This document shows positions 1 to 64,000 of a DNA stretch of 64,000 nucleotides, piece by piece. Source of the stretch: Desulfamplus magnetovallimortis (GTDB lineage: Bacteria; Desulfobacterota; Desulfobacteria; Desulfobacterales; Desulfobacteraceae); assembly GCF_900170035.1 (NCBI RefSeq), contig NZ_LT828541.1:434536-498535 (forward strand). Direction: 5' to 3'. The position numbers and the translations under genes are program-made. The notes below the pieces were generated by a model. That model ran no database searches. It saw nothing but the letters and a program-made list of their open reading frames with translations, and was not told the origin of the DNA. Within the stretch, counting starts at the first letter, position 1. Each line of letters opens with the position of its first letter.

Positions 1-62
1 TCCTGATTCAGACAATGTTGACAAGGCTCAAAAGATCATAGGTGTCGGCTTTGAGTACTGAA
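1..62. repeat. R1 palindromic repeat, partial (right end)
   Basis: This is the right end of a family called R1 here. A full copy runs from ACTCAAAATCGACA to TGTCGACTTTGAGT, with an inner inverted pair built on TGTCTGAATCAGGAT and ATCCTGATTCAGACA. The left part lies outside the window. The copy overlaps the end of mtnA and supplies its last few codons and its stop. Other copies lie near 1.4, 12.5, 26.9, 28.6, 37.9, 55.3, 56.0 and 62.1 kb. Confidence 0.75.
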
Positions 63-1193
63 TTGTTCTGGAAAAAGGGATAAAATGTCAGATTCCAATG
101 CTTTGCAAATTCCACGTTCAGTAACAAAACCTGTCACAAGCCTTGCTGGAGTCACATCAAATGCATGGTTGGCAGCAGGACTTTGTTCCGGAGGAACCAG
201 AACTGATGTAATCTTTCCATTTATATCAAGTCCCTGGATATATCTGATTTCATCCGGGTCACGCTCTTCAATGGGAATCTCTGCAAGACCGTCTTTAATG
301 CTCCAGTCAAAGGTGCTGGAGGGAAGTGCCACATAAAAGGGGATGTTGTTGTCCTTTGCTGCAAGGGCTTTAAGATAGGTGCCGATTTTATTTGCCACAT
401 CACCTGTACGGGTAGTTCTGTCCGTTCCCACAATCACCAGATCCACCATACCGTGCTGCATGATATGGCCTCCGGCATTATCGGTTATTACAGTGTGTTT
501 TATGCCGTGTTTGCCAAGCTCCCAGGCTGTAAGCCTTGCTCCCTGATTCAGTGGACGGGTCTCGTCAACCCAGACATGGATATCAATGCCTTTGTCAAAT
601 GCAACATACATCGGGGCGGTTGCCGTGCCATATTCAACTGTGGCAAGCCATCCGGCATTACAGTGGGTCAGGATGTTAACCGTTTTATCTGTGAGGTTCT
701 GTTTTTTTCTACTGACCTCTTCTATCAGGGAAGCTCCATGCTCGCCTATATTTTTGCAGTTTTCAGCCTCTTCCTCCACAATGAAACATGCTTCTTCAAG
801 GGCTGCATTCATTTTTGCATCGTATCCCTGTTCCTTTAGAACATGATTCATTACCCTGTCAACCCCCCATGCAAGATTTATGGCTGTAGGTCGGGCATTT
901 TTCAGCCTTTTGCACTCGCTTTGAATGAGGTTGTTGCATTGGTCTGTGTTATTTTTAATATTGGTGTTATCTCTGTTTTCAAAAAGAATTGTATATACTC
1001 CAAAAGCTCCGGTTGCTCCTATGAGAGGCGCTCCTCTTACTAGCATCTCCTTTATGGCCATAATAACATGATCCACTGTTGGCAGATCAACAATCTCGAT
1101 TTTGTGCGGAAGCTTTCTCTGGTCAATAACTTTGGCAGTGGATGTCTTGTTATCAAACCAGATTGGTCGCATGTCATTGCCGTCAACTTTCAT
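36..1193 (-). CDS. mtnA: S-methyl-5-thioribose-1-phosphate isomerase
   Basis: This is a cytoplasmic isomerase that converts 5-methylthioribose-1-phosphate to methylthioribulose-1-phosphate in methylthioadenosine salvage. The 385-residue protein is slightly longer than the usual 340-370. It carries the family signatures RGAPLIGATGAFG near residue 53, THCNAGWLATVEYGT near 178 (with the catalytic Cys) and GTDRTTRTGDVANKIGTY near 257 (with the catalytic Asp). Its last residues (STQSRHL) are encoded by repeat R1, so the original C-terminus has been replaced or extended by repeat DNA. It lies downstream of ade and mtaD on the same strand, separated from ade by another R1 copy. The assignment is firm; MtnA and eIF2B-alpha-like proteins are related, but the motifs favour MtnA. 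Confidence 0.93.
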   Translation of the reverse strand: MKVDGNDMRPIWFDNKTSTAKVIDQRKLPHKIEIVDLPTVDHVIMAIKEMLVRGAPLIGATGAFGVYTILFENRDNTNIKNNTDQCNNLIQSECKRLKNARPTAINLAWGVDRVMNHVLKEQGYDAKMNAALEEACFIVEEEAENCKNIGEHGASLIEEVSRKKQNLTDKTVNILTHCNAGWLATVEYGTATAPMYVAFDKGIDIHVWVDETRPLNQGARLTAWELGKHGIKHTVITDNAGGHIMQHGMVDLVIVGTDRTTRTGDVANKIGTYLKALAAKDNNIPFYVALPSSTFDWSIKDGLAEIPIEERDPDEIRYIQGLDINGKITSVLVPPEQSPAANHAFDVTPARLVTGFVTERGICKALESDILSLFPEQFSTQSRHL

Positions 1194-1327
1194 AGTTTTT
1201 CTTTATCCTTATGTCTATTCTCAGGTGGGTGTTCCTTGTGTAATGGTTGTTTTCTTATATTGGCCAGCTTTATAATATGTTCCATACGTTTTGCATCCAT
1301 AAGCTCAATACGATCTGTGAGTTCTAT

Positions 1328-1486
1328 ATTCAAAATCGACACCTTGTTGGACTTTTTGGCATTTCTTGAATTTGTCTGAATCAGGATAACCAGGATTTAC
1401 AGGATGCTCAGGATTTTTATCCTGTAAATCCTGAGCATCCTGGGCATCCTGATTCAGACAGTGTTGACAAGGCTCAAAAGATCAAC
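1328..1486. repeat. R1 palindromic repeat between mtnA and ade
   Basis: A nearly complete R1 copy fills the gap between ade and mtnA. Its inner core is a long inverted repeat (TCAGGATAACCAGGAT... against ...ATCCTGGGCATCCTGA) that would fold into a strong hairpin. Its right part encodes the last residues (LLSLVNTV) and the TGA stop of the ade C-terminal frame. Between 1190 and 1300 there is also a 36-codon minus-strand frame whose stop overlaps the mtnA start as ATGA. I do not call it a gene. Confidence 0.8.
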
Positions 1487-2500
1487 TATTTCAAACCTTG
1501 TGACATCTACAAGACCCTTGTCTGTTATTTTAAGCTTTGGAATAACCGGCAGTGCAAGAAATCCCAATGTCATAAATGGGTCTTTCAGGGCAGAACCAAG
1601 GGATTGAGCTGCCTCTGTTATTTTTTTCATGTCGATATTGACTTCATTCATGGCATTATGTGACATAAGACCCGCAACCGGAAGAGCAAGGGTGGCAATT
1701 ACCTCTTTTTGACACACAACAGCAAAACCTCCCCCCATCTTTTGGATAGCTTTGACAGCCTCCATCATATCATCATCTGTTGCTCCTGCAACTATGATAT
1801 TGTGGGAATCATGGGCAACCGTTGATGCAATGGCTCCCCTTGAAAGTCCAATGCCTGTTACAAAGCCGGTACTCATTCCGGTGTTGCCTGAATATCTCTC
1901 AATTACGGCAACTTTTATAAGATCCCTTGTAATATCAGATATAAGTTTGCCATCAAGGTGTGATGGTTCCATAATAACCGAATCCGTTATGACCTGGTCA
2001 GGCACCACCTTTATTACCTTGATCATGGGAGATAATGGTTTGGTCACAGGATTATTATTACAATCCGGCATTGAAATAGAAAAATCAATGGATTTAATGT
2101 CAAAATTCATGGTTTTCGGAATATCATCGGGAATATTTTCGTGGGGCAACTTATGTGATGAGCCAGAAACCAGAGACCCTTTTTCCGCAACCAGAGATCC
2201 CATTACAAAAACCTTTTCCACCACAGGGCAGGAGAGGTCTTTAAATATTATCATGTCTGCCCTGCGTCCTGGTGCAATTGCTCCGGCATCTGTTATGCCA
2301 AAGTGCCTTGCACAGTTGATGGTTCCCATCTGTATAGCCCTTACCGGATCAAGGCCGGCTTTTATGGCTTTTCTTATGATATGGTCAATATGTCCCTGAT
2401 GCAGGATCTCTTCCGGATGACGGTCATCGGTGCACCACATCATCTGCTGCCAGGTGGTGTCAGTGATTGCCGGCATTAGGTCGTCAAGATTTTTTTGCAC
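1454..2500 (-). pseudogene. ade: Adenine deaminase, C-terminal part (frameshifted)
   Basis: This frame holds the C-terminal two thirds of an Ade-type adenine deaminase (adenine to hypoxanthine plus ammonia). It begins with MWCTDDRHPEEI and continues through GRRADMIIFKDL into the adenine deaminase C-terminal domain (ATDDDMMEAVKAIQKMGGGF, MTLGFLALPVIPKLKITDKG). It joins the frame at 2484-3239 at an A-run. On the coding strand the reading is GCA followed by seven A; six A would give ...CAKNLDDLM and one continuous protein of about 595 residues, the family's normal length. The last eight codons lie in repeat R1. It is either a recent pseudogene, a homopolymer sequencing error, or a gene expressed by slippage. 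Confidence 0.8.
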
Positions 2501-3239
2501 ATGTCCCTTCCCTTACCATGATATGCATTCCAAGCCGGAGTTTTTCAAGTGCTTCCTGGGTGGTTGTACACTCATGATCGCTTGATATGCCTGCCGCAGC
2601 ATATGCCCAAAGATCACGGCCGCTTACCCCTGGTGCATGGCCGTCAACAGGTTTTCTGATTTTGTGGGCAGCCTTGATTTTTGCCATGACTTGTGAATCA
2701 GCAGAAATCACCCCCGGATAGTTCATCATTTCGGCAAGTGCAACAATTCTGTTGTTTTGCATGAAGGGTGCAATGGCTTCTGCATTAAGTGTTGCTCCTG
2801 TGGTTTCCATATCTGTTGCAGGGACACATGAGGGCATGGAAAAAAGAATGTTCATGGTACTTTTTTCTGCGGACTGCACCATATACTCAATGCCTCTGGT
2901 TCCAAGGACATTGGCAATTTCATGGGGGTCTGCAATGACAGTGGTTGTTCCGAAAGGGAGGACACCCCTTGAGAACTGAACAGGTGTAACCATTGAGCTT
3001 TCTATGTGAACATGTGAATCCATTAGCCCCGGCGCCACATACATGCCTTCAAGGTCAACTCTTCTGACAGCATCGTAATTGCCAAATCCGCATATATATC
3101 CCTCCTTTACAGCCACGCTCTGTTCAAGGATTTCTCCTGTAAAAACATTTATGACTTTTGCGTTTGTAAATAGGATATCAACGGGTTCTTTACCTGTTGC
3201 CGCCGAAATTATGGTCTCTCTATTTTTCTCTTTTATCAT
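2484..3239 (-). pseudogene. ade: Adenine deaminase, N-terminal part (frameshifted)
   Basis: This is the N-terminal amidohydrolase portion of adenine deaminase. The metal-binding motif MDSHVHIESS lies near residue 74. Further on come FGTTTVIADPHEIANVLG near 98 and KPVDGHAPGVSGRDLWAYAA near 196, then SSDHECTT. These residues form the binuclear metal site of the Ade family. The start ATG overlaps the mtaD stop (ATGA at 3236-3239), which implies translational coupling. Reading runs off frame at the seven-T run at 2490-2496 (plus strand), ending in a spurious KKS tail. The rest of the enzyme is in the adjacent frame at 1454-2500. Confidence 0.85.
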
Positions 3240-4567
3240 GGTTTTTTAACATCGTTCTGTGAGATTTTAATGGCAGCCTGAATAACATCATCCATTACAG
3301 CCTCTGCATTCATGCTGATAAGTTTTCTGTTTTTCATAACGACTCTTCCGTCAATGATGGTTGTGGAGACATCACTTCCGGTGGCGGAATATACAATGTG
3401 AGAGTATGGATTGTACAGGGGGATCATATGCGGCCTGTCACTATCCACAATAATAATATCAGCCCTTTTACCAACTTCAATGGAGCCGGTTATAGTATCA
3501 AGGCCAAGTGCCTTTGCACCGTTGATGGTGGCCATCTTAAGAGCTGTTTCAGCACTTATAGCTTCCGGATTCATTGTAAATACCTTGTGCAGCTTTGCTG
3601 CTGTATCCATCTCCAGAAACATGTCAAGATCATTGTTGCTTGCACACCCGTCGGTCCCAAGACCTACGCATATGCCATTATCAATCATTTCCGGAATTTT
3701 TGCCACACCTGACGCAAGTTTCATGTTGCTTTCAGGGCAATGGGCAACTTTTACATCATATTTTTTGTAAAGCTCCATATCTTCCTTTGAAAGATGAATT
3801 GAGTGGCATGCAATCAGGTTTGAAGATAAAATCCCAAGATCGGCAAGAAAAGCTGCCGGAGATTTGCCATATTTTTCATTTATCTGTTCAGATTCACTCA
3901 GGGTTTCTGCAACATGAATAATAAGAGGGGCATTATGTTCACGGGCAAGGATGGATGCCCTTTGCAAAAGTTCCGGGGCACAGGTATAGGTTGCGTGTGG
4001 TTCCACTGCAACGGTTATAAGTGGATCATCCCGCCATTGTGCCATCATATTGTTGACATATTCAAATCCGTTTTCAAGAGCTCCGTAGTTCGGAGATGGG
4101 AAATCGTAGAGAACCTCTCCTACCACAGCTCTCATTCCGCAATTTGAGGCAGCCTTTGCCACTTCATTTTCAAAAAGATACATGTCACAGAAACAGGTTG
4201 TGCCGGACATTATCATCTCTGCACAGGCAAGCATGGCTCCTTTGTGGACAAGCTCTCCTGTAAGAAGAGCCTCTGCCGGAAAGATATGTTGAGTCAGCCA
4301 CTCCATAAGGGGCAGATCGTCGGCAAGGCCGCGAAATAGGGTCATTGATGCATGTGTGTGGCTGTTTACAAGCCCTGGCATGATTATGCCGCCTTTTGCA
4401 TCTATGATCTGGCAGGTTGCAGATTCATCTTCTATAAAACCTGCAAGCCTATCTTTGTTGTCAATTTTTACTATGTTGCCGTTTTCAACTGCGACAGCAC
4501 CATCTTTAATGCACCTCATGGCCCTATCCATGGTTAATACAGTCCCGTTTGTAATCAATATTTTCAT
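3236..4567 (-). CDS. mtaD: 5-methylthioadenosine/S-adenosylhomocysteine deaminase
   Basis: This 443-residue amidohydrolase deaminates methylthioadenosine and S-adenosylhomocysteine to their inosine forms. Motifs appear in order. VNSHTHASMTLFRGLADDLP near 67 holds the HxH metal ligands and LMEWL follows. HATYTCAPEL lies near 186, HVAETLSE near 218 and ACHSIHLS near 251. CVGLGTDGCASNNDLDMF lies near 296 with the catalytic Asp. It heads an mtaD-ade-mtnA string, so the context is recycling of methylthioadenosine and purine. A guanine or cytosine deaminase is less likely given the LFRGLADDLPLMEWL segment. The 5' flank is a tandem array of R2 hairpin repeats rather than a recognisable promoter. Confidence 0.9.
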   Translation of the reverse strand: MKILITNGTVLTMDRAMRCIKDGAVAVENGNIVKIDNKDRLAGFIEDESATCQIIDAKGGIIMPGLVNSHTHASMTLFRGLADDLPLMEWLTQHIFPAEALLTGELVHKGAMLACAEMIMSGTTCFCDMYLFENEVAKAASNCGMRAVVGEVLYDFPSPNYGALENGFEYVNNMMAQWRDDPLITVAVEPHATYTCAPELLQRASILAREHNAPLIIHVAETLSESEQINEKYGKSPAAFLADLGILSSNLIACHSIHLSKEDMELYKKYDVKVAHCPESNMKLASGVAKIPEMIDNGICVGLGTDGCASNNDLDMFLEMDTAAKLHKVFTMNPEAISAETALKMATINGAKALGLDTITGSIEVGKRADIIIVDSDRPHMIPLYNPYSHIVYSATGSDVSTTIIDGRVVMKNRKLISMNAEAVMDDVIQAAIKISQNDVKKP

Positions 4568-4646
4568 GGGTTCTTCCTTTCATATCTTTGCAGGCGTGCC
4601 AAGAGGCATTTTTTGATGATAAAGTCTCTGTAAGCGACTGTTTTTT

Positions 4647-4856
4647 ACCGTGAAAATGACTATCATTTTTATATTTGGGGGTGATTGATACGTAATCAAT
4701 CATGCCCGTTTACCGTGGAAATAGATACAAATTTCCATATTCGGGGGTGGCTGGATGCCGGCCATGACCGTTTACTATAAAGCCTCTATAACTAACTGTT
4801 TTTTAAATAATTTTCATCTTTTTGATTGTGGAGTGTGTCCGCCATGTACGTTATAT
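4647..4856. repeat. R2 two-hairpin repeat, three tandem units
   Basis: Three units of a family called R2 here sit head to tail between mtaD and the EamA gene. Each unit has a first hairpin (arms GAAAATGA/TCATTTT, GGAAAT/ATTTCC and a degenerate third), a CGGGGGTGG or CGATTGTGG-like spacer, a second hairpin (GATTGAT/AATCAATC, GGCTGG/CCGGCC, GGAG/TCCG), and a CCATG-n2-CGTTTA-like tail. Arm sequences differ between units while pairing is kept. The interval holds no gene. Confidence 0.75.
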
Positions 4857-4859
4857 CTT

Positions 4860-5792
4860 TCATGCCTTTTCAGGCAAGGGTTCAGGCGCTTTTGCCCTTG
4901 ATTGTATCAAGCGTTTTTGAAGCATTGTTGATGCATTGGTGGAGTAAACCCCTGAAATAACAAGTACAGTTCCTGCCGCCTGTGCAATGCTTATTGTCTC
5001 GTCAAGCATTAACCAGGAGAGAATAATGGCGCTTACCGGAACAAAATTGATAAAGACACTGGCTTTCATGGCTCCTGCTGTTTTGATTCCCTCATAGTAC
5101 CATAAAAATCCTAAAACTGTGCCGAAAAATGCAAGATAGAAAAGGCTGAACCAGTTCATGGGTGTATATGATACAATCTCAGTCAGATCACCGTAAAGAA
5201 CTACCGGAAACATAAGTAAAAAAGTTCCTGCAACCGATGAGTAGCAAACAGAAACAATGGGCGACATATCTCCCATGATTTTTTTTCCGATCAAAGAGTA
5301 TGTAACCCAGCTTGCAACGCAGCCCATAATCATGATTTCTCCCCTGCCAATGGCATCACCTGCAAGATTGATAAGGTTTCCATCTGATATAACAACAAGA
5401 GCACCTGTAACTGATAAAAGTATGCCTGTGCATTTTATCAGGTTTACGCTCTCCTTGAAAATCAGTGCCGAAAGCAGGCTTATCATAATGGGATTGGTGG
5501 CAATGATGAGTGATGCCTTACCCGCCGGAATATGGTGCAGGGCATTAAAAAAGAGGATATTGTAGGAAAAGACTCCTGTTGAACCGAGCAGCAACAGGGG
5601 AATAAAATCTTTTCTTCTGATGGCAGGCAACTTGCCCTGAGTCTTTTTTGTAATAAGAAGCAGAAAAAAAGAGGCCATGGCAAAACGTATGAATGCAGCA
5701 TTTATAGGTGAGACATTGCCAGCAATGGATTTTCCGGCAATAAATGTTCCTCCCCAGAAGATTGCAGTAAGAAGAAGTTTGAAATAGACCAT
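4860..5792 (-). CDS. DMT-superfamily EamA transporter
   Basis: This is an inner-membrane protein of 310 residues with about ten predicted hydrophobic helices and two EamA repeats (roughly residues 5-135 and 150-285). The second repeat ends in the typical PVSAIILSWLMLDETIS segment; the first has FIRFAMASFFLLL and GTFIAGKSIAG. Drug/metabolite transporters of this type export amino acids, metabolites or unknown solutes; no substrate can be assigned. An AGGAA ribosome site precedes the ATG. It shares a strand with the salvage genes, but repeats separate them and there is no reason to place it in that pathway. Confidence 0.88.
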   Translation of the reverse strand: MVYFKLLLTAIFWGGTFIAGKSIAGNVSPINAAFIRFAMASFFLLLITKKTQGKLPAIRRKDFIPLLLLGSTGVFSYNILFFNALHHIPAGKASLIIATNPIMISLLSALIFKESVNLIKCTGILLSVTGALVVISDGNLINLAGDAIGRGEIMIMGCVASWVTYSLIGKKIMGDMSPIVSVCYSSVAGTFLLMFPVVLYGDLTEIVSYTPMNWFSLFYLAFFGTVLGFLWYYEGIKTAGAMKASVFINFVPVSAIILSWLMLDETISIAQAAGTVLVISGVYSTNASTMLQKRLIQSRAKAPEPLPEKA

Positions 5793-5907
5793 GAAAAAGT
5801 TCCTGAATATAAAAAATAAAAATTACGGCACGCCCAATTTACCTGTTTACGTTTTCTTGAGCCTGCTTACTCTTTTGGGGTAATTTAACTCAAAAAAGTG
5901 TAAACTA

Positions 5908-6072
5908 CTTTACCGTGAAAATGACTATAGATTTCCAGAAAAATATTTTGGCATTCTCAATTCTGAAGGGCAACCACAAGGGATTGTCCCTACATTGCTT
6001 GCCAATTTAATTATCTGGAACAGTATATCATTTTCATACTTCGGGGTGATTGATGCGCAATCATGTCCGTTT
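5908..6072. repeat. R2 repeat unit interrupted by MITE M2
   Basis: An R2 unit starts with TTTACCGTGAAAATGAC-TA and resumes after the inserted element as TA-TCATTTTCATACTTCGG, ending in a GATTGATGCGCAATCATG hairpin and CCGTTT. The intact copy at about 4650 reads straight through the same junction, so it shows the empty site. Just upstream, 5815-5907 holds a degenerate AAGTGTAAAC-type palindrome (family R3). The gap from 5793 to 6467 has no gene. Confidence 0.75.
5928..6025. mobile_element. MITE M2, TA-flanked, about 98 bp
   Basis: This short non-coding element has imperfect terminal inverted repeats (TAGATTTCCAGAAAAATAT against the complement of ATTATCTGGAACAGTA) and an internal GGGCAACCACAAGG hairpin. 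A TA dinucleotide lies on both sides, the pattern of IS630/Tc1-mariner-mobilised MITEs. Two more copies lie at 16432-16629 (itself interrupted) and 40246-40341. No transposase for it is present in the window. Confidence 0.75.
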
Positions 6073-6220
6073 GGGCAGATATGAAAGATGCCAAAAAAAC
6101 TTAAAAATGGCAATCTTGAAATATCAATATAAAAAAACTCGAACATCAAGTGAAAGAAATCTTGTCACCGCAGCCAAGTGATTGAGTATTACAGAGCCGA
6201 AGCCAGTGAAGCAGACACAA

Positions 6221-6468
6221 TTTTATATGAAAGTCTCGGTAACAGCCTGTTTTTAAAACGACTTTCATCTTTTCGATTGTGGCGGTCATCAGCCATGTAC
6301 GTTTTATATGAAAGTCTCCTTAACAGACTGTTTTAAAAACGACTTTCATCCCTTCGATTGTGGCGGTAATCCACCATGTACGTTATATAAAAGTCCCCGC
6401 AAATGGCTGTTTTTATAAAGACTTTCAACACTTCGATTGTGACGGTGAACCGCCATGTTGGTTATAAA
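6221..6468. repeat. R2 repeat, three tandem units of about 81 bp
   Basis: Three consecutive R2-like units each carry GAAAGTC...GACTTTC (first hairpin), a CTTCGATTGTGG-like spacer and a second hairpin (GGCGGTCATCAGCC, GGCGGTAATCCACC, GACGGTGAACCGCC), then CATGTACGTT or similar. The last unit abuts the truncated brnT remnant, so the array marks the edge of the decayed accessory zone. Confidence 0.75.
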
Positions 6469-6629
6469 GATCCCTTTCAATTTTTTTCAGACGCCACATA
6501 ACCATAGGACTTGACGCTTTGGGGCGTGTGTTGGTCGTCGTCTTCACATATCGAGAGAATACAATTCGTTTGATAGCGGCAAGAAGGGCTACCAAAAAGG
6601 AAAGAGGGCATTATGAAACCGGAATATGA
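6468..6629 (+). pseudogene. BrnT toxin, C-terminal remnant
   Basis: In the frame running to the TGA at 6627, the translation from 6489 reads RRHITIGLDALGRVLVVVF, then RENTIRLIAARRATKKERGH. This is the C-terminal half of the BrnT RNase toxin, whose family hallmark is GxxxxGrxLxVvyTxR..xxRiISAR.A...ER. The N-terminal half (with the KHG motif) is absent; a TAA at 6465 and R2 repeats replace it. The remnant overlaps the start of brnA, the normal arrangement of a brnTA operon. Confidence 0.75.
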
Positions 6630-6861
6630 TTTTAGCAAAGCAAAACGCGGAGCCGTTGTACCTCAGAAGGGAAAGACCCGAATAACGATCTATCTTGACA
6701 ACGATGTGATTGAATCGTTTCGAGAACGGGCAGACAAAGCCGGATGCGGCTACCAGACCGTTATCAATCAAGTACTTCGGGATTATTTAAACAAGCCTGA
6801 GACACTAATGGATGAAAATAAGTTGCGCCGGGTGCTCCGGGAAGAGTTAAAGGTCATTTAA
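6613..6861 (+). CDS. brnA: BrnA-type antitoxin
   Basis: This 82-residue protein has the BrnA layout: an N-terminal toxin-binding segment, then the ribbon-helix-helix motif KTRITIYLDNDVIESFRERA near residue 20 and GCGYQTVINQVLRDYL near 45. Antitoxins of this family neutralise BrnT and repress their own promoter. Here the toxin gene is only a C-terminal fragment, so BrnA would be an orphan repressor or antitoxin. The start ATG lies inside the brnT frame and is preceded by AAAGAGGG. Confidence 0.85.
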   Translation: MKPEYDFSKAKRGAVVPQKGKTRITIYLDNDVIESFRERADKAGCGYQTVINQVLRDYLNKPETLMDENKLRRVLREELKVI

Positions 6862-7182
6862 GCAGCTTGATCAGTCAATCACCTTCTGCTGAATCAAAGA
6901 TGCGGAATGCGTTTGAAAAGGCCAGGCTGAAAAAGAACAGATACTATTTGAATCGGAAATTTTACTCATTTTTTTTGACAATCCTCACCACGCATCTTCT
7001 ATGATTCTTGGAATGCTCACCTTGGTGGGTTATTTTCACATAAGTCCTCTTTTTTTTATGGAATAAATTATGTCAGTCCTCTTTTTTTGATAAAAGGTCA
7101 GAGATAAAATGAAGTTGACAAAGCTACCTCACGAGGCTACCATCAAAAATAAAGGTAAACACCTTATTAAGGGGGGAGACAA
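6862..7182. other. Gene-poor interval with degraded coding sequence
   Basis: I see no recognisable gene here. A direct duplication is visible around TCAGTCCTCTTTTTTT / CATAAGTCCTCTTTTTTTTA (about 7030 and 7070). A 38-codon frame begins at 7109 but has no recognisable product. Confidence 0.4.
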
Positions 7183-7392
7183 ATGGCTAAAACAGAGAAG
7201 AAATTACGGATTAACATCGTCGATGTAAAACGAGCCAACGAAAAGATTAAGGCGTACAAAGGGTCTCTGCCCACCCGCACACATCTTCGAATAGCAGAAA
7301 AAATTTCTGAAGCGCAGATACGGGCTGCATTTGAAAGAGCTTCAAAACGAATCGGGAATTTGCCGAAAATTGATTTGCGAGAATGCGCTTGA
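7183..7392 (+). CDS. Small hypothetical protein
   Basis: This 69-residue, basic protein has no domain that I recognise. It is preceded by a good ribosome site (AAGGGGGG, about 7 nt before ATG) and overlaps the next small frame by 10 nt, suggesting a two-gene unit. The sequence (MAKTEKKLRINIVDVKRANE, later HLRIAEKISEAQIRAAFERA) is helical and charged. Its place at the head of defence-gene remnants suggests an accessory component or a leftover of one. Confidence 0.45.
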   Translation: MAKTEKKLRINIVDVKRANEKIKAYKGSLPTRTHLRIAEKISEAQIRAAFERASKRIGNLPKIDLRECA

Positions 7393-7577
7393 AAAGGGAT
7401 TGCAATTACATCTATTCAGAGCTTGTTGAAGGCAAAAATGATGTCATCGGGGCATTGGCGTATTCCCTCTATAAACAACAGAAAATTGAATGTATTACCG
7501 ATTTTGAAAAAAAGTATGAAAGACGGCCCACCGAAGAAGAGTTAGCCCCCTTCAAGGAAATATCAAACAGCAAATGA
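7383..7577 (+). CDS. Small hypothetical protein, possibly an N-terminal fragment
   Basis: This is a 64-residue frame with NDVIGALAYSLYKQQKIECI followed by a polar helix and a TEEEL motif. It resembles the N-terminus of a larger protein rather than a complete gene, but I do not recognise the family. It overlaps the preceding frame by 10 nt and ends where a DUF1156 methylase remnant begins in another frame, so it may have been truncated when that gene was deleted. Confidence 0.4.
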   Translation: MRLKRDCNYIYSELVEGKNDVIGALAYSLYKQQKIECITDFEKKYERRPTEEELAPFKEISNSK

Positions 7578-7818
7578 AAACTGGCCGGTTCTTGATGGCG
7601 ATGATACTGTCACACCGGTTCGTGCCATGAACGAAGCCAGCCGTGTGGTGGCTGAAAGTAAAATCGAAGAGATCACCCAGGGAAATATCTCGGTGACCGA
7701 TCTGGATTCTGAAACCGCCATGGCTCTGACACTCTATGAGATCTGGGGCCTGGGGGAGTTTTCCTTTGATGAGGCGTTGAATATCTCCAAGTCCCTGAAC
7801 ATCTCCCTGGAAAATTGA
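7561..7818 (+). pseudogene. DUF1156 adenine-specific DNA methylase, C-terminal remnant
   Basis: The open frame reads ENWPVLDGDDTVTPVRAMNE and continues as SETAMALTLYEIWGLGEFSF. From memory this matches the C-terminal end of large DUF1156 DNA adenine methylases found in phage-defence islands next to DUF499 ATPases and PLD-SNF2 helicases. Only about 80 of roughly 900 residues remain. The catalytic DPPY-containing part is missing. Attribution rests on recall of the family and on the helicase remnant downstream. Confidence 0.6.
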
Positions 7819-7942
7819 AAAACATGCCGATACCCAAAAAAGATTGATCCTGGATCTGCTGGCTGTTTGGGCAAGGGAGATGGATGACGAGAAGAGGCGT
7901 CAGAAGGCGGAGTTGATACTGTATGGATTGAATCAGGGATGA
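7817..7942 (+). pseudogene. C-terminal remnant of an unidentified gene
   Basis: A frame overlapping the end of the methylase remnant reads KHADTQKRLILDLLAVWARE and then MDDEKRRQKAELILYGLNQG before a TGA. It has the look of a protein C-terminus and no start codon of its own. It may belong to another lost member of the same defence locus. The family is not recognised. Confidence 0.35.
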
Positions 7943-7993
7943 TTGTGTATAATGAAAACATAAGTATCCAAATAACTTTCATGAGGCGATATA

Positions 7994-8269
7994 ATGATTA
8001 CTAAAGATTCAATAAAATCTGAAATTGATAAATTGCAGGATCAATATTTGGAAACACTGTTTCGCATCATTAAAGCGTTCGAATATATTCCTGACTCCAG
8101 TCAAAATATAATGAATTCTGAGCAAAAACAAACGCAAGAACAGAAACAAATGCAACAAGAGAAAAATGAATGGCTCGCATTTATTGAAAATACCTACGGA
8201 TGTCTGTCGGATGATCCCATAGAGAGAGGTGATCAAGGCAATTATGAAATTAGAGAAGTTATCCATTGA
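7994..8269 (+). CDS. Putative antitoxin upstream of VapC
   Basis: This 91-residue protein is encoded directly before a PIN-domain toxin and overlaps it at TTGA. It consists of an N-terminal helix pair (SIKSEIDKLQDQYLETLFRI), a Gln/Lys-rich stretch (about residues 42-57) and a C-terminal segment (ENTYGCLSDDPIERGDQGNY) typical of antitoxins that wrap the PIN toxin. It lacks a clear AbrB or RHH DNA-binding domain. Function is inferred from position. Codon use looks like its neighbours. Confidence 0.7.
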   Translation: MITKDSIKSEIDKLQDQYLETLFRIIKAFEYIPDSSQNIMNSEQKQTQEQKQMQQEKNEWLAFIENTYGCLSDDPIERGDQGNYEIREVIH

Positions 8270-8664
8270 AATACCTTCTTGATACCAATACCTGTATCAA
8301 ATACTTGAATGGGACATCGGAATCCGTTCGTAATCAAATAGAGCAAATGCTTCCTGAAAACATCGTTGTTTGTTCTGTTGTGAAAGCAGAGCTGTTTTAT
8401 GGGGCTATGAAAAGTAAATATCCTGAACGAAATATAAGTAAACAGAAAGAGTTTTTAGATCATTTTATTTCATATTCTTTTGATGATAATGCTGCGGAAA
8501 AATATGGCAATATCAGGGCTCAATTGGAAAAAAATGGAACACCTATAGGGCCCAATGATTTAATGATTTCCGCAATCGCCCTTTCACAAAATTTAATATT
8601 GATAACTCACAATGTAAGAGAGTTTGAAAGGGTCGAAGGGTTGGTGTTGGAAGATTGGGAATGA
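8266..8664 (+). CDS. vapC: VapC-family PIN-domain ribonuclease toxin
   Basis: This 132-residue PIN-domain protein has the expected acidic residues: MKYLLDTNTCIKYL (Asp6), VVKAELFYGA (Glu near 43), PIGPNDLMISAIAL (Asp near 98) and LITHNVREFERVEGL near the end. VapC toxins cleave tRNA or other structured RNA. The start is a TTG at 8266 overlapping the antitoxin stop, which implies translational coupling. Unlike everything else in this accessory zone, the pair looks intact. Confidence 0.85.
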   Translation: MKYLLDTNTCIKYLNGTSESVRNQIEQMLPENIVVCSVVKAELFYGAMKSKYPERNISKQKEFLDHFISYSFDDNAAEKYGNIRAQLEKNGTPIGPNDLMISAIALSQNLILITHNVREFERVEGLVLEDWE

Positions 8665-8677
8665 TAGGGCATCGTGA

Positions 8678-9193
8678 ATGACAAAAAACAAAAAACAACC
8701 CCGATTTCAGGAACATTCCTGGCAGATCAGCTATCTTTCATCAACAGCCAGGGTCGATGGGTCACCCACAGATATTCTTGAGGATTTCTACATTCCGGTT
8801 CTCTCCAGAGCCGTGACCTACGACAGGGTTGCCGGATATTTCAGATCCACCTCGCTGGCTGCGGCATCCCAGGGTTTTTCTGCATTTACCCAAAACAGCG
8901 GTAAGGCGCGGCTCATTGTCGGGGCGGACATGTATCCGGAAGATGTGCAGGCTGCCCTCCAAGGAATCTGATGGCATTGGGACAATCCTCTCATATCTAA
9001 CGCCATGCTTCAGGAACTGCTGGATTATGAGACCTGGCCGGCATCTGTCCAAAGGGGCGTGCATCTTCTGGCATGGATGGTGGCCAAGGGCTTTCTGGAT
9101 ATCCGGGTGGCTTTCAGGGTCCATTCCAAAACCGGAGAGGTGCTCTTTGCAAAGACACGGGGCGGTTATAAAAAAGGTCATGAACTTCTCTAG
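8678..9193 (+). pseudogene. PLD-type defence helicase, N-terminal remnant
   Basis: The first 97 codons (SWQISYLSSTARVDG, YIPVLSRAVTYDRVAGYFRS, SGKARLIVGADMYPEDV) match the N-terminal phospholipase D-like region of large SNF2/DEAD helicases of phage-defence loci. A TGA at 8969 interrupts the frame, which then continues unbroken as WHWDNPLISNAMLQELLDYE and AWMVAKGFLDIRVAFRV before degenerating near 9190. The helicase core is entirely missing. With the DUF1156 remnant it marks a decayed restriction-like defence system split by an inserted toxin-antitoxin pair. Confidence 0.65.
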
Positions 9194-9279
9194 CCCCACG
9201 AGGGATTCCAGGCCTCGGAACAGTAAACATAAGGTTGCTTCCCCGGAGATTGTAAAACGGTCAATGAAGCATGCCAAAA

Positions 9280-12200
9280 CTAGCTCCAATTTTCTCGCCA
9301 CTGCTTCAAACGGCAATCCCAAGTGCGGGCGTTTTTTATCGCTGTCTGTTCATTCAATTTCATCCTTGCAGGTTTTTTTTCCTGTTTCACAAGCACTGCT
9401 GTGGATCTTCTGCCGTCAATTTTCAGGATTGATGGCCTGTCAAGCTTCAGATATCGCAAATAACGGGTTTCCGTGTGTGCAGGAAGGCTGTCCAGCCAGT
9501 TCCAGTCAATAAAGTTTTTATCTTTGGCCGGTACTCCAAGGTAATTTATCCCAAGGGATGTTATGTTGTGGAAAAAATGGCTGCCTTGTGACGGGTCAGC
9601 ATTGAGCTTTTCTGATACAGTTTCAATGATTGTACCCACACGGGTTATGTGGCTCCATTTTACAGGTATGCCAAGCCATCGGTCAGTTGTACCCCAGCGC
9701 CCGGGGCCTATCAAAAGATACTTCATGTCAGGAATATTTCGGAAGTTTCTCCTGCATGTTTCCCGTTTTTGCTCTTCCTGTTGAAGTTTTTGTTCCTTTT
9801 CAAACATGCTGTTGAGTTTGTCAATCTCTTCTGCAATCTCAATGGTTTTTGATGTGTCAAAAGCCTCTGGTTTTACGTAGATGATATGGGAAATAACTGA
9901 AATCTGACTGCTTCCCATGGCTTTGTCTGAGTAACAGTATGAGTTCTCAAGGTCATCGGGCTTTATGTCAACATTCATGCTGTGTTGAGCCACCATCATC
10001 GGCCTGATCTGAAGAAGTGAAAATTCCGGTTTTTCATCATCTAAAAGATTAACAGCAAACTCTATTTCCACCGGACATCCCATGCCTGTTTTTCCGATCT
10101 CAAGAAGCTCTGACAATATCTCTCCAAGGGGAAACTCCTTAAATTTTAAAACAGATGCAAATGTAAGAACAGGATACCCTTTTTTGCTGAAAAAATCCCT
10201 TACCCTGTTATCCTCTGCAAAGTAGGTGCTTAAAAGTTTTTTCACAGGCTTGTGATCAATGACATCATCCACATCCAGCTTCTCAAGCTCGAAATCTGTC
10301 TCTTCAATATATTCAAGATCACTTTTTTTCAGCTCCAGTGCATAGAAATAGCGCTGGGCATTTTTCAGAATATTGTCAACTGATGAGAATTGGGGAAGAA
10401 ATTCAGGATATCTCGGCGAAAACCTAAGTGCAACTCCTCCGTCAACCACAATTTTACCAAGTCCAAGGGCAATGTGTGCAACACCTTCATCCGGCTTCAT
10501 GTAGGATACCGGATAGAAATTGTAGGATTGTGCCACACCTGAAATTGCAGGATAAAAGTAATTTCCGTTGACTGTTCCGGAAAGCTGCTGGATTATGACA
10601 GCCATTTTGTCCTCTTCCGGTCTGTAAACGGAATTTTTCGCAAGAAGCCGCGGAGTCTCCTGGTAAATGGATGCATAGACAAGTTTGATGGCACTTAAAA
10701 GCTGTTTCAGACGTACCTCAATATCAGGATGGTTGTTGGCAAGCATATATGTACTGTATGCTCCTGCACTTGGGCGATAGTGAGCATCCTCAAGAATTGC
10801 TGATGAGCGCACAGCAAGGGGGTATTTTACATAATTGAGAAACACCTTAAGATCCCGGGAGAGCCATTCCGGAAAGCGTGACCCTTTGAAATGCTCCTTT
10901 ATGGCCTCGTCACTTCTGATATTTTTCAGAAACTCGCGGGTATTGTTAAGACGCTCAAAATCATCAAATCCTTCTGTGGTAATAACCACAATTTTGGGAA
11001 GGGTTATATTGACATTGGAGAATTTCTCCTGAAAACCTGAATGCTCCCGAAAAAGATTGGAAATAAAAGCAAGCCCCCTTGCCTTTCCTCCAAGGGAGCC
11101 TCTGCCGATCTTCACAAAATCGTTTTCAGCATCAAACTCCTCCTTTACAAAATCAGAGATAAGTCCTTTTTGCCTGATTTTCAGCTTGTTTCTGATAAGC
11201 CGTATGAGATAATCCTTGGCCTCCCTTGTCTCTTTAAAATCATTGATCGTAAGAGAGCGAAGCTTTGCAGCAAGGCGCATTTCAAAACGGGCCATGAACC
11301 AACGGGAAAAATCATTTCTTGCAGCATGGTAGGTAATAGATTCATCAGGAACAGAGTGGAGTATGGTGCTCATGCTTCTGAGATTTGATGCCCGTGCAAC
11401 AACACTACCGTCTTTGAGCCTGAACATGAAATCCCCGAATCCAAGGTATTGAACCAGAAAATAACGTATATCAGCGTGAAGGGCAGGGGAGTTTTTATCA
11501 AGAAAAAAGGCGGGGATATTTTCTGCCTGTTCCCTGTTTTCCGTTTCGGAAGAGAGCATAAGAAGGGGAAGGTCAGGAATCTGGGACTTGATTCTGCGCA
11601 ATAGCTTCAAACCTGCGTGGGCATCTTCCCTGCCATCTTTGGGATAGCGGACATCAGAGATAACGCATAAAAGGTAGCGGGAGTATTTCTGGTAGAGTCG
11701 CCAGGCATCTTCATAGTTTTCCGCCAGAAGAATTTTGGGTCTTGCCCGCATTCTCAGGATTCTGTCTTTTTCGTTAAGGGAATCGTCCATAACAGCCTGG
11801 GTCTGCATGACGATCTCCTTATATATATATGGAAGCAGGGATGAGATATAAAGGGGGGAATCTTCCACAAAGATAACCACCCTTACATTGGCAAGCTCTG
11901 TATCATGATCAACATTCATGAAATCTTCTCTGTTTTTTACAAGAGCCATGAGAAGGTCAGTATTGCCGCTCCAGATGAATGTTCTATCAATAATGCTCCT
12001 GTCATAGCATTTGTCGTTTTCCATCAGTTTGCCGGCATCATAGGCAAAGTAATAGACAGGAAGCTCCTTGTAGAATGTTTTTATTTTTTCACAAAGCTCA
12101 TATGATTCAATATCGCTTATGTGAGGCATTACAATTACAATATCGTAGATTCTGTTTTCAAGTTCTGCAAATGCCTCCTTTCCGCTTGAAACCCATGTAA

Positions 12201-12408
12201 GTCTTGGTGGGCGGCTTAGATTCAATCCCCTGTACTCATGGATAATTCGCTCGGAGAGACGGCCGTCCTCCTGCATTATAAAGGCATCATAGGGGCTTGA
12301 TACCAGCAGGATCTCATCCACTCTCAGTGTCATCAATTCATGGAATGACTTAAAGTAGAGCAGCTCCTTGTCTGTTTGTTCCATCGTTTTATCTTCGCTA
12401 TCTTTCAA
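9280..12408 (-). CDS. Receiver-like and PEP/pyruvate-binding (PPDK N-terminal) protein
   Basis: This 1042-residue cytoplasmic protein has two receiver-like modules (about residues 15-150 and 160-325; CVISDVRYPKDG supplies an Asp in the second). A linker (FMFRLKDGSVVARASNLRSM) follows, then a PEP synthase/PPDK-type nucleotide-binding domain (about 435-900). Signatures of that domain are IGRGSLGGKARGLAFISNLF, YPLAVRSSAILEDAHYRPSA and FSLLQIRPM. The swivelling phospho-His and PEP-binding domains of PpsA are absent, so it is not a PEP synthase. Family members are annotated only as PEP/pyruvate-binding proteins. The last few residues run into decayed helicase DNA, so the original C-terminus may be altered. 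The hybrid kinase is divergently encoded upstream. Confidence 0.8.
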   Translation of the reverse strand: MKDSEDKTMEQTDKELLYFKSFHELMTLRVDEILLVSSPYDAFIMQEDGRLSERIIHEYRGLNLSRPPRLTWVSSGKEAFAELENRIYDIVIVMPHISDIESYELCEKIKTFYKELPVYYFAYDAGKLMENDKCYDRSIIDRTFIWSGNTDLLMALVKNREDFMNVDHDTELANVRVVIFVEDSPLYISSLLPYIYKEIVMQTQAVMDDSLNEKDRILRMRARPKILLAENYEDAWRLYQKYSRYLLCVISDVRYPKDGREDAHAGLKLLRRIKSQIPDLPLLMLSSETENREQAENIPAFFLDKNSPALHADIRYFLVQYLGFGDFMFRLKDGSVVARASNLRSMSTILHSVPDESITYHAARNDFSRWFMARFEMRLAAKLRSLTINDFKETREAKDYLIRLIRNKLKIRQKGLISDFVKEEFDAENDFVKIGRGSLGGKARGLAFISNLFREHSGFQEKFSNVNITLPKIVVITTEGFDDFERLNNTREFLKNIRSDEAIKEHFKGSRFPEWLSRDLKVFLNYVKYPLAVRSSAILEDAHYRPSAGAYSTYMLANNHPDIEVRLKQLLSAIKLVYASIYQETPRLLAKNSVYRPEEDKMAVIIQQLSGTVNGNYFYPAISGVAQSYNFYPVSYMKPDEGVAHIALGLGKIVVDGGVALRFSPRYPEFLPQFSSVDNILKNAQRYFYALELKKSDLEYIEETDFELEKLDVDDVIDHKPVKKLLSTYFAEDNRVRDFFSKKGYPVLTFASVLKFKEFPLGEILSELLEIGKTGMGCPVEIEFAVNLLDDEKPEFSLLQIRPMMVAQHSMNVDIKPDDLENSYCYSDKAMGSSQISVISHIIYVKPEAFDTSKTIEIAEEIDKLNSMFEKEQKLQQEEQKRETCRRNFRNIPDMKYLLIGPGRWGTTDRWLGIPVKWSHITRVGTIIETVSEKLNADPSQGSHFFHNITSLGINYLGVPAKDKNFIDWNWLDSLPAHTETRYLRYLKLDRPSILKIDGRRSTAVLVKQEKKPARMKLNEQTAIKNARTWDCRLKQWRENWS

Positions 12409-12478
12409 AATTCACTCTCCCCTGGAAATTATGTTGTTTGAAAAGATTGTTTGGTATTTTGAAAAGATTCTTTGGTAT

Positions 12479-12622
12479 TTACTCAAAATCGACATCTTAT
12501 TGCTTTTTCAGAAGTTATTGCAGTTGTCTGAACCAAGATAACCAGGATGGATAGGATGCTCAGGATAGATAATCCTGCCTTATCCTGTTAATCCAGGGAT
12601 GGCCGCCTTTGAGTTAGGCCAT
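12479..12622. repeat. R1 palindromic repeat
   Basis: This R1 copy starts TTACTCAAAATCGACATC and ends near GCCTTTGAGTTAGG. Its inner part contains the GATAACCAGGAT/ATCCTG arms and a short TAGATAATCCTGCC insert shared with the copies near 37.95 and 56.05 kb. The flanking 12436-12480 holds a 21-nt direct duplication (TTGAAAAGATTGTTTGGTAT, twice). Confidence 0.75.
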
Positions 12623-12714
12623 GAAATTTTAAAGTAGCACAGCTTTGTTCCATCTTCAAGAAATTAGGTAGAAGGCAGACTGTTGTCAGTTAATGTTAAT
12701 TTAAATGAAATTTA

Positions 12715-12966
12715 ATGAACCTGTAAAATGTCCGATTTCGAGATTTTTTCAGTCATAACTCTCTGAAATTATTAATAGTGATCTCTCTTAAATTATTAAT
12801 GTTGATTTTGGAACTTCCGAATTTTAACGAGGCCATCAAGTTTTGGAGATGCAATCTTTATTTTACGGAAATACAATGATATAATGTACATGGCGGATGT
12901 CCGCCACAATCTAAGGGATGAAAATCATTTTAAAAACAGGCTGTTACGGAGGCTTTCATATAAAAA
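12715..12966. repeat. R5 and R2 repeat elements upstream of the hybrid kinase
   Basis: Positions 12715-12840 hold a degenerate copy of a hairpin repeat ending in ACGAGGCCATCAA; a clearer copy is at 56246-56340. Positions 12885-12966 hold a reverse-oriented R2 unit with a perfect TGGCGGA/TCCGCCA hairpin and a GTTACGGAGGCTTTCAT arm. The full interval 12409-13035 contains no gene. Confidence 0.65.
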
Positions 12967-13035
12967 TGTAAAGCAGTTTGATGGTATTTGGATGTGGTAT
13001 ATTTGTTGTTAAAAATTTCAAATTGGGAATGCTTC

Positions 13036-15222
13036 ATGATGAATCAAAATTCAGAAATTGAACGATTGAAAGCTGAGCTTGCAGAAGCGCGATCAGAAAA
13101 CAACTCTCTGAAAGAGAAATTTAGTACCCATGCAAGGGATGCTGAACGGGCAATACAGGCTAAAAGTGAATTTCTTGCCAACATGAGCCACGAGATCCGT
13201 ACCCCCATGAATGGAATCATAGGGATGATGCATATTCTTATGGATACTCCACTTTCGGATGAGCAGAAAAAATATGCAGGTCTTGTCTTTTCAAGTGCCA
13301 ATGCACTTCTTTCACTTATAAATGATATCCTAGATTTTTCAAAAATTGAGGCTGGAAAGCTGGAGTTTGATAACAGAATCTTTGATCTTCAGGTAACAAT
13401 GGATGACATAAATGCAATACCTGCAATACAGGCAAAAGAAAAAGGTATTGATTTTTCAAGCACCATTGACACTGACGTTCCTCTGCTGCTGAAAGGAGAT
13501 CCTGCAAGAATACGTCAGATTCTCAATAACCTTACAGGAAACGCCATCAAATTTACGGAGGCAGGGGGTGTCACAATAAACGTATCCCTTGAAAAGGAGA
13601 CAGATAACCTTGTCACCCTGAAATTTACCATTGATGATACAGGAATAGGAATTCCCGAAGATAAAATTGACTCTCTGTTTGAAGCATTCAAACAGGCAGA
13701 TGCATCAACAACCCGCCAGTTTGGCGGCACCGGTCTTGGCCTTTCCATCTCCAAAATGCTTGTGGAGATGATGAATGGTAAAATTGGTGTTGAAAGTGAT
13801 GAACTTCTTGGCAGTACATTCTGGTTTACAATTGAACTTGAAAAGCAGAATCCCGACGATATACCTGACATGAATATGGTATTCAGCAAGAGCATAATAA
13901 ACAAGCGCGTACTTCTCGTTGGAGATGACCTTGGAGCATGCAGCACACTGAAGGAAAACCTTGTATCTCTTCAGCTTGACACAGAAGAGACAAATTCAGT
14001 AGAAAATGCCATTAATTGCCTGAAGAGAGCTGCTGAAGAAAAAATACCTTTTCAGGCTGTTCTTGTTGACATCCAGAGCGGCAGCATCAACCCTGCCACC
14101 CTGAGCAAGAAAATTAATCTTGACCCTCTCCTTAAAAATACCAAACTTGTACTTATAACAGGCACAGGGAAAAAAGGAGATGCCAGACGATTTGAGGCCC
14201 TTGGATTTTCAGCTTACATGAGCAAGCCTGTTGACAGGGAGCTTCTTAATGACTGTCTCAGGGCAATTCTGCACATCTCTGTATCAGATGATATTTGCAA
14301 AGGTGGCATTATTACAAGGCACTCCATTGCTGAAAACAAAAAACATCTTAAAAAGATTCTTGTTGTGGAAGATAATGAGACCAACATGATTGTTGCAAAA
14401 ACATTAATTTCCAAACTGGGATATCATGCTGATGGTGCCCGCAACGGTAAAGAAGCTGTGGACAAAATTGAATCAACCCATTATGATATAGTTTTTATGG
14501 ATTGTCAGATGCCTGTCATGGATGGGTTTGAGGCAACACGGATAATCCGGAAATACGAATCTTCTGAATCTTTAAAAACAAAAGATAATAATACAGAACG
14601 GCAAGTCAGATCAGTAAAACATACCCCTGTCATTGCAATGACCGCAAATGCCATGAAAGGAGACAGGGAAAAGTGCCTTGCCGCAGGAATGGATGACTTT
14701 ATTTCAAAACCCGTTGACCCTGAAAAACTTGCAAGAATGGTAAGGTTTTACCTCTCAACTGCCAACTTCAAAAATTCAGGTACCAGGATTGAAACGTCAG
14801 AGCAACATTTAGAAAAGACAGAAGATAAAAATGAAAATATAACCATCAGGAGCGATGGTGTTAATAGTGACAGGTCATTTGATAATAGTGACAGGCCATT
14901 TGACAGAGCCGCTATGGTGGAACGTTTTGGTGGTGATGAAGAGGTTGTTGACATAATTGTAGATTCATTTATTGAAGAAGCAGGCGGACTTATAAAGCAG
15001 CTTGAAACCGCTGTGGAAAACAGGGAGATGGAATCAATCAGAGCCGCATGTCATGCCTTGAAAGGTTCTGCATCAAATGTTCATGCCTTGCCACTGAGTA
15101 CAAGCGCCCAGCTTCTTGAAGCTGTTGCCAAAAAGGGAAAAACGGATATTGACCTTGACTCCATGCTGGAGAGTATCAGGTCAGATTTTAACCGATTTTC
15201 AAGCGAGATTGCCAATGATTGA
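13036..15222 (+). CDS. Hybrid sensor histidine kinase with two receivers and HPt
   Basis: This is a soluble phosphorelay kinase of about 728 residues from the ATG at 13036. That start follows GGGA and is preferred over the upstream TTG. A short coiled coil ([20 protein letters not shown]) leads into HisKA ([18 protein letters not shown], phospho-His) and HATPase_c ([39 protein letters not shown]). Receiver 1 follows (LVDIQSG; weakly conserved), then receiver 2 ([21 protein letters not shown]) and a C-terminal HPt ([13 protein letters not shown]). There is no membrane or PAS sensor domain, so input must come through a partner. The stop overlaps the start of the next response regulator by 8 nt, indicating one transcriptional and functional unit. 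Confidence 0.93.
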
Positions 15223-16390
15223 TATTGAAACAATGTCTGTTCTGATTGTTGATGACATGAGAAGCATGCGCCTTTCCATCAGGAATATGTTTAAACAACT
15301 GCGCCTCGGCAGCACAATACGTCATGCTGAAAACGGCCGTGAAGCCCTTAAAATGCTTAATGAAGGTCTCTTTGATCTTGCCGTGATCGACTGGAACATG
15401 CCGGTGATGAATGGAGTTGAACTTCTTGGAAAGATTCGGAATTCAAAGACATTGAGAGATATGCCGGTAATCATGGTAACAGCAGAGGCAGACAGAGATA
15501 CTGTTATCAATGTTGCAGAAACTGAAATTGACGCATATCTCTTAAAGCCTTTAACAATGAAGGCTCTTGAAGAAAAAGTAAAAAATGTTATTGAGTCTGC
15601 AAATAATCCTGACAAGGCAACAATTCACCTTCAGAAGGCAAGGGAGCTTGAAGAGGCAGGAGACATTGATGGTGCCATCAATGAGATGCGTATCTCTCTA
15701 AAGGAGAAGCCAAATGCATCAAGAATTCTTAGAAATATCGGGCTTCTTTATAAAAAAAACAATAATGAAAAGATGACTGAAAAGTGCCTTGTAAAAGCGG
15801 TCAGCGTTAACAGACAGGATGATGTTTCACGTTTCCTTCTTGTGGATTTCTATCTGGAAAAAAATGATCTTCCCAATGCCCTTAACTATTATGAAAAAGG
15901 CAGGCTTACAGGACAACAGGCTGTTGAAAAGGGTATGTTGCTTGCTGAAAAGCTCATTGAACAGGGCATGTCATCCAGTGCTGTCTCTATCTTTACCCAG
16001 ATTCTTAGCAAGTCAAGGGAAAATTTATCCATGAGAGAAACCATAGTCAATGTATGCGTCCAGAACGGTGAATACAACTATGCAAAATCCCTGCTTAAGA
16101 AAATTGTTGAGGAACAGCCGGAAAGATATGACCTGGAACTTAAACTTGCAAAGCTCTATGCAGGAACCAATGAGACAGACCAAGCTTTGATATGTTTTGA
16201 GCAGCTTGATAACAGCTCAGGTCTTGATAAAATATTGACTCCTGAACAGATAATATCCATAAAAATATGGCTTGCAAAATTTTACATGCAAAATAAAAAA
16301 CCCTTTATTGCCGATAATCACATAAATCAGATACTGAAGATTGACCCTTCAAATGAAACTGCCCTGAAACTAAGACAGATAAACTCATGA
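15215..16390 (+). CDS. Response regulator with TPR repeats
   Basis: This 391-residue protein starts at the ATG at 15215, which overlaps the kinase stop. The N-terminal receiver ([20 protein letters not shown]; phospho-acceptor in [27 protein letters not shown]) is CheY-like. The rest (about residues 130-391) is built of tetratricopeptide-like helices, for example [20 protein letters not shown] and [20 protein letters not shown]. There is no DNA-binding output domain, so it likely signals by protein-protein contact, with the upstream hybrid kinase as the obvious phosphodonor. Confidence 0.88.
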
Positions 16391-16431
16391 TTCATACATT
16401 CTATTTTAGACTGCTACTGTAATTTTATCTA

Positions 16432-16629
16432 TAGCTTTCCAGAAAAGTATTTTGTTTTTTGTCAAAAAAAATAGGTGGTGTCCCAAATATGTTGATGAGC
16501 TCTTCACAAACCTTGATTCAGCAGGGCTTTCACAAAAAGATATCAACACTTTTATGACACTACCAAAAAATAATCTTGATAACAGATAGTTAGACTTTTC
16601 CATTATCAATTTAATTATCTGGAATGCTA
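16432..16629. mobile_element. MITE M2 interrupted by MITE M1
   Basis: The outer element starts TAGCTTTCCAGAAAAGTATT and ends ATTATCTGGAATGCTA, with TA on both flanks. This matches the M2 copies at 5928 and 40246. After subtracting the nested 91-bp M1 and its 8-bp duplication it is 99 bp, agreeing with the intact copy. The 334-bp gap between the response regulator and parA is otherwise empty. Confidence 0.75.
16474..16564. mobile_element. MITE M1, 91 bp, 8-bp target duplication
   Basis: The ends are GGTGGTGTC and GACACTACC, extending to imperfect inverted repeats of about 26 bp (GGTGGTGTCCCAAATATGTT against GGTAGTGTCATAAAAGTGTT). The flanks carry AAAAAATA on both sides, an 8-bp target duplication. 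The element is identical base for base to the copy at 55429-55519, so both are recent. It lies inside an M2 element. Confidence 0.85.
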
Positions 16630-16724
16630 TATATATCAAAAATCCTTTTGAAATCAATTGTTCCATTTCCTGCAATGGAAATGAATTTGCTCTCATTAAA
16701 ATATTGTGGTATTAATTCAAAATT

Positions 16725-17483
16725 ATGACAAAAATAGTAAGCATATCAAACCAGAAAGGCGGTGTAGGCAAAACAACCACAGCCGTCAATCTATCTGCCG
16801 CCCTTGCCGACGGTGGAAAAAAAACACTTCTTGTTGACTGTGATCCCCAGGCTAATGCAACAACAGCAACCGGGATTGACAAACCTTCCCTTAAATACTC
16901 ACTCTATCATGGCCTGATAGGTGAAGCCCCTCTTGAAGAGATTATATGTGACACTGACACAAAAAACCTAAAAATCGTTCCATCCCATGTTGAACTGATC
17001 GGCTTTGAGGTTGAGATGATGTCCAGCAGAGGACGGGAAGAGATCCTGAAGCGCCTTCTTCAGACCTCCGGAGATGAGTTTGATTATATCATTATTGACT
17101 GTCCCCCGTCTTTGAGCCTTCTTACGCTTAATGCTTTGACAGCAGCGGATTCTGTTCTGATTCCTCTTCAAACAGAATTTTTTGCACTGGAGGGGCTGGG
17201 GCAGCTTCTTGAAACTATTAAGCGTATCAAACAGTCATTTAATCCGGGCCTTAAGATTGAAGGGATTTTAATGACAATGTTTGACAAAAGAACCAACCTT
17301 GCAAGACAGGTGGTACAGGATGCCGAAACCTACTTCAGGGATATGCTGTTTAAAGCAAAAATCCCAAGAAACATAAAACTTGGAGAAGCCCCGAGTTTTG
17401 GAATGCCTGTAATTGCATATGACAGATCATCTGCCGGATCCCAGAGCTACCTTTCCCTTGCACAGGAGATGATCAAAAAATGA
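16725..17483 (+). CDS. parA: ParA chromosome-partitioning ATPase
   Basis: This 252-residue Walker-type ATPase of the ParA/Soj family moves ParB-bound origin regions over the nucleoid. The deviant Walker A motif SNQKGGVGKTTTAVNLSAAL is at residues 7-26, FDYIIIDCPPSLSLLTLNAL holds Walker B near 119, and LVDCDPQANATTA follows strand 2. The length suits a chromosomal Soj without an N-terminal HTH. It overlaps parB by 4 nt. No parS site was searched for systematically. Confidence 0.95.
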   Translation: MTKIVSISNQKGGVGKTTTAVNLSAALADGGKKTLLVDCDPQANATTATGIDKPSLKYSLYHGLIGEAPLEEIICDTDTKNLKIVPSHVELIGFEVEMMSSRGREEILKRLLQTSGDEFDYIIIDCPPSLSLLTLNALTAADSVLIPLQTEFFALEGLGQLLETIKRIKQSFNPGLKIEGILMTMFDKRTNLARQVVQDAETYFRDMLFKAKIPRNIKLGEAPSFGMPVIAYDRSSAGSQSYLSLAQEMIKK

Positions 17484-18376
17484 GCATGAAAAGAAAAACC
17501 GGGCTTGGCAGAGGAATCTCATCCCTTATTCCCGACTTTGATTCCCTTGATGAAAAGTCGGGTGATTTTTTTATGTGCCGTATTGATGATATTGTTCCAA
17601 ACCCTTTTCAGCCACGCAGATCATTTAACGAAGAAGAGCTTGAGCGTCTTACCCTCTCCATAAAGGAGCAGGGCGTATTACAGCCCCTTCTTGTAAGAAA
17701 GGATCCCAAGGGTGGATATGAACTCATTGCAGGCGAAAGACGCCTGAGAGCTGCAAAACAGGCACAACTGGATCTTGTGCCAGCCATTGTAAGGGCTATT
17801 TCCGATGAACAGATGCTTGAGGTATCAATCATTGAAAATGTACAAAGATCCAATCTCAACCCCATTGAAGAGGCAGACGCCTACCACAGACTCATAACCG
17901 AGTTCAATTATACACAGGAGATGGTTGCCAGAAAAATCGGCAAAAACAGATCCACAATTGCCAATTTTCTGAGGCTACGCGGGTTGCCGGAACAGGTTCT
18001 GGAAAGCCTTGCCGCTGATAAAATATCCATGGGGCATGCAAGGGCAATATTAAGTGCCGGAAGTGTTGAAAGCCAGATTAAAACCTGGGAAATTGTTATA
18101 GAAAAGGGGCTTTCTGTACGTGCAACAGAGCAGCTTGCCAAAAAAATCAAAGCAGAGCCTCCATTGCCTGACCAGCCGGAAGACGAATCAGATCCGGAAC
18201 AGTTAAACAATTCAGTAGCTGATGCCGATTATATCAAAACCATATGTTCAGATCTTACAAGAAGAATCAATTATCCTGTTTCCATAAAGAAAAAGGGGGA
18301 AAAGGGAAAACTTGAAATCACTTTCAGGGATAACCGTGAATTCCAGAAAATAATTGATTTTTTAAACAACATCTAA
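17480..18376 (+). CDS. parB: ParB chromosome-partitioning protein
   Basis: This 298-residue CTPase/DNA clamp binds parS sites. The N-terminal segment KTGLGRGISSLIPD contacts ParA. The ParB/Srx domain carries NPFQPRRSF, GVLQPLLVRK and the CTP-binding IAGERRLRAAK. The HTH region (YTQEMVARKIGKNRSTIANF LRLRGL) and ISMGHARAIL follow, and the C-terminal dimerisation segment is at 245-298. Its start overlaps the parA stop (ATGA). The parAB pair suggests that the replication origin may lie within reach, though no origin is visible here. Confidence 0.95.
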   Translation: MSMKRKTGLGRGISSLIPDFDSLDEKSGDFFMCRIDDIVPNPFQPRRSFNEEELERLTLSIKEQGVLQPLLVRKDPKGGYELIAGERRLRAAKQAQLDLVPAIVRAISDEQMLEVSIIENVQRSNLNPIEEADAYHRLITEFNYTQEMVARKIGKNRSTIANFLRLRGLPEQVLESLAADKISMGHARAILSAGSVESQIKTWEIVIEKGLSVRATEQLAKKIKAEPPLPDQPEDESDPEQLNNSVADADYIKTICSDLTRRINYPVSIKKKGEKGKLEITFRDNREFQKIIDFLNNI

Positions 18377-18381
18377 ATCCC

Positions 18382-20127
18382 ATGAAAATCACAATTGCAA
18401 AAACAGCGGGTTTCTGCATGGGTGTCAGGCGAGCAGTGGATATGGTACTGGATGCCGCCAACAGCACAAATGACCCCATATGCACATACGGACCCCTTAT
18501 CCACAATCCCCAGGTTTTAAAAATGCTGGAAGATAAAGGCATCCCTGCAATATCAAGGATACCTGAAACAGCAAAGGGCACTGTGCTGATCCGTGCACAT
18601 GGTGTTCCCCCTGAATCCCAGCATGAGCTTGAACAGGCAGGATTCAAGGTTATCAATGCGACCTGCCCAAGGGTTATAAGAGTTCAGACAATAATCAGAA
18701 AACATGCAGAAAAAGGATATGCCACCATAATAATTGGTGACAGAGATCACCCTGAAGTAAAAGGGCTTATGGGTTATTCCGCCGGAAAGGGTCACACTGT
18801 ATGCTCAATGGAGGAACTGGCCGATTTGCCATGTTTTGAAAAAGCTGTGATTGTTGCTCAGACCACCCAGGATACATCCCTTTATGATGATGTAAAGAAG
18901 TGGGCAACCATAAACCATCCTCACTATAAGCTGTTTGATACAATATGTGATTCAACGGAAAAGAGGCAGGCAGAAGTACGGCAGATCGCCCGTACCCATG
19001 ATGCTGTTGTTGTAGTTGGCGGCAAGGAGAGCGGCAACACAAAACGGCTTGCCCAGATAGCATCAGAAACAGGAAAGTTTTATGTTCATATTGAAGATAT
19101 CTCTGAACTTGAAAAGAGCCACCTCCAACAGCTTGGATCAGCAGAATCTATTGCAATAACAGCAGGGGCATCCACACCAAACTGGATCATCAATAAGACA
19201 TTTCGGTCACTGGAAACAGAGCTTGACAAAAAAGATAGAGCAATATCTTCATCACTCATTGTAATGTCCCGTCAGATCAGAAATTTTCTTTTAAGAACCA
19301 ACCTTCTGCTTGCAGCAGGGGCGGGCTCCATGACATATGCCTGCTCAAAGCTCCAGAATATGGAGCATATATTGATACACTCCTTTATTGCCATGCTTTA
19401 TGTTCTCTCAATGCAGATCATGAACAATCTCTTTTCAATATCATCTGACAGATACAATAACCCTGAAAGGGCAGACTTTTATGAAAGACATAAAAAAAGC
19501 CTTTCTGCAACCGCCTTTTTAGCTGGTGCAACTGGCATTTATCTATCATTCTCAACCGCAATGCTTCCATTTATCATTCTTTCAGTGATGAGTATGCTGG
19601 GCCTTCTTTATAACCAGAAACTCTTTTCCGCCTCTTTCAGGGGACGCAAAATATCAAGGATTAAAGATATTCCTGGTTCAAAGACATTTCTGATTGCAGT
19701 GGCATGGGGGAGTGTAACTTCACTTCTGCCGGCACTTTCCCGTCCAGACCCTGATGTTGTCTCATTTGCATTTGTAGTGCCTTTTGTATTTACCACAGCT
19801 CTTCTTTTTGCAAGAACAGCCTTTTTTGCACTCCTTGAAATACAAGGAGACCGCATCACAGGCAAGGAGACCCTTCCCATAATCCTTGGTGAGAAAAGAA
19901 CAAAAAAACTCATCCATAATTCGCTTTATATTGCAGCTCTGATTATCTTTATCTCAACATTGACAGGAATCATACCAAAAACAGGATTGCTCACGGCACT
20001 GATTCCCCTATCAATGATATATCTGGTAAAACTTCATGAAAAAGGGGCTTTGTATCCTGGGATGCATCTTGAGTTCATTATGGAGTCACATTTTCTTTTG
20101 TCAGGATTTTTGGTGTTGTTTACTTAA
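18382..20127 (+). CDS. ispH: IspH (HMBPP reductase) fused to a UbiA-like prenyltransferase domain
   Basis: Residues 1-285 are a complete 4-hydroxy-3-methylbut-2-enyl diphosphate reductase. The three cluster Cys lie in TAGFCMGVRRAV (Cys12), NATCPRVIRV and DTICDSTEKRQ; substrate motifs RAHGVPPES, AQTTQDTS and GKESGNTKRL are present. Residues about 300-581 are a membrane domain of roughly eight helices with a UbiA-like Asp-rich motif (NNLFSISSDRYNNPERADF). The fusion would link the final MEP-pathway step, making IPP/DMAPP, to a membrane prenyl transfer or polyprenyl step. The gene starts 5 nt after parB. The frame is continuous, so the fusion is real in this sequence; the prenyl acceptor is unknown. 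Confidence 0.9.
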   Translation: MKITIAKTAGFCMGVRRAVDMVLDAANSTNDPICTYGPLIHNPQVLKMLEDKGIPAISRIPETAKGTVLIRAHGVPPESQHELEQAGFKVINATCPRVIRVQTIIRKHAEKGYATIIIGDRDHPEVKGLMGYSAGKGHTVCSMEELADLPCFEKAVIVAQTTQDTSLYDDVKKWATINHPHYKLFDTICDSTEKRQAEVRQIARTHDAVVVVGGKESGNTKRLAQIASETGKFYVHIEDISELEKSHLQQLGSAESIAITAGASTPNWIINKTFRSLETELDKKDRAISSSLIVMSRQIRNFLLRTNLLLAAGAGSMTYACSKLQNMEHILIHSFIAMLYVLSMQIMNNLFSISSDRYNNPERADFYERHKKSLSATAFLAGATGIYLSFSTAMLPFIILSVMSMLGLLYNQKLFSASFRGRKISRIKDIPGSKTFLIAVAWGSVTSLLPALSRPDPDVVSFAFVVPFVFTTALLFARTAFFALLEIQGDRITGKETLPIILGEKRTKKLIHNSLYIAALIIFISTLTGIIPKTGLLTALIPLSMIYLVKLHEKGALYPGMHLEFIMESHFLLSGFLVLFT

Positions 20128-20180
20128 GTTTTTTCATACTCAAAATTGACATTTTATTGCTTTCAAGGGGCTGTTATCCC

Positions 20181-20816
20181 ATGAACAGACTTGGTTTTGC
20201 CATAGGTGAACTTGCAGTCAAACATGCTTTAATCACACCTGAAGCATTTGATAAGGCCGTTAAAGCATGTGCAGATTTTCAAGACAATGATGATGCCATA
20301 CCTGATTACCTGATAGCCCAGGGGCTGCTTACAAAGGAGAATATTCATAAGCTATCAGCAGTTATCAAGACAAAGCAGGCAAGGCAGCAGGACATAATAT
20401 TTGGGAATATTGCCCTTAAAAAAGGGTATATAACAAAATCCATCATGCAGCTTGCCATGGATGAACAGGCTGCCCTTTTCAAAAGCAGTAAAAAATATAC
20501 CCGTCTTTCTGATATTCTTGTTGATGCCGGAATGCTTTCTCCCCAGCAGAGAGACACAATTATTGTTGAGCAGAACACCCCTGAATCAGATGCTATAGCA
20601 GAGAAAACAAGATCATCTGCTGCAACTGATGGCGTGGATGGAGGTGGCTCATCCATTGATCAGCACATGGAAAGCGGAGTTGTATCTGCCTCTCATTCGG
20701 AAGATAGTGAAAACATTGCCAATGGAACTTCAGAGACAAAACAAAAAGCACTTGAGTCCATAAAACCGGAAAAAATTTTGCCTATTCCGAAGTCTTTCCA
20801 TCAGGTATTAAACTGA
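20181..20816 (+). pseudogene. FapA/DUF342 protein, N-terminal part (frameshifted)
   Basis: From the ATG at 20181 (after AAGGGG) this frame gives a helical N-terminal region, for example GFAIGELAVKHALITPEAFD and YLIAQGLLTKENIHKLSAVI. These look like two repeats of a GspE-N-like fold (ALKKGYITKSIMQLAM, LVDAGMLSPQQRD). A Ser/Glu-rich linker follows. It ends soon after a six-A run at 20770-20775. One more A would continue it as ...KPEKNFAYSEVFPSGIKLIV into the DUF342 frame, giving one protein of about 730 residues. Confidence 0.65.
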
Positions 20817-22381
20817 TTGTCCAGCAGGACGGAAATGCGGCTTTTCTTCTTAAAACCAATGAATTTGACCAAAATATATCAATTGGCCAGATAAAGGAGC
20901 TGCTTGCATCAAGAAATATATTGTATGGAATTGTTGATAACAAAAAAATAGATAGTTTTATAGAGTCAGATATTTTTTATAAAAAGGCCTTTAAAATAGC
21001 AGAAGGCAATGCACCGGAGCAGACCCAGAATGCCACAATAAAATATTTTTTTCCCCGCCACAGGTTAAAAGCCGGAACCATACGAGAAGATGGCACCATG
21101 GATTTCCGTGAAAGGGGAGATATCCCCCAGGTTGAAAAAGGAACAGTGCTTGCTGTTAAAAAAAGTGCGGTTGAAGGCAAAGTTGGAAAAAATATATATA
21201 ATGATACCGTTCGTGTAAAACCTGCAAGGGATATCCGCCTTAAAGCCGGCAAAGGCACCGTACTTTCTGAAGACCGTCTTAAAATCACAGCAGCAGTTTC
21301 TGGACATCCAAAACTTGCACGGGATGGTACCATTTTTGTCTATGAATCGTTTGTGGTGCAGGGTGATGTGGATTATGAGACAGGAAATATTGACTATCAG
21401 GGAGATGTCATAATAAGGGGCTGCATACAAAATGGTTTCAAGGTCAAAGGAAATAACATAAAGGCTCAATCAATTGATGGTGCTACAGTTCTTGCTGAAG
21501 GCAATGTTACCATTGATCAAGGCATAAATGAAGCCAATATTTCTGCAAGGGGTATGCTAAATGCAAAATTTATTCAAAATTCAGACATAACATGCCTCGG
21601 GGATGTCACAACTGAACGTGAGCTTGTTGAATCAAAAATTAATTCAAACGGCATATGTACCATAAAGGGAGTTGTTATCAATTCCAAAATTGCTGCCAAG
21701 ATGGGAGTATATGCAAGGCAGATAGGGATGGAAAAAGCTCCGGCATCAACAGTCAGGGTGGGAATTGATACCTTTGCTGAAAAAGATCTTGAAATAATTG
21801 GGGAAACCCTTGCAAAAAAAGAAAATGAACAGAATCAGTTAAGAGAAATAATCGCAGAGTCACATGGAAATATTTATACTGCTGAAGCCAAAATCATGCG
21901 TGTTTCAGAAACAAAAGAGCAGCACGATGATGAACGAATGGATCTTTTATCAAAAATTTCCGCCATTGACGGCAATGCCAATGAAGGTAAGAATAAGCAG
22001 GCACAGATGCAGGCTGCCCTGAAACGCCTTATAAAAACAGGCGAAGAGATAAACCAGACAATTACATTATGCCGTGATTCCATACGTGAAATGAAACAGA
22101 AAATCAGTGAATCTGAACAGATGATGGAGAAAAACTCAAGGGAGATCACAAGACTACTTGATGAACGACACAATCTGATAAAATGGCTTGAGAATAACCC
22201 TGGTTTTTCAATTGTAAAAGTAGAAGGTAAACTCATGGCAGGTACAAGAGTGTATGGCAGATATTGTGATAAGACCATAGAAAACAGCATAAGTGCTGCC
22301 GTAATAAAAGAGGAGCAGATCAACAGAACTGTCAGGGAAAATGAACCAGGAGTGTGGAAACTCTATATTACAAGGATATAA
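20774..22381 (+). CDS. FapA/DUF342 polymer-binding-type protein, C-terminal part
   Basis: This DUF342 protein has the right-handed beta-helix region (about 21340-21770: YETGNIDYQGDVIIRG, GFKVKGNNIKAQSIDGATV, GNVTIDQGINEANISARG, GVVINSKIAAKMGVYARQIG) followed by a long coiled coil (ENEQNQLREIIAESHGN through MEKNSREITRLLDERHN). The open frame extends upstream of the first plausible start at 20921 and matches the missing middle of the preceding frame. The two are probably one gene split by a homopolymer difference. Vibrio FapA binds HubP; in Desulfobacterota the role is unknown. Confidence 0.8.
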   Translation, partial: NFAYSEVFPSGIKLIVQQDGNAAFLLKTNEFDQNISIGQIKELLASRNILYGIVDNKKIDSFIESDIFYKKAFKIAEGNAPEQTQNATIKYFFPRHRLKAGTIREDGTMDFRERGDIPQVEKGTVLAVKKSAVEGKVGKNIYNDTVRVKPARDIRLKAGKGTVLSEDRLKITAAVSGHPKLARDGTIFVYESFVVQGDVDYETGNIDYQGDVIIRGCIQNGFKVKGNNIKAQSIDGATVLAEGNVTIDQGINEANISARGMLNAKFIQNSDITCLGDVTTERELVESKINSNGICTIKGVVINSKIAAKMGVYARQIGMEKAPASTVRVGIDTFAEKDLEIIGETLAKKENEQNQLREIIAESHGNIYTAEAKIMRVSETKEQHDDERMDLLSKISAIDGNANEGKNKQAQMQAALKRLIKTGEEINQTITLCRDSIREMKQKISESEQMMEKNSREITRLLDERHNLIKWLENNPGFSIVKVEGKLMAGTRVYGRYCDKTIENSISAAVIKEEQINRTVRENEPGVWKLYITRI

Positions 22382-22454
22382 CGGCAATGGCAGACCATCT
22401 GCCACAACAAAGCATGAAAGTCCTTAAGAACCTTAAAAGACAGGGACTTTATTA

Positions 22455-22533
22455 TAACGTACATGGCGGATGCCCGCCACAATTTAAAAAATAAAATCTT
22501 TTAAAAACAGCCACTTACTGAGACTGTCTAATA
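22455..22533. repeat. R2 repeat unit, reverse orientation
   Basis: It contains TAACGTACATGGCGGATGCC, whose hairpin is GGCGGATGCCCGCC, and ends in CTGAGACTGTCTAATAAA. It sits about 70 nt before the isocitrate dehydrogenase ATG in a gap of 224 nt that has no other feature. Confidence 0.65.
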
Positions 22534-22605
22534 AAAAAAGATGCCCGATTCTGGTGGAAAAAGGATTCTGGTGCTAGATCTGCTGATAATAAAAAAGGAG
22601 AGACA

Positions 22606-23820
22606 ATGACTGATTATGCAAATATTTTTGAGGGAGAGTATAACCCTTTTAACGCACTTGCCACTCTGCTTGGCCAGGAGAAGGATAGAGTCGAAAAAGC
22701 CATTAAGAGTCGTGGCTCATTTAATCCTGTGGATCTGAGTCAAAAGCGGCCTTTAACAATCGGTTTTGCGCCAGGTGACGGTATTGGCCCCATTATAGCA
22801 AAAGCTGCCCGTACCATACTTGAAAAACTTCTTGAAAATGAAGTCAAGAAAGGGGAAATCAGCATTATTGAGATCCCTGATCTCACAATTGAAAAGCGCA
22901 TTGAACTGGATGTTGTGGCTCCTCAAACCTCCATTGATGTAATTGATAAATGTGATGTCATTCTGAAAATGCCCCTTGAGACACCTGACAGCTCACGTTA
23001 TCCCAATGTACCGAGCGCAAATGTGTGGATGCGTCAATACATGGATCTTTTTGCCTGCCAGAGAACAATAAAAAATGATGAGCAGGATATTGATTTTACC
23101 ATTTTTAGATGCAATATGGGTACTCCATATCAGGATGCAATGTCAGCGGGTGTTTCATATATAAACGGCAATGAAGAGTATGCCTTGTGTTTCTGGCCCC
23201 AGGCACGCATTGATATTGAGCGCATTACCCATCTTGCATGTCTCCACGCACAAAAATGCGGCTCCCCTGCTGTTGTGTTGAACTTCAAGGACAATGTTAT
23301 AAAACCGGATGCTGCCTCCCTCAACTGGGCAAAAGCCTATATTGACAAACACTTTCCTGATATTGACTATCTGAGTGTAAAACCTGATGATTTCTCATAC
23401 ACCGTAACCCAGCCACAGAAGCTTAAATCAATGAAGGGTGAAAAAACAGGTGTGGAATTCAGGCTGACAACCATGATATGTAATAACATAGTAGGTGATA
23501 TGGCAGGTGATGAAGCAGGCATGTACGTTGGCGGTATTGGTGGAGTTGGCTCTGCAAATATCTCGTTTTCACAGGGGATGTTTGAAGCAGGAGGAGGCAC
23601 AGGAACAAGAATGATGAATGAAAACAGAGGCCATTTTGCATCTCCTGTTGCTGTTGTAAAAGCAACCGGTGAGCTTCTTGAATTCATTGGATATCCCCAA
23701 CTGAAAGTCACCGTTTTCAATGCTATTGATGCACTTGAAACAGCCGGCACTGTCCCTAACGGAGGAAAAAACAGCATAACATGTGATCAGGCAACTGAAT
23801 TTATACTAAAAAATATATAA
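22606..23820 (+). CDS. Isocitrate dehydrogenase-like protein (isocitrate/isopropylmalate family)
   Basis: This 404-residue oxidoreductase of the isocitrate/isopropylmalate dehydrogenase fold has GFAPGDGIGP near 52, PSANVWMRQYMDLFACQR near 134 (the S-x-N-x3-R substrate motif of isocitrate dehydrogenases), NFKDNVIKPD with the catalytic Lys near 225, and a C-terminal GGIGGVGSANIS segment replacing the usual nucleotide loop. A strong ribosome site (AAGGAGA) precedes the ATG. The serine motif favours isocitrate over isopropylmalate; cofactor preference is not readable. In sulfate reducers that oxidise acetate through the TCA cycle this enzyme is central. Confidence 0.75.
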   Translation: MTDYANIFEGEYNPFNALATLLGQEKDRVEKAIKSRGSFNPVDLSQKRPLTIGFAPGDGIGPIIAKAARTILEKLLENEVKKGEISIIEIPDLTIEKRIELDVVAPQTSIDVIDKCDVILKMPLETPDSSRYPNVPSANVWMRQYMDLFACQRTIKNDEQDIDFTIFRCNMGTPYQDAMSAGVSYINGNEEYALCFWPQARIDIERITHLACLHAQKCGSPAVVLNFKDNVIKPDAASLNWAKAYIDKHFPDIDYLSVKPDDFSYTVTQPQKLKSMKGEKTGVEFRLTTMICNNIVGDMAGDEAGMYVGGIGGVGSANISFSQGMFEAGGGTGTRMMNENRGHFASPVAVVKATGELLEFIGYPQLKVTVFNAIDALETAGTVPNGGKNSITCDQATEFILKNI

Positions 23821-23863
23821 TCCCAATGCCTTGGTGGGCATTATTAACAGACTGTTACATAGA

Positions 23864-24032
23864 TTTGTCAATAACCCCACATGATTGCGAGGGCATCACA
23901 ACGATGGATAAAAATCTTTATATATCAGTATATTACTGAGATTTTCTAATAAACCCCCATGTTTGCTGACGCATCACAACTAAACATGAAAGTCGTTGTA
24001 TATCAGCATGTTATGGAGGCTTTCTAATAAAA
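23864..24032. repeat. R2 repeat, two reverse units before serC
   Basis: Two units each have a CCCCAnATG...GCATCACAAC block and a second stem (AAAATC/GATTTT in one, GAAAGTC/GGCTTTC in the other), ending in TCTAATAAA. The second ends about 20 nt before the serC ATG, so it would be part of the serC leader if transcription starts upstream. Confidence 0.65.
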
Positions 24033-24051
24033 TAATAAGGAGATAGTCAAT

Positions 24052-25137
24052 ATGTCAGAACGTATTTATAATTTTAACCCGGGACCTGCCATTTTGCCTG
24101 TGGAAGTGCTTGAGCAGGCATCAAAGGATATCCTGGAGTATCAGAATACCGGAATGAGCCTGATCGAGCTGAGTCACCGTTCAAAGGAGTTTATGGCAGT
24201 CACGGATACAGCAGAAGCACTGCTTCGGGAAATTATGGAGATACCGGATAACTACAAGGTTCTGTTTCTTCAGGGTGGAGCTTCAACCCAGTTTTTCATG
24301 GTACCTATGAATCTTCTTGGCCCTGGGAAAAAAGCTACTTATCTTAACACCGGAACCTGGTCCAAAAAAGCAATTAAGGAAGCAAAGCTTTTTGGTGACA
24401 TAGATGTTGCATATTCCAGCGAAGCAACTACTTTCAACAGGGTGCCTACCCAGGATGAATATACTGTTGCCGATGATTCTGAATATCTTTACCTTACATC
24501 CAACAATACAATCTATGGAACACAGTTCAGGGATTTCCCTGTAACAGAAAAGATGCTTATAAGCGACATGTCATCTGATATCCTCTCCCGCAAGGTCGAT
24601 GTCAGCAAATTCGGCATTATTTTTGCCGGAGCACAGAAAAACCTTGGCCCGTCAGGTGTCACCGTGGTTATTATAAGGGAAGACCTGCTTGAAAGAACCC
24701 CTGAAAATGTACCCACAATGTTAAGCTACAAAACCCATGCAGACAAGGGCTCCATGTTTAATACCCCTCCATGTTTTTCCATCTATACTGTGGGTGAGGT
24801 TCTTAAATGGCTTAAAAAACAGGGTGGAGTTGAAGGAATAGAAAAGATAAACAGGGAAAAGGCGGAAATTCTTTACAGTGCCATGGATGAAGGTGATTAT
24901 TACCGTGGCCATGCGGAAAAGGCATCCAGATCATGGATGAATGTCTCTTTCAACCTGCCAACTCCGGAACTTGAAGCAAAATTTATTGCCGAAGCTGCCA
25001 AAGTCGGTCTTGGAGGACTTAAAGGTCATAGATCAATTGGCGGATGCCGCGCCTCAATATACAATGCATTTCCTGTAAAAGGGGTGGAAAAACTTGTGGC
25101 TTTCATGAGAGAGTTTGAGCAGAAAAATCCTTCCTGA
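24052..25137 (+). CDS. serC: Phosphoserine aminotransferase
   Basis: This 361-residue PLP enzyme converts 3-phosphohydroxypyruvate and glutamate to phosphoserine and 2-oxoglutarate. Motifs are YNFNPGPAILPVEVLEQA at the N-terminus, FLQGGASTQFFMVPMNLL near 72, YLTSNNTIYGTQF near 146, SDMSSDILSRKVDVSKF near 170 and the PLP lysine in FAGAQKNLGPSGVT near 192. The C-terminus GLKGHRSIGGCRASIYNA is typical of SerC. It is preceded by AAGGAGA. It stands alone between repeats and the convergent nif operon. Confidence 0.95.
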   Translation: MSERIYNFNPGPAILPVEVLEQASKDILEYQNTGMSLIELSHRSKEFMAVTDTAEALLREIMEIPDNYKVLFLQGGASTQFFMVPMNLLGPGKKATYLNTGTWSKKAIKEAKLFGDIDVAYSSEATTFNRVPTQDEYTVADDSEYLYLTSNNTIYGTQFRDFPVTEKMLISDMSSDILSRKVDVSKFGIIFAGAQKNLGPSGVTVVIIREDLLERTPENVPTMLSYKTHADKGSMFNTPPCFSIYTVGEVLKWLKKQGGVEGIEKINREKAEILYSAMDEGDYYRGHAEKASRSWMNVSFNLPTPELEAKFIAEAAKVGLGGLKGHRSIGGCRASIYNAFPVKGVEKLVAFMREFEQKNPS

Positions 25138-25174
25138 TTGCATTTTATCTAAGGGTTCGCAAAAATATCTTCCC

Positions 25175-25295
25175 AAAATTTTGGCATCCTTCATACACCC
25201 ATCAAAGTACTTTACACTTTCCAGAGCAATAGTTATGAAAAACGGGAACACTTCTAAGGAAAATGTAATGCGGGAAATGAAAGATGCCAACTTAT
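25175..25295. repeat. R3 palindromic repeat between serC and nifV
   Basis: R3 elements have outer ends TTGGCATC(C/T)TTCAT and ATGAAAGATGCCAA and inner ends around ACTTTACACTTT. Here both outer ends are present (about 25180 and 25280) and the copy fills the convergent gap between serC and nifV, where it could act as a transcriptional barrier. Confidence 0.65.
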
Positions 25296-26407
25296 TGAAT
25301 GATTGTGCATTGATCTCCATAAATAGCTAACAGCTCTTCATGGGTAATGGTGGATTTTCGTCTCCTTGACTCTTTTCTGATAATTTTTAAAAGTGTATCA
25401 GCCTCTGATCCATCAATTTCAATTCCCTTTATTTTCAATAGATGGCGAATGGCACCGGAGCCTGAATGGCTCCCAATTGAAAACTCCATCTCATTTTGTC
25501 CAATAATAGCCGGTTCAAATAACTGGTAAGAGATGGGGTTTTTTATAAGTCCCGAACAGTGAATACCTGATTCGTGGCGAAAAACATTTTTCCCTACAAT
25601 TGGCTTTGCATCGGGAATAGGCTGCCTCGATGCTCTGGCAACCAATTGGCAAATTTTTGTAATATGTTTCAAATTGATTTGGCTGGAATATGCACCCAAT
25701 TCAAACAGGGCAACCGCCACCTCTTCCAGAGATGCATTTCCGGCACGCTCTCCAATACCATTGACAGTCACGCTTAATGCCTCTGCCCCTGCTTCAACGG
25801 CACTCACTGCATTGGCAGTAGCCATGCCAAGATCGTTGTGGGCGTGAAATTCAAGTTCAAGTTGTGATCTGTGGCTTTTGAGTTCTCTTATCAACCCCAT
25901 CACCATTGAAGGCGTTTGGAAACCCACTGTATCTGCAAGTCGTAGGCGATCAACCCCAAGCTCTGAAGCAAGGAGTGAAAAGTTTTTTAAAAATGACGGA
26001 GTTGTCCGGGTGGCATCCTGGGCGCCAATGGAAACCCTATCGAAGTTATCTCTTGCCACTTTGATAAGGTTTTCAAGTGAATCCAGAACCCAGGTCTCAT
26101 TTTTATCAATGGTTTTAAGTAAAATGGATGATGTGGGAAAAGAGATATGAACTCCGGCTGTATTGCAACCGGCCGCTTTTTGTATATCCTCTTTCCTGGC
26201 TCTGCACCAGCACGAGAGTACACAGGGCAGGTGCAATCGTGCCATTTGCCGGATATCCTTGCAGACATGCGAGCCCATGGCTGGAATACCAGCTTCTATC
26301 TCATCTATTCCGGCCTGGGCAAGTGCAGTTGCAATGTCGATTTTCTCACGGGTGCTGAATACAACACCAGGAGCCTGTTCTCCATCCCGTAGCGTGGTGT
26401 CCAGCAT
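25292..26407 (-). CDS. nifV: Homocitrate synthase
   Basis: This enzyme condenses acetyl-CoA with 2-oxoglutarate to homocitrate, the organic ligand of FeMo-co. The 371-residue frame has [17 protein letters not shown] at its N-terminus, [30 protein letters not shown] with the metal His pair, and [16 protein letters not shown]. The annotated ATG has no ribosome site. Upstream at 26434-26439 are two ATG codons preceded by GAGG, giving MMQPGHKKK before a nine-A run (plus strand 26413-26421). Ten A would join that start to the frame as [14 protein letters not shown]. The natural protein is therefore probably about 11 residues longer and is disrupted here, possibly by a sequencing error. It is the last gene of the nif string. 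Confidence 0.9.
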
Positions 26408-26455
26408 CCATATTTTTTTTTATGACCCGGCTGCATCATAGTTTTTCCTCAAATA

Positions 26456-26761
26456 TTACAGTAGATACTCTTTTGCAGTTGCACCATCTTCAATGGCATC
26501 AAGGATTGCGTCAATGGCCTCTTCTGTTTCCACATGGCCGTACCAGGTGTTTTCAGGGTAAACCACCATTACAGGGCCTTCATCACAAAGCTTCAGGCAG
26601 CAGGTTGAAGAGACAATGACATTTTCAAGCCCTCTGTCAATAATTTCGTTTTCAATATAGGGAAGAAAATCCAGTGAATTTTTTCGGTGACATTTTCCCT
26701 TGGGTTCTCCGGTTGGTCTGAAACTGGCACAAACAAGAATGTGGTGGGTGGGCTTTTCCAT
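26456..26761 (-). CDS. Thioredoxin-like [2Fe-2S] ferredoxin of the nif operon
   Basis: This 101-residue protein has the thioredoxin-like ferredoxin pattern: ILVCASFRPTGEPKGKC supplies two Cys, SSTCCLKLCDEGPVMVVYPE the others. Proteins of this type occur beside nifB or nifN in many diazotrophs and are thought to serve electron transfer for cofactor assembly. A GGAG ribosome site precedes the ATG. It sits between nifB and nifV, about 17 nt ahead of the probable upstream nifV start. Confidence 0.85.
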   Translation of the reverse strand: MEKPTHHILVCASFRPTGEPKGKCHRKNSLDFLPYIENEIIDRGLENVIVSSTCCLKLCDEGPVMVVYPENTWYGHVETEEAIDAILDAIEDGATAKEYLL

Positions 26762-26811
26762 GTTTTCTCCTGATTCATAAAATTATTAAACTGGTTTCGG
26801 GATATCCTTAA

Positions 26812-26995
26812 TAACTCAAAATCGACATCTATAAAACCTCTTGAGCCTTATCAATACTGTCTGAATCAGGATTTCCAAGATTAACAAAGATAAGGCAAGA
26901 TTATCTATCCTGCACATCTTGTTTATCCTGGTTATCCTGATTCAGACAAATTCAGTAAATGGAAAAAAGCAAAAGATGTCGATTTTGAGTAATAA
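26812..26995. repeat. R1 palindromic repeat, full length
   Basis: This is one of the best full-length R1 copies, from AACTCAAAATCGACATC to GATGTCGATTTTGAGTAA, with the inner CTGTCTGAATCAGGAT/ATCCTGATTCAGACAA pair. AATA flanks both ends. It separates nifB from the ferredoxin gene. Confidence 0.8.
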
Positions 26996-27002
26996 ATTCT
27001 AA

Positions 27003-28379
27003 TTACATACATCCCATTCCACTGCCTGAGCATTCAGCCATGCAGAGGGATGGCTCTCTTTTTAACAGATGTGTTATATCATCTTCATGTTTCACAGCAT
27101 GGATAACCTCCGGGATCAGTCCATTAACCGTAAGCACATTAAATCCCCGTTCTGTAAGGACTCGTCTTGGTGCATCTCCAATTCCGCTAACAAGAATGTG
27201 GTGGCAATCCTTGAGAATATCTGCAATGGTATGCCACCGCAAATCCATACCACCTGGCTGGGGAAGTTCCCGACGATCTACAAGTTGAGGCCGTTCATTA
27301 CGGATATCATAAATGTTCAACTCCTTTGCCTCTCCAAGGTGCTGGTTGACAAGTACCCCCTCCCGGGTTGCCACAGCCACAAATGAGTGTTCTGAAAACA
27401 AGGAAGAGTTATTTTGATGCCGGTTTTGTTGGGAAACATTATTTTTTCCATGTTGGGTCTGGCCGGAAGCATGCTTTTTTTCATGTTGTTTTTGTTGAAA
27501 AACAAACTCATTTTCATATGGGTGCCGTTGGGAAGCGCACTCACGGAGGCTATCCATTAGTTCCATATTCGGCTGTTCATCCAGCATACCAACAGCATCT
27601 GCCCTGCATCGTTTGCAATGAAGCATCTGGGGGATATGTTTTTTTGCATCTGACTGAATTTTGGAAATACTTTGTGCAGAAGGCTCTTTCAAATGTGAGA
27701 AATTTGAACCTTCATTGGGATAATAGGGCATGCAGTTTAGCAGATCCACATGATGCTTTGCCATCTCTCTGGCAATGTCAATTACATGATGATCGTTGAT
27801 ACCGGGCAGGACTATGGTGTTCACCTTTACGATAATCCCCCTGCCTTTTAAACCATTCACAGACTCCATCTGTTTCTCCAGAATAAGCGCCGCTCCTTTT
27901 GACGGGGGCAGGGATTTTTTACCGAATCTTACCCAGGAATAAATCCCTTCTCCGATACGTGGGTCAACAGCATTTATGGTGATGCTCACATGGCTTACCT
28001 TAAGTTCTGCCAGATCATCCAGGTAATCAGGAAGGTTCAGGCCGTTGGTGGCCACACATAGGAGCATATCAGGATATTTTCTGCGAACCATCTTAAGGGT
28101 TGTCAGTGTCTCATCCGGGTTGGCAAATGGATCTCCAGGCCCGGCAATGCCCACCACGGAGATATTTTTTTTCGCCCCCATCACTTTATCAAGATATGCC
28201 ATGGCCTGTAGTGGATTGAGGATGCTGCTGCTGACACCGGGTCGGCTCTCATTGACGCAGTCAAATTTCCGGTTGCAGAAATTACACTGAATATTGCAAC
28301 GGGGTGCAACCGGCAGGTGAACCCGTCCATGACTCTTGCAGGCTTTTGGGTTGAAACAGGGGTGGGTGTCTATATTCAT
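27003..28379 (-). CDS. nifB: FeMo-cofactor biosynthesis protein NifB with NifX-like domain
   Basis: This 458-residue radical-SAM enzyme makes NifB-co, the 8Fe-9S-C precursor of FeMo-co. The radical-SAM motif CNIQCNFCNRKFDC is near residue 29, with GIAGPGDPFANPDETL and HVSITINAVDPRIGEGIYSW typical of NifB. A NifX/NafY-like cofactor-binding domain occupies about 335-440 (VAVATREGVLVNQHLGEAKE). The two are joined by an unusual linker (about 295-330) rich in Gln, His, Lys and Asn (QKQHEKKHASGQTQHGKNN). The C-terminus CMAECSGSGMGCM is Cys/Met-rich. Flanked by R1 and R3 repeats. Confidence 0.95.
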   Translation of the reverse strand: MNIDTHPCFNPKACKSHGRVHLPVAPRCNIQCNFCNRKFDCVNESRPGVSSSILNPLQAMAYLDKVMGAKKNISVVGIAGPGDPFANPDETLTTLKMVRRKYPDMLLCVATNGLNLPDYLDDLAELKVSHVSITINAVDPRIGEGIYSWVRFGKKSLPPSKGAALILEKQMESVNGLKGRGIIVKVNTIVLPGINDHHVIDIAREMAKHHVDLLNCMPYYPNEGSNFSHLKEPSAQSISKIQSDAKKHIPQMLHCKRCRADAVGMLDEQPNMELMDSLRECASQRHPYENEFVFQQKQHEKKHASGQTQHGKNNVSQQNRHQNNSSLFSEHSFVAVATREGVLVNQHLGEAKELNIYDIRNERPQLVDRRELPQPGGMDLRWHTIADILKDCHHILVSGIGDAPRRVLTERGFNVLTVNGLIPEVIHAVKHEDDITHLLKREPSLCMAECSGSGMGCM

Positions 28380-28384
28380 TTTTC

Positions 28385-28713
28385 TATCCTCATTTTGGCA
28401 TCTTCATTTCCCAGTTTACACTTTCCTGAGAGAACGCTCTGAGTGGCGTGAATCTCTCACAAAAAAGTGTAAAGAACTTTTGGGGTCATATGATGGATGC
28501 CCTCATTTTTATCAGAGCAATTGCGGGTATGGCCTATTATTAATTGCTCAAAATCGACATCTTATTTTTTTTTGAGCGGTGATTGAATTTGTCTGAATCA
28601 GGATAACCAGGATGCTCAGGATAAATAATCCTGATTTATCCTGTTAATCTTGGGTATCCTGATTCAGACAGTGTTTACAAGGCTCAAAAGATCATAGCTG
28701 TCGGCTTTGAGTA
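28385..28713. repeat. R3 and R1 palindromes between nifN and nifB
   Basis: Positions 28385-28500 hold an R3 copy (TTTGGCATCTTCATTTCC ... AGTGTAAAG ... ATGGATGCC) with an inner AGTTTACACTTT/AAAAGTGTAAA pair. Positions 28546-28713 hold an R1 copy that ends 3 nt before the nifN stop. Read in the minus direction, the transcript between nifN and nifB would carry two large hairpins, a plausible site of attenuation or mRNA processing. Confidence 0.7.
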
Positions 28714-28715
28714 AG

Positions 28716-30098
28716 TTACATATATGAATACCCAACCTCTGATGCGTCTTGTCTTTTTTGTAATAGTGTGTTGACAATGGTGTCAAATAATTGCTGGGCA
28801 CCTTTGTATCCGATGTGAAGTGTACGGAAGCCTCCCACACGGTCATGTATGGGAAAGCCAACCCTGACCAGAGGTATATCAAGATGACGGGTCATGGTAT
28901 ATCCCTTGCTGTTTCCAATGGCCAGATCCGGCATTAGAGTGCGTGCGTGTTCTTCCATATCGGTGAAATCCATACCTTGGTGGATGGAAACTTGTTTAAA
29001 AATATTTTCCGGCAAAATAGAGCGTAGGGATTCAATGAAAAGGCCGCTTTTTCCACCAGATGCACATAGAACCGGAATGATACCGATTTCAGCAAGAAAA
29101 CCGGCCATGGCTGCAACAAAATCCTCTTCGCCATAGACAATGGCACGTTTTTTTGACACATATTTGTTGCCGTCCACATAGGCATCAATGAGACGTCCCC
29201 TTTGTTCCTTGTATTTTTTAGGGATCATCTTTAAGGTCATTTTTTCAAGAAGTGAGAAAAAACGATCTGTTGCTTTTACCCCAATGGGAATCCCCATGGA
29301 AGCCAGCGGGATATTAAAACGGCTTTCAAGAAGTGACCCTGCGCTTCCATTCCCACGCTCAACTGAAGCTGCCAGAATCGTTCCAAATTCAATGCTGCCG
29401 GTTGCCCGATGCATTTTTTGGATCTCTTTGATAGGGGTGCCCCCATGTTGGATGCTCTGGTATTCCATCCATGATGGCCCTTCCAGTCTTTCAGAGTAGT
29501 CTGGCAGCAGTGCAAGTTCAGTATTGATATCCTTGAAAATGGCTTTAAGGTGCCTTAAATCTTCATTGGAGAGCATACCAGGGAAGAGATTTATTTTTTT
29601 TCTTGCCCGGGAGTTCTTTCTGTTTTTTACTCCTGATGGATTATATTGATCCACCACCGCCCTGACTGCATGATGAAATCCATCCACATGGGTTCCGCTG
29701 TAGCTTGGGGTGGAAACATGAACAAGGGCCGTCTCTTTCATGATATCCCCCATGCTTTCTATGATCATATCAACATCATCGCCGATGGTTTCGCTCAGAC
29801 ATGTGGTGGCAATGCCGATCATCTCAGGATTGTATTGACGGGCGATGTTCTGAATGGCTGTTTTTAGGTTCGCTCCTCCACCAAAGATTGCAGTCTCTTC
29901 GGAAAAATTGGATGATGCAATATCAACAGGCTCTTTGAAATGGCTGATCAGGTATCGTCGCATGTACGTTGAGCAGCCCTGGGAGCCGTGAAGAAGCGGT
30001 ATGGTGCCCTCAATACCATGGAACGCCAGTGCCGCTCCAAGGGGCGTACACATTTTGCAGGCATTCCGGGTTGCTGTATAGGGTCTGTTTTCTCTCAT
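28716..30098 (-). CDS. nifN: FeMo-cofactor scaffold subunit NifN
   Basis: This 460-residue protein pairs with NifE as the scaffold on which FeMo-co is completed. It begins TRNACKMCTPLGAALAFHGI, with the P-cluster-like Cys region GSQGCSTYMRRYL, and has IGIATTCLSETIGDDVDMII near 95 and the NifK/NifN ISHFKEPVDIASSNFSEE segment. The start overlaps the nifE stop by 4 nt. The order after nifE and the lack of the NifK-specific extension identify it as NifN rather than NifK. Confidence 0.95.
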   Translation of the reverse strand: MRENRPYTATRNACKMCTPLGAALAFHGIEGTIPLLHGSQGCSTYMRRYLISHFKEPVDIASSNFSEETAIFGGGANLKTAIQNIARQYNPEMIGIATTCLSETIGDDVDMIIESMGDIMKETALVHVSTPSYSGTHVDGFHHAVRAVVDQYNPSGVKNRKNSRARKKINLFPGMLSNEDLRHLKAIFKDINTELALLPDYSERLEGPSWMEYQSIQHGGTPIKEIQKMHRATGSIEFGTILAASVERGNGSAGSLLESRFNIPLASMGIPIGVKATDRFFSLLEKMTLKMIPKKYKEQRGRLIDAYVDGNKYVSKKRAIVYGEEDFVAAMAGFLAEIGIIPVLCASGGKSGLFIESLRSILPENIFKQVSIHQGMDFTDMEEHARTLMPDLAIGNSKGYTMTRHLDIPLVRVGFPIHDRVGGFRTLHIGYKGAQQLFDTIVNTLLQKRQDASEVGYSYM

Positions 30099-31570
30099 GG
30101 CTTCTCTCCTTTCACTGGAATCTGGATTGACGATGATCTTCCTGCTTTTCTTGGCACAAGATCCCAGACCGGGCTGGTTACTGTGTCGTGAACTTCTCTT
30201 GCAAAGTTGAGCATTCCCTCAAATCCGGCCAGGGGGATTTTCCGTTCATGGTTGTGATCGCAAAAGCCAATGCCCAGTTTATATGCAATGGGGCGTTCTT
30301 TTACTCCCCCGATGAAAATATGGGCATCCTTTTCAATCACATATTTGGCAAGTTCCAGGGGGTTGGCATCATCAAGAATAACTGTTCCGGGTCTGCACAT
30401 CTCTTTGAGCAGCTCATAATCCTCTCTGTTTCCGGTCTGAGAGCCCACAAGCACCACTTCCATGCCAAGGTGCCTAAGCGCCTTGATCAGTGAAAATGCC
30501 TTGAAAGCTCCTCCCACATATATGGCTGCCCGTTTGCCGGTAAGATCCTGCTTCATCTCTTCAAGTCCGGGAAGAAGTTCTTCCACCTCCTCCTGTACCA
30601 GATGTTTGGTTCGTTCCATGATCTCCTGAGCCTCTGTGAAAAAAGAAGCGACATCGTACAGAGCATCTGCGGTATCTTCAATTCCGAAATAGGAGACTCT
30701 TATATATGGAATCCCATATGCAGCTTCCATGGTTTTTGCAAGATAGGTCAAGGCACCGGAGCACTGCACCACATTAAGGCATGCCCGATGGGCGGACTGG
30801 ACATATTCAACCCTTCCGTCACCGGTCATCACAGATACCACTTCTACTCCCATCCTTTTGTAGTATTCCCTGATGATCCAGGTTTCGCCGCCGATGTTGA
30901 ACTCTCCCAAAATATTGATACTCAGGGGAATTTTCTGCTTTCCGTCTCTAAGGATATCCGGGTAGTGAAATGATGAACGCCTGTATCCAAGGTCAATGAG
31001 TTTAAAAAGAGCGTCACAGGCTGCCTTGTAGCCATCTTTTTTGGTACCTTTAAATCCTTCCGAGTGAACCGGAAGCACCGGAATTCCGCTCTTGAGGGCA
31101 ACATTTCTACACACAGCTTCCACATCATCGCCAATTATCCCTACAATACAGGTACAATAGACAAAGGCGGCCTTTGGAGAATAGGTCTCAATCAATTCAA
31201 CAAGGGCTTTTTCCAGCTTTTTTTCACCGCCGTAGATTACATCTGTTTCGGAAAGATCGGTGGAAAAGCTCATCCTGTGAAGCTCAGGCCCTGAAGAGAG
31301 TGCCCCGCGGATATCCCAGGTATAGGAGGCGCATCCAATGGGGCCATGGATCAGATGCAGGGCATCGGCAATGGGGTAGAGGACAACTCTGGAACCGCAG
31401 AAAACACAGGCACGCTGACTTACGGAACCTGCCACACTCTTTTTTTCGCAGGATATCTCAAAGGTATCGTTTCCTTTCAGGTAAACCTGCTGCTTTCTCT
31501 CTTCCAGTATGCTAATGGAGCCTGTTGATGATGAGGGTAATAACAGCTTTTTTGCGGATATCTGTTTCAT
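30095..31570 (-). CDS. nifE: FeMo-cofactor scaffold subunit NifE
   Basis: This 491-residue NifD paralogue forms the NifEN scaffold. It begins after a basic leader with SVAGSVSQRACVFCGSRVV, HGPIGCASYTWDIRGALSSG, then SFSTDLSETDVIYGGEKKLE and VYCTCIVGIIGDDVEAVCRN. The C-terminal IAYKLGIGFCDHNHERKIPL lacks the FeMo-co His ligand context of NifD. It is separated from nifK by a 380-nt repeat-filled gap and translationally coupled to nifN. Confidence 0.95.
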   Translation of the reverse strand: MKQISAKKLLLPSSSTGSISILEERKQQVYLKGNDTFEISCEKKSVAGSVSQRACVFCGSRVVLYPIADALHLIHGPIGCASYTWDIRGALSSGPELHRMSFSTDLSETDVIYGGEKKLEKALVELIETYSPKAAFVYCTCIVGIIGDDVEAVCRNVALKSGIPVLPVHSEGFKGTKKDGYKAACDALFKLIDLGYRRSSFHYPDILRDGKQKIPLSINILGEFNIGGETWIIREYYKRMGVEVVSVMTGDGRVEYVQSAHRACLNVVQCSGALTYLAKTMEAAYGIPYIRVSYFGIEDTADALYDVASFFTEAQEIMERTKHLVQEEVEELLPGLEEMKQDLTGKRAAIYVGGAFKAFSLIKALRHLGMEVVLVGSQTGNREDYELLKEMCRPGTVILDDANPLELAKYVIEKDAHIFIGGVKERPIAYKLGIGFCDHNHERKIPLAGFEGMLNFAREVHDTVTSPVWDLVPRKAGRSSSIQIPVKGEKP

Positions 31571-31950
31571 GTTCCTCTATCCTTAAAATTTGGCATCTCA
31601 CAAGACATCCTTCATATCAACTCAAAATTAGTTTACACTTTTCGAAAAACTCTGAACCATGATTAAAGGGTTTAAGGATTAACACGATTAAAAATCAAGG
31701 TAATCCCTTAATCATGAAAATCATGGTTCAAAAAAAGTGTAAACCGACAAATGAACGATGCCTCTCTCGAAAGCCATAGTTTTACTTTTTGTTCAAAGTT
31801 TGATTGATGGATTGCTTTTACCGTGAAAATTCCCCTCATATTTTCATAATCGGGGGTGGCACTGCAGAGACAAGGCATGCCTTGTCTCTACTGCCATGAT
31901 GGTTTAATTATCTTTAAACTTTTACCCATCATCAAAACCTTGAAACAAGA
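31571..31950. repeat. R3 and R2 elements in the nifK-nifE gap
   Basis: Positions 31580-31770 hold an R3-type palindrome (TTTGGCATCTCACA..., inner TTTACACTTTT/AAAAAGTGTAAA). Nested in its loop is a second inverted repeat (CTGAACCATGATTAA against TTAATCATGAAAATCATGGTT). Positions 31815-31915 hold an R2 unit whose second stem is enlarged into a 24-nt perfect palindrome, AGAGACAAGGCA/TGCCTTGTCTCT. No gene is present. Confidence 0.7.
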
Positions 31951-33327
31951 CTACATAACCAGCTCAAAGCTCTCTTCAGGAGCGTCTCTGTCCATGCGAT
32001 CCATCATGACATCCAGAATTTTTTCAAGGATTCTGATGCCACCCATATAGCCGACGGTGGGAAAGTATGAATGTCCCACCCGATCCAGAATGGGAAATCC
32101 AAAGCGAGCAAAAGGAATGTCGTCATCCCGTGCCATATATTTTCCGTAAGTGTTGGCAATCAACAGATCCACAGGGTCATTTTTAATCCACTGATGAAGT
32201 AGAAACATGTCTCCACCCACCTTTACATTGACAGGGCATGGCAGATGATCTGTAAGCTCTTTTATCCTTTTTTCAAAAGCCTTTCCCGGGGTTCCGGTGA
32301 CAATGTGAACAGGCAGCATATCAATACTTACAAGAAACTCCACCAGGGGAATTAAATGGTCGGGATCACCAGCCAGAGCAACTTTTTTATGATAAAAGTA
32401 TTGATGCATATCCGTGATCACATCCAGAAGTTGCCCCCTCTCTCGGGTAATTTCGTCAGGAACGCTTACACCTGCGACAATTCTCAAGGCATCAATAAAG
32501 CGATCTGTGGCGGAAAGGCCAATGGGAAGATCCTGTACCTGACAGGGAACACGCCATTTTGTGTCCAAAGCCCTTGCAGCATCGGCAGATGCAAGGGGCC
32601 CAAGCGCTATGGTGCCTTCGCTGTCTCCGGTGCTGACAAGCTCAGCTTCTGTAATTCCACCCTGGGGGAACATTTTGTATCGTCCTGTCTGTGGGCCGTT
32701 CAGGACGTTGGATGTGTCCGGAAAAAGGATTGGTTTGATTCCCATGGCTTTTACCATTCGTTTGATCTCCGACATATCCGATGGTTCCACAAAACCCGGA
32801 ATAATATTGAATTTCCCATTGGGTTTTCCTGTGCATTCCGAAAAATAGGTAACCATAGCTTTTGTCATGTTGGAAAAACCGGTGACGTGGGAGCCCACAT
32901 AGCTTGGCGTGCTTGCATGGATCACATGCTTACCTTTGGGAATTTTTCCGTCCTTTTTGGCTTTGTTGGCAATCTGGTTCACATCATCCCCGATGGTTTC
33001 CGAAAGACATGTGGTATGAACGGCAATGATATCCGGGGCATAGGTTGTAAAAATATTGTCAATGGCCTGGATCAGATTGGCCTGCCCTCCGAAAACGGAA
33101 GAACCTTCGGTAAAAGAACTTGTGGCAGCCATAACCGGTTCGCGAAAGTGGCGGGTCAGGGTGCTTCTGTGGTATGCGCAGCACCCCTGGGAGCCGTGAC
33201 TGTGGGGCAGACAGTTGTGGATTCCAAGGGCAGCATACATGGCACCAATGGGCTGGCAGGTTTTGGCCGGATTGACGGTGAGCGCCTTTCTGGGTTTAAT
33301 TTCAGTATTTGTATGTCTGAGCAGCAT
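31951..33327 (-). CDS. nifK: Nitrogenase MoFe protein beta subunit
   Basis: This 458-residue subunit of the Mo-Fe dinitrogenase is of the short type found with NifI-containing operons (no long N-terminal extension). P-cluster region motifs are NPAKTCQPIGAMYAALGI near 20, HGSQGCCAYHRSTLTRHF near 44 and TTCLSETIGDDVNQI near 105, with SSFTEGSSVFGGQANLI between. The order nifD-nifK-nifE is standard. A 210-nt gap with an R4/R2 repeat separates it from nifD. Confidence 0.96.
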   Translation of the reverse strand: MLLRHTNTEIKPRKALTVNPAKTCQPIGAMYAALGIHNCLPHSHGSQGCCAYHRSTLTRHFREPVMAATSSFTEGSSVFGGQANLIQAIDNIFTTYAPDIIAVHTTCLSETIGDDVNQIANKAKKDGKIPKGKHVIHASTPSYVGSHVTGFSNMTKAMVTYFSECTGKPNGKFNIIPGFVEPSDMSEIKRMVKAMGIKPILFPDTSNVLNGPQTGRYKMFPQGGITEAELVSTGDSEGTIALGPLASADAARALDTKWRVPCQVQDLPIGLSATDRFIDALRIVAGVSVPDEITRERGQLLDVITDMHQYFYHKKVALAGDPDHLIPLVEFLVSIDMLPVHIVTGTPGKAFEKRIKELTDHLPCPVNVKVGGDMFLLHQWIKNDPVDLLIANTYGKYMARDDDIPFARFGFPILDRVGHSYFPTVGYMGGIRILEKILDVMMDRMDRDAPEESFELVM

Positions 33328-33379
33328 TTATGCACTTCTCCCATAGTGTTCTTTCAAGGTTTAACTGTCGGGTGGTCTA

Positions 33380-33535
33380 TAACTCCCCTCTCTAATCATG
33401 GAGAGGGTTTTGGGTAGCGATGTGACATTATTAGCCGACATTTATAACTTGAAGAAACAATAGTTCATTTTCAAGATTAAAATTTAGGGTTTCATACTTC
33501 GTTGTGGCAGAGGGTGCTGCCATGGCCGTTATAAT
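33380..33535. repeat. R4 and R2 elements in the nifD-nifK gap
   Basis: Positions 33380-33415 hold an R4 palindrome (ACTCCCCTCTCTAATCATGG then AGAGGGTTTTGGGTA), the same element seen at 41003 and inside the OMP gene at 49625. Positions 33488-33535 hold an R2 second hairpin (GTGGCAGAGGGTGCTGCCAT) and CCGTTATAA tail directly before the nifD stop. Confidence 0.65.
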
Positions 33536-33537
33536 CT

Positions 33538-35196
33538 TTATTCCCATACATATTTTGCGGATAATTCCGGATGACTCTGCCAGGGAGCTTCAAGGAAGCG
33601 CCATACATTGGAGTTAACCATGCGGTCAATTTCCTTGTAAAAATTGATGGCACCTTTAAATCCTGCGTATGGTCCGCCGGAATCATATGAGTGGAGTTGT
33701 TTCATGGGGATGCCACTTTTCTGGATGGCGTATTTTTCCTTAATCCCGGCACAATATATATCTGGTTTGTAGATTTTTAGAAGGAGCTCAGTTTCATATT
33801 GACTCACATCATCAATTATCAGGCTACCCTCTGCCATCTCCGGCATCATTCCATCATACTTTTTAAAGGGAACTCCTTTATTTGCAAGAGAGGCCATCTC
33901 TTCAGGAGTTTTTCTGGGTCGATATTTTTCAGGATCCTTTTCAATGTCCAGCTCTTCGATATTCCGTGAGTCAGCATCAATCTTAATGTCGGGTATTACG
34001 GCTCTGCCCTCATAATCATCCCTGTGAGCAAATTCATATCCTGCAGAGACGGTTTTCATACCGATCTCCCTGAAAAGCTCCTGATAGTGGTGTGCCCTGG
34101 AGCCTCCAACAAACAGCATGGCCACTTTGCCTTCACATCGTTTTTTAACATCTTCACTCACAGCTTCCACTTCCGGCATTTCACGTTCTATAACCATTTC
34201 CACCTTTTTAATAAGTGCAGGTTCATCAAAATAGGCGGCTATTTTTCTTAATGATTTTGCCGTGGATTTGGCGCCGATGAAATTGATTTTGATCCAGGGT
34301 ATGCCATATTTAAGCTCCATCATATCTGCCACATAGTTAATGGATCTGTGGCACATGACAGTATTGAGATCCGCTGTATGGGAGTTGGCAAACTGGTCAT
34401 AGGTGGAGTTTCCGCTGAAGGTTGAGACAACAGAAATGCCGCATGCATCCAGAATCCGGTCAATCTCAAAACCATCTCCTCCAATATTGTACTCTCCCAG
34501 AAGATTGATCTTGTAGTCGGCATCCTTTATGGTGTCGTCCTTGCCCACCACATGGGTAAAAATACCGTTGTTGGCAATGTGGTGCCCGGCAGACTGGCTT
34601 ACCCCTCTATATCCCTCACAGGAAAAACCAAAAATATTTATTCCAAGTTTCTCCTTCATCTCCCTTGCCACAGCATGAACATCATCGCCGATAAGCCCAA
34701 CAGGACAGGTGGAAAAGATGCTGATAGCCTTGGGTTTGAAGGCATCATAGGCTTCCTGAATGGCGGATTTGAGCTTTTTTTCACCACCAAAAACAATATC
34801 TTCATCCTGCATATCCGTGGAAAAGCAATATGTCATGAAATTATCATCCTGATCCGAGGCGGGACGGGTCTGGTTCCGTCGGGTAAGCCAGCTATAGAAC
34901 CCGCATCCAATTGGCCCATGGGTGATATTGACAATGTCCCTTGTGGGGCCAAGGATCACCCCTTTGCAACCTGCATAGGAGCAGCCCCTTTGGGTTATGA
35001 TACCGGGCACTGTCCGGACATTGGCACCAATGGAAGGGATTTTACCATCTTCATCTTTTTTGTTTACAAGTATCTGTTTTGAACGTTTTCTGGCAACCTT
35101 TGGCGGATACTTGGCAAGCAGCTCCTGTTTGATTTTTTCCGGATCCAGCGGTTTTACCGGCCTTGTTTTTTTTATCTCTTTTATTGCAGTGCTCAT
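33538..35196 (-). CDS. nifD: Nitrogenase MoFe protein alpha subunit
   Basis: This 552-residue alpha subunit binds FeMo-co at an interface Cys and His. Motifs: RGCSYAGCKGVILGPT and HGPIGCGFYSW carry P-cluster ligands. GFSCEGYRGVSQSAGHHIAN has the Q-S-x-x-HH pattern of Mo-nitrogenase. ADLNTVMCHRSINYVADMME holds the cofactor Cys, and MKQLHSYDSGGPYAGFKGA the cofactor His. The insertion around residues 405-470 (SRNIEELDIEKDPEKYRPRK) is typical of the longer group III/anaerobe NifD. There is no VnfD/AnfD-specific signature, so the enzyme is Mo-dependent. Confidence 0.97.
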   Translation of the reverse strand: MSTAIKEIKKTRPVKPLDPEKIKQELLAKYPPKVARKRSKQILVNKKDEDGKIPSIGANVRTVPGIITQRGCSYAGCKGVILGPTRDIVNITHGPIGCGFYSWLTRRNQTRPASDQDDNFMTYCFSTDMQDEDIVFGGEKKLKSAIQEAYDAFKPKAISIFSTCPVGLIGDDVHAVAREMKEKLGINIFGFSCEGYRGVSQSAGHHIANNGIFTHVVGKDDTIKDADYKINLLGEYNIGGDGFEIDRILDACGISVVSTFSGNSTYDQFANSHTADLNTVMCHRSINYVADMMELKYGIPWIKINFIGAKSTAKSLRKIAAYFDEPALIKKVEMVIEREMPEVEAVSEDVKKRCEGKVAMLFVGGSRAHHYQELFREIGMKTVSAGYEFAHRDDYEGRAVIPDIKIDADSRNIEELDIEKDPEKYRPRKTPEEMASLANKGVPFKKYDGMMPEMAEGSLIIDDVSQYETELLLKIYKPDIYCAGIKEKYAIQKSGIPMKQLHSYDSGGPYAGFKGAINFYKEIDRMVNSNVWRFLEAPWQSHPELSAKYVWE

Positions 35197-35361
35197 GGTT
35201 ATATTTCCATCCTTAAAACCGATTTAAAAAGTTGACATCTTTCATTTCCCGCTGGAAAATCATTTTTGACCACCGAACGAATCCAGATCAGGGATACCCT
35301 TTTAGAAAAATCAAAAGGGATTGCCGTGGCAGATGCAAGGCATATGAATGATGCCAGCGGG

Positions 35362-35742
35362 TTAAAAATCATCCAGAACTCTATCTCCATTTTCGCCGGT
35401 TCTGACGCTTATGGCATCAAAGACCGGCATGACCCATATGACACCGTCTCCAGATTTTCCGGTATGATTAGCATCAATAATGGTTTCAACGGTTTTGGAT
35501 GTGAGCTTGTCCGGGACAACAATGGAAATGCATCTTTTGGGAATCAGCCTTCCGGACTGCCCCAACTGGGCTATTGCCTCTTCATATCCCTGTTCAGCAC
35601 CTTTAAGAAGCGTCAGATCTACAAGGCCCTTTCCTCTGCCAAGAGCCTCCATTGCTGTCATTGAGGATACACCGGCCTCAATAAGAGCTTTTTTTGTACG
35701 ATTAATCTGGTTCATACGAACAATGGCCATTACCTCTTTCAT
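35362..35742 (-). CDS. nifI2: Nitrogenase PII-like regulator NifI2
   Basis: This 126-residue PII-family protein, with NifI1, switches off dinitrogenase post-translationally in response to 2-oxoglutarate and ATP/ADP in organisms with this operon type. It has KEVMAIVRMNQINRTKKALI, the T-loop region ALGRGKGLVDLTLLKGAEQG, and GKSGDGVIWVMPVFDAISVR. Its start overlaps the nifI1 stop by 4 nt. A 165-nt gap separates it from nifD. Confidence 0.93.
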   Translation of the reverse strand: MKEVMAIVRMNQINRTKKALIEAGVSSMTAMEALGRGKGLVDLTLLKGAEQGYEEAIAQLGQSGRLIPKRCISIVVPDKLTSKTVETIIDANHTGKSGDGVIWVMPVFDAISVRTGENGDRVLDDF

Positions 35743-36098
35743 GCGGGCACCTCTGCTATCTCTTCCTCTCCTGTTTCAACCACACCAGAGCTTATGGTAT
35801 AGATTTCCTCCACCGGACTTACAAAAATCTTTCCGTCTCCAAATGCTCCGGCCTCTCCGCTTTTTGCAGTTTTCAAGATGGTTTTAAGAACAAAATCCTT
35901 ATCTTTTTCATCCACAACCGTAATGAGCATCTCCTTGGGAATTTCATCATATGTGACTTCCCCGATTTTGATGCCGCGCTGTTTTCCTCTTCCTGCAACA
36001 GTCATGCGGGTGACAGCAGGAAATCCCGCCTCCATGAGAGCTGCCATGATATTATGGGTTTTTTCCGGTCTTACAATGGATCTGATCATTAGTTTCAT
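35739..36098 (-). CDS. nifI1: Nitrogenase PII-like regulator NifI1
   Basis: This 119-residue PII-family partner of NifI2 has KLMIRSIVRPEKTHNIMAAL, a shortened T-loop (GRGKQRGIKIGEVTYDEIPK) and GAFGDGKIFVSPVEEIYTIS with the B-loop. The pair between nifH and nifD places the operon in the methanogen/clostridial/sulfate-reducer nif lineage. A 256-nt gap with four 31-nt repeats precedes it. Confidence 0.94.
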   Translation of the reverse strand: MKLMIRSIVRPEKTHNIMAALMEAGFPAVTRMTVAGRGKQRGIKIGEVTYDEIPKEMLITVVDEKDKDFVLKTILKTAKSGEAGAFGDGKIFVSPVEEIYTISSGVVETGEEEIAEVPA

Positions 36099-36131
36099 GG
36101 AATTTCATTCCTTATTTTATTACTCAGCAGT

Positions 36132-36255
36132 CATAAGTTCTCTAAGTGGCCACACCATACATCATAAGTTCTCTAAGTGGTCACACCACACATCATAAGT
36201 TCTCTAAGTGGCCACACCACACATCATAAGTTCTCTCAATGGCCACACCACACAT
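36132..36255. repeat. 31-nt tandem repeat, four copies, between nifH and nifI1
   Basis: Four head-to-tail copies of a 31-nt unit (plus strand CATAAGTTCTCTAAGTGG then CCACACCACACAT) with no spacers. Copies differ at only a few bases (GGTCAC for GGCCAC in copy 2; CTCAATGG in copy 4). Each has a short GTGGCCAC palindrome. The array lies entirely between the nifH stop and the nifI1 start, so it is part of the nif transcript. Confidence 0.9.
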
Positions 36256-36354
36256 AGTATTTTCAATAGGATCAATAATATAATGTGTAGTGATAGATTG
36301 AAGTTACGACTTTTGAGTGATTGATAATGTTGTTTGTTTCATTCTGACATGGCT

Positions 36355-37197
<843 letters not shown>

Positions 37198-37278
37198 TTA
37201 ATAATGTAATACTATTGATCAAATTTATCAGGTGCATCATACATCGATTTTCGTTTTTAAAATTTGAAATATTCTTAA

Positions 37279-37294
37279 TGCAATTAATAATCCA
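37279..37294 (-). promoter_or_regulatory. Possible sigma-54 promoter of nifH
   Basis: Read on the minus strand the site is TGGATTATTAATTGCA, which fits TGG-N8-TTGCA with GG and GC 10 nt apart, the spacing required for a -24/-12 element. The -24 block lacks the CAC of the consensus. It is about 100 nt upstream of the nifH start in very AT-rich DNA, where chance matches to the AT positions are common. Confidence 0.4.
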
Positions 37295-37390
37295 TTAATT
37301 TTATTTTTTTAAATTATTTTATAATATATTGATATTTAAATATATTTTATTAAATACTCGTTGTAAAATAATAGGTGTTTATTTGAATAG

Positions 37391-37657
37391 CATAATATTT
37401 TATTTCAAAAAAGTAATTTTAGCATTGAAAATAAATTGAGGATCTGCATAAAAACCTGCCCATTAACAGCTATGGACAAACAAGCAGTTTTTGATGAGGT
37501 TTGTTTTGGTAACAACCTAAAATGTAAAGGAATTAATTGTTTAATTGTAGGCAGCTATGCGTTGGTACAGGTTATGAAAAAGGGTTTGGGAGAGAGTGTA
37601 TGTGAGTTAATGCTAAATATGAGTCTAAAAAATTCAATTTTGTTGTTGATGCACTAA
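37391..37657 (+). pseudogene. Possible remnant of a Cys-rich Fe-S protein
   Basis: An open frame of about 90 codons without a good start contains CIKTCPLTAMD and, further on, GNNLKCKGINCLIVGSYALV, a Cys arrangement like an iron-sulfur protein fragment. Codon use is AT-rich. The 923-nt gap between nifH and the DUF1566 gene otherwise contains only repeats and an AT-rich leader. I regard it as a degraded gene piece; the family is not identified. Confidence 0.3.
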
Positions 37658-37724
37658 GTTATTTCAAAAATGTATTTGGACTATATATTAAATACAGTTT
37701 TGTTGTTAGGATAATAGCTTGTTT

Positions 37725-38040
37725 TAAAATGGATACATATTTCTATATTCGGGGGTGGCTGACCTCCAGCCATGAGCCTTTAGACAAAAACAGATCATGT
37801 TTCTACTACCTTTAAAGGTGGAAAAGCGTGAAAAATGGGGTGTTTTACTTTTTTATTAATATTATCTATTTGTGGTGAAAATATCTTGTAAACTCAAAAT
37901 CGACATTTTATTGCTTTTTCATAAGTTATTGCAGTTGTCTGAACCAGGATAACCAGGATGGATAGGATGCTCAGGATAGATAATCCTGCCTTATCCTTTT
38001 AATCTTGGGAATCCTTATTCAGACAGTATTGACAATGCAG
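37725..38040. repeat. R2 unit and R1 copy
   Basis: Positions 37725-37793 are an R2 unit (ATTCGGGGGTGGCTGACC, second hairpin TGGCTGACCTCCAGCCA, tail CCTTTA). Positions 37890-38035 are an R1 copy without its right outer end (starts AACTCAAAATCGACATTTTA). From 38049 an R3 half (AAGTGTAAAGTACTTT ... ATGAAGGAAGCCAA) runs up to the DUF1566 stop. Confidence 0.65.
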
Positions 38041-38102
38041 TAGTCTGTTCCGGAAAGTGTAAAGTACTTTCTGCATGATATGAAGGAAGCCAACGATTGA
38101 TG

Positions 38103-39893
38103 TTATTTTGCGTCACGTACAAGAAGAGCATAATTGTAAATGACAATGTAATCTGCTGCGTTTTCAGAATTACTCAAATCAAATTCGGTTATCGTATTGC
38201 TCTCATCAAAGGGGTATGGATATTCTGTTTCATATATCTTCGCCCATTGCGCACGTGAAAGTTCGGGAACCTGCGTCACAGTTCCTTCGGTATCCTTATA
38301 ATCTGCTCGCATACATCCCGGCCTGTGAACATCCACAAAGTCGTCAACTGTTGCAGTTGTTGACACATCTGTTCCTGAATCGGTGGTTTCGGTGGTTTCC
38401 ATTTCAGGGGGCGGACCAACAGGACGTTCTGAATCAGATAGATCGCCGTCTGTACGGGGTGTCATATCTGAAGGAGGTTCCATCTCTCCATCACTACTTG
38501 TATCCGATGAGCTGCTTGCAAGGTCAATACCGTATCCTTTGCCAAAGGCGATGTAATCTGCCATTTCTGGAAAGTCACCGCATGTTGTACTTGACCAGAC
38601 ATAGCAATCCGGACGGCTCAACTTGAAATAATCGGGATCTGTTGCGGGAAGTTCTGTTTTTTCGTATTGCACAATGCTCTGAAGTTCTTTGATGTCGGGA
38701 AGACGCCAGTCGTTGTGTCCCAGATAATTCACTGCGTTCATCTTTTCAACCCAGGCAAGGGTATCCGTCCATGTTCGTCCGTATCCGAAATTCTCATCGG
38801 TTACTGCCCGAATAGTTCCATCATCATTAACTGCCCCGCTGTCCTGTTGTGTCCACATCAGACCGGTTGCCTTATCTGTGATGGTACCGTCATTGTTATC
38901 TTCAAAATCGTTTACACCATAGACGTTTTCTTCACCGCGGACGGCCCGTACTCCTGCAGGAATGGAAGAGCCTGATGACGTTCCATCGATATTGTAGCCG
39001 TCACCGTAGGATTTCAAATGACCGTCAGCCCAGTTGAAACCGTAGTTCTTTTCCATCAATTCATAATCATTGGTTGCCGGCATTTTGCAAACAGTGCTTG
39101 TCCAGTATGAACCGGTATAGGGTTTTGCTTCATTGTAGAAAAAGTCAAAATAATCAGTATCAATATAGGGAAGAGCCAAGCTGGTGTCTTCCGCATTCAG
39201 TTTGCCTTCGAGCATGGCAATTGAAAAGGATTCCTTTATTGTGGGAAGACGCCAGTCCGTATAGCCGCCGAGTTCTAAATTCTCCACATATTCTACAGCG
39301 TCATCGTAACTCATTTTATCTTCCGGAGGGGTCTGCTGCCACATCAGACCGGTGTTGTTGTCTGTGACCGTACCGTCTCCATTATCTGTATATGAAGGTA
39401 AAATTCCCTGATGCTGTGCGTCCTGTCCGTAATATAGTTCCCCCGGTTCGGGTGGATCGATCACATTGCCTTCGTTATCATAGCATGATGTCTGCATTGC
39501 ATCGGTTACCACAAATTTGATTTCAGAAACTGTTTCTGAAACGGCTAAGGGAATTTCAAAATATTCGATGTTGGAATAGCCACTGATGTCAGCTCCTATC
39601 TGTGCCTGAACCGCCAGGTAGAATGCCGCACCCGGCCAAACGGAAAATGTTAATTCGGTAGTGCTCTGCATATTGATCTGGTTTATATAATCCACAGTAG
39701 GGTAAGGGGCGTAGGATAGAAGATAATCAGGATTGCCCCCCACTTCATTCCAACGGATGGTCATGTAACCGTCCGTCAGTTCAAGGGATAGTGAAGGGGC
39801 CGCAGGCTTGGCACTTACCGGGCATGCTGTTATTAAACAAAGTGCAATGATCAATGAGGTGATCACAGATTTAAACGGTGATGAAACTTTCAT
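38103..39893 (-). CDS. Secreted protein with two Lcl/DUF1566 domains
   Basis: This 596-residue protein is exported by a signal peptide (VITSLIIALCLITACPVSAK, cleavage near residue 28). Residues 30-115 resemble a fibronectin III-like beta sandwich. Two Lcl C-terminal (DUF1566) domains follow: GTVTDNNTGLMWQQ ... GGYTDWRLPTIKE near 180-300, and GTITDKATGLMWTQQ ... GHNDWRLPDIKELQSIV near 335-460. A Ser/Thr/Pro/Asp-rich stretch (SSSDTSSDGEMEPPSDM) interrupts the second. Such domains occur in extracellular proteins of Desulfobacterota with adhesion or carbohydrate-binding roles that remain untested. Confidence 0.8.
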   Translation of the reverse strand: MKVSSPFKSVITSLIIALCLITACPVSAKPAAPSLSLELTDGYMTIRWNEVGGNPDYLLSYAPYPTVDYINQINMQSTTELTFSVWPGAAFYLAVQAQIGADISGYSNIEYFEIPLAVSETVSEIKFVVTDAMQTSCYDNEGNVIDPPEPGELYYGQDAQHQGILPSYTDNGDGTVTDNNTGLMWQQTPPEDKMSYDDAVEYVENLELGGYTDWRLPTIKESFSIAMLEGKLNAEDTSLALPYIDTDYFDFFYNEAKPYTGSYWTSTVCKMPATNDYELMEKNYGFNWADGHLKSYGDGYNIDGTSSGSSIPAGVRAVRGEENVYGVNDFEDNNDGTITDKATGLMWTQQDSGAVNDDGTIRAVTDENFGYGRTWTDTLAWVEKMNAVNYLGHNDWRLPDIKELQSIVQYEKTELPATDPDYFKLSRPDCYVWSSTTCGDFPEMADYIAFGKGYGIDLASSSSDTSSDGEMEPPSDMTPRTDGDLSDSERPVGPPPEMETTETTDSGTDVSTTATVDDFVDVHRPGCMRADYKDTEGTVTQVPELSRAQWAKIYETEYPYPFDESNTITEFDLSNSENAADYIVIYNYALLVRDAK

Positions 39894-39929
39894 GTTTTGT
39901 TTTCCTTTTTTCTTTTTGGTGGTTAAAAA

Positions 39930-40211
39930 TCAATTCCCTTTCTCTTCATTTCGATCATTATCCGGCTTTAGAACTAAGCGTTCCCCATCCCTACACGTTT
40001 CACATGTCCCCGTAACGGTGTCGCCGCGGGGGCTTACAAATTCCGCAGTATCTCCGACGCTTTTTCCTTCACACGCCGTAAATGCTTCAGGAGGCGGGCC
40101 TTGATGTCTGCCAGGTCTCCGGTTTGTATTGCTATCTTCACCAAATGCCTGGGGAACGCAAAGTGCTGCCAGGATAAAAATGATTGCCAATTTTTTGATC
40201 AGGTGTTTCAT
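39930..40211 (-). CDS. Small secreted protein
   Basis: This 93-residue protein has a clear signal peptide (KKLAIIFILAALCVPQAFGE) and a mature part with PPPEAFTACEGKSVGDTAEF followed by RGDTVTGTCETCRDGERLVL. Three Cys (ACEG, TCET, TCRD) may form disulfides or bind metal. Short proteins with this PPPEA-x-x-AC-x-G-K motif accompany CotH-type loci in my recollection, but the role is unknown. It lies just upstream of the DUF1566 gene on the same strand. Confidence 0.7.
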   Translation of the reverse strand: MKHLIKKLAIIFILAALCVPQAFGEDSNTNRRPGRHQGPPPEAFTACEGKSVGDTAEFVSPRGDTVTGTCETCRDGERLVLKPDNDRNEEKGN

Positions 40212-40245
40212 GTTCTCTCTCCTTATTTATTTCTGCACATTATTA

Positions 40246-40341
40246 TAGATTTCCAGAAAAATATTTTGGCATTCTCAATTCTGAAGGGCAACCACAAGGG
40301 CTTGCCCCTACTGCTTGCCAATTTAATTATCTGGAACAGTA
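40246..40341. mobile_element. MITE M2, TA-flanked
   Basis: This copy begins TAGATTTCCAGAAAAATATT and ends ATTATCTGGAACAGTA, TA on both sides, 96 bp. It differs from the 5928 copy mainly in the central loop (CTTGCCCCTACTGC against ATTGTCCCTACATTGC). Confidence 0.75.
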
Positions 40342-40424
40342 TAGATTGACGGTCTTCAAAATTAAAAAATCAGGAAAAATATCTTGATTTGCTCCGAAAC
40401 TTAAAGACGATGATATCATTTAAT

Positions 40425-40525
40425 TGTGTGGAAAAAATGAGCAAATTGTGGGGAAACATAGAGGACTGAGTAATTTGGGTACAATCCTCTATTTGTCCAC
40501 ATAATTTCCCCCATTTTTCCACACA
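40425..40525. repeat. Long inverted repeat with CCACACA ends
   Basis: GTGTGGAAAAAATGAGCAAA pairs imperfectly with ATTTTTCCACAC, and CATAGAGGA with TCCTCTATT, around a 20-nt loop. The right half recurs as a direct repeat at 43069-43116, so the two copies bracket the ferredoxin and flavoprotein genes. The TTTTCCACA blocks resemble weak DnaA boxes, but I do not call an origin. Confidence 0.65.
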
Positions 40526-40649
40526 GTGTTTTGTTATTGTTATTTCAAATATTGGGTAGAAAGGGTGATCGCATTTTATGAAGTTTACCCCATTATAAAC
40601 CTGTTACTCAATTCCTGTTTTTTCAGAAATTGGGTTTTAAAGGAGTAAA

Positions 40650-40715
40650 CGGGCATGATTGTGTATCAATAACCCCCAATAATAAAAATGAGAGTCATTT
40701 TCACGGTAAAGGAAA
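40650..40715. repeat. R2 repeat unit, reverse orientation
   Basis: It reads TAAACGGGCATGATTGTG then TATCAATAACCCCCAATA, then an AAAATGAGAGTCATTTTC hairpin and ACGGTAAAGG. The end of the unit supplies the AAAGGAAA ribosome site of the ferredoxin gene that starts at 40719. Confidence 0.7.
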
Positions 40716-40718
40716 CCA

Positions 40719-40934
40719 ATGACCATACAAAATATCAGCGGATGTATCGGCTGCGGGACATGCGTTAAAACCTGCCCCACAGATGTCATTCGCCAGGATG
40801 AAAAAACAGAAAAAGCGTTTATCAAATATCCGGCAGATTGCCAAATTTGCCATCTGTGTCGGATGTACTGCCCTGTGGATGCGATCACCATTTCACCGGA
40901 AAAAAGTATCCCGGTCGTCGTCTCCTGGGGGTAG
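40719..40934 (+). CDS. Two-[4Fe-4S] ferredoxin
   Basis: This 71-residue ferredoxin has two classical motifs, CIGCGTCVKTCP near residue 9 and CQICHLCRMYCP near 43. It would carry electrons in the cytoplasm or at the membrane. It precedes a Tat-exported flavoprotein and probably is its partner, as in fumarate reductase/AprA-like pairs. The unit is bracketed by direct repeats. Confidence 0.88.
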   Translation: MTIQNISGCIGCGTCVKTCPTDVIRQDEKTEKAFIKYPADCQICHLCRMYCPVDAITISPEKSIPVVVSWG

Positions 40935-41002
40935 GAGCAAACAGAATGAAAGAGAAAATCAAAAAATCAATATGGCTAAGAAATGAGTCCGAAATAACTT
41001 AA

Positions 41003-41054
41003 CCAAACTCCCCCTCGCCATTCATGGAGAGGGGGCAGGGGTGAGGTAAAAGGG
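41003..41054. repeat. R4 palindrome (CCCCCTCGCC type)
   Basis: It reads ACTCCCCCTCGCCATTCATG then GAGAGGGGGCAGGGGTGAGG. The stem is CCCCCTC/GAGGGGG around CCATTCATGGA. Related copies are at 33380 (degenerate) and in the coding sequence at 49625. Confidence 0.8.
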
Positions 41055-41098
41055 CACGTTATTTAAAACCCATTCCTAAGCAACAGAAGGAGCGTGTG

Positions 41099-42433
41099 AT
41101 GGCACCAAATCTAAATGCAAAAGGGGTCTCCCGTCGAAATTTTATGGCTATTGCAGGAAGTGCTGCCGGGCTTGCCGCCATGGCCGCCATGGGGGTATCT
41201 GCTGAGTCTCAAGAGATCGAAAACAATATTCCCGATATTGATGTCAATAAAATGACCTATGCGGAAAACGAAGCAGATGTGCTGGTTGTAGGAAGTGGTA
41301 TTGCAGGGCTGTTTGCTGCGGTCAAGGCCCACGATGCCGGTGCCAGGGTACTGATGGTCTCCAAAGGCAGGCTTGGTGCATCCGGAATGACTCCGTTTGC
41401 CAGGGGAATTTTTGCCTATGATCCGGATATGGCAGGGGTGACGCTGGATCAGTTTGTCAAGAGCGTCTCCCGTTCTGCCATGGGAACCAATAATTCTGTT
41501 TTTACAAGACAGATGGCCGAGCATTCACTGGCACGGGTCAATGAATTGAAAAAATGGGGATTTTTTGACTCTCCCCTCTATTTCGATTCCTTCAGCAAAC
41601 CCATCACGGAACGAAAAATTCCTGTGATGGAACGTATCATGTTGACGCATCTCATCAAAGAGAACGGTCACATCGCCGGTGCCGCAGGCTTTAGTCTGGA
41701 TGAGGCGAAAATCCATTTTTTTACAGCCAAAAGTGTCATCCTCTGTACAGGGGCAGGGGGCTTTAAACCCAATGGCTTTCCCATCTGTGATTTGACCCAC
41801 GACGGGACGATGATGGCCTATGATATCGGTGCCAAAGTCACCGGAAAAGAGTGGAACGACGGGCATTCTGCCAACCTGAAAGAGCCGGCCAATGTCTTTG
41901 GGCAATGGGGGGGAATGCTTCAGAGGCCACCCTCGACAACAGGTGTTGAGGTGCATCATGATCTGGGGGTTGAGCAAAATTACAACGTTTATGTGCAAGG
42001 CCCCGACCATAAGGAGTCTTTCTGCCCTAAATTCTTTGGGCAACCCCTTGCCGGTGGTCCTTATAGACCCACCGGTTTTGACCCGCAAGGTCCTCCCCCG
42101 GGAGCTCCTCCAATGGGGAGAGAGAAGGGCTTTGGATTGGAATCTGAATCTGGATTGGGAACGGGAGAAGGTTGGATAGATGGGATAAGCGCTCATGGTG
42201 GAACGCCACCCCGGGGAAAAGGCCATGGAAAACCTCCCGGTATGGGCGGTGTTGCATCAGGGGGGGCCTCTGCCGGGATGTCGATCCATAAATCTGAAGG
42301 GCTTGTACCAATTAATGCTGACGGGGCTTCCACTATTCCCGGGCTTTACGCTGCCGGTGATGCCTTGGGCTCCCATATGTCCGGAGGGATTTATACCCAG
42401 ATCGGGTCATCCCTGGCCGGATCTGCTGTCTAG
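41099..42433 (+). pseudogene. Tat-exported FAD-binding oxidoreductase, N-terminal part up to in-frame TAG
   Basis: The ATG at 41099 follows AAGGAG. A twin-arginine signal (SRRNFMAIAGSAAGLAAMAA) leads to a FAD-binding domain of the fumarate reductase/succinate dehydrogenase/AprA superfamily. Its motifs are ADVLVVGSGIAGLFAAVKAH near 58, SKGRLGASGM, and SVILCTGAGGFKPNG. An unusual Gly/Pro-rich insert (about residues 320-385) follows, then the second FAD motif TIPGLYAAGDALGSHMSGG. The reading stops at TAG (42431), yet the same frame continues as GAIAAEAAASYAKES with full coding character to 42928. Confidence 0.8.
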
Positions 42434-42928
42434 GGTGCCATTGCTGCTGAAGCGGCGGCCTCCTATGCAAAAGAGAGCCCATTACCGACGATTCCCAACA
42501 GCAAGAGATCAAAAATTAAATGGGAGATCGTGGCTCCGCTTAAAAGAGAGCGGGGATACAGCCCGGCTTGGGTGACCCAGACCCTCCAGGGGATCATGAT
42601 TCCCAATTTTATTCTTTATATTAAAAAAGAGCGGCTGATGAATGCGGCCCTGGCCTACATTGAAGAGCTCAGAGATCATCAGCAACCCATGCTGAAGGCG
42701 GCTGATATGCATGAGCTCAGACTTGCCCATGAGACATCCAACATGATTATGAATGCCGAGATGAAATTGCGGGCCTCTATCATGCGAAAAGAGAGCCGGT
42801 GCAGCCATTTCAGATTGGATTATCCTGAGCCGGATACTAAGAACTGGAACGTATGGATTAACATCTACAAAGGAGAGGGCGGGGCAATGAAACTTGAAAC
42901 GCAGCCCTTTGATAGCTGGCCCTCCTGA
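42434..42928 (+). pseudogene. Flavoprotein C-terminal domain downstream of TAG
   Basis: This is the direct in-frame continuation of the preceding gene: helical AEAAASYAKESPLPTIPN, then KRERGYSPAWVTQTLQGIMI, AALAYIEELRDHQQPMLKAA, and NMIMNAEMKLRASIMRKESR resembling the AprA/FrdA C-terminal helical domain, ending WNVWINIYKGEGG. Full length would be about 609 residues. CAG to TAG (Gln) is a one-base explanation. TAG is used as an ordinary stop in nearby genes (CotH-like, cupin), which argues against recoding. Confidence 0.7.
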
Positions 42929-43452
42929 ATTTGATTTTGATCGTTTCAAGAGTCCATCCGGTGAATACCACATTGAGCGGGTTCCAAACTCGCTCAATTT
43001 TGGTGCAAATGTGGAACCTGCCCCTACAAATTAGAGCAAACGATGCTCAAGGCCGTCAAGCACTCCCCGAAATCCTCTATTTTTCCACACAATTCCCTCC
43101 ATTTTTCCACACACTAAGGTGCTATTGTTGTTTCCAGTTCTCCTGTTTCAGTTTTCATAAAAAGGGGCGTTGATATTACAAACAAACCAGGAATGGGATA
43201 GTACTGGAAGGAACTATCGACAATATTGTCGAGTTAGGGCTTGAAATGTCGAAATTTAATTGATGCTATAGTGAAAAATTCTTTTTATAATAGATAGTTA
43301 TGTTTTGGCATGGTTTTTGATATGAATAAGTACAAATATAAATGGATATTAGCATAACGAAATATATCAAATAGTATTATTAATAGTGCTAACACCGATG
43401 TGTTGATTTAGACATTTAAATACGAATAACTTTTCAACAGACGAGGTTCAAA
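42929..43452. other. Gene-poor interval with repeat half-copy
   Basis: No gene is seen. Positions 43069-43116 (ATCCTCTATTTTTCCACACA then CTCCATTTTTCCACACA) repeat the right half of the inverted repeat at 40425-40525. After 43180 the DNA becomes strongly AT-rich, consistent with a promoter region for the CotH-like operon. Confidence 0.5.
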
Positions 43453-43587
43453 ATGAGACAAAAACAACTTAATCAAATCAAAAAAGATGCATTAAAATCA
43501 AAATTAAAGTGTGTGGTTTCGAAAGACAGAACTGAGATTAGACAAAGTCATATGTCACATTGCCTTCATATTCATAAAGTACGATAA
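43453..43587 (+). CDS. Possible small protein, 44 residues
   Basis: An ATG preceded by GAGG opens a 44-codon frame (MRQKQLNQIKKDALKSKLKC, later TEIRQSHMSHCLHIHKVR) ending 33 nt before the CotH-like gene. It is very basic and has two Cys and five His/Met-rich positions at the C-terminus. It could be a leader peptide or chance; no family is recognised. Confidence 0.25.
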   Translation: MRQKQLNQIKKDALKSKLKCVVSKDRTEIRQSHMSHCLHIHKVR

Positions 43588-43620
43588 AATCTGAAAATCT
43601 CACTAAACAGGAGTTCATCA

Positions 43621-45807
43621 ATGCAATACAAAAGAGAAAAATACCTCAAAACTGTATGGATACTCATGGCCTTTCTATTTTACTCCCCATTGATTGCAAT
43701 GGCGGATATCTGTACCAGCTATGATACTAAAACTGCCACCCTGCATATTCCATCCGTAGAGGTGGGCGGGGCATATCTCTGGTTGGATGTTATGCTAATT
43801 GGAACAGACCCGATACTGTTCCGATTGACGGATTACGGGGAGAGCAAAACCAAAGTAGCACAGGCTGTATTTAGCACAGAGTCTCTAAAATTAAATATTC
43901 CCTGTCTGGATTTGGAAACCAGTTTGACCTATTGGGCTGATTTGATTCTAAAGGCAGAAGATTCCAACAATTCCATAGATTTGGCGTTAAATGATATCCA
44001 GGCCAATACGGGTTCCCTTGTCATCAACGAAATAGTGGCCAAGGATGCCAGCGGCGGCAACGACTGGATCGAATTGTTTGTGACAGGGCAAAGCCCATTG
44101 AATCTGTCCGATTATTCCCTTGTTGATGATGATATGGATCATGAAAAAGTAACATTGCCGTCCATTATTTTGAATCCCGGTGAGTATGTGGTCATCCAGG
44201 CAACGGATGATGCACCGGAAGATGGGTCTGCCTATGTTCCTTTTAAACTTGGAGGTGATGACAGTGTGATTTTATATCAAAATGACTCAATTATAGACGT
44301 GTTTGATTGGGAGGATGGCGATGCCCCCGAAGGATACAGCTATGGACGATTTCCTGACGGCACGGGCACTCCCCGGCTTCTTATCCCCACACCGAATGGC
44401 ACAAACATAAGTTCAACAGATTCATCTGTGGAAACGGAGTCAGAAGAGATCACACGACCGGACGGGTGGGAAGAAGCGTCCCATGGCAAATCTGCTGATC
44501 CCAATTATGAAATGGTCTTTTCCAACAGTGAGGTCAAGCGCATTGACATAACCTTTACACCGGAAGACTGGCAGGCCATGTTGGATGATATGACAGAACT
44601 GTATGGAGAATTCGGCACCCAGAATAGTAATAACTCTCCGGGAAATCTACCACCTGGACCAATGGCAGCACGACCCGATATGAACAATGGCCGTGATATA
44701 AATTTTGCCGATGAAAATCCCGTATGGAAACCCTGTACCATCCAGTTTGAGGGAAAAGAGTGGACGTTTGTGGGTGCCCGCTTTAAAGGAAATTCATCGC
44801 TGAGAGATTCCTGGAGCAGCGGCATTATGAAACTCCCCTTCCGTTTAGAGTTTGATAAATTTGAAGATGAATACCCTGAGATTGATGATCAACGATTTTA
44901 CGGGTTTGAAAAGTTAAGCCTTGCCAGCAATTATAATGATGAGAGTCTCATTCGGGAAAAGGTTGTAGCTGATATCTTCAGAGATGCAGGTGTTCCCGCG
45001 CCTAAAACCGCGTTTTATCAGGTCTATGTGGATCATGGATATGGTGAGATTTATTATGGCCTTTATACCATGGTGGAAATTCCTTCGGAGCCGATGCTTG
45101 AAGCCCAATTCAGTCAATCCGGTGGAAATCTTTACAAGCCAGATGGTACATCTGCCTCATTTGCCTCATACGATGAATCATCCTTTGATAAGGAGACCAA
45201 TGAAGAGGAAGCAGATTTCAGTGATATTAACTCCCTCTATACAGCCCTTCATGGGGATCGACAGAATGCAAGCCTCTGGCGGGAGAATATGGAAAAAGTT
45301 TTTGATGTATATGGGTTCCTCCGCTGGCTGGCGGTCAATACAACCATTCAAAACTGGGACACCTACGGTCAGATGACCCATAACTACTACCTCTATAGTG
45401 ATCCTGGAGATGGCCTTATCCATTGGATTCCATGGGATAACAATGTGGCTTTAAAAAGCACGGGACTCGCCAGAATGAGTCCGTTATCACTTGATCTCAC
45501 CTCACAGGAAGTCAACGATGAGTGGCCGTTAATCCGCTACCTCATAGATGACTCTGTGTATCATGCAAAATATGTCGAACTGGTGGAAGATACTGTGGAA
45601 ACGGTTTTCTATCCCGAAAGAATGACTGGCATCTATACAGAAGCCCAGGAATTGATAAGGCCCTATGTGGTCGGTGCCTCCGGAGAAAATGCCGGATATA
45701 CCTTCCTCAGCAGCGAAGCCGCTTTTGATACGGGACTCGATTATCTCATCATCCATGTTGAAAGTCGTTTTGATGACGCACAGGAATTCATCACGCTTAA
45801 TCCATAG
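43621..45807 (+). CDS. CotH-like kinase with lamin-tail domain, secreted
   Basis: This 728-residue protein has a signal peptide (TVWILMAFLFYSPLIAMA). Residues 30-125 form an N-terminal beta domain. A lamin-tail (LTD) Ig-like domain lies at about 132-255 (GSLVINEIVAKDASGGNDWI, NPGEYVVIQATDDAPE, SYGRFPDGTG). The CotH domain spans about 300-690: KRIDITFTPEDWQAMLDDM, FVGARFKGNSSLRDSW, PFRLEFDKFED, ASNYNDESLIREKVVADIFR, YGLYTMVEIPSEPMLEAQF, GNLYKPDG and HWIPWDNNVAL. CotH proteins are atypical secreted protein kinases (Bacillus spore coat; cellulosome-linked in other anaerobes). It heads the DUF4956/HlyD/OMP/VTC operon-like array, and its substrate is unknown. The stop is TAG. Confidence 0.88.
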   Translation: MQYKREKYLKTVWILMAFLFYSPLIAMADICTSYDTKTATLHIPSVEVGGAYLWLDVMLIGTDPILFRLTDYGESKTKVAQAVFSTESLKLNIPCLDLETSLTYWADLILKAEDSNNSIDLALNDIQANTGSLVINEIVAKDASGGNDWIELFVTGQSPLNLSDYSLVDDDMDHEKVTLPSIILNPGEYVVIQATDDAPEDGSAYVPFKLGGDDSVILYQNDSIIDVFDWEDGDAPEGYSYGRFPDGTGTPRLLIPTPNGTNISSTDSSVETESEEITRPDGWEEASHGKSADPNYEMVFSNSEVKRIDITFTPEDWQAMLDDMTELYGEFGTQNSNNSPGNLPPGPMAARPDMNNGRDINFADENPVWKPCTIQFEGKEWTFVGARFKGNSSLRDSWSSGIMKLPFRLEFDKFEDEYPEIDDQRFYGFEKLSLASNYNDESLIREKVVADIFRDAGVPAPKTAFYQVYVDHGYGEIYYGLYTMVEIPSEPMLEAQFSQSGGNLYKPDGTSASFASYDESSFDKETNEEEADFSDINSLYTALHGDRQNASLWRENMEKVFDVYGFLRWLAVNTTIQNWDTYGQMTHNYYLYSDPGDGLIHWIPWDNNVALKSTGLARMSPLSLDLTSQEVNDEWPLIRYLIDDSVYHAKYVELVEDTVETVFYPERMTGIYTEAQELIRPYVVGASGENAGYTFLSSEAAFDTGLDYLIIHVESRFDDAQEFITLNP

Positions 45808-45867
45808 CAAATATTCCCATGGCGCTTCCTGTGGGAATTTCCATGGAAAAAAGGCATGTTTCATTTA

Positions 45868-45965
45868 CCGCTTTACACTTTCAGGGACACCATTCCCATC
45901 TGTCGGGATTCTTCCTAAAAAAAGTGTAAACTACTTTGGGGATGATATGAAAGATGCCGGAAAAA
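45868..45965. repeat. R3 palindrome between CotH-like and DUF4956 genes
   Basis: The inner pair is TTTACACTTT/AAAAGTGTAAA and the right outer part is ACTTTGGGGATGATATGAAA then GATGCC. It would form a hairpin in the transcript 80 nt before the DUF4956 start. Confidence 0.65.
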
Positions 45966-46043
45966 ACGATTTGCAACTATCCCCATTCCCATGGTGCTCC
46001 ATGGGGATGGGCTTTGATTATTATTTTTTCAGGAGATGAAGTC

Positions 46044-46727
46044 ATGCTCGATACATTAGCCCTTCAAAACAGTTCAGCCAATTCGTCATTTATCACGGTG
46101 CTTTACACACTGTTGATCTCTTTTCTACTCTCCACCCTGATTGCCATGGTGTACGAAAAGACATTCCGGGGCCTCTCCTACTCAAGGAATTTTGTGCAGT
46201 CCCTGATTCTCAGCTCCATCGTGGCCGCCACGGTGATGCAGGCCATTGGAGACAGCCTTGCCAGTGGACTTGGCATGATGGGAGCCCTTGCCATCATCCG
46301 CTTTCGTACCAGTTTCAAGGATCCAAGGGATATCATTTTCATGTTTGCCGCCCTGGCATCGGGGATTGCCAGCGGGGTGGGCGGATTCGATATCGCTGTT
46401 GTGGGAACCGTTGGATTCTGTGTGGCCGCCTTTATCCTTTACCACTCTCCCTTTGGTCAGACCGGATACTATGATGGCATGTTGCGGTTTAATATGGAAA
46501 ACGATCCGGAAAGCAAGGGGATGCTAAGTGACATTCTGAAAAATAACTGCAAGGTCTTTGCCCTGATCACCCTGCGGGATATTGCCCAGGGCAAACGATT
46601 GGACTACGCCTACCATATTAAAATGAAATATAGAAAGGGCAAAGAAGATCTGCTGGAGGAACTCAATAGCATCAACCACATCAAAGGCGTCAGCCTGTTG
46701 TTGCAGGAAACTACGGTGGAATTATAA
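46044..46727 (+). CDS. DUF4956 membrane protein
   Basis: This 227-residue protein is counted from the ATG at 46044 (after AGGAG). The N-terminal half has four hydrophobic helices (ITVLYTLLISFLLSTLIAMV; SLILSSIVAATVMQAI; MFAALASGIASGVGGF; VVGTVGFCVAAFILY). GLGMMGALAIIRFRTSFKDP, a strongly conserved MgtC/DUF4956 motif, joins helices 2 and 3. The C-terminal cytoplasmic part (about 150-227) has an ACT-like feel (NNCKVFALITLRDIAQ, INHIKGVSLLLQETTVEL). In many genomes this family adjoins VTC-domain polyphosphate polymerases and CotH kinases, as here, which suggests a shared membrane complex. Confidence 0.9.
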   Translation: MLDTLALQNSSANSSFITVLYTLLISFLLSTLIAMVYEKTFRGLSYSRNFVQSLILSSIVAATVMQAIGDSLASGLGMMGALAIIRFRTSFKDPRDIIFMFAALASGIASGVGGFDIAVVGTVGFCVAAFILYHSPFGQTGYYDGMLRFNMENDPESKGMLSDILKNNCKVFALITLRDIAQGKRLDYAYHIKMKYRKGKEDLLEELNSINHIKGVSLLLQETTVEL

Positions 46728-46742
46728 AAAGGAGACGTTCAG

Positions 46743-48797
46743 ATGTGTAAAAAATTACTCTACCTCGCATGGATATTCGCTTTTCTTGTGGTTGTAAGAA
46801 TTACGTCATTCACCGGAACAGAGGAGACAACGGCATTTCAAGGCATTGCGGAAACACGGGAAGTGATCATCAATTCAGAAAATTCCGTCGAAATTCGGAC
46901 GATTCATGTTGTTCCCGGCCAGGAAATTCAAAAAGGAAGAGTTTTGGTGGAGCTTGAACGGCCGGAGTTGACACTGAAAATCAATGGGATTTCCCATCAG
47001 CTGGAAGAGCTGAAAAGCCAGGATGGTATTAACAGGGATGAGATCATGTCTGAAATTCGTCAGCTCAAGGCACAGAAAACGGTTCGTGTCAGCGAGATCG
47101 ACCATGAAATCCAGCAGATTGAATCGAGGTACGACTTTAATAAAGAGATGGTGTCCAGCCTGAAAAGTATTAATATTGTTTCCAAAGGCTTGCAAGATAC
47201 GGAAATAGATAGGAAACCCGGTGCCATGGCCCTTGAAATCGAAAATTTAAAACAGGAACGACACCTGACCGAAAAACGATTTCAAGGGGAAATTGATGAC
47301 TTGACGACCAGACTGGCATCTTCTGAAACCCCTGAAACCATACGCCAGGAGAGCCTTAAAAAGGAACTTGAGCTCCTTAACAGGGAAAAAGAATCTCTTC
47401 TGATTCTTGCAGGCATTGACGGCATTATTGGTTCCATTCATTGCAAAGCCGGTGAAAAAGTCTCTCCGTTTCAACCGATTTTGACACTCCATACCCGTGC
47501 GCCTTCCTATGTCAGGGGCTATATCCATGAAAATATCCATAATTTGGCATCAAGCGGAGATACCGTTTATGTGAATGCCCTGACCGGAGAAGCTAAACGT
47601 ATCCAGGGTGAAATTGTGGGGGTGGGTTCACGGATCATCGAATATCCGTTGAGATTGAAAAAGCGGCCCGAAATTCAGTTGTGGGGTCGGGAAGTTGAAA
47701 TTCGTCTTCCGGATGGAAATCCATTTCTCCTGGGAGAGAAAGTGATGATTGAGACGGCGACTCATAATGAGAATCGTTATCTGGCATGGCTCAAAAAATG
47801 GTTCTCCTTAGAGAGTTATGCTGCCGATGCAAGCGTGACGACCAAAGGCGCCGACATCCCCATCACAGGTGCTGACATGGAAGCCTCCGGTCTCATCTAC
47901 CTTAAGGATCTGGACAGATACCTGGTGATCAGTGATGACGTCGAGAAGAAAAAAAATATCCTCTATCTGATGGATAACAGGGCAAAAATCACAAATGAAC
48001 TGCCAATAGAAGGATTGGATAAAATTGATGACATGGAAGCCATCTGCCAGGATGATTATGGAACTATTTATATCTGCTGCTCCCAGGATCGAAAAAAGAA
48101 CGGAAAACTTCCCGACGAAAGAAAGCTCTTTGTTCAGGTACGCCGCAGCGGAAGCCGACTCATCCAGGATGGGCATGTGTTACTATACGATCTTCTAAAG
48201 GAAGCTGCAGTGAGAAATCCGGATGAGAAGTGGGCAGCGTTCATCGGCACAGAAAAGCGAAACATTGAAATAGAAGGGATGTTTGTTGAGCAGGATGATC
48301 TGTTTCTGGGGTTTAAAAAACCATTGAAAGAGAACCAGGCGGTAATCCTCAAAATCAGCAATTTCCGTATGATGCTGGAAAAAAATCATCTTGATAAGGG
48401 GCAGGTACAGATATGGCGAACGCTTGATCTCCAGGATCATGATAGCCAATCAGGTAATGGGTTAGATAGTTGGGTAGGCAATGAATCAGCCAGCAAAGGA
48501 AAAGTTAAAGGTAAAGGGGCCAGCAAAGGAGCTGCGGGTATTTCGGATCTTTTCCATTACCAAAATCAGTTGTTGGTTCTTTCCAGTCACAAAGAGAAAG
48601 GAGATAAACCAGGAGCCGGAATAATCGGGGCGCTTCGGGTGTTTGATTTCACAGAAGGGAATTTGATCAAAACCTATTATTTTAATCAGTTGAACCCCGA
48701 AGGAATAACATTTGATTCCCTTCGGAACTGCTTTGTCGTCACCTTTGACCAGGGATCGGATGTTCCTTCCAGGCTAATGCATCTGAAAAATATATAA
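46743..48797 (+). CDS. HlyD-like membrane-fusion protein fused to a beta-propeller-like domain
   Basis: This 684-residue protein starts after GGAG with an N-terminal membrane anchor (LLYLAWIFAFLVVVRI). A HlyD/biotinyl-lipoyl-like barrel follows (REVIINSENSVEIRTIHVVP, QEIQKGRVLVELERPELTLK). Next comes a coiled-coil hairpin (about 75-220), then the returning barrel (GIDGIIGSIHCKAGEKVSPF, YVRGYIHENIHNLASSGDTV). Residues about 380-684 are not part of a normal HlyD. GLIYLKDLDRYLVISDD, LDKIDDMEAICQDDYGTIYI and LNPEGITFDSLRNCFVVTFD look like blades of a SdiA-regulated/phytase-like propeller. A Lys/Gly-rich linker (GKVKGKGASKGAAG) sits inside it. It probably bridges the inner membrane to the adjacent outer membrane protein. 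Confidence 0.8.
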   Translation: MCKKLLYLAWIFAFLVVVRITSFTGTEETTAFQGIAETREVIINSENSVEIRTIHVVPGQEIQKGRVLVELERPELTLKINGISHQLEELKSQDGINRDEIMSEIRQLKAQKTVRVSEIDHEIQQIESRYDFNKEMVSSLKSINIVSKGLQDTEIDRKPGAMALEIENLKQERHLTEKRFQGEIDDLTTRLASSETPETIRQESLKKELELLNREKESLLILAGIDGIIGSIHCKAGEKVSPFQPILTLHTRAPSYVRGYIHENIHNLASSGDTVYVNALTGEAKRIQGEIVGVGSRIIEYPLRLKKRPEIQLWGREVEIRLPDGNPFLLGEKVMIETATHNENRYLAWLKKWFSLESYAADASVTTKGADIPITGADMEASGLIYLKDLDRYLVISDDVEKKKNILYLMDNRAKITNELPIEGLDKIDDMEAICQDDYGTIYICCSQDRKKNGKLPDERKLFVQVRRSGSRLIQDGHVLLYDLLKEAAVRNPDEKWAAFIGTEKRNIEIEGMFVEQDDLFLGFKKPLKENQAVILKISNFRMMLEKNHLDKGQVQIWRTLDLQDHDSQSGNGLDSWVGNESASKGKVKGKGASKGAAGISDLFHYQNQLLVLSSHKEKGDKPGAGIIGALRVFDFTEGNLIKTYYFNQLNPEGITFDSLRNCFVVTFDQGSDVPSRLMHLKNI

Positions 48798-48815
48798 TGG
48801 GGAATAGGTAAAAAA

Positions 48816-50336
48816 ATGAAAATGCTATCCTGTACATGTATTGGAGATATCATAAAACAAAGGTGCCAAATGGCCTTTGTCTTTAAAGCCAAGGGGTTTG
48901 CACTGCTTTTGGTTCTTCTTTTTATCTTTGTTTCCTGGTTACCCTGTGATGCTAATGTCACTACCACTACCAATATCACTACCACTGGCACTGCCGTTCC
49001 TTTGGCCGACAAGAGTTCAGAGATTTCAATCGCAAAATTTCTCTGCACCGCTTTTGTAGATCCGACTCTCTCTGCCCAGAGTGAGCGAATTCATTTCTTG
49101 AAACAGACACCTGGAGGGATCTCATTTATTGAAGATCCTGAATTCAGAATCAGCATTGATCAATTTGAAAGCAATCAGCAAAAATACACATTGCGATTTA
49201 AACCCAGGGGATGGGATGAAATCAAAAGTGAAGAAGATGTGCACAATGCAATGCTTCAATCCGGCACGGCAGAGCTGGATTCTCTGTTTCATATGGCCTT
49301 GAAAAACCGGTATCTGACTGTTGTCGATTTCCTTTACTTCTCTGAAATGACGACGCTTCATGAAGAACTGAATCTCCTTTATGAAGATTGGGAAAGCGTC
49401 CTGAAACGACATGTGGATACACCTGATTTTGATCCCGGAGAACTTGCAGATATGGAAAATTTGCGGATTGCACTCCAGGTGGATCTCATGGAACTGAAAA
49501 ATCAGAAACGTGCTGTGACCGCTGATATTAAAGAAAAAAGGGAATATTCCAGGCAAGAATCTCTTAACTCTGGGCTATCTCTTGGTGCTCCAACATCTCT
49601 CAGGAACGGGATCCCATTGAGTGACTCGAACTCCCCCTCTCCATTCATGGAGAGGGGGCTGGGGGGTGAGGTAAACGGGGCAGAAATTTCCCTGGATGGT
49701 AGTCGGATGATCACCATGGAACAGATTTCAGATCGAATTTCAGGCATGCTTGTGAATAGAGAACATGAAAATAATTATCTCAAAAATGCCGAAAGAGATG
49801 TGGCAACGGCAGAAGCAGAATACCGACTGGAAGTCGCTGAAAAAAACCGCATCATCACGTTTGTCGAAACCGCATACAATGCCGCCGATGAGGAAGATTT
49901 TGACGACGCTTTTTCCATTGAATTCGGATTTTCCATTCCCATTGGCTCAGGGAGTGAGACCAAGCTTCGGCAGCAGAAACTGGAGAGCATGAAATCCAGA
50001 AGTGACCGGAATGCATTGGAACGGGAAATCAACCACACAATCCCCGTCATCCAGCAAAAACTCCATAACCGGATAGCACAGTACACCGCAGTAAAAAAGA
50101 AAAAAGAAGAGGGGTTTGCTCCTGCTACCTTTGACCGGTTACTTCAGATGGAAGGCACAGACCCATTGACCCTGCTGAGACTCAGGAAAGGCATGTTCAA
50201 AAATGACATTCTTCTTGCGAAACTTTCCCGCATGATACGCACAACCTATATCAATCTGCTTGATATCACCGGCATATTAAGTGAAAAGCCTTTGATCAAT
50301 CATCTGGCAGACCACAAGGAGGGTATTGTCCAATGA
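48816..50336 (+). CDS. TolC-like outer membrane protein with an in-frame palindromic element
   Basis: This 506-residue protein has a signal peptide (FALLLVLLFIFVSWLPCDA), a Thr-rich stretch, then long coiled-coil helices typical of TolC-family efflux proteins (LEEDWESVLKRH-like region 150-260; ERDVATAEAEYRLEVAEKNR near 325; REINHTIPVIQQKLHNRIAQ near 405). EFGFSIPIGSGSETKLRQQK marks the second barrel repeat. The segment around residues 269-288 (SNSPSPFMERGLGGE) is encoded by the R4 repeat, inserted without breaking the frame. With the preceding HlyD-like protein it would form an export or trans-envelope channel. Its stop overlaps the VTC start (ATGA). Confidence 0.78.
   Translation: MKMLSCTCIGDIIKQRCQMAFVFKAKGFALLLVLLFIFVSWLPCDANVTTTTNITTTGTAVPLADKSSEISIAKFLCTAFVDPTLSAQSERIHFLKQTPGGISFIEDPEFRISIDQFESNQQKYTLRFKPRGWDEIKSEEDVHNAMLQSGTAELDSLFHMALKNRYLTVVDFLYFSEMTTLHEELNLLYEDWESVLKRHVDTPDFDPGELADMENLRIALQVDLMELKNQKRAVTADIKEKREYSRQESLNSGLSLGAPTSLRNGIPLSDSNSPSPFMERGLGGEVNGAEISLDGSRMITMEQISDRISGMLVNREHENNYLKNAERDVATAEAEYRLEVAEKNRIITFVETAYNAADEEDFDDAFSIEFGFSIPIGSGSETKLRQQKLESMKSRSDRNALEREINHTIPVIQQKLHNRIAQYTAVKKKKEEGFAPATFDRLLQMEGTDPLTLLRLRKGMFKNDILLAKLSRMIRTTYINLLDITGILSEKPLINHLADHKEGIVQ
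49625..49675. repeat. R4 palindrome inside the coding sequence of the TolC-like gene
   Basis: It reads ACTCCCCCTCTCCATTCATG then GAGAGGGGGCTGGGGGGTGA. It matches the intergenic copy at 41003-41054 almost exactly. The insertion preserves the reading frame and adds about 16-19 residues to a variable loop between helices. Confidence 0.85.
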
Positions 50337-50638
50337 AAAACAGTCCAATGAAAAACAGTTCCCAACAGGAGATGCCCTCCCTTCTTGAACGGCATGAATT
50401 AAAATACCTGATTCCCGCATCGCTGGTTGATCCCATTTCCGATTTTGTCTCCATCTACTGCTCAAAGGATAACTATTCCGACAAAACAGAGGATGGGCTC
50501 TACGATGTGTACAGCCTCTATTTTGATTCCCCCGATTATCTGTTTTTGAGAAACCGGATGGAAGGGAGTGAAAATCGTTTTAACATGCGCATCCGGACAT
50601 ATGATATACAGTCCGGCCTGCCCTGCTTTTTGAAGTAA
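50333..50638 (+). pseudogene. VTC-type polyphosphate polymerase, N-terminal part (frameshifted)
   Basis: This is the N-terminal part of a VTC-domain protein (ATP-dependent polyphosphate polymerase fold, also called CYTH-like tunnel). Motifs: ERHELKYLIPASLVDPISDF, YDVYSLYFDSPDYLFLRN, NRFNMRIRTYD. The frame ends in LPCFLK-stop at a five-T run (50617-50621). Six T would read LPCFFEVKQKRNRIVRKYRS, which restores the conserved FEVKxK..xVxKxR motif and joins the next frame. Its start overlaps the OMP stop, so it belongs to the same transcript. Confidence 0.82.
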
Positions 50639-51153
50639 AGCAGAAACGCAACCGCATTGTGAGAAAATATCGGTCGGTGGTACATGATCCCCTGTGGTCA
50701 CAGGCTCTGGAAGGCTCAATGCATCAATTGGAGGGGTTCCAGAATGAAAAAAATGCATTAAACGCAGATCTTTTTATCCGCCTTGTATGTTCCTACCAGG
50801 CGGCTCCCAGGATTTTGACCCACTATCGGCGCAAAGCGTTTATCTCCGATGTAGATGATTATGCAAGAGTCACCTTTGACATGAATCTAAGTAGCCAGCC
50901 CGAAGAGCGATTCAACCTCATTCCGGATGAAAAAGAGATGAGTGGCTACGACAACGAAACGGTTTTTGATCCCGACTGTTCCGTCATCCTGGAGTTGAAG
51001 TGCTATTCAACCCAGGTACCTTTGTGGATGCTGGATCTGATTCGATGTTTTGATCTGAAGCAGGGGAGTTTTTCCAAATATGCCACAAGCATCACCCAGG
51101 TGTTTGGCAGCTTTCAATATAACACTGGAGATCGTGTCGCTGTTTGTTCCTGA
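50622..51153 (+). pseudogene. VTC-type polyphosphate polymerase, C-terminal part
   Basis: The remaining VTC motifs occur in the adjacent frame: VKQKRNRIVRKYRSVVHDPL, HYRRKAFISDVDDYARVTFD, CSVILELKCYSTQVPLWMLD (with the conserved ELK) and KQGSFSKYATSI (FSKY). Joined to the preceding part the protein is about 273 residues, the usual length of bacterial stand-alone VTC proteins. The precise base defect is one missing T. Confidence 0.82.
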
Positions 51154-51217
51154 TTTCTTGAATTCCCATGCTTACTGAAAGAATTTGGATTTTCCATACA
51201 AACAGAAGATTCACGGT

Positions 51218-51254
51218 AAAAAAAAAGCCCCTGAATGATTGCTCATCCAGGGGC
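51218..51254 (-). terminator. Rho-independent terminator of cspA
   Basis: On the minus strand GCCCCTG and CAGGGGC form a 7-bp GC stem around a 14-nt loop, followed by nine T. It sits about 35 nt after the cspA stop. The A-run upstream of the stem gives no strong terminator for the plus-strand VTC operon. Confidence 0.85.
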
Positions 51255-51286
51255 CTAAAGTTTTAAATATTTAAAAAATGGTTAAC

Positions 51287-51487
51287 TTAGATCACAGTCA
51301 CATTTGTTGCTGCAAGGCCTTTCTGACCTTGTTCCACTTCAAATGATACGCGATCTCCCTCATTCAGGGATTTAAACCCTGTTGAATTAATACCTGTGTG
51401 ATGTACAAAAACATCCTGTCCATTTTCCTGTTCAATAAATCCAAAACCTTTTGAGTCGTTAAACCATTTTACGATACCATTAGCCAT
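51287..51487 (-). CDS. Cold-shock protein (CspA family)
   Basis: This 66-residue single cold-shock domain is counted from the ATG at 51487, which follows AGGAG at normal spacing (an upstream TTG at 51496 is too close to it). RNP1 [17 protein letters not shown] and RNP2 DVFVHHTGI are intact, and the C-terminus [10 protein letters not shown] is typical. It acts as an RNA chaperone. It is monocistronic with its own terminator. Confidence 0.96.
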
Positions 51488-51925
51488 AGTCGGCAATCTC
51501 CTGTAACACTATATAAAAAATAAAATCGGCTTTTCTTAAAATATCCCTTTTGTCTAAAAGGATAGCTGCATTAAGATAAAACCTTTGCGTTTCAAACAAA
51601 CGCATAACATCATGAGTATATAGTGATTGTGAAAATAGTCAACAGTTAAATGTTTTAAATGAAAAAAAATTAAAATCGGTTGATTATTAAGGAGTTGAGC
51701 ACAGAATAACTTTCCCATTTTGATTGAACTGAAATTTTGGCCACCCCCGATTATGAAAATGATGAGGGGTGCTTTCACGGTAAAAAATTGTTTTTTTAAA
51801 TTTTATGCTTTTATTTTTCTATGATTGCATGTAATATGACATGAAATTAATTATGGTGAGACAAGTTGTCTGATAGATTAGCGCACAACCATACCAGCCA
51901 CGCCAAACATGTCGGGAGGTTCATG
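51488..51925. other. Intergenic region with a reverse R2 unit
   Basis: An AT-rich divergent interval between cspA and the transhydroxylase large subunit. Positions 51735-51785 hold a reverse R2 unit (CCACCCCCGATTATGAAA, ATGAGGGGTGCTTTCACGGT). A GGGAGG ribosome site at 51914-51919 sets the start of the next gene. Confidence 0.6.
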
Positions 51926-54442
51926 ATGACAGAACAAGTGTTTACAAACTGCACCAATGCAGGCCCTGTCAGCGTCTATGTCAAAGACGGGAAGGTCCAG
52001 CGGATTCGTCCCCTTGTTGCGGATGAAAAGGATTTTAAACCCTGGACAATAGAAGCAGGTGGGAAAAAATATTCCCCGAAAAAGAAATTCAACATAGCCC
52101 CCTATGTCCATGGGGAACGTAGGCGGCTCTTTTCTGATGAAAGGATCAAGTATCCCATGAAACGGGTGGATTTTGATCCAAATGGAGAGAGAAATCCCCA
52201 GAACAGGGGGAAATCAGCCTATGAGCGGATCTCATGGGATGAGGCCATCTCAATCATTGCTTCGGAAATCACACGTATAAAGGATAAGCATGGCGGCTCC
52301 GCCATCAGCGGCATGACCTCTTCCCATCACAACTGGGGCATAGTGGGTTACAAGATGGGTCCGTTTGCGCGGTTCATGAACATGCTGGAGTTCACGCCGG
52401 TTCTCGATAACCCTGATAGCTGGGAAGGATGGCACTGGGGCGCCACCCATACCTATGGATTCTACTGGCGTCTTGGAATGCCAGAACCCTATGACATGCT
52501 GGGAGATGCCCTTCAAAATGCTGAAATGATTGTCTTCTGGTCCAATGACCCTGACAGCACAAGGGGTACCTACACAGGCCAGGATTCAGCAATGTGGCGC
52601 ACATGGCTTAAAGAAAAGGGTGTGGAGATGATCTTCATTGATCCTTTTCACAACTTTACAGCTGGTGCCATGGAGGGAAAATGGCTTGCCCCCAGAATGG
52701 GAACCGACACCGCCCTTGCCATGGCCATTGCATATGTCTGGATTACAGAAGATCTCTATGACAAGGAGTATGTAAAGGATCGGACAATTGGATTTGACGA
52801 GTTCAAACCCTATGTCCTTGGAGAGACAGACGGTGTTCCAAAAACTCCTGAATGGGCAGAAGCCGAATCCGGCATCAAGGCTAGGGTGATCAGGACTCTT
52901 GCCCGAAAATGGGCAGCTAAACGAACCATTCTTTCCGGCGGTGCCCGTGGCGGTGAAGGTGGTGCATGCCGTACAGCATTTGGTACAGAGTGGGCAAGAA
53001 TGATGGTACTGCTCCAGGCCATGCAGGGTCTTGGAAAACCCGGGCGCTCCATCTGGGGAACCACCATGGGAGCGCCGTCAGATGTGGATATCTGGTTTCC
53101 GGCCTATGCCGACCTTGAAGGACGTGTCTCCACAACAAGTATTGCAAAACATAAGCCCATGAACCCCACCAAACAGCGCTTGTGGCGCCTCACCCTGCCC
53201 GATGCGGTTCTCAATCCGCCGGTAAGCTGGTATGGAGAGGGCTTTTGCGGCCAGTCACTGGAGCAGCAGTTCACCCATTTTGAATATCCAATGAAAGGCT
53301 ATTCCGAGATCAAGATGTTCTACAGATACGGCGGTTCATTTATGGGCACATTGAGCGACACCTCCAAATGGGTTCGCATGTATCAAAGTCCAAAACTTGA
53401 ATTCGTCATTAATCAGGATGTCTGGTACAACAGCGAGACCCGCATGGCAGACATCATTCTGCCGGCCTGCTCCAACTTTGAGAGGGATGATGTGGGAGAG
53501 TGGGGTGCATGTGGCGGTTACACATGCCATGCCAGCAGCGGTTGTAATTTCCGCATTATTGTCCGTCAGCAGAAGTGTCTTGAGCCCATGTGGGAGTCCA
53601 AGTCCGATTACGAAATTTTTACCCTGATTGCCGATAAACTTGGAAGAAAAGAGGAGTTCACCGACGGCAAGACAGAGCTTGAGTGGTGCAAGGCATTTTT
53701 TGATGCCTCGGATCTGCCAAAGGTTGTGGATTGGGAGACCTTTAATAAAAAAGGGTATCAGATCATTAATATAAAGGATGACTACAAACCCACGCCTTCC
53801 ATGAGGTGGTTTGCCGAAGGAAGGGATTGTGACACACCTGACCCCATGAACCCCAAGCGCAAAACAGAAAAGGCAAAGGAGCTTGGAACCTTTTCCGGTA
53901 AGATCGAGTTTTCTTCCGAGAGCCTGAAAAAATATTTTCCGGATGATGATGAACGCCCTGTATCTCCGCGTTATATCCCAAGTTTTGAGGGGCACCATTC
54001 AGATATCTATAAAAAATACTCTTTGCAACTGCTGTCACCCCATCCAAGGTTTTCATTCCACTGTCACTATGACAAACACACTGACTGGCTTGATGACATT
54101 CCGGTTCACAGGATCAAGAAAGATGGCTATGCCTGGTGGCCGGCTCGGATTCATCCCATAGATGCAACACCTCGCAACATTATGAACGGTGATATTGTAA
54201 GGCTCTACAACGACCGCGGCTCAGTACTCTGCTGTGCCGTGATCACTGAACGGGTACGCCCGGGGGTGATTCACAGTTATGCATCATCGGCCAAATATGA
54301 TCCCCTATCTCCTGGCAATGCCGACTCAATCGACAAGGGGGGATGCGTGAATATTCTGACACCGTCACGCATGGTATCCAAAAACGCTCCGGGAATGACG
54401 CCGAATTCCTGTCTCATCGAAATTGAAAAGTGGGAGGGCTGA
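51926..54442 (+). CDS. Pyrogallol-phloroglucinol transhydroxylase-like molybdopterin enzyme, large subunit
   Basis: This 838-residue member of the DMSO-reductase family carries bis-MGD but no N-terminal Fe-S cluster (only one Cys in FTNCTNAGPVSVYVKDG). In Pelobacter transhydroxylase AthL the key residues, from memory, are His144, Asp174, Ser175 (Mo ligand), Tyr404, Cys557 and Tyr560. Here SSHHNWG (His134), NPDSWEGWHWG (Asp164, Ser165) and FPAYADLEG (Tyr394) fall at a constant offset of 10, and ACGGYTC supplies Cys-x2-Tyr. These enzymes move a hydroxyl group between ring positions without net redox change. The Fe-S small subunit follows at once. I favour the ATG at 51926 (6 nt after GGGAGG) over the TTG at 51866. 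Confidence 0.85.
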   Translation: MTEQVFTNCTNAGPVSVYVKDGKVQRIRPLVADEKDFKPWTIEAGGKKYSPKKKFNIAPYVHGERRRLFSDERIKYPMKRVDFDPNGERNPQNRGKSAYERISWDEAISIIASEITRIKDKHGGSAISGMTSSHHNWGIVGYKMGPFARFMNMLEFTPVLDNPDSWEGWHWGATHTYGFYWRLGMPEPYDMLGDALQNAEMIVFWSNDPDSTRGTYTGQDSAMWRTWLKEKGVEMIFIDPFHNFTAGAMEGKWLAPRMGTDTALAMAIAYVWITEDLYDKEYVKDRTIGFDEFKPYVLGETDGVPKTPEWAEAESGIKARVIRTLARKWAAKRTILSGGARGGEGGACRTAFGTEWARMMVLLQAMQGLGKPGRSIWGTTMGAPSDVDIWFPAYADLEGRVSTTSIAKHKPMNPTKQRLWRLTLPDAVLNPPVSWYGEGFCGQSLEQQFTHFEYPMKGYSEIKMFYRYGGSFMGTLSDTSKWVRMYQSPKLEFVINQDVWYNSETRMADIILPACSNFERDDVGEWGACGGYTCHASSGCNFRIIVRQQKCLEPMWESKSDYEIFTLIADKLGRKEEFTDGKTELEWCKAFFDASDLPKVVDWETFNKKGYQIINIKDDYKPTPSMRWFAEGRDCDTPDPMNPKRKTEKAKELGTFSGKIEFSSESLKKYFPDDDERPVSPRYIPSFEGHHSDIYKKYSLQLLSPHPRFSFHCHYDKHTDWLDDIPVHRIKKDGYAWWPARIHPIDATPRNIMNGDIVRLYNDRGSVLCCAVITERVRPGVIHSYASSAKYDPLSPGNADSIDKGGCVNILTPSRMVSKNAPGMTPNSCLIEIEKWEG

Positions 54443-54447
54443 TCAAC

Positions 54448-55284
54448 ATGGCACGTAAAACGATTCTGATTGATGTCAATAGATGCACCGGCTGCTACAA
54501 CTGTTTTCTGGCCTGCCGGGATGAACATTTTGGTAATGACTATCTGCCATATTCGGCAGCACAGCCGTTGAATGGACAGTTCTGGATGAGGATTAACGAG
54601 ATTGAGCGAGGCAAATTTCCCCGCCCCAAACTCTCCCATATCCCCAATGCCTGCATGCACTGCGAGGCAGCCCCCTGCATTTCCGCAGCAAAAAATGGGG
54701 CAGTATATAAAAGAGATGACGGCATAGTGGTGATAGATCCTGAAAAGGCAAAGGGGCAAAAGGATATTGTCAATGCATGTCCCTACAGGGCTATTTACTG
54801 GAACGAGGAACTAGAAATCCCACAGAAATGCACCATGTGTGTCCATCGCCTTGAAGAGGGAGAAAAGATGCCCCGATGCGTTGAGTCATGCCCCACAGGT
54901 GCCATGTACTTTGGAGACATTGATGACCCTGAAAGTGAGATCTCAAAGGTAACTAAAGTGTCGAAAACAGAAAGTTTTCACCCTGAATATGGAACAGCTC
55001 CTTCTGTGAAATATATCGGCATTCCCAAAAGGTTTGTGGCCGGTGAAGTTGTGCTTTCAGATCAACAGGAAGAGTGTGCTGAAGGGGTAAAAATTATTCT
55101 TGAAGGAAATGGTGAAAAGCGGGAAATCCTCTCAGATGCCTATGGCGATTTTGAGTTTGAAGGTCTTGAGAAAAACAGCGCCTATTCCATTACCGTGGAA
55201 AAAGATGGTTATGACTCCTGTAAGGCCGAATTTTTCACCCGCACCGATGTGAACCTTGGGGAAATTGTAATCTCCCCTGCTTAA
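54448..55284 (+). CDS. Transhydroxylase-like iron-sulfur small subunit
   Basis: This 278-residue protein has ferredoxin-type [4Fe-4S] motifs: CTGCYNCFLACRDEHF near 13, CMHCEAAPC near 70, NACPYRAIYW near 107, CTMCVHRL near 126 and CVESCPTGAMYFGD near 142. A C-terminal Cna/transthyretin-like beta domain (about 205-278: GVKIILEGNGEKREILSDAY, GDFEFEGLEKNSAYSITVEK) is exactly the extra domain of the Pelobacter AthS subunit and is absent from other DMSO-reductase electron-transfer subunits. It supports the transhydroxylase assignment. It lies 5 nt after the large subunit. Confidence 0.87.
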   Translation: MARKTILIDVNRCTGCYNCFLACRDEHFGNDYLPYSAAQPLNGQFWMRINEIERGKFPRPKLSHIPNACMHCEAAPCISAAKNGAVYKRDDGIVVIDPEKAKGQKDIVNACPYRAIYWNEELEIPQKCTMCVHRLEEGEKMPRCVESCPTGAMYFGDIDDPESEISKVTKVSKTESFHPEYGTAPSVKYIGIPKRFVAGEVVLSDQQEECAEGVKIILEGNGEKREILSDAYGDFEFEGLEKNSAYSITVEKDGYDSCKAEFFTRTDVNLGEIVISPA

Positions 55285-55306
55285 CGAGATAGAAGATTAT
55301 AGTTAA

Positions 55307-55415
55307 GTACTCAAAATCGACATCTTATTGGTTTTTTCATTTACTGAATTTGTCTGAATCAGGATAACCAGGATAAACAAGAGTTCAGGATAGATAATCC
55401 TGCCGAACGTTCAAC
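55307..55415. repeat. R1 palindromic repeat, left half
   Basis: It starts TACTCAAAATCGACATCTTA and reaches ATAGATAATCCTGCC; the right arm is missing. It adjoins an M1 element. The 55285-55584 gap between the transhydroxylase pair and the cupin gene is filled by these two repeats plus a GTAGAGACAA/TTGTTTCTAC hairpin at 55532-55559. Confidence 0.7.
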
Positions 55416-55428
55416 AAAGGCTCAATTG

Positions 55429-55519
55429 GGTGGTGTCCCAAATATGTTGATGAGCTCTTCACAAACCTTGATTCAGCAGGGCTTTCACAAAAAGATATCA
55501 ACACTTTTATGACACTACC
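55429..55519. mobile_element. MITE M1, 91 bp, 8-bp target duplication
   Basis: It is identical to the copy at 16474-16564, with ends GGTGGTGTC and GACACTACC. Direct duplication CTCAATTG lies on both sides (55421-55428 and 55520-55527). It is non-coding and must be moved by a transposase encoded elsewhere. Confidence 0.88.
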
Positions 55520-55584
55520 CTCAATTGGATGTAGAGACAAGCCATCTTTTGTTTCTACATTCAACTATTTTAAGGAGAATCCGT

Positions 55585-55917
55585 ATGATCAGCGTAAAAG
55601 ACGCAAAAGGCACCCCCTATGATGCTGCCAAACATTTCGGGGTTTATGGTCTTCAGAAAATAACCGAGGCAGACTCCAAAAGAATTACTGTCTGTTACTC
55701 CTATTTTCAGCCAGATGGCGGGGCAGAAATGTCTCCATCTCCCAAGGAACGGGTCTATTATGTTACCAAAGGGTCCATTACTGTTAATGGAAAGGATGGA
55801 GAGTCACATCTTCTGAATGAAGGGGATATGATCTACATAGCCCCTGGGGAAGAGCGTGATATGACCATTAACAATGGAAAGCCGGCTGAAGTGCTTGTTT
55901 TTATTGTAACCCCATAG
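55585..55917 (+). CDS. Small cupin-domain protein
   Basis: This 110-residue single cupin is counted from the ATG at 55585 (AAGGAG upstream). The barrel includes YSYFQPDGGAEMSPSPKERV, YYVTKGSITVNGKDGESHLL, EGDMIYIAPGEERDMTINNG and AEVLVFIVTP. The usual HxHxxxE metal motif is not intact (motif 1 reads SPSPKERVYYVTKG), so metal binding is doubtful. It may be a sensor, lyase or ring-product isomerase within the aromatic gene set. The stop is TAG. Confidence 0.8.
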   Translation: MISVKDAKGTPYDAAKHFGVYGLQKITEADSKRITVCYSYFQPDGGAEMSPSPKERVYYVTKGSITVNGKDGESHLLNEGDMIYIAPGEERDMTINNGKPAEVLVFIVTP

Positions 55918-55926
55918 GGCTTTTTA

Positions 55927-56207
55927 ATTAGGGCTTTTTAATAAGGATTTCATTTTTTCAGACAAATGGCAAACCTTACTCAAAATCGACATCTTATTGC
56001 TTTTTCAGAAGTTATTGCAGTTGTCTGAACCAGGATAACCAGGATGGATAGGATGCTCAGGATAAGATAATCCTGCCTTATCCTGTTAATCTTGGGAATC
56101 CTGATTCAGACAGTGTTGACAAGGCTTACAAGATCATAGGTGTCGACTTTGAGTAATTAGAGCTTTTTAATAAGGATTTCATTTTTTCAGACAAATGGCA
56201 AACCTTA
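55927..56207. repeat. Full R1 copy flanked by a 52-bp direct repeat
   Basis: R1 occupies 55977-56157 (ACTCAAAATCGACATC to GTGTCGACTTTGAGTAA). The 52 bp before it (55927-55978, ATTAGGGCTTTTTAATAAGG onward) recur after it (56156-56207) with one mismatch. The flanking duplication is far longer than a normal transposition footprint. Confidence 0.85.
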
Positions 56208-56245
56208 GAATGAACCAATATTTTTATAGTGCCAATTTTGATGCT

Positions 56246-56340
56246 CCTGTAAAAAGTCGAAATCTGCAAAATCGCTATTAATAATTTCAGCATGTTATAA
56301 CTGCAAAAATGCTGAAATCTGACTTTTTACGAGGCCATTA
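56246..56340. repeat. R5 hairpin repeat
   Basis: GTAAAAAGTCGAAATC pairs with a later GACTTTTTAC, and TTTCAGCAT... with ATGCTGAAATC. It ends in ACGAGGCCATTAA. A degenerate copy lies at 12715-12840. It sits just before the SDR gene. Confidence 0.7.
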
Positions 56341-56366
56341 ATTTTTAATAATAACGAGGAATAAGA

Positions 56367-57134
56367 ATGAAAGATATATTTAAGTTAAGTGGAAAAATCG
56401 CTGTTGTCACAGGTGGTGCAGGCGGCATCGGAGAAGCACTGGCCCTTGGATTGGGAGTTCATGGAGCCACAGTGATCGTCTCCAGTCGTAACAAGGATGC
56501 CATTGAGGCCGTAGCTGCTAAAATCACAAAAGAGTCCGGCAACGAAGCCATTGCTATTCCCTGTGATGTCACAAGTGAAGCAAGTATGGCTGATCTTGTG
56601 GATGTCGTGGTTAAAAAATATGGAAGAATTGATATCCTGGTTAATGCCATGGGAATGAATATAAAGCATGATGCCTTTGAGTATCCTGTGGAGGATTGGG
56701 AAAAGCTTTTTAATGTCAATGTAAAGGGCACCATGATTGCCTGTAAGGCTGTGGGACGGGTTATGAAAGAGCAGAAGTGCGGTTCCATAATAAATCTTTC
56801 TTCAGTAAGAGGAATCAGGGGCTACAGCGGCGGAAATTCCGGCTATTGTGCCACCAAAGGGGCTGTGGAGCTTGTCACAAAAGCCCTTGCCATTGAGTGG
56901 GCACCCCTTAATATCCGCGTCAATGCCATAGGTCCTGCCCTGATCATCACCCCAGGGACAAAACACATTGCCGATAATCCCGAGCTTGCCAAAAAATATG
57001 CCGCAGCCGTTCCCATGGGACGCATTGGCCTGCCCGAAGATCTTGCCGGAGCATGTGTATTTCTGGCTTCAGATGCAGCCGGATTTATTTCAGGGCAGAC
57101 CATTTTTGTGGATGGCGGGCTGACAGCACAGTAA
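56367..57134 (+). CDS. Short-chain dehydrogenase/reductase
   Basis: This 255-residue classical SDR has the NAD(P)-binding VTGGAGGIGEALALGLG near 14, VNAMGMN near 90, INLSSVRGIRGY with Ser near 142, and YCATKGAVE (YxxxK) near 156. The C-terminus FISGQTIFVDGGLTAQ is typical. It is annotated generically as gluconate 5-dehydrogenase-like; in this context it could be a phloroglucinol-type ring reductase or a hydroxyacyl-CoA dehydrogenase. Arg at VIVSSRNKD after strand 2 hints at NADPH. Confidence 0.85.
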   Translation: MKDIFKLSGKIAVVTGGAGGIGEALALGLGVHGATVIVSSRNKDAIEAVAAKITKESGNEAIAIPCDVTSEASMADLVDVVVKKYGRIDILVNAMGMNIKHDAFEYPVEDWEKLFNVNVKGTMIACKAVGRVMKEQKCGSIINLSSVRGIRGYSGGNSGYCATKGAVELVTKALAIEWAPLNIRVNAIGPALIITPGTKHIADNPELAKKYAAAVPMGRIGLPEDLAGACVFLASDAAGFISGQTIFVDGGLTAQ

Positions 57135-57163
57135 TTTTACTCCATTAAAATTGAGGAGAATCC

Positions 57164-57862
57164 ATGACTGGATTGGATATCATTGAAAAGGCCAGACAGG
57201 AAAAACGCACCATCCTGACAGAAATTGAGGCCAAACAGATTTTAGGTGAAATTGGAATCAACTGCACGGACACGCGCCTTGCCACAACAAAGCAAGAGGC
57301 GGTGGCGTTGAGTGAAGAGATGGGATATCCGGTGGTGTTGAAGATATCCTCGGTTGACATTACACACAAAAGCGATGCCGGCGGTGTCAAGGTCAATCTC
57401 AAAGATAGGGCAGAAGTTGAAAAGGCTTTTGACGAGATTATGACATCATGCAGGGCTGCCTGTCCCGATGCCGATATAGAAGGTGTTGCTGTACAGGGCA
57501 TGGCAAAAACCGGCACAGAGATAATTATGGGAATGATAAAGGATCCAAGTTTTGGACCGGTTGTGATGTTCGGGCTTGGTGGTGTATTGGTTGAAGTGTT
57601 AAAAGATGTCTCCTTCCGCATTGTCCCAATAGAGAAAAAAGATGCCATTGAGATGACAGGTGAAATCCAGGGGAAAAAACTGCTTGAAGGCTATCGGGGA
57701 CAAGAGCCTGCTGATATCGCTTATCTACAGGATATGCTGCTGAAGCTCTCGGATTTTGTGGATAACACACCCGGCATTGAAGAGATCGACATGAATCCGG
57801 TGTTTACATACAAAGAGGGAGCCGCAGTGGTTGATGCGCGGATCATTCTTGCAGCAGATTAA
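57164..57862 (+). CDS. ADP-forming acyl-CoA synthetase, ATP-grasp (beta) subunit
   Basis: This 232-residue stand-alone ATP-grasp_5 subunit has LTEIEAKQILGEIGIN near 19, YPVVLKISSVDITHKSDAGG near 51, and EEIDMNPVFTYKEGAAVVDA near the end. It pairs with the CoA-binding alpha subunit encoded downstream to interconvert acyl-CoA + ADP + Pi and acid + CoA + ATP. It could activate a ring-cleavage acid or harvest ATP from a product CoA ester. A GAGGAG site precedes the ATG. Confidence 0.9.
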   Translation: MTGLDIIEKARQEKRTILTEIEAKQILGEIGINCTDTRLATTKQEAVALSEEMGYPVVLKISSVDITHKSDAGGVKVNLKDRAEVEKAFDEIMTSCRAACPDADIEGVAVQGMAKTGTEIIMGMIKDPSFGPVVMFGLGGVLVEVLKDVSFRIVPIEKKDAIEMTGEIQGKKLLEGYRGQEPADIAYLQDMLLKLSDFVDNTPGIEEIDMNPVFTYKEGAAVVDARIILAAD

Positions 57863-58068
57863 CTACTACTGCTTTGTCAAATCTTAATTTTAGTGTTAAT
57901 TCTATTAACAGAGTACCCTGAATCTTAGTCTTGACGAAGCACTACCTGATTATCAATGATCATGAAAAATCCTGTAAAAAGAAGCCGGATTAATTTTGTG
58001 CAGGTATTTCAAACAGATAGTAAACACCAATTCGCCAAACCAAGTGAGATAAAGGATGGTGCAAAGCC

Positions 58069-59451
58069 ATGATGGAACTATTTTTTAAACCCAAATCTAT
58101 TGCTGTAATCGGAGCAAGCGGAACCCCTGGAAAACTGGGGTACGTAATCATAAAAAATATATCTGACAGCGATTTCAGCGGAAATGTCTATCCTGTAAAC
58201 CCCAAATCAGATGAAATCCTGGGATATAAGGTCTATCGCAGTGTAACAGAAATTCCCGGAGATGTTGATCTGGTTGTTACAGTTCTTCCCACTCCAAAAC
58301 TTACTGTTGCAACCATGGAAGATTGCGCTAAAAAGGGCGTTAAAGCCGTAATAATCGAATCTGCCGGATTTGCTGAAATGGGAGGAGATGGAAAACTCTA
58401 TCAGCAACAGATAGTTGATATTGCAAAGAAAAACAATATTCGGGTAATGGGGCCTAACTGTTCCGGTATTGTATCACGGGACATTGTAACATCCATTTAC
58501 CCGATAACAAAAAAAGTACCAAAGGGTAATGTGGTGCTCATAGGTCAGTCAGGCCTTCTTGCTGCGGGAATGGCATCGGATCTTGTGGAGAACGAAAGCC
58601 TGAATGTCAGAAATGTCTGTTCATTCGGCAACAAGTGCGATGTCAATGAAAATGACCTTTTAGAATACTTTGGCAATCAGGATGATGTGGATGTTATCTC
58701 CATGTATCTTGAAACGATTTCCGATGGAAGAAATCTTACCCGTATTGCCAAAAAGGTTGCTGCAGAAAAACCGGTTATCTTTCTTTCCGGAGGGCGTACC
58801 GAAGCCGGTGCCAGAGCAGCCATGAGCCATACCGGAAGTATTGCAAGCAATGCAATGATTGTTGAGGCTGCTGTGAAGCAGACCGGCATGATAATGGCCG
58901 ATGATTTTACAGAACTTAAAGATTTTGCAAGGGTGTTTTCCACCCAGCCCCTTCCCAAAGGAAACCGGGTGGCTGTCATTACTCTGGCCGGAAGTGTAGG
59001 GGTCAATGTTTCTGATCTTTGTGCAAATTTTGGTCTGGAGCTGCCAAAACTTACTCCGGAAACAACAGAGAAACTAAAGGATATGTTTGACACACCAGTA
59101 TCAAATCCCGTTGACCTCTATTTTTCCGTAACTAAGATAGGCTTTACCAAAACACTTGAGACCACTTTTCCTGATGCATTCCGTGATCCCAATATTGATG
59201 CGGCTGTCATTATTCTGGCAGGCTTTAAATATACCGAGGAAGCTGTTCAGAAAAAGATCATCCAGAAAATTGTCAAAGAGGTTGGAAAGCCTGTTGTGGT
59301 ATGCATGGTTGTTGGATACAACAAATACAAAAACGTGATCATGGATGAAATGGGAAAAGAGTTGCCGGTCTTTCCCTCTTTGATCTCCGGTGTCAAAGCC
59401 TTGAGCAAACTGTGTGAATACGGCATCCGTAAACAGAAAATGTCATCCTGA
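58069..59451 (+). CDS. ADP-forming acyl-CoA synthetase, CoA-binding (alpha) subunit
   Basis: This 460-residue protein has domains in order: CoA_binding (KSIAVIGASGTPGKLGYVII), succinyl-CoA-ligase-like domain (KGNVVLIGQSGLLAAGMASD) and ligase_CoA. The phospho-histidine lies in GARAAMSHTGSIASNAMIVE near residue 262. LAGSVGVNVSDLC and TPVSNPVDLYFSVTKIG are typical of acetyl-CoA synthetase (ADP-forming) alpha chains. A gap of about 206 nt without features separates it from the beta subunit. The gene ends 12 nt before the hydratase. Confidence 0.9.
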   Translation: MMELFFKPKSIAVIGASGTPGKLGYVIIKNISDSDFSGNVYPVNPKSDEILGYKVYRSVTEIPGDVDLVVTVLPTPKLTVATMEDCAKKGVKAVIIESAGFAEMGGDGKLYQQQIVDIAKKNNIRVMGPNCSGIVSRDIVTSIYPITKKVPKGNVVLIGQSGLLAAGMASDLVENESLNVRNVCSFGNKCDVNENDLLEYFGNQDDVDVISMYLETISDGRNLTRIAKKVAAEKPVIFLSGGRTEAGARAAMSHTGSIASNAMIVEAAVKQTGMIMADDFTELKDFARVFSTQPLPKGNRVAVITLAGSVGVNVSDLCANFGLELPKLTPETTEKLKDMFDTPVSNPVDLYFSVTKIGFTKTLETTFPDAFRDPNIDAAVIILAGFKYTEEAVQKKIIQKIVKEVGKPVVVCMVVGYNKYKNVIMDEMGKELPVFPSLISGVKALSKLCEYGIRKQKMSS

Positions 59452-59463
59452 GGAGATAAGGGT

Positions 59464-60231
59464 ATGTCTTACGAAAATATCATTTTGGAAAAAGAAGAGA
59501 AGATTGCCATCATTACCTTCAATCGCCCCGAGGCCATGAATGCCCTGAATATCAAAACACGGGCGGAATTTGCAGCAGCCGTCAAGGATGTTGAAGAGGA
59601 TGATGCCATAAAAGTGCTGATTCTAACAGGCTCTGGAAAAGCCTTTGTAGCAGGTTCTGATATAAAGGAGTTCCACGCCACAACACCCTTTGCAGCACAC
59701 AATATCGTTCGTTTGGGCTCCATTGTGGAAAAGCTTGGAAAACCTGTTATTGCAGCAGTAAACGGTTTCTGCCTTGGCGGCGGCTGTGAGATTGCCATGG
59801 CCTGTGATCTTATTATTGCCTCGGAAAAGGCAAAGTTCGGTCAGCCTGAAATTAATCTCGGCATCATTCCCGGAGGTGGCGGTACCCAGCGTTTGCAGCG
59901 TCTCATTGGTGTCTGCAGGGCAAAGGAACTCATTTTTACCGGAGATATTATACGGGCAGATGAGGCAGAGAGAATCGGCCTTGTCAACCGTGTTGTGGGT
60001 ATGGATGAGTTGATGCCAAAGGCAAAGGAGATAGCAGCCAAGATTGCCACAAAGAGCTCAGCAGCATTGAAGCTTGCCAAGCAGGCCATCAACAAGGGAA
60101 TGCAGACAAGCCTTCAGGATGGCCTTGACTACGAATATGAGATGTATGCCCTCTCTCTATCCCTGGAGGACAAAACAGAAGGGGTGAATGCCTTCCTTGA
60201 AAAAAGGGCACCCAATTTTGTTGGTCGTTAA
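59464..60231 (+). CDS. Enoyl-CoA hydratase (crotonase family)
   Basis: This 255-residue protein carries both catalytic Glu residues of true hydratases, GGGCEIAMACD (Glu109) and FGQPEINLGIIPGGGGTQRL (Glu129), at the standard 20-residue spacing. The oxyanion hole is FVAGSDIKEF and GGGCE. It would hydrate an enoyl-CoA to a hydroxyacyl-CoA. Ring hydrolases such as those of benzoyl-CoA pathways share this fold, so hydrolysis of a cyclic product is also conceivable. Start preceded by GAGG. Confidence 0.9.
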   Translation: MSYENIILEKEEKIAIITFNRPEAMNALNIKTRAEFAAAVKDVEEDDAIKVLILTGSGKAFVAGSDIKEFHATTPFAAHNIVRLGSIVEKLGKPVIAAVNGFCLGGGCEIAMACDLIIASEKAKFGQPEINLGIIPGGGGTQRLQRLIGVCRAKELIFTGDIIRADEAERIGLVNRVVGMDELMPKAKEIAAKIATKSSAALKLAKQAINKGMQTSLQDGLDYEYEMYALSLSLEDKTEGVNAFLEKRAPNFVGR

Positions 60232-60327
60232 TCCCCCATTTGATTCAGTAATAGGGCATGATGAATCAGGATGCCCGGGATTAACAGGATAATCAATCAG
60301 GATACAAAATTTATTAGGAACAATACA

Positions 60328-60762
60328 ATGGAAAACATGGCAAACAAAGTAGCACGAATACCCAATTTAGTCGATTGGTCAACCGGTGAAGTGAGATTGA
60401 TGAGTGCAAAATGCAACTCATGCGGCACCTATTTTTTTCCAAGGGAACATTATCAGCATCGCCCTGGATGCTCAAGGGAAGGTGTGGAGAACGTACTTCT
60501 TCCCCACAAAGGGAAACTGGCCAGTTACACCATTCAATATTATCCCTGCCCCGCACCTTTTAAAACCGAAAAAAAGATAACCCCTTACGGTATTGGCCTT
60601 GTTGAGTTTGAAGATGAGAAAATTCAGGTGGCCGGCATCATAACCGATACCGATCTCAAATCTCTTAAAATGGGGATGGAGATGGAGACCACAATTCTTG
60701 AAATGTTTACAAATGAAGAGAAACAGCAAGTGGTCACCTGGGCATTTAAAGCGGTTAAATAA
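60328..60762 (+). CDS. DUF35 OB-fold, zinc-ribbon acyl-CoA-binding protein
   Basis: This 144-residue protein is counted from the ATG at 60328 (AGGA upstream). The rubredoxin-like zinc ribbon KCNSCGTYFFPREHYQHRPG has CxxC plus a later Cys/His. The OB fold follows (GKLASYTIQYYPCPAPF; YGIGLVEFEDEKIQVAGIIT). Such proteins pair with SCP-x-type thiolases, as in BbsA/BbsB benzoylsuccinyl-CoA thiolase and in archaeal HMG-CoA synthase/thiolase complexes. The thiolase is the next gene. An R1 remnant lies at 60247-60300. Confidence 0.88.
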   Translation: MENMANKVARIPNLVDWSTGEVRLMSAKCNSCGTYFFPREHYQHRPGCSREGVENVLLPHKGKLASYTIQYYPCPAPFKTEKKITPYGIGLVEFEDEKIQVAGIITDTDLKSLKMGMEMETTILEMFTNEEKQQVVTWAFKAVK

Positions 60763-60806
60763 CGAATCAGCGATCAGTAGAAGCATATAAAAAAGGGATA
60801 ATAAAA

Positions 60807-61988
60807 ATGAGAGATGTATATATTATTGGAACCGGAATACACCCCTGGATGGGTTTTTCTGAGCAGGTATTTGCCGATTTTGCGGCTGTGGCTGTTGATA
60901 ATGCATTGAAAGATGCAGACATTGAGTGGAAAAAAATCCAGGCCATCATGGCTGGAATTTTTATTTATGGTGGAAATGCAGGTCACCTTTCCGGTCAGTA
61001 TCTGGAGAGCATCTTTGGTGAAACCGGCGTTCCTGTTGTAAATGTCTATAATGCCTGTGCCACAGGCTCCGCCTCCATCAGGATGGCATATAACAGCGTT
61101 GCTGCCGGTGAGACAGATACTGCTCTTGCCTTTGGAGCAGACGTTTCCCCAAAAGGTTTTCTTACTGCAAAATCCGACAATGCAGTTCAGGACAGGGATG
61201 TAATCCGCTGGAAAATGGGCGGAATGCCTAATCCCATTTACTGGGCACTGGAGTGCAGGAAAAGAATGGAAAAATATGACACCACAGAAGAAGATTTGGC
61301 ATTGGTAAAGGTGCTGATGAGTGAATATGGCTCCAAAAATCCCCATGCACGCTTTAAAAAGACCTACACCATAGAAGAGGTACTGAACTCTGTCTATGTC
61401 TGCGATCCTTTAAGACTCTTTGAGATATGTCCTGTCAGTACCGGTGCTGCCGCGGTAATTGTCACAGCAGACAAGGAGCTTATTGCCAAAGCAGATAAAG
61501 CTGTTAAGATCAATGCCACCACAATGGGAAGTGCCATCTATGGCGATCCAACAATCCGTATCTCTGCTCTTTCATGCCCAGCTGTTCCAGAAGCACCCAT
61601 GCTGAGTGAAAGCTATTCAGCTTCACGTCAGGCCTATGAAAAATCAGGCATCGGACCGGAAGACATTGATGTTCTGGAGCTTCCGGACAACAGCTCCTGG
61701 CATTATCTGGTCTATCTTGAGACCTGTGGGTTCTGTAAAGATGGCGAAGCTGACAAAATGCTCAGGGAAGGTGAGACTAAAATCGGCGGAAAACTGCCTG
61801 TAAATCCAAGTGGAGGATTCTCTTCCCATGGAGAAGCTCTTTCTGCCCAGGCGCTCTGGCAGGTAATTGAATGCACCAATCAGCTCAGGGGCCGGTGCGG
61901 TGAAAGACAGGTTGAAAATCCTAAGGTAGCCATGGCTCAGACCTATGGCCTTATGGGAAACAGCGGGACAACTATACTATCTGTATAA
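60807..61988 (+). CDS. Thiolase (SCP-x/lipid-transfer type)
   Basis: This 393-residue thiolase-fold protein has its nucleophilic Cys in VYNACATGSASIRMA (Cys84) and catalytic His in PSGGFSSHGEALSAQALWQV. The second Cys of canonical degradative thiolases is replaced in the C-terminal GLMGNSGTTILSV, as in the DUF35-dependent class. It would cleave a 3-oxoacyl-CoA with CoA to acetyl-CoA plus a shortened acyl-CoA. It ends the plus-strand gene set. Start after AAAAGGGA. Confidence 0.9.
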   Translation: MRDVYIIGTGIHPWMGFSEQVFADFAAVAVDNALKDADIEWKKIQAIMAGIFIYGGNAGHLSGQYLESIFGETGVPVVNVYNACATGSASIRMAYNSVAAGETDTALAFGADVSPKGFLTAKSDNAVQDRDVIRWKMGGMPNPIYWALECRKRMEKYDTTEEDLALVKVLMSEYGSKNPHARFKKTYTIEEVLNSVYVCDPLRLFEICPVSTGAAAVIVTADKELIAKADKAVKINATTMGSAIYGDPTIRISALSCPAVPEAPMLSESYSASRQAYEKSGIGPEDIDVLELPDNSSWHYLVYLETCGFCKDGEADKMLREGETKIGGKLPVNPSGGFSSHGEALSAQALWQVIECTNQLRGRCGERQVENPKVAMAQTYGLMGNSGTTILSV

Positions 61989-62059
61989 CTTCCACGATGC
62001 AAAATGCGTTACAATCTAATCAATGAAAGTGGTATTTTGTTTTTTAATTTTGCAGCTAT

Positions 62060-62290
62060 TGAATTTGTCTGAAGCAGGATAAAAAGGATATTCAGGATAG
62101 ATAAACCTGCCTTATCCTGTTAATCCTGGGCATCCTGATTCAGACATTTTTGACAAAGAATGAGCAGGAAATAAACTTGTGTTGTCAGAAAAGAGAGAAG
62201 TCTTTGAAACATGTCACCAAAATGTACGAATGTGCAAGTGGTTTTAGACTCATTAAAAGCCTCAAAGAGCATAGGTGTCGGTTTCAAAAA
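62060..62290. repeat. R1 palindromic repeat, diverged
   Basis: The core TTGTCTGAAGCAGGATAAAA ... GGGCATCCTGATTCAGACA is intact. The right end is displaced to 62255-62285 (GCCTCAAAGAGCATAGGTGT). It fills the convergent gap between the thiolase and the second transhydroxylase pair; a terminator-like role for its hairpin is possible. No gene is present from 61989 to 62292. Confidence 0.65.
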
Positions 62291-62292
62291 CG

Positions 62293-63132
62293 TCATATCC
62301 AGCTAACTTTTGCAAAACAGCTTTCCACAAGTTCAATATCAAATTCATCTGTCACTTTATGCTGATAAATGACCCTTATCTGATATTTGCCCCTTTTTTC
62401 CGGAAGTCCTGAAAATCTGTATTCTCCGAATGAATCAGTAATTTTTTGATCAACTAGAGAACCATTTTTAAACAACTCCACTGTGACTCCTTCAACACAC
62501 TCTTCCACTCCATTTTTTCTGGTTGCAACTGATCCAGCTATAAAACATTTTCTATAAAGGGAAAGATTTTTATACATAACTATTGAACGCCCTCTCATTA
62601 CTTTATGAAATGATTCAAGATCATTTGCCTTGATAAATGAGAAAAGCTCCTCTTCCGGAAGCGATTTGAAGGTCAAAGCTCCAGTGGGGCATGCCTGGAC
62701 ACATCGCGGTGCCTTCCAGCCATCATCAAGCAGATGTGCGCATAGGGTACATTTTTGAGGTGTCTGATTTTCCTCGTTCCACCATATGGCACCCTGGGGA
62801 CAGGCTTTGACCAGATTCCGTTTTCCTCTGGCTTTTTCAGGATCAACAACTACTATGCCGTCAGATCGCTGATATATCTCTTTTTTCGATGTATTCCGAA
62901 CACATGCTGCATCTTCACAGTGAAAACAGGGTTTTGGAAGATAGGTGACTGAAATATAAGGGAATTCCCCTTGTTCCCGTGTCAATATGTTCATCCAGCG
63001 GTGGCCGTGGAGAGGCTGGCTTAAAGTATAGGGCTTCCAGTCATTTTGATAGTGCTCATCCTTGCAGGCGAGAAAACAGTTATTGCAGTTTTCGCACTTT
63101 TCTATATCTATGATCATCAACCATTTATTCAT
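62293..63132 (-). CDS. Second transhydroxylase-like iron-sulfur small subunit
   Basis: This 279-residue paralogue of the 54448 protein has [47 protein letters not shown] and [12 protein letters not shown], plus the C-terminal Cna/transthyretin-like domain ([40 protein letters not shown]). The two small subunits are clearly related but diverged, so the pairs arose by old duplication or separate acquisition. The start overlaps the stop of the large subunit (ATGA). Confidence 0.87.
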
Positions 63133-64000
63133 TTTATTGCCTCTCGTTTTCCTTCAATTTGTACAGTCACACTTTTTCCTTCAATTTGTACAGCCCCACT
63201 TTTTCTTTCAATTTGTATAGCCCCACTTTTTCCTTCAGACATTTCATTTTTCCATAGTCTTATCTGAACAAGACATGAGTTTGGGGCCGATGAATGTGAT
63301 CTTTTAATGATGCTTTTCCCGGGTGTAAGAAGGTTGATACAGCCTCCTTTATCAGCAGAATTACCAGGCTCGCCCACAGGTTCATATCGGGCAGAACCTT
63401 CACAGGAGTGGACAACCCCTGGAGGTAGTCTATGGGTAAGTTGTGCTGCACAGATAACCGATCCTCGGTCGTTAAATATCTCCACCAGGTCATGCTGCCT
63501 TATGTTTCTTGCCGCAGCATCAAGTGGATTTATTCTCACGATCCAGTAATAGTGGCCTTTTTTAAGGATTCTGTGATCCTTGACATCGTTCATGAAACCA
63601 TCTTTAGCATCAAACATTGTATGAAAACTGTACCGAGGATGGGGGGATATCATCTGCAATGGGTATTTTTCCACCAAATCCTTGCACCCATGTCCTTCCC
63701 ATGAGGGGATATATTTGGATATTGTGGGTCTTTCAGGATCATCAGGTGCAAATCTCTTGAGGCTTGATGACTCAAACTCAAGTTTTCCTGACTGGGTCTG
63801 GAGACCGGATTTCCATTTTTCAGTATAATCAGAAGGCAAAGGAGAGAGTTCCGGCAGATCCTTTTTTCTGCCTTCGGCAAACCAGCGGTATGAGACAGGT
63901 GCCCGCAGGGATTCATCAGGAGCCGGCACAACATAGTAACCCTTTTTCATAAACTGTTGCCATGAGATAACCTTTGGAAGATCACTTGCATTAAAAAGGC
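63129..64000 (-). CDS. Second transhydroxylase-like large subunit, C-terminal part (runs off window)
   Basis: The visible 290 residues are the C-terminal part of a second large subunit. [20 protein letters not shown] at the window edge aligns with DASDLPKVVDWETFNKKGYQ of the first. [40 protein letters not shown] and [20 protein letters not shown] follow, all with counterparts. After the conserved end ([13 protein letters not shown]) it has a tail of nine-residue repeats (EGKSGAIQI and variants, nearly four copies) not found in the first subunit. The catalytic residues lie outside the window. Confidence 0.85.
63140..63240. repeat. 27-nt coding tandem repeat in the second large subunit
   Basis: Nearly four units of 27 nt (plus strand TTTTTCCTTCAATTTGTACA then GCCCCAC, with variants) encode the C-terminal tail of the second large subunit. 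The unit is nine codons, so copy-number change would keep the frame. Confidence 0.85.

Follow-up and report, generated by a model that had tools for sequence, protein, structure and literature searches.

On balance, we favor reading a nine-gene operon of Desulfamplus magnetovallimortis as a route for the anaerobic degradation of trihydroxybenzenes via phloroglucinol, with a CoA-dependent finish replacing the published one. The operon supplies nine gene candidates, together with an unlinked cyclase pair, for the CoA-type end of trihydroxybenzene degradation, and operons of the same nine genes are found repeatedly in Desulfobacterota. In this host, a relative of sulfate reducers, the conserved set probably serves anaerobic plant-phenol breakdown.

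Gene content of the operon

The analyzed stretch of 64,000 nucleotides (the window) carries 9 frames at 51926-61988, all on the + strand. The ORF list of the window and the Pfam annotation agree on this, confirming the predicted single-strand gene set. The genes run 5' to 3' in the order of the first 9 lines below, followed by a second pair on the opposite strand.

51926..54442, + strand: AthL-like molybdopterin enzyme, large subunit, 838 aa (PF21423, PF00384, PF01568; match to 4v4c_A)
54445..55284, + strand: AthS-like iron-sulfur small subunit with C-terminal beta-type domain (match to 4v4c_B; Fer4_11, CarboxypepD_reg)
55585..55917, + strand: single-domain cupin, 110 aa (Cupin_2; alignment of 18)
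56367..57134, + strand: SDR, candidate phloroglucinol reductase (adh_short_C2; match to the L086 SDR)
57164..57862, + strand: ADP-forming acyl-CoA synthetase (ACD), beta (ATP-grasp) part (PF13549, E 2.8e-85)
58069..59451, + strand: ADP-forming acyl-CoA synthetase, alpha part (PF13607, PF13380; TIGR02717)
59464..60231, + strand: enoyl-CoA hydratase, crotonase family (PF00378, E 1.7e-70)
60328..60762, + strand: DUF35 (OB_ChsH2_C) protein (PF01796, E 7.3e-9; weak match to BbsA, 29.2 bits)
60807..61988, + strand: SCP-x/thiolase-like protein with Cys84, PDNS at 293-296 and GEA at 342-344 (PF22691, E 3.2e-35; PDB and family alignments)
62293..63132, - strand: second AthS-like subunit, convergent with the operon (ORF; Fer4_11)
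63129..64000, - strand: second AthL-like subunit, C-terminal part, leaving the window (55% identity to Pelobacter AthL; 4v4c_A, 1054.4 bits)

The full gene of the second AthL-like subunit, found on L009, encodes 1049 aa. For the first AthL, the start is the ATG at 51926, and a further ATG lies at 51923.

A transhydroxylase-type pair

The large subunit matched Pelobacter AthL (PDB 4v4c_A) with 917.8 bits, E 4.8e-275, and 50% identity, and PF21423 (AthL-like domain 1) was found at 67.3 bits against a cut-off of 27, along with the molybdopterin domains PF00384 and PF01568. Residues H134, D164, S165, and Y394 paired with Pelobacter positions 144, 174, 175, and 404 at an offset of 10, so that the active-site spacing given in the original prediction was upheld in the alignment; further along the protein, the offset is 28 (F440/468, C529/557, and Y532/560). 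The His/Asp/Tyr set, the loss of which in a proper alignment had been named as grounds for rejection, is retained, and the transhydroxylase positions H, Y152, D, S, W, Y404, and F468 (Pelobacter numbering) are all kept. In Pelobacter AthL, we take Ser to be the Mo ligand and H144, D174, and Y404 to be active-site residues. Within the clade of the window AthL (76 rows: the window and 75 of 80 loci, with L027, L033, L060, L061, and L075 missing because an antisense or broken frame had been taken there), H, D, and S were present in 76 of 76 rows and Y in 75, with 1 gap. The small subunit aligned with 4v4c_B over residues 7-272 (E 9.4e-62), which includes the C-terminal part and supports the beta domain predicted there.

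The AthLS of Pelobacter acidigallici (PDB 4v4c) therefore has the same domain set, 2 subunits, and active-site residues, but it falls elsewhere in the AthL tree. In this quick tree, built with no bootstrap, carrying a long-branch warning, and excluding those 14 of the 109 rows that share 33% identity or less with the window AthL, the window AthL was placed in the separate 76-row clade (SH-aLRT 98) and Pelobacter AthL with the second, convergent pair type (100). To our knowledge, no member of the window's clade has a known activity.

Proposed route and its ring-level steps

We infer the following substrates, step order, and final chemistry. AthLS would convert pyrogallol, or another trihydroxybenzene, to phloroglucinol, which the SDR would convert to dihydrophloroglucinol; the cyclase pair encoded on another contig would then hydrolyze the ring to 3-hydroxy-5-oxohexanoate. 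This acid would be turned into its CoA ester by the ACD, and the hydratase followed by the DUF35/SCP-x pair would take the ester to small CoA units, in place of TfD and TAL. For the last step, we prefer a route in which a dehydrogenase from outside the operon first oxidizes the intermediate and the resulting 3,5-dioxo acyl-CoA undergoes thiolysis; retro-aldol cleavage is the main alternative.

The SDR, which the original prediction listed among the operon genes, was the best own-genome match of the SDR in locus L086 (54%, 294.7 bits; next match 36%, 143 bits), and that locus also has its own TfD-like dehydrogenase, a TAL relative, and cyclases. Because the counterpart's locus has its own TfD relative, the window SDR is, as judged from sequence, more likely a candidate phloroglucinol reductase than a beta-oxidation dehydrogenase. 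No phloroglucinol reductase appeared by name among the listed PDB matches of 4 SDRs (best 60 or strict thresholds).

No cyclase-family ring-opening enzyme was seen in the window. A cyclase pair (PF04199) was identified on contig 4 of the same genome (G000:C4:239947-241619), unlinked to the operon, and by its sequence it is assigned to the family of dihydrophloroglucinol cyclohydrolase; against the PDB, only 1 sequence, a metal-dependent hydrolase, was found at 1e-5. The operons of relatives also contain a pair of cyclase genes, and genome G184 has the full operon with both cyclases inside, whereas none was seen within 10 kb of the operon in L015 and L017.

A search for the BKACE-family TAL gave 0 matches in this genome, which is 97.3% complete. 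For TfD (3HCDH family), the best own-genome match to the L086 relative reached 36% and 148.5 bits, compared with 44% and 275.8 bits in G218, and was not counted as a close TfD. G218, with the cyclase pair but neither AthL nor SCP-x, instead carries TfD and BKACE genes that lie next to each other.

Proposed activation and hydration, and a thiolase-like protein lacking the thiolase histidines

The CoA-binding, Succ_CoA_lig, and ATP-grasp_5 domains of the ACD are all present (Pfam); the alpha part scored 420.8 bits against TIGR02717, below the cut-off of 567. Since an ADP-forming synthetase working in the activation direction consumes ATP, the predicted substrate-level ATP gain is weakened. The hydratase conserves 2 Glu positions (alignment of 18), which we take to be catalytic in the crotonase family. 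The cupin lacks the usual metal-binding His residues (alignment of 18, by eye); its predicted model (pLDDT 92) led in a fold search to TM1459 and other cupins, and we assign it no function.

In the SCP-x protein, Cys84 (within NACATGS) was invariant across 13 aligned sequences. Equally invariant were PDNS, which replaces the HDCF-type His motif of thiolases, and G342-E343-A344, which replaces the GHP-type His motif; 5 aligned PDB thiolase chains, 2 of them nearly the same protein, have HD[AC]F and GH[PA]. The name SCP-x thiolase in the original prediction therefore holds for the fold family and not for the active site, in which both thiolase His motifs are missing. A structure prediction of this protein was set aside (mean pLDDT 37.8, shallow alignment).

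Because the usual thiolase active-site residues are missing, thiolysis, retro-aldol cleavage, and other reactions are all possible. The SCP-x/DUF35 pair could, tentatively, be a new C-C cleaving enzyme on a thiolase fold (Cys84, Glu343, no thiolase His) acting on the CoA ester of the product that phloroglucinol ring opening yields; it would then be a further genetic solution to the end of this pathway, in addition to TfD/TAL and an aldolase route proposed recently. In the accessible text of PMC12329534, a thiolase fold is likewise joined to DUF35 in BbsAB, archaeal acetoacetyl-CoA thiolase, PhlABC, Ltp2-ChsH2, and Sal-Shy; here, the partnership is known by gene adjacency alone. Such a thiolase-fold family is at risk of being named automatically as a thiolase or lipid-transfer protein despite its differing residues.

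Distribution and co-occurrence

We surveyed the best 80 loci of 249 relatives; because these loci extend no further than 10 kb or the end of a contig, a gene not seen in a locus may still be present in the genome. All 9 genes lay on 1 strand in 10 of the 80, with 59-95% identity to the window proteins, which places the set beyond chance. Among the same best 80, members of the cyclase pair were found in 13 loci, a single cyclase in 3, and SCP-x (at least 60%) in 14, while relatives of TAL (at least 30%) or TfD (at least 38%) occurred in 12, with both in 8. SCP-x and TAL/TfD were found together in 0 of these 80 loci, a non-overlap that is descriptive only because the pattern follows the species tree. 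The pair was accompanied by SCP-x in L013, L014, L027, and L082 and by TfD/TAL in L058, L063, and L086; a single cyclase was accompanied by SCP-x in L040 and by TfD/TAL in L077 and L078. Most of the best 80 loci had AthL without SCP-x, as far as the loci reach, and L109 had SCP-x and DUF35 without AthL.

At genome level, 9 of the 241 genomes surveyed in the class carry AthL (at least 72%), and exactly these 9 carry SCP-x (at least 74%); the Fisher value for this overlap, 1.5e-16, ignores relatedness and is no true probability. In 4 of the 9 (G122, G196, G210, and G057), the 2 genes lie on different contigs and still co-occur. A close cyclase was missing from 3 (G196, G210, and G057), 2 of which are less than 90% complete, and BKACE was also carried by 2 (G132 and G057). 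Shared ancestry may lie behind much of the nine-of-nine co-occurrence. The genome and locus surveys overlap and are not independent (G036/L013, G132/L027, G122/L018, G210/L030, G057/L045, and G273/L046). Across 395 genomes of the phylum, AthL (at least 60%) was found in 5 and SCP-x (at least 68%) in 3, with only the own genome in common, which limits the link to 1 class. The predicted transhydroxylase-led route with a CoA finish thus gained support from neighborhoods and within-class co-occurrence and was weakened by the phylum sample.

Weighing of alternative explanations

The same pathway could end in a retro-aldol cleavage in which the hydratase, DUF35, and a thiolase-fold aldolase act in the manner of ChsH/Ltp2 and Shy/Sal in the breakdown of steroid side chains. 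The 3 genes are consecutive, the thiolase His motifs are lost, the chemistry requires no dehydrogenase, and Sal and Ltp2 offer a precedent as DUF35-partnered thiolase folds acting as aldolases, according to the accessible text of PMC12329534. We nevertheless hold it unlikely, given that the SCP-x family keeps the thiolase Cys and has PDNS at the place of the YDCY/YDHF described for Sal/Ltp2 in the same source, and no aldehyde dehydrogenase was seen in the operon (ORFs, Pfam). It is quite unlikely that the AthL-like enzyme is instead a relative of resorcinol hydroxylase or hydroxyhydroquinone dehydrogenase, with resorcinol or hydroxyhydroquinone degraded via 5-oxohexanoate-type acids and the hydratase and SDR working in beta-oxidation. 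Two AthLS-type pairs side by side are found in resorcinol degraders, as they are in the window, and this explanation gives the hydratase a clear role; yet the AthL keeps all the transhydroxylase positions listed above, no acyl-CoA dehydrogenase was found in the operon (Pfam), and the AthL clade adjoins TfD and TAL relatives in several phyla (loci titled Actinobacteria, Bacillota/Sporomusaceae, Clostridiales, Dehalococcoidia, and Deltaproteobacteria). RhL does fall in the same Ser-ligand group as transhydroxylase in the accessible part of PMC10100899.

That a phenol molybdoenzyme and an unrelated acyl-CoA module were simply kept together by descent in 1 lineage is very unlikely. L109 fits such an origin, as does the presence of AthL with no SCP-x both in the phylum sample and, as far as they reach, in most of the loci; against it stand the 4 genomes in which co-occurrence is kept across contigs and the 10 loci with 9 genes on 1 strand. 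Our preferred reading, trihydroxybenzene degradation with a CoA-dependent finish, is favored by the AthL residues and family, the loci joining cyclases and SCP-x, the G184 operon, the shared 9 of 241 genomes, and the SDR counterpart, as well as by an own genome with a cyclase pair, no BKACE, and no close TfD, set against G218 with TfD and BKACE instead. Speaking against it are the phylum survey, L109, the 3 of 9 genomes with no close cyclase, the 2 of 9 with BKACE, and the lack of a reductase named among the PDB matches. The hydratase would also be left without an obvious role if a 3-hydroxyl is already present on the substrate, the SCP-x active site differs from that of a thiolase, and beyond the SDR the operon encodes no hydroxyacyl dehydrogenase.

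Relation to described pathways

The accessible text of PMC10470551 describes a Clostridium scatologenes phloroglucinol pathway of PGR, DPGC, TfD, and TAL and notes its gene cluster in sulfate-reducing bacteria. An SDR and cyclase-family enzymes are common to that pathway and to the window set and own genome, whereas ACD, hydratase, DUF35, and SCP-x stand here in place of TfD and TAL. Transhydroxylase complexes in Chloroflexi were predicted earlier (PMC3971608, as far as its accessible text goes). For P. acidigallici, a table in the accessible part of PMC8624197 lists a route that passes through triacetic acid (Brune and Schink 1992) with a CoA transfer and beta-ketothiolase finish and names no genes; PMC10470551 reports that no genome of this species is available. 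Both that route and our proposal activate a C6 acid with CoA and end at a beta-ketothiolase-type step; the former uses an acetyl-CoA transferase, and the window has an ADP-forming synthetase and a non-canonical thiolase-like protein. The combination, presented in the original prediction as undescribed, is therefore partly anticipated, and what is new is the candidate genes for a CoA-type finish and a Cys-keeping "thiolase" without both His motifs. A literature search with most subscription journals outside its coverage found no paper on this gene set, a weak negative. All 9 genes are present in L015 and L017, records titled Desulforhopalus singaporensis DSM 12130 and Desulfopila aestuarii DSM 18488; both records are titled as type strains, so culture experiments could address the question.

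Nine-gene operon and its relatives

A same-strand run of nine frames extends from the AthL start at 51926 to the end of the thiolase-like gene at 61988, and the Pfam assignments of all nine agree with the families of the original prediction, namely the large and small subunits of a transhydroxylase-like molybdoenzyme (AthL, AthS), cupin, SDR, both subunits of an ADP-forming acyl-CoA synthetase (ACD), hydratase, DUF35, and the thiolase-like SCP-x. AthL shared 50% identity (917.8 bits) with the pyrogallol-phloroglucinol transhydroxylase of Pelobacter acidigallici (Pelobacter AthL), and residues 7-272 of the 279 in AthS aligned with the transhydroxylase small subunit. The active-site residues predicted for AthL were borne out by the alignment, at a constant offset of 10; we presume for them the functional roles known in the Pelobacter enzyme. 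In the AthL clade, whose 76 rows comprise the window plus 75 loci, the residues H, D, S, and W did not vary at these positions; Tyr was present in 75 rows, and the remaining row had a gap. By eye, the cupin (window 55585-55917) has none of the His residues that normally bind metal, and its H17, E55, and R91 were invariant in 18 aligned relatives.

The scan of relatives kept the best 80 of 249 as loci, and ten of these (L013, L014, L015, L016, L017, L019, L021, L027, L028, and L041) had the nine genes on one strand, with proteins 59-95% identical to those of the window. Two genes of the dihydrophloroglucinol cyclohydrolase family (cyclases) were inserted between SDR and ACD in L013 and L027. 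In genome G184, the row ran from a transporter, two distant AthLS-type pairs, an IclR-type regulator, and a transporter to AthL, AthS, cupin, SDR, two cyclases, ACD, hydratase, DUF35, and SCP-x. The organism's own cyclase pair was on another contig than the window (86% and 75% identity to the L013 copies), beside genes that by eye resemble molybdenum-cofactor genes. Cyclases mostly occurred as tandem pairs, such as L095 9442-11228 (-) and its relatives. One type had the Asp of HxGTHxDAPxH replaced by Asn, Ile, or Cys in 19 of 19 rows, and the other showed 87% identity when its L013 (Desulfamplus) and L086 (Clostridiales) copies were compared.

Probable phloroglucinol pathway and its two finishes

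An excerpt of PMC10470551 describes the dihydrophloroglucinol cyclohydrolase of C. scatologenes as a cyclase-family enzyme acting with phloroglucinol reductase (an SDR), TfD, and TAL. Outside the phylum, genes of the same AthL clade as the window's adjoined relatives of BKACE (TAL family), 3HCDH (TfD family), cyclases, and an SDR, with Pfam run on representatives. Among the best 80 of 249 loci, TAL and TfD relatives were both present in 8 and at least one of them in 12. The SDR of L086, a TfD/TAL-type locus, matched the window SDR best in the own genome (54%, 294.7 bits), followed by a match of 36% (143 bits), and a similar drop was observed in all 6 genomes searched. On balance, the operon is likely a phloroglucinol pathway.

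SCP-x relatives (at least 60% identity) were identified in 14 of the best 80 of 249 loci, and in none of these 80 together with TAL or TfD relatives. The cyclase pair and the single cyclase were each found with the SCP-x finish and with the TAL/TfD finish, which suggests that both finishes take the same ring-opening product. In the class survey of 241 genomes, AthL (at least 72%) was identified in 9, and SCP-x (at least 74%) in those same 9, the next-best SCP-x match being 40%. Cyclase (at least 85%) was present in 7 class genomes, 6 of them among the nine; the seventh, G218, had adjacent TfD and BKACE relatives instead. BKACE had no match in 7 of the nine, including the own genome, and one match each in G132 and G057. 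In the phylum survey of 395 genomes, AthL (at least 60%) was present in 5 and SCP-x (at least 68%) in 3, with the own genome alone common to both, which counts against a general AthL-SCP-x link; one locus of this survey, L115, had an AthL operon with TAL and TfD relatives.

SCP-x and the last cleavage

SCP-x was alignable to SCP2-thiolase, archaeal acetyl-CoA acetyltransferase, BbsB, and archaeal acetoacetyl-CoA thiolase, but PDNS and GEA replace HD[AC]F and GH[PA], the motifs of all aligned thiolases. Both replacements were invariant, and Cys84 was kept, in 13 aligned SCP-x relatives, one from an AthL-free locus. In Sal and Ltp2, which are steroid aldolases, the motifs are YDCY and YDHF (PMC12329534, in excerpt). 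Judged by these motifs, SCP-x falls outside both the canonical thiolases and the aldolase groups known so far. The NCBIfam "lipid-transfer protein" model (cut-off 424 bits) was exceeded by the SCP-x relative of L109 (438.1 bits), with window SCP-x just under it (403.1 bits). L109 4630-14668 is an AthL-free stretch with SCP-x (68%) and DUF35 (55%) relatives, three hydratase relatives, and what by eye look like genes for a MeaB-like protein and an acyl-CoA ligase.

The last step would be thiolysis of a CoA-activated C6 acid, which is more likely than the main rival, a retro-aldol cleavage. The hydratase would have no obvious task where the substrate already bears a 3-hydroxyl, and the operon is without a hydroxyacyl dehydrogenase, unless the SDR serves as one. 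ACD may either consume or yield ATP. For P. acidigallici, a table in PMC8624197 already lists an end by CoA transfer and beta-ketothiolase, with the genes unnamed there. A 2024 proposal (cited in an excerpt of PMC13039779) has an aldolase route start from 3-hydroxy-5-oxohexanoate. As far as our literature searches go, the candidate genes for a CoA-type finish are new, as is the odd active site of the putative cleaving enzyme, SCP-x.

Further AthLS-type pairs and other features

The same genome harbors three further pairs:
62293-64000 (window), (-): second AthLS-type pair, convergent, at the window's right edge
1165-4314 (L009): full gene of the second pair's large subunit, 1049 aa
10675-14102 (L010): more distant AthLS-type pair
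9198-12625 (L011): more distant AthLS-type pair

The second large subunit is nearer Pelobacter AthL overall (55% identity, 1054.4 bits) but departs from it at three pocket positions (R153 to W, F468 to T, and C557 to S), at which window AthL is alike or similar. Its N-terminal extension of ~165 residues had no Pfam match. Large subunits of this second type were in the same stretch as AthL in five other loci (L049, L057, L059, L061, and L081). The distant large subunits of L010 and L011 had 37% and 36% identity to window AthL over the alignment, with Arg where Tyr404 stands in the transhydroxylase. Two distant-type pairs and TRAP transporter genes also lie upstream of the AthL operon in G184.

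A dispersed repeat of 9-base units around CAGGAT was observed at 24 places in the window (e.g., 1380-1453, 26907-26941, 55358-55374, and 62073-62139); its 24 matches with at most 3 mismatches compare with 0.99 expected, a count reached by 0 of 100 shuffles. The translations from window 28716-37179 (-) look by eye like the products of nitrogenase genes in a cluster, comprising an iron protein and related subunits in two pairs.
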